This document shows, one piece after another, positions 1 to 38,680 of a DNA stretch of 38,680 nt. How positions within the stretch are numbered: the stretch's first letter is position 1; every line of letters begins with the position of its first letter. The notes beneath the pieces were generated by a model, which was not told where the DNA came from, made no database searches, and saw only the letters and a program-made list of their open reading frames with translations. The position numbers and the translations under genes are program-made. This DNA comes from a virus, in the IMG/VR virus record IMGVR_UViG_3300000117_000064, positions 1 through 38,680 of that record, one strand, 5' to 3'.

Positions 1-711
1 GTTTATGGAAAACTTGGAACCGATATAGTCGTAGCAGCTAATCAGCTAGGAAAAGCTGCTTCTAGACGAGAGGATAGCTTAGCAGAAGCGGGCAGAGATT
101 TCGGTACGGCTATGAATACTCTGAAGCAACCTTTTGAAGACCTTTTTATGACTAGACTAATGCCTTCTTTGTTGAATCTCACTCAAAGCGAGACGTTCAA
201 TCTTGATCACATAGTAGACAAGGTAGAAAAGGTTGCTATTATTGTGGGTGGACTTTTAGATCCAAAACAATTTGCAATTGCTATGGATTATTTAAAGACA
301 CAGGTTGCTTTGTTGGGAACAGAATTTAAATTAGCAGCTTTTGGGGATCTTGCATTTTTTGGTCCTGATGTAAAGGCGACTAGAGCAAAAATAGATTCAC
401 TTGATAAGACCGCGCACGAAGCAATGGGAAAACTGTTTGATGCTAACGAAGAGCGTTTAGCCGAGTTGGCAAAACAAACAGGCATTCTAGAAAATATAGA
501 TGAAGGAATTAACAAATCTGATATTGATACTGCTGGAGCAGGGTATCTAAACATGAGTCAGAGATTGATAACAGATCAAATTATGAGTGTTTTAGATCCT
601 ACAGGAGGAGGGGATCCTAACGCTGAGGTAGTATTTCATCTAAAAATAATGCAGGAAGCTTTATTAAAAGATAAACAAGGAACTAGCGCAGCAGTTAAGT
701 TTGGAGACTAA
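1..711 (+). CDS. C-terminal part of a probable tail tape-measure protein (5' truncated by window edge)
   Basis: The reading frame is open from base 1 to the TAA at 709-711, giving at least 236 residues; the first in-frame ATG (112) is internal, not a start. The visible part is mostly predicted helix, with an amphipathic stretch near residues 38-110 containing hydrophobic runs (AIIVGGLLDP, LAAFGDLAFFG), followed by a charged helical tail. No enzymatic motif is seen. Tape-measure proteins are long, helical, set tail length and sit directly upstream of baseplate-end genes in contractile-tailed phages, which is exactly this position (the next genes are LysM-like, hub and spike). The identity is inferred from position and helical character; another helical tail protein is possible. 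Confidence 0.5.
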   Translation, partial: VYGKLGTDIVVAANQLGKAASRREDSLAEAGRDFGTAMNTLKQPFEDLFMTRLMPSLLNLTQSETFNLDHIVDKVEKVAIIVGGLLDPKQFAIAMDYLKTQVALLGTEFKLAAFGDLAFFGPDVKATRAKIDSLDKTAHEAMGKLFDANEERLAELAKQTGILENIDEGINKSDIDTAGAGYLNMSQRLITDQIMSVLDPTGGGDPNAEVVFHLKIMQEALLKDKQGTSAAVKFGD

Positions 712-713
712 TT

Positions 714-1727
714 ATGAGCAGCAATAGACACATAGTAGACAGAGCATTACCGAGCCGATCTATGCTAAAATTTTACTTCCCTACTCCGGGGGAGAGTAAG
801 ATTGTAGTAGACCTACCCTTCTTCCAAAACATAAAGATTTCTGAAAGCAAACGTGCTCGATACGATACGCACTCTTTACTTTCTAGAAGCAGTAACCTGT
901 ATACTTATCTGGGAGCAGAATCAAGGAGGTTTAAACTGGATTTCTCTATGTCTTTACCTCATATGGAGGAGGAGCATCCTGGATTGAATTTCGATCAGTA
1001 TATCAATGCTCCTGTAGTGGGTAAGAATACAGAAGAGGAGAAGCGTAGATTCTTTGAGCCCAGTATACCTCCTACTAGCCGTAAGGGTACAGCATTCAAG
1101 CACGGCTTAGATTACACCGCCAACCTAGCCCGTGAGTCTGCGCGTCAGGTAGTACAATCTGATTGGTTCAAGAATAGTATTCCTCCTGAAGACCGCCAAG
1201 TATTTTACAGCACTTATAATTTAGAAGATCAGGAAGATCGAAGTGGCCCTGATATTGTATCACCTCTCAAATCCGCTGTAGGAGACTTTCTTCCTATTCC
1301 ATCCTCTGACCTATCCCAAGCCCTCCAATTCTCTTACAACGTAGATGAGCGCACTATGAAGCGTCTCAAGACTGTAGACATGATTGTGTATTGGGTAAAC
1401 ATTGTTAGAGCCTCTATGTTGAATAATGCTTTAGACACTTCCCTTGGACCTCCTATTATCCGTATACGTCACGGTGTCATGTATCAGGATGTGGCTTGTA
1501 TTTGTACCGACTACAGCATAAAACACGATGAGAGTGCTGGGCACGACATCCGCACATTACTTCCTCGTATGTTGAACGTAAGCATGACTTTAGAAGAAGT
1601 TCGAGCAGGAGACTTCGGTGAGTTCGATCCTAATGATCAAGTAAAAAAAGATAACCTAGCGGGATGGGAGAGCGTCCTAATGACTGATTGGAATAGCACT
1701 GACCCAGGATCAGCGAACTTACGATGA
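714..1727 (+). CDS. Putative baseplate / tail-end structural protein (337 aa)
   Basis: The start ATG lies 2 nt after the previous stop and has a GGAG element 8 nt upstream. Residues about 18-85 read FYFPTPGESK, then LPFFQNIKISESKRARY, then LLSRSSNLYTYLGAESRRFK and LDFSMSLPHM. This pattern of a short beta-rich domain saying where the protein sits in an S-x-S/Y framework, then a G-A/P-x-S-R strand, recalls the N-terminal domains of baseplate-adjacent proteins such as PBSX XkdP and related tail-tube-end proteins. The rest (residues 86-337) is unrecognised and mixed alpha/beta. Its place between tape measure and a gp53/LysM-like gene supports a role at the tail tube/baseplate junction. The family link is from memory and is weak; only the structural role is reasonably safe. 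Confidence 0.5.
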   Translation: MSSNRHIVDRALPSRSMLKFYFPTPGESKIVVDLPFFQNIKISESKRARYDTHSLLSRSSNLYTYLGAESRRFKLDFSMSLPHMEEEHPGLNFDQYINAPVVGKNTEEEKRRFFEPSIPPTSRKGTAFKHGLDYTANLARESARQVVQSDWFKNSIPPEDRQVFYSTYNLEDQEDRSGPDIVSPLKSAVGDFLPIPSSDLSQALQFSYNVDERTMKRLKTVDMIVYWVNIVRASMLNNALDTSLGPPIIRIRHGVMYQDVACICTDYSIKHDESAGHDIRTLLPRMLNVSMTLEEVRAGDFGEFDPNDQVKKDNLAGWESVLMTDWNSTDPGSANLR

Positions 1728-2029
1728 ACAATTTAGGAAATAATAGAGGCCCATTCAGCCTTAGCTATAATACTGTTAGACACAAAGACAAAACAATATC
1801 AACCATAGTAAATGATCCTTTCTTCGACAAAATGGTAGGGAATCTAGAAAATGCTTATGAATATGAGGTGGGGTATGTACCAGCAGGATATGAGAATAGA
1901 CCAGACCTAATTTCAAATGTGTTTTACGGTACACCTATTAATTGGTGGTTACTAATGTTGGTAAATAATATAACAGACCCTTCAGAAGGGTTTACTCAGA
2001 ACCAAAGAATACTTATTCCTAAGATATGA
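1724..2029 (+). CDS. gp53/LysM-like baseplate protein
   Basis: This 101-aa protein starts in an ATGA overlap with the previous stop. Its C-terminal half reads ENRPDLISNVFYGTPINWWL, then LMLVNNITDPSEGF and RILIPKI. The pattern (R-x-D-L-I, then a y-G-x-P-x-x-W-W segment, a hydrophobic N-x-I-x-D-P segment and a closing I-L-I-P) is the signature shared by T4 gp53-type baseplate wedge proteins and the LysM-like gpX/XkdP proteins of P2/PBSX-type tails. It is about half the length of T4 gp53, so it is essentially a single minimal domain. It probably clamps or positions hub and wedge components in the baseplate. Whether it is a true gp53 orthologue or a gpX-like protein cannot be decided here. Confidence 0.7.
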   Translation: MNNLGNNRGPFSLSYNTVRHKDKTISTIVNDPFFDKMVGNLENAYEYEVGYVPAGYENRPDLISNVFYGTPINWWLLMLVNNITDPSEGFTQNQRILIPKI

Positions 2030-4731
2030 TTAATACTAGTCATGTGCTTGTTTCTACTAGCTATGGTTCTTTGAGGGATGCTTTGGAGACTGGAGCTAAC
2101 ATAGGCCAGAGTTTAAACATACTTAGAGAAGAAAATACTCTTTTGTTTTCTACGATAGACAACCCTAATTTTGTTTCTTTTGAAGCAGAATTTTTGTCAG
2201 GAGGAAGTTCTCAGTATGGCGCTACGTTGGTTTTGCTTGATCCTTTGGGGGAGTTTGAGGAACGGCTACTGAAGGGTAGACTTCTTGATAAGTATAATAA
2301 TTGGGAAGCGATAAAGGATACTCCTGATACCGAAGACGCGGCTAGTAAACAGGACTCCAAACAAGCATTATCTGATTTAGAGAATCCCGTGCTAACGCCG
2401 TTGGATCCAGGAGACGGGCATTGGTTGTATATTGTATTTGGTACTGGTTCTAATACAGAGCAGTGGAGTTCCATTTATAGATTTGTTATAGATACTGCCT
2501 TTATAGACTTCTCTAGTGGAAGAAAGATTATTTTGGGACTGAAGGCATCTAATGCTATAAGCAAAGACGAGGAGGAACAAGTAGAGAAGATGGAACCTTC
2601 TCTAGGTATCACCTACGAAAGTAAAGGAAGATCAAAGGCTTTCAATTTTTCTGACTCAAAGAAACCTGTTTACTCTTATACTACTAATATTCAAGGTTTT
2701 ACTGGAGAAGAACCAATAGAGTTTCACGGTATAGTTTGTGATGTTGTAAGAGAGTTAGCCCGTGTAGCCTTCCGTAATGAAAATGTTATAGTGTTGTTGC
2801 CTGATATAGATAAGTACTGCTCTAACTTTATAGAACAAAGAAAGAAAGAGTACTTTTCTATTGCAAATTCTAGCAAAACTCCTATAGGATCAAAATCAAA
2901 ACAAAAGGCACCTAAGTTCTCAACAGACGCAATAAGTGACAATCTTGGTTTTATTTATGATGTATTGGAGAAGTTCAATATTAGTATTACCAAGAGTACA
3001 GGCAGGTCTTTATCTTTAGAAGAAAGAGCAAAGGTTATTCCTACGGCTGCTGTTAATGTTTTTGCTGAGGCGGAACAGTTCTCTAATGCGGAAGACAGGT
3101 ACGCAGGGTTCTTTGAGCAAATATACAAGGCTGAGGCTAGAACAGAAACCACCAAAGGTACGACTCCTCCTGCGTTCAAATTACTTCAAGCTATTTACAG
3201 TGGGCTTAGAAGTAATGCAAATGTTACCAGCGAAGGAAGGCGTTTAGTAGCGTATACTGAGTCTGATGTGGATGTTTGCAATATTTTCAGGAGGTTTAAT
3301 AGGTTTTATCCATTGCTTAAGGGTATTACTTACCCTGGGCCTATAAGTATAGTTGGTGATGAGGAGTTGATTAGAGAGTTTTTGTATGCTCAAGATAATC
3401 CTATAGACTCAGACTTGTTGCATCTTCAGGATAGGAAATGTACTGAACAGTTTTATTCGTTTATGAGAGACTTAAAAACTACTAATTTTAGTACTCCAAA
3501 ATCTGATCCTGGTTGGCGAGGGTTATATGATTTTCCTAAAGAGTATGTTGAAAAAATACCGGAGTTAGCAGGAGAAGCAAAAAAAGAAAATATACCTGTG
3601 TTCAAATATGGAACGGACAAGCCCAACACTATTAGTATGAATTACACTGATCGTAACTTCTTACTTGCCTCTATGGCCTCTACTTACTCAAAGATAGTAG
3701 GTGGAATAAATAGTGCTGTAGCTCAAGGATCTTTGCCTGTTGGATTCAGCAGCTTCCCAGCAGAAACAAAAGCCAGACTAGATTATTTAGATAAAACAAA
3801 AAAGAACAAAGAGAGCCAAATAGAAAGATTTGATGATCTAATAAAAAAAGAAAAGTTTGCTAAGACTGCGCTAAACTCTTTTTTTGGAACTAACTTAGAA
3901 ACAGAAAAACCAAGTGATCAATTTCTTGCTGCTAAGGAGTTTGCTGTAAGGTCCGCAGACAGAGAAATTTACGCCCCTATAGCCCAGATACAACAAGAGT
4001 CTCCCAACTTGCCTGTAGATATTCAGGGTGCTATTGCTAGGGATATGAACAATAAGATAAACCAAGTCAATATAGAGACCCTTCCTTTCTTCCATATTTT
4101 CGGACAAAAGGATGTAGGCACCAAATGTATATTGTTTTCTCAAGCTCCTGCATACGTAGGAGTGAAAGGAGGAGATTCTTTACGTTTAGGAAAACTTACT
4201 TCTGGTACTTATCGGATATTTGGACAAAAGCACACTATTACTCCTACCTCAGCAAAGTCTTCGTTTACGTTAATAAATGAGAGAAATATTATTCCTAAAA
4301 ACACATTACTTGAAGAAGCTAAAAAAGGAAAAACAGACTCTAACTCGGAATTAAATATTCAAAAAAACGAACCTTATCAAAAGAAAAAGTACCCAGAGTA
4401 TGTTCCTAGGATATGGGAACCTTTGGTTATCTCTAAGGATCCGGGCCAAGTAGTAGAGGATGAACATCGTCTACGTGGTACTGGTACGACAAGCGAACAA
4501 GTAATAAATAGATGGGAAGGTTCGTATGGAGGTGGGGGACCAGGGAGTGCCCTAGACCCAACCTCTGAGGCGTATAAGCAAGCAGCAGAAGATACCAGAG
4601 AGCGCCTCGCCGCTGAGGAGTATGATAAAAAACTCTTTCAGTACTTTGAAGATAAGTATGGACCTCTTCTGGCTAATGAAAAATACCTTGAATACCTAGA
4701 TAACCCAAATAGAACTACCCTAGACTTATAA
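2026..4731 (+). CDS. Probable baseplate hub protein (901 aa)
   Basis: The start overlaps the previous stop as ATGA and the stop overlaps the spike gene as TAATG, so it is coupled on both sides. The N-terminal 200 residues are beta-rich (FEAEFLSGG, ATLVLLDPLGEFEERLL, HWLYIVFGTG, IYRFVIDTAFIDF), compatible with a tail-tube-like hub fold. A lysine-rich segment spans about residues 555-660. Residues about 690-765 form a second beta-rich area (FHIFGQKDVGTKCILFSQ, YRIFGQKHTITP) with a repeated IFGQK motif. Hub proteins (T4 gp27, P2 gpD, PBSX XkdQ) form the trimeric platform for the spike and are normally encoded just before it. I recognise no diagnostic motif; the call rests on position, size and predicted beta content. 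At 901 aa it is much longer than typical hubs (roughly 330-390 aa). Confidence 0.5.
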   Translation: MINTSHVLVSTSYGSLRDALETGANIGQSLNILREENTLLFSTIDNPNFVSFEAEFLSGGSSQYGATLVLLDPLGEFEERLLKGRLLDKYNNWEAIKDTPDTEDAASKQDSKQALSDLENPVLTPLDPGDGHWLYIVFGTGSNTEQWSSIYRFVIDTAFIDFSSGRKIILGLKASNAISKDEEEQVEKMEPSLGITYESKGRSKAFNFSDSKKPVYSYTTNIQGFTGEEPIEFHGIVCDVVRELARVAFRNENVIVLLPDIDKYCSNFIEQRKKEYFSIANSSKTPIGSKSKQKAPKFSTDAISDNLGFIYDVLEKFNISITKSTGRSLSLEERAKVIPTAAVNVFAEAEQFSNAEDRYAGFFEQIYKAEARTETTKGTTPPAFKLLQAIYSGLRSNANVTSEGRRLVAYTESDVDVCNIFRRFNRFYPLLKGITYPGPISIVGDEELIREFLYAQDNPIDSDLLHLQDRKCTEQFYSFMRDLKTTNFSTPKSDPGWRGLYDFPKEYVEKIPELAGEAKKENIPVFKYGTDKPNTISMNYTDRNFLLASMASTYSKIVGGINSAVAQGSLPVGFSSFPAETKARLDYLDKTKKNKESQIERFDDLIKKEKFAKTALNSFFGTNLETEKPSDQFLAAKEFAVRSADREIYAPIAQIQQESPNLPVDIQGAIARDMNNKINQVNIETLPFFHIFGQKDVGTKCILFSQAPAYVGVKGGDSLRLGKLTSGTYRIFGQKHTITPTSAKSSFTLINERNIIPKNTLLEEAKKGKTDSNSELNIQKNEPYQKKKYPEYVPRIWEPLVISKDPGQVVEDEHRLRGTGTTSEQVINRWEGSYGGGGPGSALDPTSEAYKQAAEDTRERLAAEEYDKKLFQYFEDKYGPLLANEKYLEYLDNPNRTTLDL

Positions 4732-5846
4732 TGAATACAGACAGCATCATAGACATAAGGACCGCTATAGTAGTAGACACTACTGATCCAAGTAGATCAG
4801 GATGTGTGTGGGCTCATATTGAAGGCTTTACCGCTGAATCCACACTTATTCAATACACTTCTCCTTTTGGAACTAATGGTCAAGGAGGTATGGTAGCAAT
4901 ACCTACCTCAGGCACTAAGATTATTGTGTGCTCTCCTATGGGTACATCTAAGTGGTTCTACATGAGTACGTGCTTTGAGTCAGAACCAAACCAAGCTGAG
5001 GGAGGAAAGATTAGCGATACTGAAATTTCTCCTGTAGAGCGTGCTAAGCCAGACCTTTATTCTGCTAGAGGTATTGCTCAAGGAATGCAAGTAAAAGGAC
5101 AGCGCGGTGGAGGTCTTGAGATCAACGAGTCTTATGCTCCTGAGGGTAACGTCAAAGGATTCAATGTATCTACTAGAGTAAAATCTCCTAAGGGAAAAAA
5201 GGTAACTTTATCTGACAACCCTCATACAGATGCTATTAGTCTTGAGACTCCTGGAGTAACCTTGAAGATTACTGACAACCCTAAGTCTGGAGTTTCTTCT
5301 CCGAATGCCTTTGATTTGCGTACAGAGGGGCCTACATCTCTAAAATGCAGGTCTGAGATGGATCTTGTTGTTGGTGTTGATGGAAGAGAAGTAAACATCT
5401 TGAATACTGCTCAAGGAGCCACTTGGGGAGATACAATCAACCAAGGCAATATCAATGTCCAGTCTAAGCACAAGGACGTAAACGTGTTTTCTAAAGGGGT
5501 TACAGGGCGCATCTTTATAGAGACCATTAACGAGGAAGGACAGCAGCAACTAATTCAGCTTCAGACCCGTGGTCCTGACAGCAACATTGTAATAAAGGCT
5601 ACAGGAAAAGTTATGATTGACGCCGATCAAGGACTAGAGCTAAACTCTCAATCAGATATAAACATTACTTCTGGATCTAATGTAAACATTCGAGCAGCAG
5701 GAACGATAAATAATAAGACTGGAGGAAACTTCAACGTGGATGCTTCAGAGGTACACCTAGCGGAACCAGCATCAGTACCTTCTGCTAATACATCATTAGC
5801 GCAGGAAAGTACCTACGGTTCCGCTGGAATAACTAAATATAAGTAA
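4731..5846 (+). CDS. Baseplate central spike protein, gp5/gpV-like with OB-fold, no lysozyme domain
   Basis: The TAATG overlap with the hub gene suggests coupled translation; no clear Shine-Dalgarno is visible. Residues 8-80 form an OB-fold-like domain: DIRTAIVVDTTDPSRSGCVW begins with the typical strand and D-P-x-x-x-G-R/C-V, and later MVAIPTSGTKIIVCSPMG gives the usual P-x-x-G-x-x-V strand. The C-terminal third (about residues 260-345) is a run of short beta repeats (NIVIKATGKVMIDA, GLELNSQSDINITSGSNVNI, TGGNFNVDASEVHL) typical of the triple-stranded beta-helix of T4 gp5C, VgrG and P2 gpV. At 371 aa there is no room for, and no sign of, the lysozyme domain of T4 gp5. I see no H-x-H metal site at the tip. 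It should trimerise on the hub and pierce the outer envelope. Confidence 0.8.
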   Translation: MNTDSIIDIRTAIVVDTTDPSRSGCVWAHIEGFTAESTLIQYTSPFGTNGQGGMVAIPTSGTKIIVCSPMGTSKWFYMSTCFESEPNQAEGGKISDTEISPVERAKPDLYSARGIAQGMQVKGQRGGGLEINESYAPEGNVKGFNVSTRVKSPKGKKVTLSDNPHTDAISLETPGVTLKITDNPKSGVSSPNAFDLRTEGPTSLKCRSEMDLVVGVDGREVNILNTAQGATWGDTINQGNINVQSKHKDVNVFSKGVTGRIFIETINEEGQQQLIQLQTRGPDSNIVIKATGKVMIDADQGLELNSQSDINITSGSNVNIRAAGTINNKTGGNFNVDASEVHLAEPASVPSANTSLAQESTYGSAGITKYK

Positions 5847-5847
5847 T

Positions 5848-8565
5848 ATGGGATTTGATCTAGAAACTTTTAACAGAGTAACAGCACAGTCTGGAGGAAC
5901 TCTCTTTGAGAATATCGGAATGTCTTTCGGCATTCCTGGATGTCTTGTAGGATTAGGTCAGGCGGCTTTATCTTTACTTCCTGGTTCCATGCTAGGAGAA
6001 ATAACTAGAAAAGTAAATGATGCCAAAAGTAAGGCTAATGAAGTGACCTCTGAAGTAATGAACTCTATTATGTTTGACACAGGCATAATAGAGTTTGATA
6101 CAGAAACAGGGACATTTAAGTTTTTATCAGATACTTCAGAAGGAAAAAAAGAGGCTGATGAAAATAGCCTCATGGATGACATTGACGCTTTTATGAGCTT
6201 CGCTCAATACGGCGTAGACTTCGCAACTCAAATATACACTAATATTGTTGTGGCTGCTGAACAGGTTCAGGCTTTGCTCGATTGTTTTGGTAAGCTTGGA
6301 TCAACTAAAAAATTCTCTGTAAGTAACTCAGCTAGACAAAGAGCTAGGCTTTCCCCGGAAGAACAACAGGCTATTTTCGAGGCAGAGTATGGTGCTCAAG
6401 TAGTAGCCCTACAGAGTGCTTTGGAGTTTATTGCTGACTGTGATACCACATTACAAAACGTAGGTATTGTAATGAAGCAGCGTGAAGAGGACCCTTCTTT
6501 GGAGCCGTGCTTTCCAGATACGGCTGCTGCTAACGAATTCCTAGAGGGAAGTAGGCTACCTCAATGTACTCCTCAAGATCCTACCTTAGAGGTCGAAGAC
6601 GAAGAGGAGATATTCAGACTTACCTATGGGCCTCCCCTAACGTCAGACGGTCAATACGTGCTTACTGATGATGGTCTGTATTACGATTCCCGTTCGGGAG
6701 GATTAGACCCAGTATACCTAGCAATTTCAGGCACAGTGCCCGTAGGAGATCGTTGGAAGTACGAATACGATGCCAACCTAGGGGGAAAAGGCTCTTCTGT
6801 AAGTATTGAGTCATTGAACAAGTTTGCGGATAACATATTTGACCCTTCCCGTATAGACGATAGTATTGGGATGGAGGAGTACTATAGTAAAGACCCTTTC
6901 TTGGCCGTATTACAGCAGCAGCGGGATAAGTTTATGTATGACCTATCCTCTGATTTGGTTAGGTACATAGAGGAGTATACTCAAGACAGTTCTATAGTCA
7001 AGAACCAAAAGCAGCTTATTTCCGCTGAGATTACTAACCACAATAGCAAGATCAACAGAAGGAAGAAGCAGATTGAGGTGGCAGTCAAAGCACCTCAAAT
7101 TTACGGTGGGATGGAATATCCTATATTTGCTCCTGGAAGTATCCCCATTAACGATTTCTCTTATCTTGAGGAGTACAATTTAGAGATAGATTTAGAGAAG
7201 CAGAAGGCTTTGGTGTTTGATCAAGGGGAAGTAGAAGGTATTATTCTTCCGCTAGAGACTAAGTTCGTTAGGTCTAGCGAGCGTCCTAAATCCATCACCT
7301 ACGAGCATCTTCATGTACCTAATGTAGGAAAGGGAAGTATTATCTATACTCCTGAGGATCCTTCAGGAACAGTTCTGTCTCTAACGGACAACATTACTAC
7401 TGATGGTCTTTTCGCAATTTACAACTTTTTGTCTACAGACGTTGAGTCTCCTTCATCCACTAATTACAGAGTAACCAATTATGCTACAGAGGATATGTAC
7501 AATAACGCTCAGTTAATAGCGAGTAACAAGTCCGCTACATTTAGTAAAGGCTTGGCTATTCCCTACTTCGAGGGTTTGGTGAAAAAGAGTTCTGGAGATA
7601 TCAACTCGGTATCTGCTATTGGTTCAGCGGTTAGGTTGCCAGACACAAACGAATTTAGAGACTTATGTTATAATCCTAGTGGTTTTTCGTTCGAGTTCTG
7701 GGTACACGTACCCAACATATTTGACGCAGAACTTGGGTGGTTATCTGGAACCGAGGAAGGATGGAATGCCTCTAGTCTAACTAAGTGTGTACTTGCTTGT
7801 GAGAATACAGGAAGCAAGGAAGGGTCTCTTCCCCGTGATCGTTTTGGAGAGATTTCAGATTTGGATTACCTTTCTAATGATCAAGGGGATCAGTTTACTA
7901 GAGGCATGATTTGCGGATTCACTAGGGATAGACGATTGTCTGGTTCTGGGGTTTTTGGGTACTCTAATAGTAATGTAGATCAAATACCAGCAAGAGGAGT
8001 TAGCTTCTTTATAGCTCCTACTCAGTCTAGAGACTCCAGTTCTTTGTCCTGGGTAAACAAAGATGAGTGTGCCAATTCTCCTGATTTTTATAAGATGGAA
8101 GTAGATATTGACGAGAACAAACTGTTTTTAGTAGGTAGTCAGTTCATGCATATCAATATTTCAGTTGATCCTTCAGAAGATAAAATTGATATGTTTGTTG
8201 ATGGGGATCTACTAACTACGTCTTCTGTCTCTAATGTGTTCGGTGTACTTCCTGGAACTCCACCATCCGTACCTTCCTTTATTCATGAGAACTCCTTTGA
8301 GTATAGTGATGGCACCGTTGATGGTGTAGCACAAGCTAAAGCAGGGCCCAAACTAAACGAGTTCTTTACTCCTTGGATTATTGGTGGTGGTTATACAGAT
8401 GGTCAGTATTTAGAAGGTTTCATGGGCGGGGACCGTGGTGGTTACGTTAGTGGTCTTCGTGGACACCTAGGAAGCATCAAGTTTTACTCTAGACCACTAA
8501 CTACTGAAGAGGTACTCAACAACTACGAAGCTCAACAGGGCTTCTTTAAGAACATAGTAATCTAA
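5848..8565 (+). CDS. Large baseplate-operon protein with C-terminal LamG-like domain
   Basis: Starts 1 nt after the spike stop. The N-terminus has a hydrophobic Gly/Pro-containing stretch (residues about 27-50, GIPGCLVGLGQAALSLLPGS). The middle is helical and charged, with a short coiled-coil-like segment near residues 385-415. From about residue 560 to the end the protein is beta-rich and shows LamG/concanavalin-like hallmarks: FSFEFWVHVP (about 611-620), HINISVDPSEDKIDMFVDG, then GHLGSIKFYSRPLTTEEV and NNYEAQQ at the C-terminus. Such domains bind glycans or fold as adhesive jelly-roll modules. Its place between the spike and gp25 suggests a baseplate-peripheral protein; whether it binds host or phage components is unknown. 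The LamG-like call is good; the N-terminal 550 residues are unrecognised. Confidence 0.6.
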   Translation: MGFDLETFNRVTAQSGGTLFENIGMSFGIPGCLVGLGQAALSLLPGSMLGEITRKVNDAKSKANEVTSEVMNSIMFDTGIIEFDTETGTFKFLSDTSEGKKEADENSLMDDIDAFMSFAQYGVDFATQIYTNIVVAAEQVQALLDCFGKLGSTKKFSVSNSARQRARLSPEEQQAIFEAEYGAQVVALQSALEFIADCDTTLQNVGIVMKQREEDPSLEPCFPDTAAANEFLEGSRLPQCTPQDPTLEVEDEEEIFRLTYGPPLTSDGQYVLTDDGLYYDSRSGGLDPVYLAISGTVPVGDRWKYEYDANLGGKGSSVSIESLNKFADNIFDPSRIDDSIGMEEYYSKDPFLAVLQQQRDKFMYDLSSDLVRYIEEYTQDSSIVKNQKQLISAEITNHNSKINRRKKQIEVAVKAPQIYGGMEYPIFAPGSIPINDFSYLEEYNLEIDLEKQKALVFDQGEVEGIILPLETKFVRSSERPKSITYEHLHVPNVGKGSIIYTPEDPSGTVLSLTDNITTDGLFAIYNFLSTDVESPSSTNYRVTNYATEDMYNNAQLIASNKSATFSKGLAIPYFEGLVKKSSGDINSVSAIGSAVRLPDTNEFRDLCYNPSGFSFEFWVHVPNIFDAELGWLSGTEEGWNASSLTKCVLACENTGSKEGSLPRDRFGEISDLDYLSNDQGDQFTRGMICGFTRDRRLSGSGVFGYSNSNVDQIPARGVSFFIAPTQSRDSSSLSWVNKDECANSPDFYKMEVDIDENKLFLVGSQFMHINISVDPSEDKIDMFVDGDLLTTSSVSNVFGVLPGTPPSVPSFIHENSFEYSDGTVDGVAQAKAGPKLNEFFTPWIIGGGYTDGQYLEGFMGGDRGGYVSGLRGHLGSIKFYSRPLTTEEVLNNYEAQQGFFKNIVI

Positions 8566-9032
8566 TGGCAGCAAACCAAGAAGTAAACGTCTACGGAAGC
8601 AGTGCCCCTACGTATTTTGTAGAGGGACCTAGGTCAAAAAAACGTGAAGTTTTTGGTTTAGGTTTCCCTTTAGGTAAGGATACTAAGGAAGGAGGGTACT
8701 TCAACAAGACTAGCGGTATCAAAATGACCCGTAATTCTGTCAGACAGCTTCTAATGACACAGCGAGGGGAGCGAGTAATGCTTCCTGATTATGGCTGTGA
8801 CCTTAGAAAATTTCTCTTTGCTCCATTAGATGAAACTACTTTTTCATCAATCAAAGAGGAGATACGTTCGTCGTTCTATAATTATATTGTTGGAGCAAAA
8901 ATAGTAAAACTTTCTGTATTTCCTACTGGCGATACAGGACCCGCAGGAGGCAACTCCTTACAAATTATTTTAACGCTAAAGCTGGACGCTGAAGACGCTC
9001 AACTATTCGATGTAGAGGCAAAGATAGCATGA
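8565..9032 (+). CDS. 25: Baseplate wedge protein gp25 (GPW/gp25 family)
   Basis: The 155-aa product overlaps the previous stop (TAATG). The family core is clear: a variable N-terminal arm, then NSVRQLLMTQRGERVMLPDY (about residues 58-76), GCDLRKFLFAP, and a helix starting at LDETTFSSIKEEI. The G-E-R-V-M-x-P-x-Y-G sequence at residues 68-77 is the conserved gp25/gpW/XkdS motif. T4 gp25 is 132 aa; the extra length is mostly in the N-terminal arm (residues 1-45). In T4 gp25 forms part of the inner baseplate ring and starts sheath assembly with gp6 and gp53. Here it is followed directly by the gp6/gpJ gene, the usual pairing in contractile injection systems. Confidence 0.9.
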   Translation: MAANQEVNVYGSSAPTYFVEGPRSKKREVFGLGFPLGKDTKEGGYFNKTSGIKMTRNSVRQLLMTQRGERVMLPDYGCDLRKFLFAPLDETTFSSIKEEIRSSFYNYIVGAKIVKLSVFPTGDTGPAGGNSLQIILTLKLDAEDAQLFDVEAKIA

Positions 9033-10621
9033 CATTTACAGGAAACATCAAATCAGATTTTATGAAGCTCGCTGGGGTTTCCATAGATAAGAGACCTAAT
9101 CTAATAGATTATGCAGCTACGGATTACATCTCTTTACGTAATGCTTTACTTGATTATTGTATGGCGGTATACCCTGAAGACTATAAGTATTTTGTAGAGT
9201 CTGATCTTGGAATAATGTTTATTGAACTTATTGCCTACATGGGAGCTTCGTTATCTATGAAGGCAGATATGTTAGCTAACGAGAATTTTTTAGCTACAGC
9301 TAATCAACGGTCCTCCGTTAGTAAGTTACTACAGCTTATCGGTATTCGTATGAGAGGTCCTATTAGTTCTGCGGCAGACGCTGTTCTGGCTATGGAGGAT
9401 ACCTTTACAGGACAAACGGGAACGGTTACGATAGGGCCTCAGAACCGAGTAATCACTACTACTTCCCCAGAGGATGGAGCGGCACTAACTTATACTTTGT
9501 ATAAAGTGGTCAATGGGTTAGTGGATGTAGCTAACACTGACGGGGCGATCAACCTAGATTTGGAGCTTGAGACTTCAAACCCTGATACGGAACGCAACGT
9601 CTTTGAAAACTTAGTTATTCAAGAAGGAGCTTTAGTTACGGATAGTGGTCAGTTCGCAGCCACGGAAGCAAACAAAAGCATAAGGTTAACTCAGTCGCCT
9701 GTAGTAGAGGGGTCTGTCCAAGTTTTTATTGAATCTAATGAAGATAATGCCAATGGTGCTTACACCGAGGTAGATAACATTTACTTTGCTTCTGGTTCCT
9801 CTGATAAGATCTTCCAAGTAACTTATGACAATTCTTATGGAGCTACTGTCGTTTTTGGGGATGGATCCGTGGGAGTATCTCCTGATAGTAATGCTGGTTA
9901 TTTTGTAACGTATCGAATAGGTGGAGGGTCTCGCGGTAACATCGCAAAGGAGTCTTTGAACTACGACATAGTAACCAGCCAAGGTACAGGAACAGTCAAC
10001 AACCCCTACCCAGCCACAGGAGGACAGAACGCGGAAACGGTGGATCACGCCAGACGATACGCTCCTTTGAAGTTCCGTTCCCAGGATCGCCTAGTTACCC
10101 TTGAGGATTACTCAGCGTTTGCTAATACCTTTGTAGGTAACATAGGTTCTTCCGGTAAAGCAACTGCGGTAACTCGTAATGCTTATTCATCAGCTAACGT
10201 TATTGATATCTATTTCCTAGAAAAAGCAAACGACTTACAATTACAAAAAGCAACGTCTAATTTCAAGACGGAGCTTTTAGCAGCGATTCAACCAAAAAAG
10301 ATGGCTACAGATCATGTAGTAATTGTAGACGGGTTGGTACGTACTTTAGATCTTGTGACTACTATCCGTGTTGATAAGGAGCAAGAGCCTAACCAGGAAG
10401 TAATTAAAGCAAAGGTAAGAAATAAGATTCTTAGTTTTATGAATGTAGACAACCAAGAGTTCGGTAAAAACGTTTCAGTAGCAGATCTCAACCGAACAAT
10501 CTTTGAAGTTGACGAAGTTAGGTTTTCTACCCTAGATAACATAGGTCAGGATATTCGTATTGATTTCAACGAGATAGCTCAGGTCAATAACGTAACTATA
10601 AATATACAATACTTAGATTGA
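9029..10621 (+). CDS. 6: Baseplate wedge protein gp6 / gpJ family
   Basis: The start is an ATGA overlap with gp25, with a GAGG element upstream. The N-terminal helical part contains DLGIMFIELIAYMGASLSMK and DMLANENFLATANQRSSVSK, the standard beginning of gp6/gpJ proteins. The baseplate-J core follows: SLNYDIVTSQGTGTVNNPYP, then ATGGQNAET (residues 329-337), then a conserved R-x-x-A-P-x-x-F-R-x-Q-x-R-x-V-T-x-x-D-Y segment ending near residue 362, and VGNIGSSGKA. At 530 aa it is shorter than T4 gp6 (about 660 aa) and longer than P2 gpJ (about 300). It should dimerise and form the iris-like wedge ring around the hub. Confidence 0.9.
   Translation: MTFTGNIKSDFMKLAGVSIDKRPNLIDYAATDYISLRNALLDYCMAVYPEDYKYFVESDLGIMFIELIAYMGASLSMKADMLANENFLATANQRSSVSKLLQLIGIRMRGPISSAADAVLAMEDTFTGQTGTVTIGPQNRVITTTSPEDGAALTYTLYKVVNGLVDVANTDGAINLDLELETSNPDTERNVFENLVIQEGALVTDSGQFAATEANKSIRLTQSPVVEGSVQVFIESNEDNANGAYTEVDNIYFASGSSDKIFQVTYDNSYGATVVFGDGSVGVSPDSNAGYFVTYRIGGGSRGNIAKESLNYDIVTSQGTGTVNNPYPATGGQNAETVDHARRYAPLKFRSQDRLVTLEDYSAFANTFVGNIGSSGKATAVTRNAYSSANVIDIYFLEKANDLQLQKATSNFKTELLAAIQPKKMATDHVVIVDGLVRTLDLVTTIRVDKEQEPNQEVIKAKVRNKILSFMNVDNQEFGKNVSVADLNRTIFEVDEVRFSTLDNIGQDIRIDFNEIAQVNNVTINIQYLD
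10597..10604 (+). promoter_or_regulatory. Exact match to the T4 late-promoter box, just upstream of the 3571-aa gene
   Basis: TATAAATA lies inside the 3' end of gp6 and ends 16 nt before the ATG at 10621. T4 late promoters consist essentially of this octamer. The spacing would place a transcript start only a few nt before the ATG, so the leader would be very short. The same octamer occurs by chance inside other genes here (23434-23441, 25039-25046), so this is only a candidate. Confidence 0.2.
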
Positions 10622-13600
10622 TGGGAAGAAAATACACAAAGCGTAATTTTGGGGAATATTTAGAAGCTTTAGTACCTGAGCTTTACACAGTTGAAGATAT
10701 CAACCTGAGCGGGTTAGAATTAGATCCTGCTTTAGATATCATAAACCGCCATATATCCTTAGCGGATCAATGCTCTACCTTCTTATCTGTATCTGCTATT
10801 TCTGGGGATCCTGAAACGGAACGGCTTGATAGTATTTCTGGTATATCACAGTTCTTTGTGAAGCAGAACGCCCTTACCAAGGTTAGCCCTTTTGACCTTG
10901 AGACTAAGATTCTTCTTCCGTTAGGTTTTACGTTAGCTGATTATGGAAGCCGAACAGAATTTATAGAAGCTATCTCTGAGAATATTATGCCTCTGTTGGT
11001 CCCTGCTACCCAAACAGATTCTTCAAACCTAGAGAATAATATCTCTACTTTATCGGCCCTTACAGAGTCTACTGACGCTTCTTCGGTACATAACTATTTA
11101 GTAGACTCCTTAGGTTGGTTTTATTTCCTAAATACTAGTGCGGATGGAGGGCTAGACTATTCTCCTAGTTCCTATGTATTGAGCGCATTCGGTGATGTGT
11201 TTGAAGGTAAGACCCTTGAAACGGTAGATGGCATCAAAGGACTAACTGAGTATCTTTGGCGCAACGTAGCAGCGTCAGGATCTTTCGCACAATTCATACC
11301 AGAGGATTATGTGTCTGGAACAGCAGACGCTAATGTAGAAGCCTCCGCAGGGGAAGTAGCTACATATACGTCAGGTATTCAAAAGTTGGATGCCATAAAG
11401 ACGATGATGGATGTGGTGTACTCACCGCTATACTTAGACAGTACGGACACTAAGGTAAGGGATTCTTTCGACTCCTTTATTGATGCAGGTATAAAGCAAA
11501 CAGAAAAAGTTGCTTCTGGACCCATGACGAAGTTTCTTCGTATTATGGGATACTCTGTAACGGATATTAGTGATGAGGTAGAGGGTATAGGTCTCCTATA
11601 CGACATCGAGAATTGCCCAGAGGAGTACCTTCAGTATATCGCACAGCTAATTGGTTGGCGTCTTCGAGGTAACGCTCCTTCAAAGTGGAGGCATCAGTTA
11701 CGTACTGCGGTTGATCTCTATAAAAAGTCTGGAACGCTTGGAGCTATACAAGCAGCAATCAATACCTTGATCACTGATTCTGTTTTTGATGTATCAGGCA
11801 AAGCTTCTGAGTTGTGGGAATCTTACCTGCCTCACTTAGTTTGGTATGCCTTAGGTACTGAGTCTCCTTTGTTTAAAGACCTAACAACGTGGACGGCAGA
11901 CAAGGCGCTTCTAGGACAGATATACAGCTATAGTTCAAGTAGTGTAGAAGAAAACCTGAAGATAGTAACAGATCAAATCCTTCTAGATCTTTATAAGGCA
12001 TTCCCCCAGAATTTCCGTTATTGTGAAGAGTTGATGCCTGTGCCTCGCTTCTTTGGTTTAGACAAGCAAGGGTGCGAAGAAGAGGAAGTATACACTTTGG
12101 TAGGAGAGCCAGATATGCTACCCTTCCGAGTAATACGTCCAGAGGATGGAGGGTATCAAGCACAACGTAAGGTTGCCATCACTAACGGAGAGGAAGCCGC
12201 CTGGGACGCTTCGCTTAGTGAGGGTCCTCTAGGGTATGGAGTGTACTTAAAAGGCTTAGAGCGCACTCCTGGGGAGCGTCCTGAGTATCTGAAGTTCCGT
12301 GGAGATCTTACCTTCCTATTCAATTACAGGAATAAAGTAAACTGGCCCCTTCCTCCTTTCGAAGAGATTAAGTACTACCGAGACAGCATTACTTCAGGAG
12401 GTATGATAAAGCTTCTTGTTGAGAGGCTGAAGTGCTTCCAGGTAAGGGAGGAGTTTGCCGAGTGGTTAGGTTCTTTTATCACTGAGGCTACTCTCACTGA
12501 CGATAGCAACTTAGGTAGTTTGAATGAGTGGTTGATGTTTTTCCCGGAACAACAAGAAGCACTAAACTTCAACGATGTAGTACTAAACCCTTCAGATTAC
12601 CAGAGAAACCTGATAGATCTTTTCAATGGAAAATCCTCTCATCTCTTCATAGACTTCGATGAAACTGATTTTGATTTCTCTAAAACTACGCTTGAAGGAG
12701 ACGGTAAGTATGCTTTATATGAGGCTGCTCGCATCTCTAGAGAGTTTTCTCCTGCCCACACTATTACTAGAGTCAACCTAAACGCATCAGCAATAGACGA
12801 CTACGATGCTGATGCGGATATGCGTTCCTTTATAGGGTTGAAAAGCACTGACGGGTATGAGGGGTATGCTTCTGGGGCTGTCCTATCTAACTTTGAAAGT
12901 AGTGGTGTTGCGGGAACAAGTACTTTTGGGCGTGATGATGTAGATAATATCTATGATTCTTATCTCTCTTCTACGACGGTATTTGAACCTCTACCGGAAA
13001 CACCCGCTAGTTATAACCCTAACAACTTTATTGTTGCTCATGATTATGTAAATACTGCTAAGGAGGATTTTGAGAGTTTCCATCTAGAAAAAAGGGCAAA
13101 TAGAGATGGAAGGGTTAATATTTACGGTAAGGATTTTATGTATAGTCGTAACTATCTTAACCAGAGAAATAATAGACACATAGAAGACGATGAGTTTGTT
13201 GTAGAAAATGATTCTCAGGGAAGCCCATCAGGGATTGTATTTGGTCCGTTTGATTTTGAAATAGCCATAGGGCAAGATGCACCACTGTTTAGAAAAAATG
13301 GTAATAGACCTAATGGTCAAGTAGATTCTTGGGGGTTTTCTAGGTTAGGTATAAAATATACTTTCCAGAACCAGGCTAGTTATGATTATTTCTTAGACTA
13401 TAACCCCAGATACAACTTTAGATATAACCCAGACATTTATGAGGATGCGTTTAATCTCTCAGGATTCGACTGGATATGGCCTAGTAATGGTTATTACGCA
13501 CCTATGAGAGGAACTCGTACACTTGATCAGCCTAATCTGACAATGTATTTTATGCCTCCTGGAAGGAGCCAGGCCGATTTTCAAGAGATAGTAAATATGT

Positions 13601-16600
13601 TCGTTGGTTTCTCAAGTCAGGACCCAGAAGATCGTTACGGTATCAGGTGGGGTTTAGAGTATTCTAGGTATGACTATCCTTTTGGTTTTAGACAAGGGCC
13701 TGGACCTTGGGATCCTAGGTGTAATGATCCTGACAGGGGAGGTTTCCAAATGATAGGTCAAAATTTTACAGGGGCTGGAAACCCGTTTCATATTGATTTA
13801 GATCCTTCAGGCGCTTGGGATCCAGGACGGGCCGTAAACAATATTCCTTCCTGGTTTACAGCCGCAGGATTTGAGCTTGTTCCCAATTCTCGCTTTGCAG
13901 GTACTGGAGCAGATCTGGTTAAAAGGGATAGATCCCTATCGTTCTGGACTACTGCCGCCGATGGAAGGTGGATTGTAAACAGAGGCATAGATGTTGAGGT
14001 TGAAGCTGTGTATGGGTTGGACGCTGTGAGTTCTACTCTTTCCCCCGTTCCTGCTATCCTGGCAATTGAGCCTGGGGCTATGGTTGATGTTAATTGTGCT
14101 ATATCAGGAGTCGATGAGGTTGGCCGTATAGCAGAACAAGCTTGGTATTTGCAGCGTGAATACAATGCTACTGATAGGTATTTTTTCGATTGCGACTACT
14201 CTAAGTGCGGCGAGGGGCATTTTTTGTATCTTCAGACCTTGAGCGGAGTATACCAAGGATGTACTTTTGATTATTGTACAGGACAGGCTATACAAAATCG
14301 TTATGATATAGGTAAGACCGCTCCAGTGGCAACAAAGCCTACGACTATATTAGTAAAAGATTCTCACCTTTATAATTGCGGCGGGCATGAAGTAATATTC
14401 AAACATGGTGGAAAAGGAAGAGTTGATAATCAACCAGTGATTTACGAACCTGGAGAAAAGAACTTCAATCCTGGAGGCTCTTGGACATCTTACAATATTA
14501 CTTTACAGAATCATGGTAGTACAGAGTTCCCTGCGAAGCATATTGTGGAAGATAGCACTCTTATTCAGAATGCTGATTATGTTTATATGTCTTCCTCGAC
14601 GCCTGGGTACTCTAACTGGGATAGCATGAGCCCAGAAGCTAGAATAGCAGCAGCTAGTGAGCCAAACCGAGGAGGAAGAAAGTCTTGGAGGGGTTTACTA
14701 AGCGCAGTGAAGACTAGACCTTCTAGCCCTTTGCATGTTGTAAGGTTCCCAACAAGAACAGTTCCTACGTTTGGGGATTTGGCTACTATAAACCCAGGCC
14801 CGGAAGACCAGGAAACTGTAGTAGTTGAAGATACGGGGGATCTTTATTATTATACCGGAGGGGGACCTTATGAAATTATTGATGGGTTTCCTTCTTGGAA
14901 GCATTTCCCTGATGCAGAGTTTGGTTATACAAGGTCCCATGTAAAATTAGCTAATAATTTATTTTTCTTCATACAAGCTCATTCGAACCAAAATCAGATG
15001 AAGATACAACAAGCCAAGCTTCTTGAAATTAAACACAATTGTTTTATTTATGATAGGGGTGCAGGTAATGCTACTGGGGGTGCGTTTAATGGTGTGCGGA
15101 GTGATATTTCGTGCAAAATTGACGGCAATCCTGAAGATAAGCTTTGGGATGAAGACTTCAATCACCTATCAACTAGTAGTATTCAAATAAGTAACAATGT
15201 AGCCAGTGCGCGTAACGGGGCTACAGCAGGTATAAAATTCACAATTTATGATTCTCAGTTTTGGGATAATAAAAATAAGTATACTACAGATCCAAATAAA
15301 CCCTTTAACTTGAATTCCACAAATGGACCATTTGCAATTTTAACCCCCAAAATAATAGGTCAAGAAAATGTAGGTCGAACTTGGGATATACAAAGAACCA
15401 AAATGAAATACTCTCCTCCAGGGTATGTTGTAGGAGGAGTGTTTACACCTACTAATGATTGGGAAGACGTAAATGTGGCGGACTCTGCTCAGCACAGAAA
15501 AAACTTAATTGAAGCTGCTTTAGAAAATGGCCGAGTAGAGAATGCTATAACAGCAGCGTTTATAAGAAATGAGTCCTGGGAGCAGTTCAAAAATTCTACC
15601 GATAGAGCGAATGAAACTTTTACAGCTTCTGGGGATGATGGGGTATTCTTTACTGATCGTCCGTATAATGTAAGCATTGATGGTGCTTATCCTACTGCTT
15701 CTACTGGTTCAGGTCCTAGGTTAGAACCTCCTTCTACTTTAAATCCTCCTCCTGCTATATCTGGGGAGTTTCCTCCGAATAATTCTACAGGAGTTTATAC
15801 AGACATAACGGATCTTTCGTGGAACCCTAACGGTCTTACTGATACTTATGATGTGTACTTCGGCACCTCTACCTCTCCTCCTTTGGTAGGTGACGACCAA
15901 ACAGCAACTACTTATGATCCTGGTACTTTAGCTACAAATACAACGTATTACTGGCGTGTAGATGGTGAAAATGTAAACGGAGTTACTGTTGGAACTGAGT
16001 TTAGTTTTACTACAGGAGGACCAGCACCTCCCGCTCCTGGACAGTCAACGAACCCCAACCCGGCATACGATGCAACGGATGTAGCAAGAAACCAAACGCT
16101 TACTTGGGACGCTCCAGCAGTAACTGGGAGTGAGGGTCCTGCTGAAAGATACGATATTTATTTCTCTAAAACTTCTGATTGGGACGGAAACAATCTTGTA
16201 AATTCAAACACAAGTATGCTTTCTTACACCCCTAGCACAATGCAATATCTTCAAGAGTATACTTGGCGTGTAGACGCTAAGAATATTTCTGGAACTACTA
16301 CAGGTGTTGAATGGACATTTACAGTAGAAGACGCTCCTCCCCCTCCTGGAGTTCCTACTGATATTGTCCCTGCCAACGGAGCAACGCTAGTTGATATAAA
16401 CCAATTGCTTAGTTGGACTGCTCCTGTCGAGTCTCCGGGGAATGGTCCTGTTGTAGACTATAAGGTATATCTTACCGATCAGCCTACTGGTCCCGTAGGA
16501 ACCGATTCTATAGGCACTACCTCTAATACCTTCATCGACCCAGGCACCTTAGAGTATGATACACCTTACAGGTGGTCTGTTTTTGCCAGGGGTGTTCCTG

Positions 16601-19600
16601 ATGCCAATGGTAACCCTCAAAGTACATCTACCGGGCCTAAGACTTTTAGAACAGCGGAGGCTCCAGGGCCCCCTGATGTGGTTACTGATAGACTACCCAG
16701 TGCTGGTTCCACTGATGTTGAAACTAATGTTACTCTTTCTTGGGTAGAGCCGACAACGGGAGGGCCTTTAGTAGACTATTCCCTTTACTTTGATACTGCC
16801 GCTAATTGGAATCCTAATGTAACTGGGCCTACAGAAATACTTCCTGCGGGAACAACGTCATGGAATCCTGGCTACCTATTAGAACAAGACACTCTTTATA
16901 GGTGGGCAATTATAAGTAGAGGGGTTATTGTAAACGGTGTTCGTCAAACAGCTAACCCAGGAAGCATAACCTTTAGAACTGAGACAATAGCCCCAGACCC
17001 GCCTGGAATTCCTGGAAACCTGACTCCCGCAGATGGAGAAATTGATGTTTCGATCAATCAAACTCTTTCTTGGTCTACCCCTACGGAAGGCCCTGTCGAT
17101 GAGTATGATGTTTACTTCAAAGCACCTGGAGGGTTTCTTGAGCTAGTAACTACTACTACAGACTTATATTATGATCCTGGTACGCTACTTTATTATGGAA
17201 CCTATTCTTGGAAGATTGTAGCTAGAGGTTCTGGAGGAGAAAGTGAGTCTAGTGTTCAGACGTTCCGAACGATCAGCCTCCCCGATCCCGGTGGTCCGTT
17301 AGGGTTACCCAGTGCTGTAAGTATAGGTAAGCCATCTAATACTACAGAAGCTCCTGTTTGGTCTGATCTTACTTGGTTAGCATCTAATAATACTTCTTCC
17401 TATGAAGTATTCCTAGACACTTCTGCTTCCCCTTCTACTTCTTTAGGGGTAACTGAGAGCACGTTCTTAGAATTAGATAACCTGGATTCTAATACTACTT
17501 ACTATTGGCGTGTAGATTCTACAAACGTAAACGGTACAACTACTGGTAATGAGTTTACTTTTGCAACGGGTGACCAAGCCGTACCCGCCCCAGTAACATT
17601 AGGAATACCTAATGGGCCAGAAAAAACACTTACAAATCTTTCCCTTTCTTGGAGACCTGCTGAGGACGCTGAGTCTTATGATGTATACCTAGACGAAGTA
17701 TCTCCTCCTAGTACTCTTTTAGGAAACGCTAAAACTACTTATATTGATGCTACTGATCTAAAGTACGGTACTACTTACTTTTGGGAAGCTGTAGCCAAAA
17801 ACAAAGAAGGTGAGACTAGTGGAACTGAATTTTCGTTTTCCACGATAGGTTCCGCTCCTCCGGGGTCTGTTGTTTCTGGCGCTCCTGACGATACAACTAA
17901 CGTTGAAATTAACACTCCTTTGTCTTGGTTAGCTGCTTCTGCTACTACAGACTATAAGGTATATCTGGACACTTCTTCTTCTCCTAGCAGTTTAGTAGGA
18001 ACTACCAGTACTACTGTTTTAGAAATACAAGAGCTTGAATACTCTACTACTTATTATTGGCGCGTAGATACGGTAGGATTAGGAGGGTCTAATACTGGAA
18101 CACAATTTTCTTTTACTACTAGAGATCCTGATCCTCCTGCGTCTGTTACTTTTGGCGTACCTAACGGTGTGTCTGGAGTAAACGTAGCTACTGATCTTGT
18201 TTGGGGAGCGTCTCCTTCAGCCACCACGTACAGAGTTTACCTTGATTCCTCTTCTCCGGCTACTACTTTAGTTGGAACTACTTCTAATACTTTTCTAGAT
18301 GTTGATGATTTAGATCCTAGTACTACGTATAATTGGAGAGTAGACGCTGGCAACTTAGGAGGATATACTACTGGTAGTGGCTTTAGCTTTACTACTGAGG
18401 TACTTCCAGATGTGGTCACTGGAGGTGCTCCTAACTTACAATTCGATGTTCCTATTAATGGCACAGTTCTTCAGTGGATCGAGGCTTCTGAAGCAGAAGA
18501 TTACCTCGTTTATTTTGGGATTAACCCAGAGGATTTGGATCTTGTAGGAATTACTAGTCAGACTCAGTTTCCTTTACAGCCTTTAAGGTATGGAACTACT
18601 TATTATTGGAAAGTTACTTCTAGAAACGGTGGAGGCACAACTGTTATGCCTTTTGAGTGGATGTTCCAAACAGAAAGTGAACCTATTATACCTGCCAAAG
18701 TAAACCGTAGAGATTTGCGCCGTAGAAACTTTGCTAAGGTTCTTCCCAAAGAAAGCTATTATGAGCGAACAGGACATAATGCTCCTGTTTCTTGGGACGT
18801 ATCTACCTTAGAGAATAGTTACGTTAGTAGTTTAGGAGAGATGCCTTTAGGGTACGTAGCCAGTGCTGGTACATTCCACCCTGTAGTGGATCCTATCGTA
18901 CCTTCTGGAGTATGGCACCACTGTGAAGGATTGAACTCCTCTAGTATCTTCTCTGGAGTATCTACCAGTGCTACGTTCCCTTATCGAGGTATCACTGAAC
19001 TAGGTGAAGGCTCACAGTATGTTGACCGCTGCCAGACTCCAGATATCTACATTACTATGCATGAGCTTCTAGAGCTAAAGGCTAGGGATTATGCTAAAGA
19101 AATTATAGAAGCTTCGGCAGAGCAGTATGCTGATGAAGATTATTGGAAAGAGAACATAGTAAGCTTAGCTAACTCAGCTATTGACACTGGTTATGTTCTT
19201 AACAGCTTTAGTGAATACGAGAACTTTAGTTTTGGGCTTGGACTTCACAAGCTCTTCACGGCCTACAGTAAGTATTTCTTGAACCACGGAACTAGCCCTT
19301 ACTTCTGGGATAAGACTGGGGGAAACGTCTTCGCTCATGTATTTGGCAAAGGTCTTTACAACTGTGATTTCAAAAATAAAGGAGCCGGATATGCGCTCCC
19401 AGACGGAAGAAGTTTCTTTGCTTCTAGTGTAGATTCTGGTTTATCTATAAACTCTGATACTGTTTGGTTAGAATCTAGTACAGAAAGAAACAATCTGATT
19501 TCTGATTCAGGCAGCGTGGGGGAAGTTCTTGAAAATCCTACTTGGATTACACTCAATCCCGCTACCTACGAAGAGGAAGAAGGAGTACTGCACGTACTTC

Positions 19601-21336
19601 CTGGAGCCAACTCTCCAATAGGGAGCCAGGATGCTACCTTACTACAAATATACACTGATAGTTTAAACCCTCCCGATCCTGGTGATCCACTTGGTTTTGC
19701 TCCTATGCATATAAGCCAGGAGTTTGATATTTCTCAAATTAGTAGACAAGGAAATCAGCAGCCGTTGCTTTTCTCTGTATACTTCAAAAAGGTTTTGGCG
19801 GAAAACACGGAAGCTAACGACCCAGAACTAAACCAATTCAAACTTCGTTGTGGGTTGGGAGTACCTGGAGACCCTTACAGAGAAGACGTTTCTGTGACAT
19901 GGGATCAAGAAACAGGAGCCCTTGTTACCTTTACTGTTTCTGCTACGGAAGGTTCTTATAGTCTTGATAATGTTACTTCTGACGCAGAAGAAACGAATAA
20001 CGGATGGTTTAGAGCTAAAGTACTGTTAGTAGACTTTAGTAATGATTCACCTAATGGGTATATAGAAATGACTCCTTATCCAAATGCATATGTAGAAGGT
20101 ATGGCAGGAATATCTTACTCTACTATTTGGGGACCTCAATGTGTTGTTGGTCAAGAAGCACAACAAATAACACAAGGAGGAGGAACTTATGTGGCCTCAG
20201 GTAGCAACGAGGTTGTGGTGCCTCTTTTCGACACCTATATTTCAGGAAACCCGTATAATGCTGAATTCCGTAACTCTAGTATTCTTGATGGAGTAGGGTT
20301 TACAGACACTTCAGGCGCTCCTAGCACGAACGAGTTCAAGATTTTCCGTATAGACAAGTCCAAGAAAATTCCTGACCAAGAAAATTTCTTAATTGATAAT
20401 ACGTTTATTAAATCCAAATCCTTAGGAGGCTTCCCAAGAATGAGGTTTGAAGTAAGCGATAATGTAGGCAACTTTAACCGTTTTCCAAAAGACCATAAGT
20501 TCCGCATGGATGTTTCCGCTCTAATCGCTGATGAGAAAACAAAGTTCATTGGTGGCGGGCAGATGGGAGTATGGATCCATACTGAGCCCATTCAAGGGTA
20601 CTTCTGGAGTTTCACTCCTAATGGTTGGACTCCAATGAAGACTACTGACGTAAGCCGAGAGCAGGTTATAGGTCAATGGTCGCATATCTACAACTTCGAG
20701 AGCAGAGAGTTAGTAGGTACGGGTAGCACTTGCCTGAACACTCTTATTCAGGCAGCTACTGGGGTGGATAATGTAAACTTTAATACCATTAAAGAAGAGT
20801 ACTTCGATACTTTCTCTGTTGAGTTCGACACTAGGAACTGGACCAAGATGAATGGTAGTGAGTACCTTGATGTTATTCCTACTACAGAAGAATTCTATAA
20901 GGTAATGGAGCAGGTAAACCTGGACACCGCAAATTATGTTGTAGAAGTGTTTATGGTGCCTAACAATAACGTAGACAAGTACCTTGTTATTGATAACATA
21001 GAACTACATAACCTTACTATGAGGGATTGGGCAGGAATAGGTACTGGGCATGGAATAGAGACCTCTGGTACTCCACTTACTCCTTTCGTTTTTGAGAACA
21101 AGCTTCTTCTAAATAAACCTCAATTAGCAAGCGTTCTGAAGTTCTATAATGGTATGACTGGAAAAGCTGCTGGCGAGTATACAACAAACCTCAACTCTAG
21201 AGATGCTACTATAACTTCAGATATTCACGAAAGTAAAGGAGGCTCAAGGCTGAACTACCGCATATCTCCTGAGTGGGTGGATAATACTAAGGACGTTGAT
21301 CACGGAAATTACGAAGAAGTGGAGTTCGATAACTAA
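10621..21336 (+). CDS. Giant baseplate-anchored adhesin: gpI/gp7-like N-terminus, beta-helix, ten FN3-like repeats, CBM-like domain
   Basis: An in-frame TTG at 10618 exists, but the ATG at 10621 in a TGATG overlap is the likelier start, giving 3571 aa. Residues 1-400 resemble tail protein gpI/T4 gp7-type proteins: NCPEEYLQYIAQLIGWRL (331 on), W-R-x-Q-L-R-x-A-V-D-L-Y-K-K-S-G-T-x-G-A-I, ending near 384. Residues about 1155-1580 are short strands with stacked Asn/Cys turns, a probable right-handed beta-helix. Residues 1716-2684 hold ten FN3-like repeats, each with an early Trp and a Y-x-W-R-V-type strand (second Trp at 1778, 1882, 1985, 2095, 2197, 2296, 2388, 2480, 2572, 2663). Residue 2694 on starts with a basic RRDLRRRNF segment. 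Residues about 3051-3173 look like a phage CBM-like sandwich (FSVYFKK ... GWFRAKV ... IWGPQ). It probably links baseplate to receptor binding. No frame break is seen. Confidence 0.7.
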   Translation: MGRKYTKRNFGEYLEALVPELYTVEDINLSGLELDPALDIINRHISLADQCSTFLSVSAISGDPETERLDSISGISQFFVKQNALTKVSPFDLETKILLPLGFTLADYGSRTEFIEAISENIMPLLVPATQTDSSNLENNISTLSALTESTDASSVHNYLVDSLGWFYFLNTSADGGLDYSPSSYVLSAFGDVFEGKTLETVDGIKGLTEYLWRNVAASGSFAQFIPEDYVSGTADANVEASAGEVATYTSGIQKLDAIKTMMDVVYSPLYLDSTDTKVRDSFDSFIDAGIKQTEKVASGPMTKFLRIMGYSVTDISDEVEGIGLLYDIENCPEEYLQYIAQLIGWRLRGNAPSKWRHQLRTAVDLYKKSGTLGAIQAAINTLITDSVFDVSGKASELWESYLPHLVWYALGTESPLFKDLTTWTADKALLGQIYSYSSSSVEENLKIVTDQILLDLYKAFPQNFRYCEELMPVPRFFGLDKQGCEEEEVYTLVGEPDMLPFRVIRPEDGGYQAQRKVAITNGEEAAWDASLSEGPLGYGVYLKGLERTPGERPEYLKFRGDLTFLFNYRNKVNWPLPPFEEIKYYRDSITSGGMIKLLVERLKCFQVREEFAEWLGSFITEATLTDDSNLGSLNEWLMFFPEQQEALNFNDVVLNPSDYQRNLIDLFNGKSSHLFIDFDETDFDFSKTTLEGDGKYALYEAARISREFSPAHTITRVNLNASAIDDYDADADMRSFIGLKSTDGYEGYASGAVLSNFESSGVAGTSTFGRDDVDNIYDSYLSSTTVFEPLPETPASYNPNNFIVAHDYVNTAKEDFESFHLEKRANRDGRVNIYGKDFMYSRNYLNQRNNRHIEDDEFVVENDSQGSPSGIVFGPFDFEIAIGQDAPLFRKNGNRPNGQVDSWGFSRLGIKYTFQNQASYDYFLDYNPRYNFRYNPDIYEDAFNLSGFDWIWPSNGYYAPMRGTRTLDQPNLTMYFMPPGRSQADFQEIVNMFVGFSSQDPEDRYGIRWGLEYSRYDYPFGFRQGPGPWDPRCNDPDRGGFQMIGQNFTGAGNPFHIDLDPSGAWDPGRAVNNIPSWFTAAGFELVPNSRFAGTGADLVKRDRSLSFWTTAADGRWIVNRGIDVEVEAVYGLDAVSSTLSPVPAILAIEPGAMVDVNCAISGVDEVGRIAEQAWYLQREYNATDRYFFDCDYSKCGEGHFLYLQTLSGVYQGCTFDYCTGQAIQNRYDIGKTAPVATKPTTILVKDSHLYNCGGHEVIFKHGGKGRVDNQPVIYEPGEKNFNPGGSWTSYNITLQNHGSTEFPAKHIVEDSTLIQNADYVYMSSSTPGYSNWDSMSPEARIAAASEPNRGGRKSWRGLLSAVKTRPSSPLHVVRFPTRTVPTFGDLATINPGPEDQETVVVEDTGDLYYYTGGGPYEIIDGFPSWKHFPDAEFGYTRSHVKLANNLFFFIQAHSNQNQMKIQQAKLLEIKHNCFIYDRGAGNATGGAFNGVRSDISCKIDGNPEDKLWDEDFNHLSTSSIQISNNVASARNGATAGIKFTIYDSQFWDNKNKYTTDPNKPFNLNSTNGPFAILTPKIIGQENVGRTWDIQRTKMKYSPPGYVVGGVFTPTNDWEDVNVADSAQHRKNLIEAALENGRVENAITAAFIRNESWEQFKNSTDRANETFTASGDDGVFFTDRPYNVSIDGAYPTASTGSGPRLEPPSTLNPPPAISGEFPPNNSTGVYTDITDLSWNPNGLTDTYDVYFGTSTSPPLVGDDQTATTYDPGTLATNTTYYWRVDGENVNGVTVGTEFSFTTGGPAPPAPGQSTNPNPAYDATDVARNQTLTWDAPAVTGSEGPAERYDIYFSKTSDWDGNNLVNSNTSMLSYTPSTMQYLQEYTWRVDAKNISGTTTGVEWTFTVEDAPPPPGVPTDIVPANGATLVDINQLLSWTAPVESPGNGPVVDYKVYLTDQPTGPVGTDSIGTTSNTFIDPGTLEYDTPYRWSVFARGVPDANGNPQSTSTGPKTFRTAEAPGPPDVVTDRLPSAGSTDVETNVTLSWVEPTTGGPLVDYSLYFDTAANWNPNVTGPTEILPAGTTSWNPGYLLEQDTLYRWAIISRGVIVNGVRQTANPGSITFRTETIAPDPPGIPGNLTPADGEIDVSINQTLSWSTPTEGPVDEYDVYFKAPGGFLELVTTTTDLYYDPGTLLYYGTYSWKIVARGSGGESESSVQTFRTISLPDPGGPLGLPSAVSIGKPSNTTEAPVWSDLTWLASNNTSSYEVFLDTSASPSTSLGVTESTFLELDNLDSNTTYYWRVDSTNVNGTTTGNEFTFATGDQAVPAPVTLGIPNGPEKTLTNLSLSWRPAEDAESYDVYLDEVSPPSTLLGNAKTTYIDATDLKYGTTYFWEAVAKNKEGETSGTEFSFSTIGSAPPGSVVSGAPDDTTNVEINTPLSWLAASATTDYKVYLDTSSSPSSLVGTTSTTVLEIQELEYSTTYYWRVDTVGLGGSNTGTQFSFTTRDPDPPASVTFGVPNGVSGVNVATDLVWGASPSATTYRVYLDSSSPATTLVGTTSNTFLDVDDLDPSTTYNWRVDAGNLGGYTTGSGFSFTTEVLPDVVTGGAPNLQFDVPINGTVLQWIEASEAEDYLVYFGINPEDLDLVGITSQTQFPLQPLRYGTTYYWKVTSRNGGGTTVMPFEWMFQTESEPIIPAKVNRRDLRRRNFAKVLPKESYYERTGHNAPVSWDVSTLENSYVSSLGEMPLGYVASAGTFHPVVDPIVPSGVWHHCEGLNSSSIFSGVSTSATFPYRGITELGEGSQYVDRCQTPDIYITMHELLELKARDYAKEIIEASAEQYADEDYWKENIVSLANSAIDTGYVLNSFSEYENFSFGLGLHKLFTAYSKYFLNHGTSPYFWDKTGGNVFAHVFGKGLYNCDFKNKGAGYALPDGRSFFASSVDSGLSINSDTVWLESSTERNNLISDSGSVGEVLENPTWITLNPATYEEEEGVLHVLPGANSPIGSQDATLLQIYTDSLNPPDPGDPLGFAPMHISQEFDISQISRQGNQQPLLFSVYFKKVLAENTEANDPELNQFKLRCGLGVPGDPYREDVSVTWDQETGALVTFTVSATEGSYSLDNVTSDAEETNNGWFRAKVLLVDFSNDSPNGYIEMTPYPNAYVEGMAGISYSTIWGPQCVVGQEAQQITQGGGTYVASGSNEVVVPLFDTYISGNPYNAEFRNSSILDGVGFTDTSGAPSTNEFKIFRIDKSKKIPDQENFLIDNTFIKSKSLGGFPRMRFEVSDNVGNFNRFPKDHKFRMDVSALIADEKTKFIGGGQMGVWIHTEPIQGYFWSFTPNGWTPMKTTDVSREQVIGQWSHIYNFESRELVGTGSTCLNTLIQAATGVDNVNFNTIKEEYFDTFSVEFDTRNWTKMNGSEYLDVIPTTEEFYKVMEQVNLDTANYVVEVFMVPNNNVDKYLVIDNIELHNLTMRDWAGIGTGHGIETSGTPLTPFVFENKLLLNKPQLASVLKFYNGMTGKAAGEYTTNLNSRDATITSDIHESKGGSRLNYRISPEWVDNTKDVDHGNYEEVEFDN
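15766..18672 (+). repeat. Tandem array of ten FN3-like domain repeats (coding)
   Basis: The distance between equivalent TGG codons (15952, 16264, 16573, 16903, 17209, 17506, 17782, 18058, 18334, 18607) is 312, 309, 330, 306, 297, 276, 276, 276 and 273 nt. So repeats 1-5 are long (102-110 codons) and repeats 6-10 short (91-92 codons). DNA similarity is visible around the Trp strand: the block TATTGGCGTGTAGA and nearby GTAAACGG recur with few changes between repeats 1 and 6. Linkers are Pro/Gly-rich (PPAPGQ, PPPPG, DPPG). Confidence 0.8.
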
Positions 21337-22430
21337 TGAGAGGAGAAGTTTCAATTTGGAAAAACGGTGAGGAAGTTTATCGTGAAGCTAACCTGCTTTG
21401 CGATGGAGCGGGAATCCTTATTGCCGATCTTATGACGGTATCTCCTTCTCTTAGTTTGGTAGAGGATCACGCTACTTCTAGTATATTAGATGCTTCTAAC
21501 TACACCATACAGGCCATATCCTTTGGTACGGGTGAGGAAGCATTCCAGTCTAATGCTCACGCTATGACTGAGGATAAACAGGCCCAGCTTACTATAGCTT
21601 ACGCAAAGTTTGGAGACGGAGATTTCAGTACTTCAAGCGTTCCGGCTATCGTAGACTTAGCTTCTGGAGGCAGTATGGAGGGCTCCTCATTTATCCCGCA
21701 TGTTGGTTTGCCAGATGCTCCAAGCCCTATCCCTACGGTACTACAAACAGGCAACACGGCTCCTTCAGAAACGATAAATAAGGTTGACGTAAGTTCCGTT
21801 TTCCCAGGAAATGGGCAACTAACCAACTTCTTACCTAGTTCTATTCTTAGTGCTACTATGTCAGGAACCCTGCTTAGTGATCCTGAAGATGCTTATTATG
21901 CGGCGTCCTTACTTGGAGCTTTTCCAGAAGGCGCACCGAATCTCTCTGAGGTTATACTTAGGGAGAATGGGTCTAATATAGTAGAAGTATCTCCCGTATC
22001 GGGGTACTTCAATACAGCCTCTAGCATGGATGTTTCGGGTTTCGTAAATATGGTAATGTCCTCTGTGCCCTCAGATACATACTCAATGTCCAGTACTACA
22101 GAAGGATTATGTTTATCGGCTGCTCCTACATTCGCTGAGGACGGCATTGTAGAGTACTCTGTAACACTCGCTGCGGGAGATGTTCAGTTTGCTAATGCTT
22201 ATGGCGGGATATTCCATCTGGGTCTATGGACAATAGATAGAGAAGCCTCTATTAGGAAGGGAAATACTCCTCCATATTCGTTTAGTGTGCTAAATAACCC
22301 TAGAGAATATAGGTTGTTTGCCCGTAAGGGTATAACAAAAAGCCTATCATATATTAGTGATGATGGTGCCTCGGCAGGAAACACTAACTACAGTGATCTA
22401 ACTATCAAATGGAGGATCCATTTCGTATGA
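21336..22430 (+). CDS. Virion structural protein, paralogue of the next gene (364 aa)
   Basis: Starts in a TAATG overlap after the giant gene, with GGAG about 11 nt upstream. The N-terminus reads RGEVSIWKNGEEVYREANLL then GAGILIADLM, and later YTIQAISFGTGEE; the C-terminus ends YSDLTIKWRIHFV. The same framework (G-x-x-x-I-x-K, N-L/I-I/L, Y-x-I-x-x-I-x-x-G-x-G, and a closing W-x-I strand) recurs in the following protein. The framework is familiar from small tail-fibre-associated or adaptor proteins of tailed phages that I cannot name. The middle (residues 85-270) is Ser/Pro/Gly-rich and unique to this copy. A role in attaching or bridging fibres to the baseplate is inferred from its position between adhesin genes. 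Confidence 0.45.
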   Translation: MRGEVSIWKNGEEVYREANLLCDGAGILIADLMTVSPSLSLVEDHATSSILDASNYTIQAISFGTGEEAFQSNAHAMTEDKQAQLTIAYAKFGDGDFSTSSVPAIVDLASGGSMEGSSFIPHVGLPDAPSPIPTVLQTGNTAPSETINKVDVSSVFPGNGQLTNFLPSSILSATMSGTLLSDPEDAYYAASLLGAFPEGAPNLSEVILRENGSNIVEVSPVSGYFNTASSMDVSGFVNMVMSSVPSDTYSMSSTTEGLCLSAAPTFAEDGIVEYSVTLAAGDVQFANAYGGIFHLGLWTIDREASIRKGNTPPYSFSVLNNPREYRLFARKGITKSLSYISDDGASAGNTNYSDLTIKWRIHFV

Positions 22431-23026
22431 ACTTTGTTGAAGATTTAAATATAAAAGGACACCTTACTATTTCCAAGCGAGATAAGCAGGGAGAGGAAGA
22501 GGTTGTTTTTGACGATCATAACATTATCGTGAGCGGCATGGGTGTTGGGCTATCCTATCTCTTCACCGCTTCTGGATCAGATACAGTTACTGATTATCAG
22601 ATAGATCGAGTTCAAATTGGCGTGGGTGGTCCTCCTGCCCAGGTTACTGCTGGCATTAATGAGCTTTTGGATAGTCTTGCTACAGTCGATGAATATGGTA
22701 CAGGCTCCAATCTAAACATCGAGGAGCGTGAACAGATAGTAGGGGGTGTTCTTTCTGATCCTAGGCCCTTCGCACTTATCCCAGCCTCTAAGTGGAGTAG
22801 GGTTGGTGACTCGTCAGTACGGTACACAATCGTTATTGACGAGGAAGCTTGTAATGACCTCACTCGATTGGGCTCTGCCGCAGCATTAAACGAGATTGGC
22901 CTTTTTATGAAGAACCCTACTGGCTATCAAGACGCCAGGCCCATCTTAGTAGCGTACAGGACCTTCAGTGACATAGTAAAAACGAGTGATTTCTCGTTAA
23001 TCTTTAGGTGGACTATCAACTGGTAA
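22427..23026 (+). CDS. Virion structural protein, shorter paralogue (199 aa)
   Basis: Two starts are possible: ATG 22409 (205 aa) and ATG 22427 (199 aa). I choose 22427 because it forms the ATGA overlap usual in this operon and has GGAGGA 10 nt upstream, while 22409 has no ribosome-binding site. The N-terminus reads NIKGHLTISKRDKQGEEEVV then HNIIVSGMGVGLSYLF, and TDYQIDRVQIGVGGPP follows. The C-terminal half has NEIGLFMKNP and ILVAYRTFSDIVKTSDFSL ending in F-R-W-T-I-N-W. The N-E-x-G-L-F followed by a-x-R/Y-x-F-x-x-I-x-K-x-x-x-x-S-L pattern is common in small phage tail-associated proteins. It looks like the compact form of the preceding 364-aa protein. Exact function unknown. Confidence 0.5.
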   Translation: MNFVEDLNIKGHLTISKRDKQGEEEVVFDDHNIIVSGMGVGLSYLFTASGSDTVTDYQIDRVQIGVGGPPAQVTAGINELLDSLATVDEYGTGSNLNIEEREQIVGGVLSDPRPFALIPASKWSRVGDSSVRYTIVIDEEACNDLTRLGSAAALNEIGLFMKNPTGYQDARPILVAYRTFSDIVKTSDFSLIFRWTINW

Positions 23027-23032
23027 TAAGCA

Positions 23033-26000
23033 ATGACATTTAACGAAACAGATATTTATACGGCCAGCGGTAGTGTCGCTTTGTTCAACCAGTGGACTCC
23101 CACTGTACATAAATTCTCGACCGACAGCTTTTACAATTGGGAGCAGGACAACCTCCCCCTCTACGACCTTGAGGAGCGTACATACCACCTATGGGAACAA
23201 AACGGCTTCTCTACCTCTGCTGGAGTTCCTGGTCTAGCTTTAAGTGTGTCTGCTGACGCTGATGCTGATGTTTTAGCTGCCAACAGGAACGTTTTTACTG
23301 ACCTTAGTTCCTGCATCGCTGCTATCCCCAAGATCGTCCGCTTCCCTGTCCTTGTCGAGGTCGGCAGCATTGGGGATCTAGGTCCTTTAGAGCTTCACAA
23401 CTTCCGTATAGAGGAACAAGGCTCAATTGAGATTATAAATAGGGGATTTTCTCGTAGTCTAGCGGCCTCTTCCTCAGTAAACCAAGCCGAGGCTCCTGCT
23501 GACGGCTTCCTTGCTAACGCTTCACACTCTTTAGTACGTAGCCTATCAGCTATGGACGTTAGTTCCACGCTAAGCGACACTAAATTAGTACATCTTGGCA
23601 CGAATGTACTATCCTCTACGACTGACTCGCGTGTAACCAGCCTGTACTCCTGCCTTTACCCTAAAAGTAGTGATGTAAAATCGCCCCTTAGTGTGTCTTG
23701 GGATCTTCAACCCTCTGCAACAGCGAATGTCTTCTCTGTCTTACCTTACGAGCGTAGTGTTGGAGCAGAGGACACATCCATACCTTCTATGGACTTTAGT
23801 GCTTTGTCACAATCGACTGAGCTACCTATTACCCGTGTACCCATAGCTGCGGCACAAGAAGTAAATGGATGTGTTTACTTGAACCGCCTAAGCAAACTAT
23901 CAGTAAAGAACTGTGATGGTCCTATCTACATTAGAAATTTCTTTGTGGATGGAGAGCGCATAAGGGAAACTGCTATAGATGTCCTAAACTCTGATGTAGT
24001 TCTTGAGAACTGCGCTGCGGTCAGGGCTACGTTCGGATTCAAAGTAAGCAACTCCCGTGCCGTACTTTCCAGGTCTGCATTTGCGTATAGAAACTATGGA
24101 ATGTATGATGCTGCTACTCGTAAGAATAGCGGTGCTGGATTCCACTTCTTCAACTCAGAGATTACTTTAAGTGGTAACCCCATAGCTGGTTCCGCAGGAG
24201 TAGGAGACTCCTTAGCGACTAGAGAAGATACTGTATTCGTGGCATCTCGTAACTATGACGGGGTGGTACTTGACAACTCCCGTATAGTAGGAGGCTTAGA
24301 GAGAAGTTCAGCTACGAACTCAGCCACTCATAGTCTTTTTGCTTGTGAGCTAAACAACCACGCTGGAGTTTTGTTGCGTAACTCCTCTGCTGAAGTAAAG
24401 GGCCTTGTTGATTTGTATGGAAACAAAAAAGGAATCGTATCTACAAACTCTAATACCACCTTCCAGCAAATATGCCATCATGCTAATGAGGAAGTAGCTA
24501 TTCACGCTAACAACTCTCAGTTTATGTTAGATACTAGTTCCAGCTTTACTAATGCTGGGCAATCCGATAGGGCCCAGGTAGAGTTTTCTGCTAACGGACA
24601 AGACTTAGTATTGAATAACCACTCAGAGTGGTCCTTCCAACGAAAAGATGATATTCCTGGAAGCTACGGCAATGCTCGCTTCTGGGATAATCATGGTCGA
24701 GTATCCTGGGAAGGAAGTGTAAAAGCTTCTTTGCCTTCTATTAGTTTAGAAGGTGGATCAAAAGCAGAAGTGCTCCATCCTTACTTCCGTCATACCTCCT
24801 CTGATATTACTCCTCTAAACCATCCTGTGTATGGTAGGGTAGTAAAGGTTACAGGAGGATCGGAAGCATCTATGTTTGGGTCTAGTAGAGGTTGTACTTT
24901 TGCCTATGGTCCTACTGGTTACATTCGTCAACGTCAGGTGGCTGGTTTTGTAGCACAAGATAACTCCACTATACAATTCCACGGCCCTACTGCCCTGTGC
25001 CAGTTTGGCGTAGATATACTAGCAGAAAATAACTCCGTTATAAATATAAAACCTGCGGACAGTAAGGGAGGAGGCATTGATGCCAGTGGTTTTGTGTTGA
25101 GCGACACTCTAAACCATACTTCTGTAGAACTTCATTCTACTCGATCTTGCGTTGTAGTGGATAAAAACTCTACGCTCAATGCTGAGGACTTAGGATCATT
25201 TTTCCTAAATTGGGCACGTACTTCAGAAGGCCAAGCTGTTTTAGATCAGGGAGTAGATTACCGTACAGATACAATAGACTCTAGTTCTTTGACTACGCAC
25301 GGATGCCTTCAGTTCTGGCCCAACCCCCAAGAAGCCGATGTAATCTCTACTCAAAGTCTTGATGATTTAGGTTCAGCACCGTTCAGTCTTGCTGTTGGAG
25401 ACTTTCCTGTGTTCGCAGGGTTTGATGGAATAAATAGATTCTTCATCAAAGCAGAGATACTAAACACTAGTTATGGGTATGGCAATAACGATGATCACCT
25501 TTCTTATGGAGGTACTTGTGTTCGTGCTGTAAATAACTCTACTATAAACGTAAACAATGTACACTTCCCTATTGGAGGTAATGGTTCTTTTTACGACGGT
25601 CCTTTTTACACTACTGACTCCGATGAGTGTGCTCGTTTTGGCATATGGAACATAGCAGATTCTTCAAGGATGCAGTCTTCTTACTTATCAGTAAGTGGGA
25701 CGCATCCTATTAGCAGTCAGTATCATGGGCCCAGTGCCCTATGGTCTTCTTCTGTAGACGGAGTTTCTAATTCTGAAGCTCCTGGTTTCGGTGCCCCTAA
25801 ATCCACACCAGACACAGGAAGTCTTTCGGTTCTAGACGCTTTTGGTGCGGGGTCTGGGGTGTGGTCAGTAGCAAACGGAACTAGTATAAACTCACAAGGA
25901 AGGTTTTACCCAGAGAATGCAGTAGTTACTTCTATCTCAGAAGATCTTGTTGATGCAGGAGTAGCAGTTAGTTCTACTACTGCCTATTATCATTGGGGCG

Positions 26001-26548
26001 CTCCTTCAGGTACTAGTCAGAACCGTGGTCCTTTTAGGATTTACTGGTCTCCTGGAGCTTCAGCAAGACTTCTACAAACGGATTCCAGTGGATTCTATAC
26101 TGGAGGGTTTTCTGAGGTGTCTGCTGTAGTAGGACCTGCCTATCAATTAATATCTCAAAACTATTCTCTTTCTTCTGATTGTTCTGCGTTGGTTCCTGAA
26201 GGCGCTATCAACGCTAGTGGTGTGGCTCCTGAGCTTTTAAAGTGGTCAAGAGATACAGATGCTGATGGTATAGCGGATGCCTTATGGACTTCAGGTTATT
26301 ATTATACTAATGAATTCTTAGAAGAGAACCCAACCCAAGTAATGCTAGATGAGTCGGCAGCAGACGTATTTGCTAATGCTAAGAATGCATCTATTGGAAT
26401 GTCTAATAGGCCAAAGAAAGTAACTGTTTATAGGTCGCGTTTAGATTCGGAAAGCAATAGGGCTTCCGAAGCATATACAGGCGATTCATCAGATGCTGCT
26501 AGAGGGTTTAAGTCCGCTAGTGTATTTGATCTAAAGAGGGATAACTAA
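23033..26548 (+). CDS. Tail-fibre/spike-like protein with right-handed beta-helix (1171 aa)
   Basis: Starts 6 nt after the previous stop. Residues about 20-60 hold an anchor-like motif, FYNWEQDNLPLYDLEERTYH, closely resembling residues 28-50 of the next gene product. Residues about 285-690 are rich in short strands with Asn/Ser turns (VLENCAAVRATFGFKVSNS, GVLLRNSSAEV, GIVSTNSNTTFQQI, AENNSVINIKP), the look of a pectate-lyase-like beta-helix. Near the C-terminus DTDADGIAD (Asp1074, 1076, 1078, Gly1079, Asp1082) matches the D-x-D-x-D-G-x-x-D calcium loop of thrombospondin-3/EF-hand type. No glycosidase or lyase active site is recognised, so it is either a non-enzymatic receptor binder or a depolymerase I cannot see. 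A peripheral baseplate location is inferred from the shared N-terminal motif. Confidence 0.6.
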   Translation: MTFNETDIYTASGSVALFNQWTPTVHKFSTDSFYNWEQDNLPLYDLEERTYHLWEQNGFSTSAGVPGLALSVSADADADVLAANRNVFTDLSSCIAAIPKIVRFPVLVEVGSIGDLGPLELHNFRIEEQGSIEIINRGFSRSLAASSSVNQAEAPADGFLANASHSLVRSLSAMDVSSTLSDTKLVHLGTNVLSSTTDSRVTSLYSCLYPKSSDVKSPLSVSWDLQPSATANVFSVLPYERSVGAEDTSIPSMDFSALSQSTELPITRVPIAAAQEVNGCVYLNRLSKLSVKNCDGPIYIRNFFVDGERIRETAIDVLNSDVVLENCAAVRATFGFKVSNSRAVLSRSAFAYRNYGMYDAATRKNSGAGFHFFNSEITLSGNPIAGSAGVGDSLATREDTVFVASRNYDGVVLDNSRIVGGLERSSATNSATHSLFACELNNHAGVLLRNSSAEVKGLVDLYGNKKGIVSTNSNTTFQQICHHANEEVAIHANNSQFMLDTSSSFTNAGQSDRAQVEFSANGQDLVLNNHSEWSFQRKDDIPGSYGNARFWDNHGRVSWEGSVKASLPSISLEGGSKAEVLHPYFRHTSSDITPLNHPVYGRVVKVTGGSEASMFGSSRGCTFAYGPTGYIRQRQVAGFVAQDNSTIQFHGPTALCQFGVDILAENNSVINIKPADSKGGGIDASGFVLSDTLNHTSVELHSTRSCVVVDKNSTLNAEDLGSFFLNWARTSEGQAVLDQGVDYRTDTIDSSSLTTHGCLQFWPNPQEADVISTQSLDDLGSAPFSLAVGDFPVFAGFDGINRFFIKAEILNTSYGYGNNDDHLSYGGTCVRAVNNSTINVNNVHFPIGGNGSFYDGPFYTTDSDECARFGIWNIADSSRMQSSYLSVSGTHPISSQYHGPSALWSSSVDGVSNSEAPGFGAPKSTPDTGSLSVLDAFGAGSGVWSVANGTSINSQGRFYPENAVVTSISEDLVDAGVAVSSTTAYYHWGAPSGTSQNRGPFRIYWSPGASARLLQTDSSGFYTGGFSEVSAVVGPAYQLISQNYSLSSDCSALVPEGAINASGVAPELLKWSRDTDADGIADALWTSGYYYTNEFLEENPTQVMLDESAADVFANAKNASIGMSNRPKKVTVYRSRLDSESNRASEAYTGDSSDAARGFKSASVFDLKRDN

Positions 26549-29019
26549 TGTCAGAACGTATTTACAAGGACAGCAATTACAGGTTCTCAGAGCCTATTAG
26601 ATTTTTCAAAGCAAACGATCCGTATTACTTTGAGGTAGACAACATTCCTCTAAAGCAAATACAAGAGAACTGCTTATGGTTACGAGACCAGCTACGTAAC
26701 AATTCAGAGATACAGGGAGTAAAACGTCAAAACATTGATGAGTTACGTCCGTATGCTAATGGTGAGGATCGAACTGTAAAGGTAATGCCAGGACGATACA
26801 CGGCTAGGATCAACGACGCAACTAAGCGTAATCCTTTGGCGTACCTAAAGAAGGTTTCTGGTATACTTATAGGGGATGTTGATGTTTGGTCAACAGCCAC
26901 TCCTAACCAAGGTAATTTTGCTAATAATGTAATAACAGACGCAAACGCTCGTTTAGAAAATGAGTTAGAAAAATTCAAGAGTGCTTTGTCCCAAGACTCT
27001 TTAGCGATGAACGGTCTTACTGATCGTTCTTTCACTTGGCCTGTAGTCAACGCGGATACTCCTGTCAACCTAACTGGGGCGGATTACACAGGTAACGGCT
27101 ACTCTGGCCCTTCAGACAATGTTCCTGGTGGAGGAGCGCAATATTCTCCTGCCCTTATACAACAGGCTCTTTTATGGGCTAAAAGCCAGAATTCATCAGC
27201 TTCAGAGTTTGCTTTAACTAGCTTTGAGTACACCAGTGTCAACCAAGGGTTCTCTAAACTTCCTCGTACTGAGGCTTACTTCGTCAAAGCTTGGAGGGGT
27301 ATAGCACGTAACGCTATTGTAGACGTTCCTGAGGAGCTTTCTATTGAGGTTCCCCAGTTCTCTACATCAGACTTCCAATACATTGACGAGGATGGAGTAG
27401 AGCAGGACGTAGCAGGGGTAGAGAGCCGCATTGATATGGTGTTTATTTATTCTAAGCCTATTGATGCTGATTCTTCAGAAATTCTAACTCCTACGGGTAG
27501 GCAAACTATCAGTACGCCTACTTTAGGTATTGTACGGGGTGCTGGCATTAAGGTACGGTTTGACGAAACCAGCGACTACACTCGTCAGCATTTAGTTGAC
27601 ATGGGTGATGAGAACCGTATGGTTGCTTCTCCTGGAGATGCTGCTAATGAGAATATTGGTTTTACAGCGGGCTCTAATAACGACGTAGCTTTCGATGTAC
27701 GGGGATCTTTTCCCGCCCCAGACGATCTTCTTAATGTTGCCCCTCTAATATCTGAGAGACTACAGGATGAAGCTATGGAATTAGTAGGACAAAGCATTCT
27801 TCCTGTAGCTTACGTTTGGGTACAGAATGGTACTCAGGTCGTCCTATCTACCGATGTTATTGATATTCGTCCTATGTTTCGTACTGCTGAATTAGCATAC
27901 AACGAGCGTGCTGGTATTGCTGCGGCGTTCCCTCAACTTTCCTTAGCTAACCCTGCTGTAGGCAAGGCTCATTTAGATTATGAGATTAAGAAAGCACACG
28001 ATTCTTTGAACGCCAGAGTATCTACTATAGAGAGTGAAGCAGGTGCTGGTCAGGCCATGAGTACTGTAGCCACTGGGTATGTGTTTGGTGGATATTTCTT
28101 TGGACCTGAATCAGCTATGTTTGATTTTTATAAGATTCAAAACGGTTTGGATAACGTAGCCAACAACGACTCCGATGAATACATTAAAAACTATATTCGT
28201 ACCAAGTATGGGTTTGGTAACCAAAACATAAACGTAGACATTCCTAACTACCCTGACTGGGACAGAGCACAGTGGTGTATTGAACAAAACATAGACAACA
28301 AAGGAATGTATTGTAATGATTACATTAATACTTTTATGTCTCAACGGTATAACACTGATCCCGATTCTACTATCGTAGGAGGAAACATGTTAGGAGCAGT
28401 CACTGCTGCGGGTGAGAATTTATCTGGAGGCGTTCCTGAGAGAAAACGAAAGTTTGACAACGAAGGGAGAGGAGAAGTCGGCCAGTATTCCTCGGCTCAC
28501 TTCCACTACATTTCTAAAAAAATAAAATTCAATCGAGCCCAAGCTGAATGGATGGTAGACTATAACATAGATATTGATTTTGTAAACTGTTTGCCTCAAG
28601 GCTATGTTGGGGATAACCAGTGGGATCAAAATCCTTTAACTTATACTGGTCATTGGGTAGAGAAAGGTTTTGATGAGTTTACTATTTATGTGGCCTTCAC
28701 TGGGTCTCACCCTAACGCTGTAGGATCATCAACAATTAGTAGAATTCCTGCTCCTTACACCCGTACTAATGGAGTACAGGTTAGTGCTAGAGGAGACAGT
28801 AGGTTTTCTAGTTTCGCTGTCCCTGTAAGTGAGATGCTTTACTCCAATACTAACCCTATATCTAACGGAGAAGGAGTTGGTTATATCGGTAACCCTCGTA
28901 TCGGGGTTTGTACTTACCCTACTATTTCTTGGAAGATGACTGCTATTCCTCTAAACGATAGAGAGTATTATTACCCTAACCTAAACACCACTAACCCTGT
29001 AATCAATATTAAAACCTGA
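26548..29019 (+). CDS. Baseplate-attached structural protein (823 aa), fibre-network candidate
   Basis: Starts in a TAATG overlap with GAGGG about 8 nt upstream. Residues about 10-50 include FSEPIRFFKANDPYYFEVDN then IPLKQIQENCLWLRDQL, sharing the aromatic-E-x-D-N-x-P-L-x-x-x-x-E-x-x-x-x-L-W motif with the preceding fibre protein. Residues about 270-420 are a beta-rich core (RIDMVFIYSKPIDAD, LGIVRGAGIKVRFDE). Residues 455-515 are helical, with a possible short coiled coil (HLDYEIKKAHDSLNARVSTI). The C-terminus (about 640-823) is aromatic-rich and beta-like, with a W-K-M-T-x-I-P strand near the end. I do not recognise a named family. Position and motif suggest a structural element that docks at the baseplate edge next to the fibre. 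Confidence 0.45.
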   Translation: MSERIYKDSNYRFSEPIRFFKANDPYYFEVDNIPLKQIQENCLWLRDQLRNNSEIQGVKRQNIDELRPYANGEDRTVKVMPGRYTARINDATKRNPLAYLKKVSGILIGDVDVWSTATPNQGNFANNVITDANARLENELEKFKSALSQDSLAMNGLTDRSFTWPVVNADTPVNLTGADYTGNGYSGPSDNVPGGGAQYSPALIQQALLWAKSQNSSASEFALTSFEYTSVNQGFSKLPRTEAYFVKAWRGIARNAIVDVPEELSIEVPQFSTSDFQYIDEDGVEQDVAGVESRIDMVFIYSKPIDADSSEILTPTGRQTISTPTLGIVRGAGIKVRFDETSDYTRQHLVDMGDENRMVASPGDAANENIGFTAGSNNDVAFDVRGSFPAPDDLLNVAPLISERLQDEAMELVGQSILPVAYVWVQNGTQVVLSTDVIDIRPMFRTAELAYNERAGIAAAFPQLSLANPAVGKAHLDYEIKKAHDSLNARVSTIESEAGAGQAMSTVATGYVFGGYFFGPESAMFDFYKIQNGLDNVANNDSDEYIKNYIRTKYGFGNQNINVDIPNYPDWDRAQWCIEQNIDNKGMYCNDYINTFMSQRYNTDPDSTIVGGNMLGAVTAAGENLSGGVPERKRKFDNEGRGEVGQYSSAHFHYISKKIKFNRAQAEWMVDYNIDIDFVNCLPQGYVGDNQWDQNPLTYTGHWVEKGFDEFTIYVAFTGSHPNAVGSSTISRIPAPYTRTNGVQVSARGDSRFSSFAVPVSEMLYSNTNPISNGEGVGYIGNPRIGVCTYPTISWKMTAIPLNDREYYYPNLNTTNPVINIKT

Positions 29020-32000
29020 TGAGCGGTAACCAGTCCACGTTTGATTGCGGGGCCTTTCTGCCTGGGCGTGGTCCTTACAATTTTCCTGACTATAATCCTG
29101 GCGGGGGCGTTGGAGGACCCGGAGGTAACGGAGATCCTCAAGTCCCTCCTGGAGGTGCTCAACGACCCCCTACGGGAGGGGATGTCAAGAAGTGTGAGTG
29201 TAGAATTTACGATGTAGGTTCCCCAGAGTTTTTAGGGACAACACCTCCTGGTGGTAGTATTGCGGAGGAAAGAATAGGTAGAAAATTCTACAGAATTCCT
29301 TTATTTCAGAAATGTTTTGAGATTATCAATGGTCTTCCTCCTAACGATAATCAACAACAAATAGATACTCTTAGGACTGCTATAAGCAACAGACCTAAAC
29401 ACAGAGTAACGAGTACAAATGTTTTTCCTGGAGGAGAGCCTTGTGGGCCTCCTGGAGGACAATGTGATGGTCCGTGCTCTACCATATACATACATTACTT
29501 TGTAGATGATGAGAATGTCATCCCTGGTCCTACTACTCCTGGTCCTACTACTACTGGTCCTGGGAGTGGGTCTGATGATGTTTTTATGTGCAAGATAAAC
29601 AACATCTCTGGTCCAGTAAAACAAGGAGGAAGTACTGGAGGACAAGAAAACTGGTTGTTAACAATGACTCAGGAATGTGTTCGTACAACCACTCCTGCGG
29701 AAGGAGCAGCAGTCGTAGCACATAACTCATCAAAGAAGCAGGAAGCGGAAAGCACTATAGCCGCATTTTTGATAGCGTACAATGTTCCTGGAAATTACAT
29801 TCGTAGGGATCAAGGCGAGTCTGGTAAAGTATGTCAACCGGGGGTCGCTTGTGAAGAGATAACAATTAGGATAGCTTGGTTCCCTTTCACTAATTCAAAC
29901 GAGCCTATAGGCCCTGTAGCTCCTCGCCCTATATCTTCAGGTCCTTCCACTCCTCCTGGCGGCGTAGGTTCTGATAAGAATTGTCGTTGTATTATTTCCG
30001 GTCCTCCTACAGTAACAACTATAGGTACGGAAACAGTAGGAGGTGAGGTGAGAACATATAGGACCGCTACTTTCCTCCAAGAATGTACTAATGTAGATAA
30101 TATCGTCCCTCCTCCTCAAGGGAATAATAAAATAATACAGGATTTTATTTTTGCCTACAACACACCCAACACCGTATTTACAGATGTACCTTCTGCTAGG
30201 AAGTATGGAGGTAGGTGTAAAGACCCACAAGGAAACTGTACTGAGACTTGTGATTCTTATGTACTTTCTTTTTATGTAGTAAATGAAGGAGAAGGCGGTA
30301 ATACCTCAACACCTATAAATGGTGGTACTATATTTAATGGTGTAGGTGATGTGGGTGAAGACCCTGATCCTGGTGGAGGAGTAACAGGTACAACTGCTCC
30401 TGGTGGTGTTTTCCTTCCTGGGACGGTGGGTGAAGATGAAGACCCTGACCCTCCTACTTTATTTCCAAAAGGACCAAATTCGTTGAATCCTTTCACAATC
30501 GTGCCTGATAGGGTTGGAGAAGGAGGAGTTACTTCTGCTAGTGTTAATGTAAATCTAGCGCAAAACAACCTTGTAGAAAGATTATTAAACAATAATCCTT
30601 ATGGGTTGCAGGACCCAGAGATTGCCGTAGACTTTGTTGGACGTAGAACAGTATTAGTTTCTCGCGGTTATCGTGGCCCATCAGATATATGGGCAGATCA
30701 GATTGACTCCTCTGTTGATTACTTTTTGCGTAACCGTGCGGGTGATTGGGATTTCAGCATGGCTAACTCCCTAACTGCAAATAATATTAGAAGGTCTTTG
30801 AGTCCTGAGTCTAGAGAGGTTTTGGATTCTATAAGGACGTACTCAGGACAGCCCCTTAGCGATACGCAAATAATGTCTCTTATTGGAACCCGATTAATTA
30901 GAGGGGATATTAGTGAGATTACGCACAGCTTCCTTGCTGGACTACAGGCTGTTACCAAAAACAATAATGATGTTGCTCTAAAAACTAGTGGTAGTCAAGA
31001 AGCAAATGAATTAGCTGTAATACAAATGTTAGAGGCTTACTCTTTTCCTATGAACACTGAAAGTCAGGGGTGGTCTGTAGAAAAGATAAAGAACTATTCT
31101 GCATTAGCTACAGATGTAGACAGGCATCTTCTTGTTCGTTTATCAGACGAAGAAGAACCTAGAAAGGTTTACCTATCTGACTCTAATAAAGTTATTTCTA
31201 ATGTAGATACGATCAGAGTACAAGACGGTAATTTTTTTAATATAAATGTCTCTGAGGAATTAGGAATAGAATCCAATACTATTAAATTGCCTACCTCAGG
31301 GGAGGAGGACCACGTTCTACTTGTTCCTGAAAGGGTTAGACAAAAGTCCCTTAGAGCTTTGGGTGGAAATCCTTTGAGGACTTTAGAGGTGTCTAGTTCT
31401 TGGTCTGAAGATTCCATTGAGACTGATCAAGACTTGCAGAACAGTAGGCAAACATACTATTTTCTTTCCGCCAACTTAGATACCATAAACACTAAACCTA
31501 TCTATGGGTCTAGTAGGTTGCTTCATGAAACGGAAATAAATTATGAGTTTGTGGAAGTTACTAGCCAAGAAGATGTAGACTCCATCAATGAGTTTATAAA
31601 ACACAAAATAGACAACGTAGTATATATGCTAAACGACAGTGATCTTATTTTTGATTACTTAGAGCAGGGTAAGGATATAAAATTACGTCAGCAGGATATT
31701 ATTACCCGTGTCGCAAAGGGAAACAAAAGTAAATCCTTGCTCACCAGACAGATCCCTAGTTATATTTTATTAGTTCCTACTACTAGAGCAGACCTTTTAG
31801 TTTTCGATGAGACCTCTCACGTTGTAAGTTTGGAAAACGATACTATTGTTAGACAGCTTCAAGTAGATGTGAATATTTCTAAAACATTCTCCAATACCTA
31901 CAATAATCAGTTTATTAAGCAGAGCACAGTAGGTAAGTATGGAACAGATGTTTATGGAAACCAAAATACTCAAGCAAGGATTAGTTTCTTAGAAAAAGAT

Positions 32001-32519
32001 GATACCTTATATTCTGAAACCCATAGGGATTACTCAGACGGTAGGCTAAAACTAACTAGCGCACAGGAAGCAGAAGTATACAGAACCAAAACTGGAATTC
32101 GTATATTCAATGACATCGTACAAGAGTTGGACAATAACTACGGGCTAAATCTTAACGGATTAGGTAAAACCCTTACCGAGTTTGATGTATTCTCTAGATT
32201 CAATGCCCGTGAATGGTCACTTCTTGTGCGTACCGAGAACTGGGAGGAACTCAAACGTTCTTTTTATACAGGCTTGGTCAATGATGTAAGTATTACGGCG
32301 TCCTTGGATTCCTCAGACTCCCAAGTAGCTATCAGGAAGACTCATCTTATTCTAAGGAAGCCCCTTGCGGCAGAAGAAGACGCCTATCCTTCTATAAAGA
32401 CTACTGCATCAGGGTACAAGATAACTCCACCCTCAAATACAGAGCCCGCAAAGCTTACTCGTATAGAGGAAAAACAGGAAAATAAATTCCCCCAAGGCTT
32501 CAATCACATAATCCCGTAA
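29019..32519 (+). CDS. Structural protein with three cysteine-rich repeats and Pro/Gly/Thr-rich linkers (1166 aa)
   Basis: Starts in a TGATG overlap; no clear Shine-Dalgarno. The N-terminal 55 residues are Gly/Pro-rich. Three related modules follow at about residues 57-165, 188-292 and 320-423, separated by linkers such as PGPTTPGPTTTGPGSGSDD. Each has a C-x-C-x-I start, an L/F-x-Q-x-C strand in the middle and a paired-Cys turn before a final beta strand. Modules 1 and 3 have six Cys (59, 61, 99, 142, 149, 153 and 322, 324, 356, 400, 407, 411); module 2 has four (191, 220, 272, 278). Residues 425-500 form a further Gly/Pro/Asp-rich linker. Residues 500-1166 are mixed alpha/beta and unrecognised. 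It is the last gene of the long operon; no terminator is visible after it. A surface or fibre-tip role is inference. Confidence 0.5.
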   Translation: MSGNQSTFDCGAFLPGRGPYNFPDYNPGGGVGGPGGNGDPQVPPGGAQRPPTGGDVKKCECRIYDVGSPEFLGTTPPGGSIAEERIGRKFYRIPLFQKCFEIINGLPPNDNQQQIDTLRTAISNRPKHRVTSTNVFPGGEPCGPPGGQCDGPCSTIYIHYFVDDENVIPGPTTPGPTTTGPGSGSDDVFMCKINNISGPVKQGGSTGGQENWLLTMTQECVRTTTPAEGAAVVAHNSSKKQEAESTIAAFLIAYNVPGNYIRRDQGESGKVCQPGVACEEITIRIAWFPFTNSNEPIGPVAPRPISSGPSTPPGGVGSDKNCRCIISGPPTVTTIGTETVGGEVRTYRTATFLQECTNVDNIVPPPQGNNKIIQDFIFAYNTPNTVFTDVPSARKYGGRCKDPQGNCTETCDSYVLSFYVVNEGEGGNTSTPINGGTIFNGVGDVGEDPDPGGGVTGTTAPGGVFLPGTVGEDEDPDPPTLFPKGPNSLNPFTIVPDRVGEGGVTSASVNVNLAQNNLVERLLNNNPYGLQDPEIAVDFVGRRTVLVSRGYRGPSDIWADQIDSSVDYFLRNRAGDWDFSMANSLTANNIRRSLSPESREVLDSIRTYSGQPLSDTQIMSLIGTRLIRGDISEITHSFLAGLQAVTKNNNDVALKTSGSQEANELAVIQMLEAYSFPMNTESQGWSVEKIKNYSALATDVDRHLLVRLSDEEEPRKVYLSDSNKVISNVDTIRVQDGNFFNINVSEELGIESNTIKLPTSGEEDHVLLVPERVRQKSLRALGGNPLRTLEVSSSWSEDSIETDQDLQNSRQTYYFLSANLDTINTKPIYGSSRLLHETEINYEFVEVTSQEDVDSINEFIKHKIDNVVYMLNDSDLIFDYLEQGKDIKLRQQDIITRVAKGNKSKSLLTRQIPSYILLVPTTRADLLVFDETSHVVSLENDTIVRQLQVDVNISKTFSNTYNNQFIKQSTVGKYGTDVYGNQNTQARISFLEKDDTLYSETHRDYSDGRLKLTSAQEAEVYRTKTGIRIFNDIVQELDNNYGLNLNGLGKTLTEFDVFSRFNAREWSLLVRTENWEELKRSFYTGLVNDVSITASLDSSDSQVAIRKTHLILRKPLAAEEDAYPSIKTTASGYKITPPSNTEPAKLTRIEEKQENKFPQGFNHIIP
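29187..30285 (+). repeat. Three diverged repeats encoding a cysteine-rich module
   Basis: Modules start near 29187, 29580 and 29976. The second Cys of the C-x-C pair (61, 191, 324) recurs every 130 then 133 residues. Shared positions are C-x-C-x-I, an F/T-x-Q-x-C motif about 30-40 residues later, and C-x6-C-x3-C near the end (modules 1 and 3). Between modules the Pro/Thr/Gly linkers vary freely. DNA identity is low, so the duplication is old. Confidence 0.65.
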
Positions 32520-32551
32520 CAAAAACCAAAACAAAAACACTAAATCTCTTT

Positions 32552-32571
32552 TATGAATCTACATATGAATA
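32552..32571 (+). promoter_or_regulatory. Candidate late promoter(s) of the head operon
   Basis: In the 86-nt gap between the 1166-aa gene and the head module, TATGAATC (32552-32559) and TATGAATA (32564-32571) are repeated with a 12-nt period. TATGAATA differs at one base from the T4 late box TATAAATA. The second box ends 34 nt before the ATG at 32606, which has an AGAGGA ribosome-binding site 8 nt upstream. No -35 element for sigma-70 is obvious. The rest of the gap is A-rich with no hairpin seen. Confidence 0.3.
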
Positions 32572-32605
32572 GAGATAAGAAAATATCTCCAAGAGGAACA
32601 TTATT

Positions 32606-32965
32606 ATGGATCACTTAAAATTATCAGACGAGCTTCGCTCAATGCTTATCGAGTCAGCCGCTTGGGCAAAGGCCGACATCACCCCCACCCGCCTAGACGA
32701 GTCTTCCAGCGAGGTTGCTGAAGAGATTGAAGAGACAGAAGAGGTTGTAGAAGAGTCTTCTGAAGAAGAAGCACACGCTTGCCCGCTTTGCTCTTCACAG
32801 CTTTCGGAGTCTATTGAGGAAGAAGCTATCCTTGATCACCTTAACATGGTTATGGGTCTTGTTGATCGACTTAGCCAAATGAACGAAGGTGATGAGGATA
32901 TCGAAAGTGTTATCGCCAACACAGTCTCTGAGCTTCTTCTACAGAACGAAACTGAAGAGGAGTGA
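32606..32965 (+). CDS. Small acidic head-module protein (gp67 position), with CxxC motif
   Basis: The 119-aa product has a strong AGAGGA ribosome-binding site 8 nt upstream. It is very acidic, with a Glu run at about residues 36-56 (EVAEEIEETEEVVEESSEEE) followed directly by HACPLCSSQL, which holds a single C-x-x-C pair. The C-terminal half is a predicted helix rich in Leu, Met and Glu (DHLNMVMGLVDRLSQMN). It opens the cluster that continues to protease, scaffold and capsid, where T4 has the small acidic prohead core protein gp67. Sequence homology to gp67 cannot be shown; the analogy rests on position, size and charge. One C-x-x-C is not enough for a zinc site unless it dimerises. A capsid-core or decoration role is likely. 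Confidence 0.45.
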   Translation: MDHLKLSDELRSMLIESAAWAKADITPTRLDESSSEVAEEIEETEEVVEESSEEEAHACPLCSSQLSESIEEEAILDHLNMVMGLVDRLSQMNEGDEDIESVIANTVSELLLQNETEEE

Positions 32966-32967
32966 TC

Positions 32968-33444
32968 ATGGACAGCATCGGAAATTTTGCCGAGTCTTTA
33001 ATCCTCAACCAAGTAGAAAATGTTCAATCCGGTAAGGCGCTTCCTCCTTCTATGGAGGAAGCTTCTGCTAAGGCTGGAGGATCTCCTGCTAAGGATATTC
33101 GTGGAATAAAGGTTCCTGTAGACATGATGAAGCAGATTCTTGGAGAGGCTTATACTCAAGAAGAGCCTACCTCTGAAGCACTTCCTGAATTAGTTTGGTC
33201 TGACCCTGAGGAACAGCCGGAGGTTGAAGAAAAGCCTGAGCCTGTAGCTCTTACTGAGGAGACTGCTTCCCAGCTTGTCCACCTTATGGAAGAACTAAAA
33301 GAGTTAGTTTGCGATCTTAAAGAGATGACCTCTTGCGGAAATCTTGGTGTGAACTTCTCAGGAACTACTCCTACGAAACGAAAAAGCAGTACTAAGAGAA
33401 CTAAACGAAACGCCCTGAAGGAAGCATTACGTAAGAGGAAGTGA
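32968..33444 (+). CDS. Small head-module protein, probable prohead core component (158 aa)
   Basis: A GTG at 32962 is possible, but ATG 32968 is preferred: AGAGGAG lies 5 nt upstream, and it follows the previous stop by 2 nt. The N-terminal third contains KDIRGIKVPVDMMKQILGEA, the only segment that looks like a conserved motif. An acidic Pro/Glu-rich linker (EEQPEVEEKPEP) follows, then a helix (LVHLMEELKELVCDLKEM) and a strongly basic tail (TKRKSSTKRTKRNALKEALR). The acidic-to-basic layout fits an internal core or DNA-contacting protein packed with the scaffold. No enzyme motif is present. The family is not recognised. Confidence 0.45.
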   Translation: MDSIGNFAESLILNQVENVQSGKALPPSMEEASAKAGGSPAKDIRGIKVPVDMMKQILGEAYTQEEPTSEALPELVWSDPEEQPEVEEKPEPVALTEETASQLVHLMEELKELVCDLKEMTSCGNLGVNFSGTTPTKRKSSTKRTKRNALKEALRKRK

Positions 33445-33860
33445 TGAAGTTTATTGACGCAGTATATCAGATGAATGAGGGTGAAGAAAAACCTAAGAAG
33501 TCTGATGAGAATAAGAAAAAGGCATTCAAAGGCCGCGTCAAAAACTATGCTACTATATCTCAAGCTGTAAAGAAAGGGAGTCCTGGACAAATATTTTCTA
33601 CGGGTCGCGCCGGAAGGTTATACGTTATCTCCAAGGGTAAATGGGGTGATAAGAGTGGCCGAGGCAACATTGCCAAAGGATTTACTCCAGGTAGTTCAAC
33701 TCCTGGTTCTTCTTGGTCTTCTGTAAAGAAGCACGCAACTAGAACCCAACTTCGTTACGGTTCTGGAGGGTCTAAAAAGCTCGCTTCTAAATATGGTAGC
33801 CGTTCCATTAAAAAGAAGTACGGTGTAGGCGGAAAGGATGGCCGAGAAAAAGGAGAATGA
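33444..33860 (+). CDS. Small basic head-module protein (gp68 position, 138 aa)
   Basis: ATG 33444 is chosen over the in-frame GTG at 33441 because it forms a TGATG overlap and sits about 4 nt after AGAGGA. After a short N-terminal MKFIDAVYQMNEGEEKP the protein becomes strongly Lys/Arg/Gly/Ser-rich. A compact central part (about residues 40-75) reads SQAVKKGSPGQIFSTGRAGR, then LYVISKGKWGDKSGRG. The tail is repetitive (SGGSKKLASKYGSRSIKKKY). Size and position match T4 gp68 (prohead core, 141 aa), but I cannot show sequence homology. It could be a basic scaffold or DNA-binding internal protein removed or retained at maturation. Confidence 0.45.
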   Translation: MKFIDAVYQMNEGEEKPKKSDENKKKAFKGRVKNYATISQAVKKGSPGQIFSTGRAGRLYVISKGKWGDKSGRGNIAKGFTPGSSTPGSSWSSVKKHATRTQLRYGSGGSKKLASKYGSRSIKKKYGVGGKDGREKGE

Positions 33861-33861
33861 T

Positions 33862-34926
33862 ATGCAGCAACTAATTCAAGACGTTTTTGTTATTGAGAAT
33901 CTAGAGATTCTATCGGAAGGTAAAACCAACGGTAAGACTACTGTACGAGGCATTTTTGGTCGTACTGAAGAGACTAATGCTAACGGTCGTAAGTACCCTA
34001 CCAGCGTAATGGAAGGACAATTAAAGAAGGTACAGCCGCTTATTTCTGAGCGGCGTCTTTGTGGAGAATTAGATCACCCTCAGAATGATACTGTAAAGCT
34101 TTCCAACGCTTCACACCTTATCACGAAGCTAGAACTAAAAGGGACTGAGCTTGTAGGTGAGGCTGAGATCCTGAACACCCCCGCTGGTCTTACTGCCAAG
34201 GCTCTTATAGAAGGAGGGGTAAAGATAGGTATTTCCTCACGCGGTATGGGCACACTTTCTGAGGATACTGACGGGAGTAAGGTAGTAAACGACGACTTCA
34301 AGCTAGTTACCTTCGACCTAGTAGCAGAGCCTTCAACTCGCGGAGCTTTTCCTGGCATGAATGAGTCTAAGGAATCTAGTTTCGTTTCTGATTCAGTTGG
34401 TAAACTTACCAAAGAGAAGAACTTTGTAACTCTTATAGAGGAAAAACTTCGTGAGAGCTATCGTCCTTGGATTGAAGAGAAGAAGTCCTCCAAGACTGTT
34501 AAGTGTGCTGACTGTAAGTCTGGTGATTGTTCTTGCCCCAAGACCAAGAAGGCCAAAGCCAAGCCTCTTAAGGGTAAGCAGACCGAGCTAGACAAGGACA
34601 AGGATGGAGACATCGACGGCAAGGACTTTGCTGCCATGCGTGGCGAGAGTGTCGTCAACCCCATCGTCCAGTTCGCAGCGGTCATCGCTGAAGGTATGGA
34701 ACTCATCTCTGAGAAGAGCCTGATGCCTATCATCAACAAAGTAAACGATAAGCTCAAGAAGGCTAAGAAGTCTGCTTGGAAGCAGCACGGTGCCGACAAA
34801 GGTAGTGTAGGTTCCAAGCGAACTAACTCTGCTAACGGCGAGCCCGCCAAGACACCTAAGGAGATGAACGCCCAAGAGGACCGTCTCCGAGACAAGATGA
34901 TCGACCGCGAAAAGAATAAAGGCTGA
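33862..34926 (+). CDS. 21: Prohead protease gp21-like, with Cys cluster and EF-hand-like loop in C-terminal extension
   Basis: ATG 33862 is preferred to ATG 33838: AAGGAG lies 6 nt upstream, it follows the previous stop by 1 nt, and the 8 extra residues look like read-through of the upstream tail. The protease core spans residues 1-170. GELDHP puts the likely catalytic His at 72, and GISSRGMG gives the Ser at 125 or 126; FDLVAEPSTRGAFPG closes the fold. These are the conserved motifs of the T4 gp21 prohead protease family, which cleaves capsid and core proteins after (L/I)-x-E. T4 gp21 is about 210 aa; here 354. The extension has four Cys (215, 218, 223, 225), a Lys-rich stretch, DKDKDGDIDGKDF (Asp244-Asp255, a full EF-hand loop) and a basic, GC-richer C-terminus. 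The extension may act as an autoinhibitory or core-binding domain. Confidence 0.85.
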   Translation: MQQLIQDVFVIENLEILSEGKTNGKTTVRGIFGRTEETNANGRKYPTSVMEGQLKKVQPLISERRLCGELDHPQNDTVKLSNASHLITKLELKGTELVGEAEILNTPAGLTAKALIEGGVKIGISSRGMGTLSEDTDGSKVVNDDFKLVTFDLVAEPSTRGAFPGMNESKESSFVSDSVGKLTKEKNFVTLIEEKLRESYRPWIEEKKSSKTVKCADCKSGDCSCPKTKKAKAKPLKGKQTELDKDKDGDIDGKDFAAMRGESVVNPIVQFAAVIAEGMELISEKSLMPIINKVNDKLKKAKKSAWKQHGADKGSVGSKRTNSANGEPAKTPKEMNAQEDRLRDKMIDREKNKG

Positions 34927-34970
34927 TCGCATACATTATATAAAAAAATTCCTCATAAGGTATTTTACTC

Positions 34971-34979
34971 TAATAAATA
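34971..34979 (+). promoter_or_regulatory. Candidate late promoter upstream of scaffold/capsid genes
   Basis: The 79-nt gap before the scaffold gene contains TAATAAATA, of which AATAAATA (34972-34979) is one base from the T4 late box TATAAATA. It lies 26 nt upstream of ATG 35006. An AT-rich tract (TATATAAAAAAATT, 34938-34951) precedes it. A promoter here would raise scaffold and capsid expression over the protease. No terminator hairpin is seen in the gap. Confidence 0.3.
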
Positions 34980-35005
34980 ACCCCAGACACTAGGAGAAAT
35001 AGGTC

Positions 35006-35659
35006 ATGAACAACATGAAAGATATTGCTGAACTGCTTCCTGAAGGACTAGACGAGTCCACTGTTGAAGCTATATTTCAGTTAGTCGATAAGACTATCAG
35101 CGAGCAGGTCGCAGAACAGACTAGTCTTTTAGAGGCTAAAGTTATTGCGTATGTTCGTACTAAAGTAGACACTCTTAAAGAGCACGCTATTGCCGAGCTT
35201 TGTGAAGAGAATGAAGTCTATCGAAATGCGCGTCTCTTTGAGTCGGTTCGTACATTAATGTCCTTAGAACTGACCCACGACGATGAGAACTCTGCTCTTT
35301 CTGATGTAACGTCCCAGCACGCTGAACTTCAGGAAGAGTTTGACGTTTTAAAGGACCAACTTACGTCCATCGTTGAAGAGAACCAGTGTCTACAGAACAC
35401 CATCCGAGTTATGGATAGGAAGGTTTCTCTTGCTGAAGGCGTAGCCGCTGAAGCAGAAGCCGCAAAAACACAGCTTCTCGAAGAAGTTGAGAATCTTGAA
35501 GCCGCGAAGGACGATTTTTTCGTCTCTTCAGAGAAAGCGGTAGTTGTTTCCAAAGCGGATTTGGAAATCAGCGAAGATAGGAATTCTCGTAACAAAAAAT
35601 CAAACGAGTTCCTTACAGATGAGGTCATGAAATTCATGCCCTTCAACTCCCAATCATAA
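35006..35659 (+). CDS. 22: Prohead scaffolding protein, gp22-like
   Basis: The 217-aa product has TAGGAG about 9 nt before its ATG. It is almost wholly helical and acidic with a long heptad-rich coiled coil (about residues 85-165, LQEEFDVLKDQLTSIVEENQ and onward), and no Cys-rich, Trp-rich or enzymatic region. The C-terminus ends FLTDEVMKFMPFN. It lies between gp21 and gp23, the T4 position of gp22 (269 aa). Several (L/I)-x-E tripeptides (LLE, LFE, LQE, IVE, LLE, ISE) could be protease cleavage sites, as in T4, where gp22 is degraded to peptides during maturation. Homology is inferred from order and architecture. Confidence 0.75.
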   Translation: MNNMKDIAELLPEGLDESTVEAIFQLVDKTISEQVAEQTSLLEAKVIAYVRTKVDTLKEHAIAELCEENEVYRNARLFESVRTLMSLELTHDDENSALSDVTSQHAELQEEFDVLKDQLTSIVEENQCLQNTIRVMDRKVSLAEGVAAEAEAAKTQLLEEVENLEAAKDDFFVSSEKAVVVSKADLEISEDRNSRNKKSNEFLTDEVMKFMPFNSQS

Positions 35660-35671
35660 GGATTGTAAACA

Positions 35672-37315
35672 ATGGATATCATGCATCAGACCGATGAAAA
35701 GCTTGTCCAGAAGTGGGAGCCCGTCCTTGAGGGTATTGATCACGATTATACCCGTCGAGTTACTGCTCAACTTCTAGAAAACCAAGCTAAATCAATCGTC
35801 GAAGAGCGCATCTCCGAAAACGCTGTCAACGGAGCTACGACCACTACTGGTCAGCTTGGCACGTTTCAGAAATTCGCCTTCCCCCTCGTTCGTCGAGTTT
35901 ACCCGAAGCTTCTAGCTAACTCTCTTGTCGGCGTTCAGCCGATGCAAGGCCCGGTTTCACAGGTCTTCTATCTAGGTAACAGTCGCGCCCGCAAAGGTGG
36001 CGATAGTGCTGCCGATGTTCAGACGGTATACAGCAAGTACAACCTCACCTACCGTGGGCTTACGTCCCAGTCTGTTGGCTCTCTTGAGTCTGGACAAGCT
36101 GCTGGTGTAGGTGGTACTTTCAATGACCCTGACGGCACTCAATTCGGTACTGCTGGTTCTGGTCTTGACGGTGATACTGCTCAGAGCGGCTTCGACGTTT
36201 CTAACGTCCTAGCTGGTTCCGGTACTGAAGTTGCTGGTGCTGGTGCTGCCTCTGGTACGTTCGGTGGTCAGATCGCTGCTTGGCCTAACGCCTCCAGCGT
36301 CATGGGTTACACCCTCTCAGCGGGTGAGCGTCTAACTGGTACGGGCATCCCTGAGATGACCTTCCACATCGAGCAGGAAGCGGTCGTCGCTAACACTCGT
36401 AAGATGCGTGCTCTCTGGACGCTTGAAGCGTCTCAGGACCTCAAGGCTTACCATAACCTTGACCTTGAGCGTGAACTCACTGATCTTCTTTCTAAGGAGC
36501 TTCAGCTTGAGATTGACCGCGAGCTTATCGAAGACCTTCGCATGATTGCTTATGGTCATCACCGCACCGCTGTTGGTGGTTCAGACCTTCGTGGTATGGA
36601 CAACGACTACATCAGCATGGGCGATTTCCCTGGTATCAAGGATTCGGATTCCCGTGAGGACTTTGTTCCTGCTCAGTTCACCTACGACTTCGCTAGTGGC
36701 AACACTGAAGTAACGGGTCAGACTGACGTAAACTCAAACGTTTTCATTATCGACTTCTCCCAAGACAACCCGACGCTTTACCCGCGCCACGTTGGCGAGG
36801 TTTACTCAAACCTTCTTGCAGTAATCAACCTCGCTTCTCAGGACATTTACCGCACTACGATGCGTGGTCCTGGTAACTGGCTCCTTACCTCACCGCTTAT
36901 GTGCTCACTTCTTGAGAGTGCTTCCAAGCTTGAGGGTGGTATCCAGTCCAGCGATGGTCCGACCAACATGGGTCGTAACAGCATCGAGTTCAAAGGTAAG
37001 TTTATGGGTCGCTACGACCTTTACGTTGATCCCATGTACCCGCAGGACGAAATTCTTGTCGGGTACAAAGGAAGCAACGCGATGGACGCGGGCCTTATTT
37101 ACGCCCCGTACATTCCGCTCCAGCAACTCCCCACGATTGTTGACCCGGAGAGCTTCCAGCCGCGTAAGGGCATCCTTACCCGCTATGGTAAGGTTCAGAT
37201 TGAGCCGAACAACCGCTTCTATAGGGTTGTCCGTGTCGTAGGACCTACTGCTAACTTCCTCTTCCAGCCGTTCTCACGTAACACTACCTTCAATGGTACT
37301 GAAACTACGGTCTGA
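35672..37315 (+). CDS. 23: Major capsid protein gp23
   Basis: AAGGA lies 9 nt before ATG 35672; the inner ATG at 35681 is worse placed. The start region (DEKLVQKWEPVLEGI) and FPLVRRVYPKLLANSLVGVQ, then PMQGPVSQVFYL, match the HK97-fold gp23 family. A Gly/Ala/Ser-rich part (about residues 136-215) corresponds to the variable insertion region. LEASQDLKAYHNLDLERELT begins at residue 251, and the conserved GYKGSNAMDAGLIYAPY begins at residue 464, followed by a F-Q-P-R-x-G-x-x-T-R-Y-G strand. T4 gp23 is 521 aa; this is 547. Candidate maturation sites for the gp21-like protease are LLE36, IVE44 and ISE49. Codon choice is biased and GC-richer than upstream genes, as expected for the most abundant virion protein. 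Confidence 0.93.
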   Translation: MDIMHQTDEKLVQKWEPVLEGIDHDYTRRVTAQLLENQAKSIVEERISENAVNGATTTTGQLGTFQKFAFPLVRRVYPKLLANSLVGVQPMQGPVSQVFYLGNSRARKGGDSAADVQTVYSKYNLTYRGLTSQSVGSLESGQAAGVGGTFNDPDGTQFGTAGSGLDGDTAQSGFDVSNVLAGSGTEVAGAGAASGTFGGQIAAWPNASSVMGYTLSAGERLTGTGIPEMTFHIEQEAVVANTRKMRALWTLEASQDLKAYHNLDLERELTDLLSKELQLEIDRELIEDLRMIAYGHHRTAVGGSDLRGMDNDYISMGDFPGIKDSDSREDFVPAQFTYDFASGNTEVTGQTDVNSNVFIIDFSQDNPTLYPRHVGEVYSNLLAVINLASQDIYRTTMRGPGNWLLTSPLMCSLLESASKLEGGIQSSDGPTNMGRNSIEFKGKFMGRYDLYVDPMYPQDEILVGYKGSNAMDAGLIYAPYIPLQQLPTIVDPESFQPRKGILTRYGKVQIEPNNRFYRVVRVVGPTANFLFQPFSRNTTFNGTETTV

Positions 37316-37341
37316 TAAAGAAGCCTAGATAAGTAATAAAG

Positions 37342-37377
37342 GGGCCAGAGGTATTTTTCTGCCTCTGGCCCTTTTTT
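37342..37377 (+). terminator. Intrinsic terminator after the major capsid gene
   Basis: A perfect 10-bp stem, GGGCCAGAGG (37342-37351) with CCTCTGGCCC (37362-37371), encloses a 10-nt loop and is followed by six T (37372-37377). It begins 27 nt after the capsid stop. It is the only strong rho-independent terminator I see in the window. Confidence 0.9.
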
Positions 37378-37388
37378 CCTGTAACATC

Positions 37389-37568
37389 ATGTATAAGTAT
37401 AGAAGCAAATGTAGGTGGAACATGCTTCTCCATATAGATGGGGATGTAGTAGAGATTAGACCAGGGGAATACTTTGTATCTTCTGCCGTAGTAAAGTCTC
37501 GCTACTTAGAAATAATTAATAAACCGACTACCACCAGAAAAAGGAAGACAAAGAATGATAAAAGTTGA
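37389..37568 (+). CDS. Small conserved-looking protein upstream of gp13 (59 aa)
   Basis: The frame runs from ATG 37389 to TGA 37566-37568 and overlaps the gp13 gene by 14 nt. The product begins YKYRSKCRWNMLLHIDGDVV, continues with EIRPGEYFVSS and ends in a Lys/Arg-rich tail. The V-x-I/V-x-P-G-E-x turn looks like a small beta-barrel protein. No ribosome-binding site precedes 37389; ATG 37422 (codon 12) has AGGTGG 3 nt before it, so a 48-aa form is possible. It fills the gap between terminator and gp13 as dense phage genomes do. Function unknown; similar tiny proteins sit near capsid genes in other myoviruses by my recollection, which I cannot verify. Confidence 0.5.
   Translation: MYKYRSKCRWNMLLHIDGDVVEIRPGEYFVSSAVVKSRYLEIINKPTTTRKRKTKNDKS
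37392..37399 (+). promoter_or_regulatory. Candidate late promoter box for the gp13 operon
   Basis: TATAAGTA, one base from the T4 late box TATAAATA, starts 15 nt after the terminator T-run. A promoter is expected somewhere here because the terminator would cut read-through from the capsid gene. If used, transcription would start inside the 59-aa ORF and favour its internal ATG at 37422. Chance occurrence is possible in this AT-rich DNA. Confidence 0.25.
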
Positions 37569-38427
37569 CCCGAAACTTCTAGCTTATGGAGACACGTTCG
37601 GCACTTATGCTGGTCGTAACCTTGGGGATACTGACATCTACAGTACGGCTATAGATGGTTCTAAGTTAGGTAAGAATCTACTTGACGATACTGTCGAGCT
37701 TTGTTCCGAGTTTGAGCAATCGGCTAGGGACTTTGTTCTAGGTCGTCTTGGTCATCCTATAGTTAGAGTAGAACTAACTGATTTCCAGATCAAAACAGCA
37801 ATTGACGAAGCTTTGTCGTTGCTTGATTACCATGCACCTTACTGGTGTACTCAGATGGCAGCGTTTGAAACGTCAGGAACCATCAACACTTACATGATAC
37901 CTACTCACATAGCAAACAACCTTAGCTATGTGGTTTACAAAAAATCTCTACTAAGTATTCAAGCCCAAGCAGGTACGCTTGAGTATGATATGTTTTTAAA
38001 GTTCTTTTCTGACACCTTTGCTATGGGTAACTTTCAAGTAGCCGATTTTTATGTGCTTCAACAGCATTTAGAGATGACTAGGAAGGTGCTTAGCCAAGAA
38101 GGTAGTTGGGATTTGATAAACGGTAACGTACTTCAGGTTTATCCTCATCCTACTGGTTACGGTGAGGAAGTTATATTAGTCTACCGAGGTTTAGATTCTG
38201 GTACTATGCATCCTTTCTATAGGAATTGGATTCAACGATACACTCTGGCAGTTGCTAAGGGGATCCTTGGCGAGGTTAGAGGTAAATACTCTTCACTACC
38301 CTCTCCAGGAGGAGGGGCCAGCCTAAACGGCGATAGACTCATTCAGGACTCCACAGCAGAGAAGGAAGCCCTACGTGAGCAACTCCTTGATGAAATTGAG
38401 GAGCCCCCTGTATTCACACTATTCTAA
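37555..38427 (+). CDS. 13: Neck protein gp13
   Basis: AAGGAAG lies about 7 nt upstream of the ATG. The match to T4 gp13 (309 aa; here 290) is clear at both ends: LGHPIVRVEL (residues 65-74) with a following Q-I-x-x-A-I-D-E-A-L helix corresponds to the T4 LGAPIINVEL region; the C-terminal part has NWIQRYTLAVAKGILGEVRG, PSPGGGASLNGDRLI (249-263) and EKEALREQL, like the T4 LPGG-V-x-x-D-G-Q-R-L-I and EKEALREEL segments. gp13 closes the head with gp14 after DNA packaging and makes the tail docking site. In T4 gp13 precedes 14-15-18-19-20; here it directly follows gp23, a different gene order. Confidence 0.88.
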   Translation: MIKVDPKLLAYGDTFGTYAGRNLGDTDIYSTAIDGSKLGKNLLDDTVELCSEFEQSARDFVLGRLGHPIVRVELTDFQIKTAIDEALSLLDYHAPYWCTQMAAFETSGTINTYMIPTHIANNLSYVVYKKSLLSIQAQAGTLEYDMFLKFFSDTFAMGNFQVADFYVLQQHLEMTRKVLSQEGSWDLINGNVLQVYPHPTGYGEEVILVYRGLDSGTMHPFYRNWIQRYTLAVAKGILGEVRGKYSSLPSPGGGASLNGDRLIQDSTAEKEALREQLLDEIEEPPVFTLF

Positions 38428-38429
38428 TT

Positions 38430-38680
38430 ATGTCAAACAACAATCAAAACAATATCTCTGAAGGAGCACGGAGGGCTATGGGTCCTGACGGGCATCAGCC
38501 TGGAGACAGGCGTCACAGCACAGGTGGTGACCTTCGTGGAGGGAGGTCTAAGCCGGGAGCAAAACCGCCCGCCTCATACCAAGGACGCAGGGCTCGTCTT
38601 GCCGCCAAGAGGAAGGGCACCGCCAAGCCAGCGGCTGGTAAATACCAAGATGGTCCGAAGGGCGTCCTCCCCGACAGGGG
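38430..38680 (+). CDS. Start of a basic, low-complexity protein of unknown function (3' truncated by window edge)
   Basis: The frame is open from ATG 38430, 2 nt after the gp13 stop, to the right edge (83 complete codons). It is rich in Gly, Arg, Lys, Pro, Ala and Gln: MSNNNQNNISEGARRAMGPD at the start, then GRRARLAAKRKGTAKPAAGK. It is clearly GC-richer than neighbouring genes. No ribosome-binding site is good for 38430; the in-frame ATG at 38478 has AAGGAG 11 nt upstream and could be the true start. In T4 the next gene would be gp14, but nothing here looks like gp14. The visible part is probably a disordered N-terminal region of a longer protein. Confidence 0.5.
   Translation, partial: MSNNNQNNISEGARRAMGPDGHQPGDRRHSTGGDLRGGRSKPGAKPPASYQGRRARLAAKRKGTAKPAAGKYQDGPKGVLPDR

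Follow-up and report, generated by a model that had tools for sequence, protein, structure and literature searches.

The window analyzed here, a 38.7 kb stretch of DNA from the record of an uncultured virus (41,056 bases), encodes a protein in which a cysteine-rich module is repeated three times. We numbered the cysteine positions of the module C1-C6. Cysteines of this module are lost and gained pairwise and extra cysteines come in matched pairs, which strongly argues for the disulfides C1-C5, C2-C6 and C3-C4. The sequence by itself would thus reveal the connectivity, and this in a protein family not represented in any library. It is fairly likely that the product is a virion protein, a baseplate-rim or fibre-like arm that displays exchangeable disulfide-stapled modules.

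Genomic context

The neighboring genes place the phage among the T4-like myoviruses. Downstream of the gene are Pfam matches to Gp23 (3.8e-80) and Peptidase_S77 (3.1e-23), and three genes further upstream in the window match baseplate wedge proteins (PHROG), presumably of the gp53, gp25 and gp6 type. The gp21 protease, the gp23 capsid protein and baseplate wedge genes therefore occur together, as in the structural cluster of T4-like myoviruses. By gp23 the nearest isolates are cyanophages, at only ~31% identity.

A search with gp23 found 80 related viral contigs, many of which have a homologue of the gene at the equivalent place, and a profile of its C-terminal domain added further homologues. 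The constant neighbors in these relatives are two large proteins upstream and gp21-gp22-gp23 downstream. With the window protein as the query there was no match in phage isolates and none directly in viral contigs, and no homologue was found in isolated phages by any search. Bacterial genomes gave no result for gp23 or the C-terminal domain. The gene psbA, which can hint at the host, was not found in the related contigs, which are fragments.

The two large upstream neighbors are proteins of 1171 and 823 amino acids (window positions 23033-29019) that adjoin the cysteine gene in relatives also. Their opening segments, SFYNWEQDNLPL and PYYFEVDNIPL, are alike, which suggests that their N-terminal parts are related. 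Further upstream, a 3572 amino acid ORF with a TTG start (10618-21336) is without a PHROG match and sits where cyanophages have their giant gp7.

Architecture of the protein

The 1166 amino acid protein is modular, with an N-terminal tag, Pro/Gly linkers, three cysteine modules, and a conserved C-terminal domain. Its parts are as follows:

29019..32519, + strand: whole gene, an ORF of 1166 amino acids; the same gene is at the equivalent place in related contigs
29037..29093, + strand: N-terminal tag TFDCGAFLPGRGPYNFPDY, amino acids 7-25, with the lone Cys10; motif [FY]xCGxxLPGxG
29187..29510, + strand: module 1, amino acids 57-164, six cysteines (C59, C61, C99, C142, C149, C153); profile match and 35-module alignment
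29511..29576, + strand: Pro/Gly/Thr-rich linker between modules 1 and 2, amino acids 165-186; P+G fraction 0.45
29577..29888, + strand: module 2, amino acids 187-290, four cysteines (C191, C220, C272, C278), without C1 and C5; profile match and context score
29889..29975, + strand: Pro/Gly/Ser-rich linker between modules 2 and 3, amino acids 291-319; P+G fraction 0.41
29976..30287, + strand: module 3, amino acids 320-423, six cysteines (C322, C324, C356, C400, C407, C411); profile match and AlphaFold2 model
30288..30548, + strand: Gly/Pro/Asp-rich linker before the C-terminal domain, amino acids 424-510; P+G fraction 0.37
30549..32444, + strand: conserved C-terminal domain, amino acids 511-1142, cysteine-free; identity to relatives and AlphaFold2 model

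All 17 cysteines are within the first 411 residues (16 in the modules, plus Cys10), and amino acids 425-1166 contain none. Almost every complete relative has a single tag per locus, located where the homologue begins. The tag cysteine is conserved and apparently unpaired in nearly all complete homologues, and might serve to join subunits or to dock onto a second protein.

Homologues follow the same plan of tag, Pro/Gly-rich linkers, varying cysteine modules, and conserved C-terminal domain, the last with 24-37% identity between the window and 41 relatives. Among them the modules differ strongly in number and type, but the tag and the C-terminal domain are retained. Relative L079 has no cysteine modules and the window has three; L056, L059, and L067 carry more than 60 or 90 cysteines.

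A probable arm on the virion

Exposed virion proteins that contact the host typically combine such a gene position, after baseplate genes and ahead of head genes, with long flexible linkers, one conserved end and a modular middle that varies rapidly. Given the gene position, the linkers and the variable middle, a baseplate-rim or fibre-like arm is therefore our best guess, and we infer the virion location from gene order. The C-terminal domain, perhaps together with the N-terminal tag, would anchor the protein to the virion, and the flexible Pro/Gly-rich arm would present small, exchangeable beta domains that probably serve in recognizing the host. The protein may thus be part of the equipment with which uncultured T4-like phages recognize their hosts.

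The stapled modules could instead be a protective or structural element of the surface (a capsid or tail decoration, or inter-subunit cross-links as in Milano) and not receptor binders. This is the rather unlikely case. The gene does adjoin head genes, the conserved lone cysteine of the tag is a candidate cross-link, and disulfide networks have been described in virions (PMC10811340, PMC12796354), but modules that are highly variable in number and sequence, and are sometimes absent, are unlike a structural lock, and the even cysteine count per module points to internal pairs.

The closest precedents for disulfides on a phage particle are unlike an arm of stapled modules in this last respect. 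In the Agrobacterium phages Milano and 7-7-1, disulfides were demonstrated in the particle (PMC10811340, PMC10491603, PMC12796354), and these phages resemble ours in having cysteine-rich structural proteins and a contractile tail. However, the bonds emphasised there mostly connect subunits of the sheath, baseplate or capsid, whereas those predicted for the window protein are within small repeated modules. An earlier note on this DNA had called disulfides unusual in phage virions, which is fair in that they are uncommon, but Milano and 7-7-1 are precedents (PMC10811340, PMC12796354).

The gene shares with T4 gp10-gp11-gp12 a general neighborhood downstream of the baseplate wedge genes (PMC3004832). 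T4 gp10 has one conserved cysteine (Cys555), with a suggested bond to gp7, and the short tail fibre gp12 holds zinc by histidines and not by cysteine modules (PMC3004832). Searches of solved structures found no sequence or fold similarity between these three proteins and the window protein. The structural genes that lie between gp7/gp8 and gp13 in cyanophages such as P-SSM2 occupy a similar place after the wedge genes; a search of P-SSM2, HTVC008M and an ACG-2014f phage with the C-terminal profile gave no match.

The three modules and their fold

The modules are homologous and ~105 amino acids each. A test profile was built from the modules of other phages only, with the window sequence left out. 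It matches the window protein at amino acids 57-162 (47.6 bits), 191-284 (10.0 bits) and 320-419 (46.0 bits), which rules out a chance repeat; against the full profile, module 2 has an E-value of 2.7e-9. The three-fold cysteine module described in the earlier note is thus real, and modules 1 and 3 have the six cysteines given there, arranged as C-x-C, a central C, and C-x6-C-x3-C.

Module 2 was said to have lost the first cysteine of C-x-C and the last one of the cluster. The former is indeed gone, but the other missing cysteine is the middle one of the cluster (the equivalent of C149 and C407) and not the last (C153 and C411). The spacing of the module 2 cluster is C-x5-C, not C-x6-C. C278 aligns with the column of the last cysteine in a 35-row MAFFT alignment and also in a profile alignment without the window sequence, and, like C153 and C411 in the six-cysteine modules, it directly precedes the final beta strand. 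A residue-context score that ignores cysteines, and that re-identifies known C6 sites in 29/29 cases and C5 sites in 25/29, assigns the last cysteine to C6 in 5/5 four-cysteine modules. By eye, relative L099 has CGGQCDAI in module 1 vs PGGTCDPI in module 2. Alignment, strand spacing and residue context agree, and we therefore conclude that module 2 lost the pair C1 and C5. A MAFFT alignment of the three window modules alone misplaced the cluster and was replaced by the 35-module alignment.

AlphaFold2 gave a confident model of module 3 with mean pLDDT 90.8 from 35 rows; a two-module alignment for structure prediction was too gappy and was set aside. The model has strands at residues 3-7, 12-21, 24-33, 35-39, 66-70 and 95-103 and a helix at 50-61. 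Foldseek (threshold E<0.001) found no match to this fold in the PDB (best E 0.31, TM 0.34). The C-terminal domain was likewise modeled confidently, with pLDDT 87.8 and pTM 0.88, and was also without a match at E<0.001, the best being E 0.14 in the PDB and E 0.02 with TM 0.05 among the predicted viral structures of BFVD. The 35 cysteine modules have no credible match in Pfam and none among PDB sequences, and the module region has none in PHROG; the module is outside any known family, as the earlier note had it. The module family and both folds appear to be undescribed in the libraries searched.

Cysteines change in pairs

For the cysteine counts we aligned 35 modules and added 6 later, for a total of 41. 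All six cysteines are present in 29/35 aligned modules, exactly C1 and C5 are missing from 5/35, and C5 is displaced in 1/35. C2, C3, C4, and C6 are present in 35/35 and no module is without C1 alone. The cysteine count is even in 40/41 modules (34/35 aligned and 6/6 later), the exception being a module of L095 with seven. That joint loss points to a disulfide, as had been proposed, is thus borne out for C1 and C5, absent from the same five modules. The hypergeometric odds of this co-absence are 1 in 324,632 in a calculation that ignores kinship.

Cysteines are gained and lost in pairs, the behavior looked for in a disulfide domain, and the states are graded. Modules of L105 and L106 keep C3 and C4 alone and retain the profile match; four-cysteine modules have C2 and C6 in addition, six-cysteine modules also C1 and C5, and eight-cysteine modules two extra cysteines. 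An extra cysteine before C3 is found in nine modules, and 9/9 also have one after C6. The offsets (11/10, 12/12, 10/11, 5/4, 13/14, 11/10, 11/10, 7/6 and 11/10) are correlated (r=0.96, permutation p=0.002) and fit bonds across two antiparallel strands. In the window, the predicted pairs would be 59-149, 61-153 and 99-142 in module 1, 191-278 and 220-272 in module 2, and 322-407, 324-411 and 356-400 in module 3. Re-pairing after a loss could mislead this connectivity. The pairing C3-C6 with C2-C4, first suggested by strand register, was rejected since the two-cysteine modules keep C3 and C4.

The pairwise pattern might be mere inheritance from one four-cysteine and one eight-cysteine ancestor, with little bearing on bonding. 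We consider this improbable. The test does not reject one clade for the four-cysteine state (p-AU 0.28) or, though barely, for the eight-cysteine state (p-AU 0.09), but on the best tree these states need four and seven changes, respectively. A single ancestor also leaves unexplained why the extra pairs sit at differing yet matched offsets (from 5/4 and 7/6 through 10/11, 11/10 and 12/12 to 13/14), and the two-cysteine modules are a third state.

Even less probable are the pairs of the earlier note, in which C59 bonds C153, C322 bonds C411 and module 2 lost that pair. C1 is lost together with one cluster cysteine, and just four residues separate C5 from C6, which makes re-pairing after a loss conceivable. 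Co-variation nevertheless speaks against these pairs: C6, the last cluster cysteine, is kept in 35/35 aligned modules, including the five without C1, so that homologues lose one partner and not the other, and the surviving cysteine is the one that the context score assigns to C6. The earlier note had also raised metal binding, but that the cysteines hold a metal such as zinc in place of disulfides is the least credible reading, for although C-x-C and C-x3-C spacings are found in metal sites and phage proteins fold in the reducing cytoplasm, a four-ligand site would be expected to vanish whole, and the counts go in steps of two (2, 4, 6, and 8), some modules retain just two cysteines, and the extra pairs are in register on paired strands.

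Proposed staples and their maturation

With the pairing C1-C5, C2-C6 and C3-C4, the mostly-beta module would be held by three staples, and module 2 would be a naturally occurring form that lacks the one between C1 and C5. The C3-C4 staple may be the only one in some relatives, and others may have a fourth that joins strand 3 to the last strand. Since the module is kept with anything from one to four predicted staples, its folding is probably independent of them. The staples probably form once the particle meets an oxidising environment; we infer this oxidation and its timing, as well as the receptor role. A search for an Erv1/Alr oxidase gave no match, and neither did the control search.

A broader reading is that the module is a new phage domain family of unsolved fold, with one to four graded disulfides on a virion arm that are stapled only after release. 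We propose it tentatively, at slightly under an even chance. If one scaffold naturally carries anywhere from one to four disulfides, it becomes testable how staples are added in evolution, and also how disulfide-rich phage proteins made in a reducing cytoplasm mature.

Other cysteine-rich repeats in relatives

A second type of repeat is present in relatives. It is shorter, has four cysteines, ends in C-x3-C and is without a Pfam match; a Kunitz-type identity was considered and dropped for lack of Pfam support. We saw it in L067 (3-4400, with many copies), L128 (4756-6000), L007 (3773-4400), L056 (1645-3900), L059 (1566-3900), L029 (3676-4425) and L034 (1356-2402). It seems to be inserted within a long module in L029 and L034. 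The arm of L042 (1815-2900) and L108 (4837-6000) holds a different, larger cysteine-rich insert in place of the studied module.

The tag-bearing frame has no initial ATG in L050, L056, L059, L104, L105 and L106; its first codon is GTG, TTG or a different one. Gene calling that accepts only ATG would therefore miss the cysteine modules.
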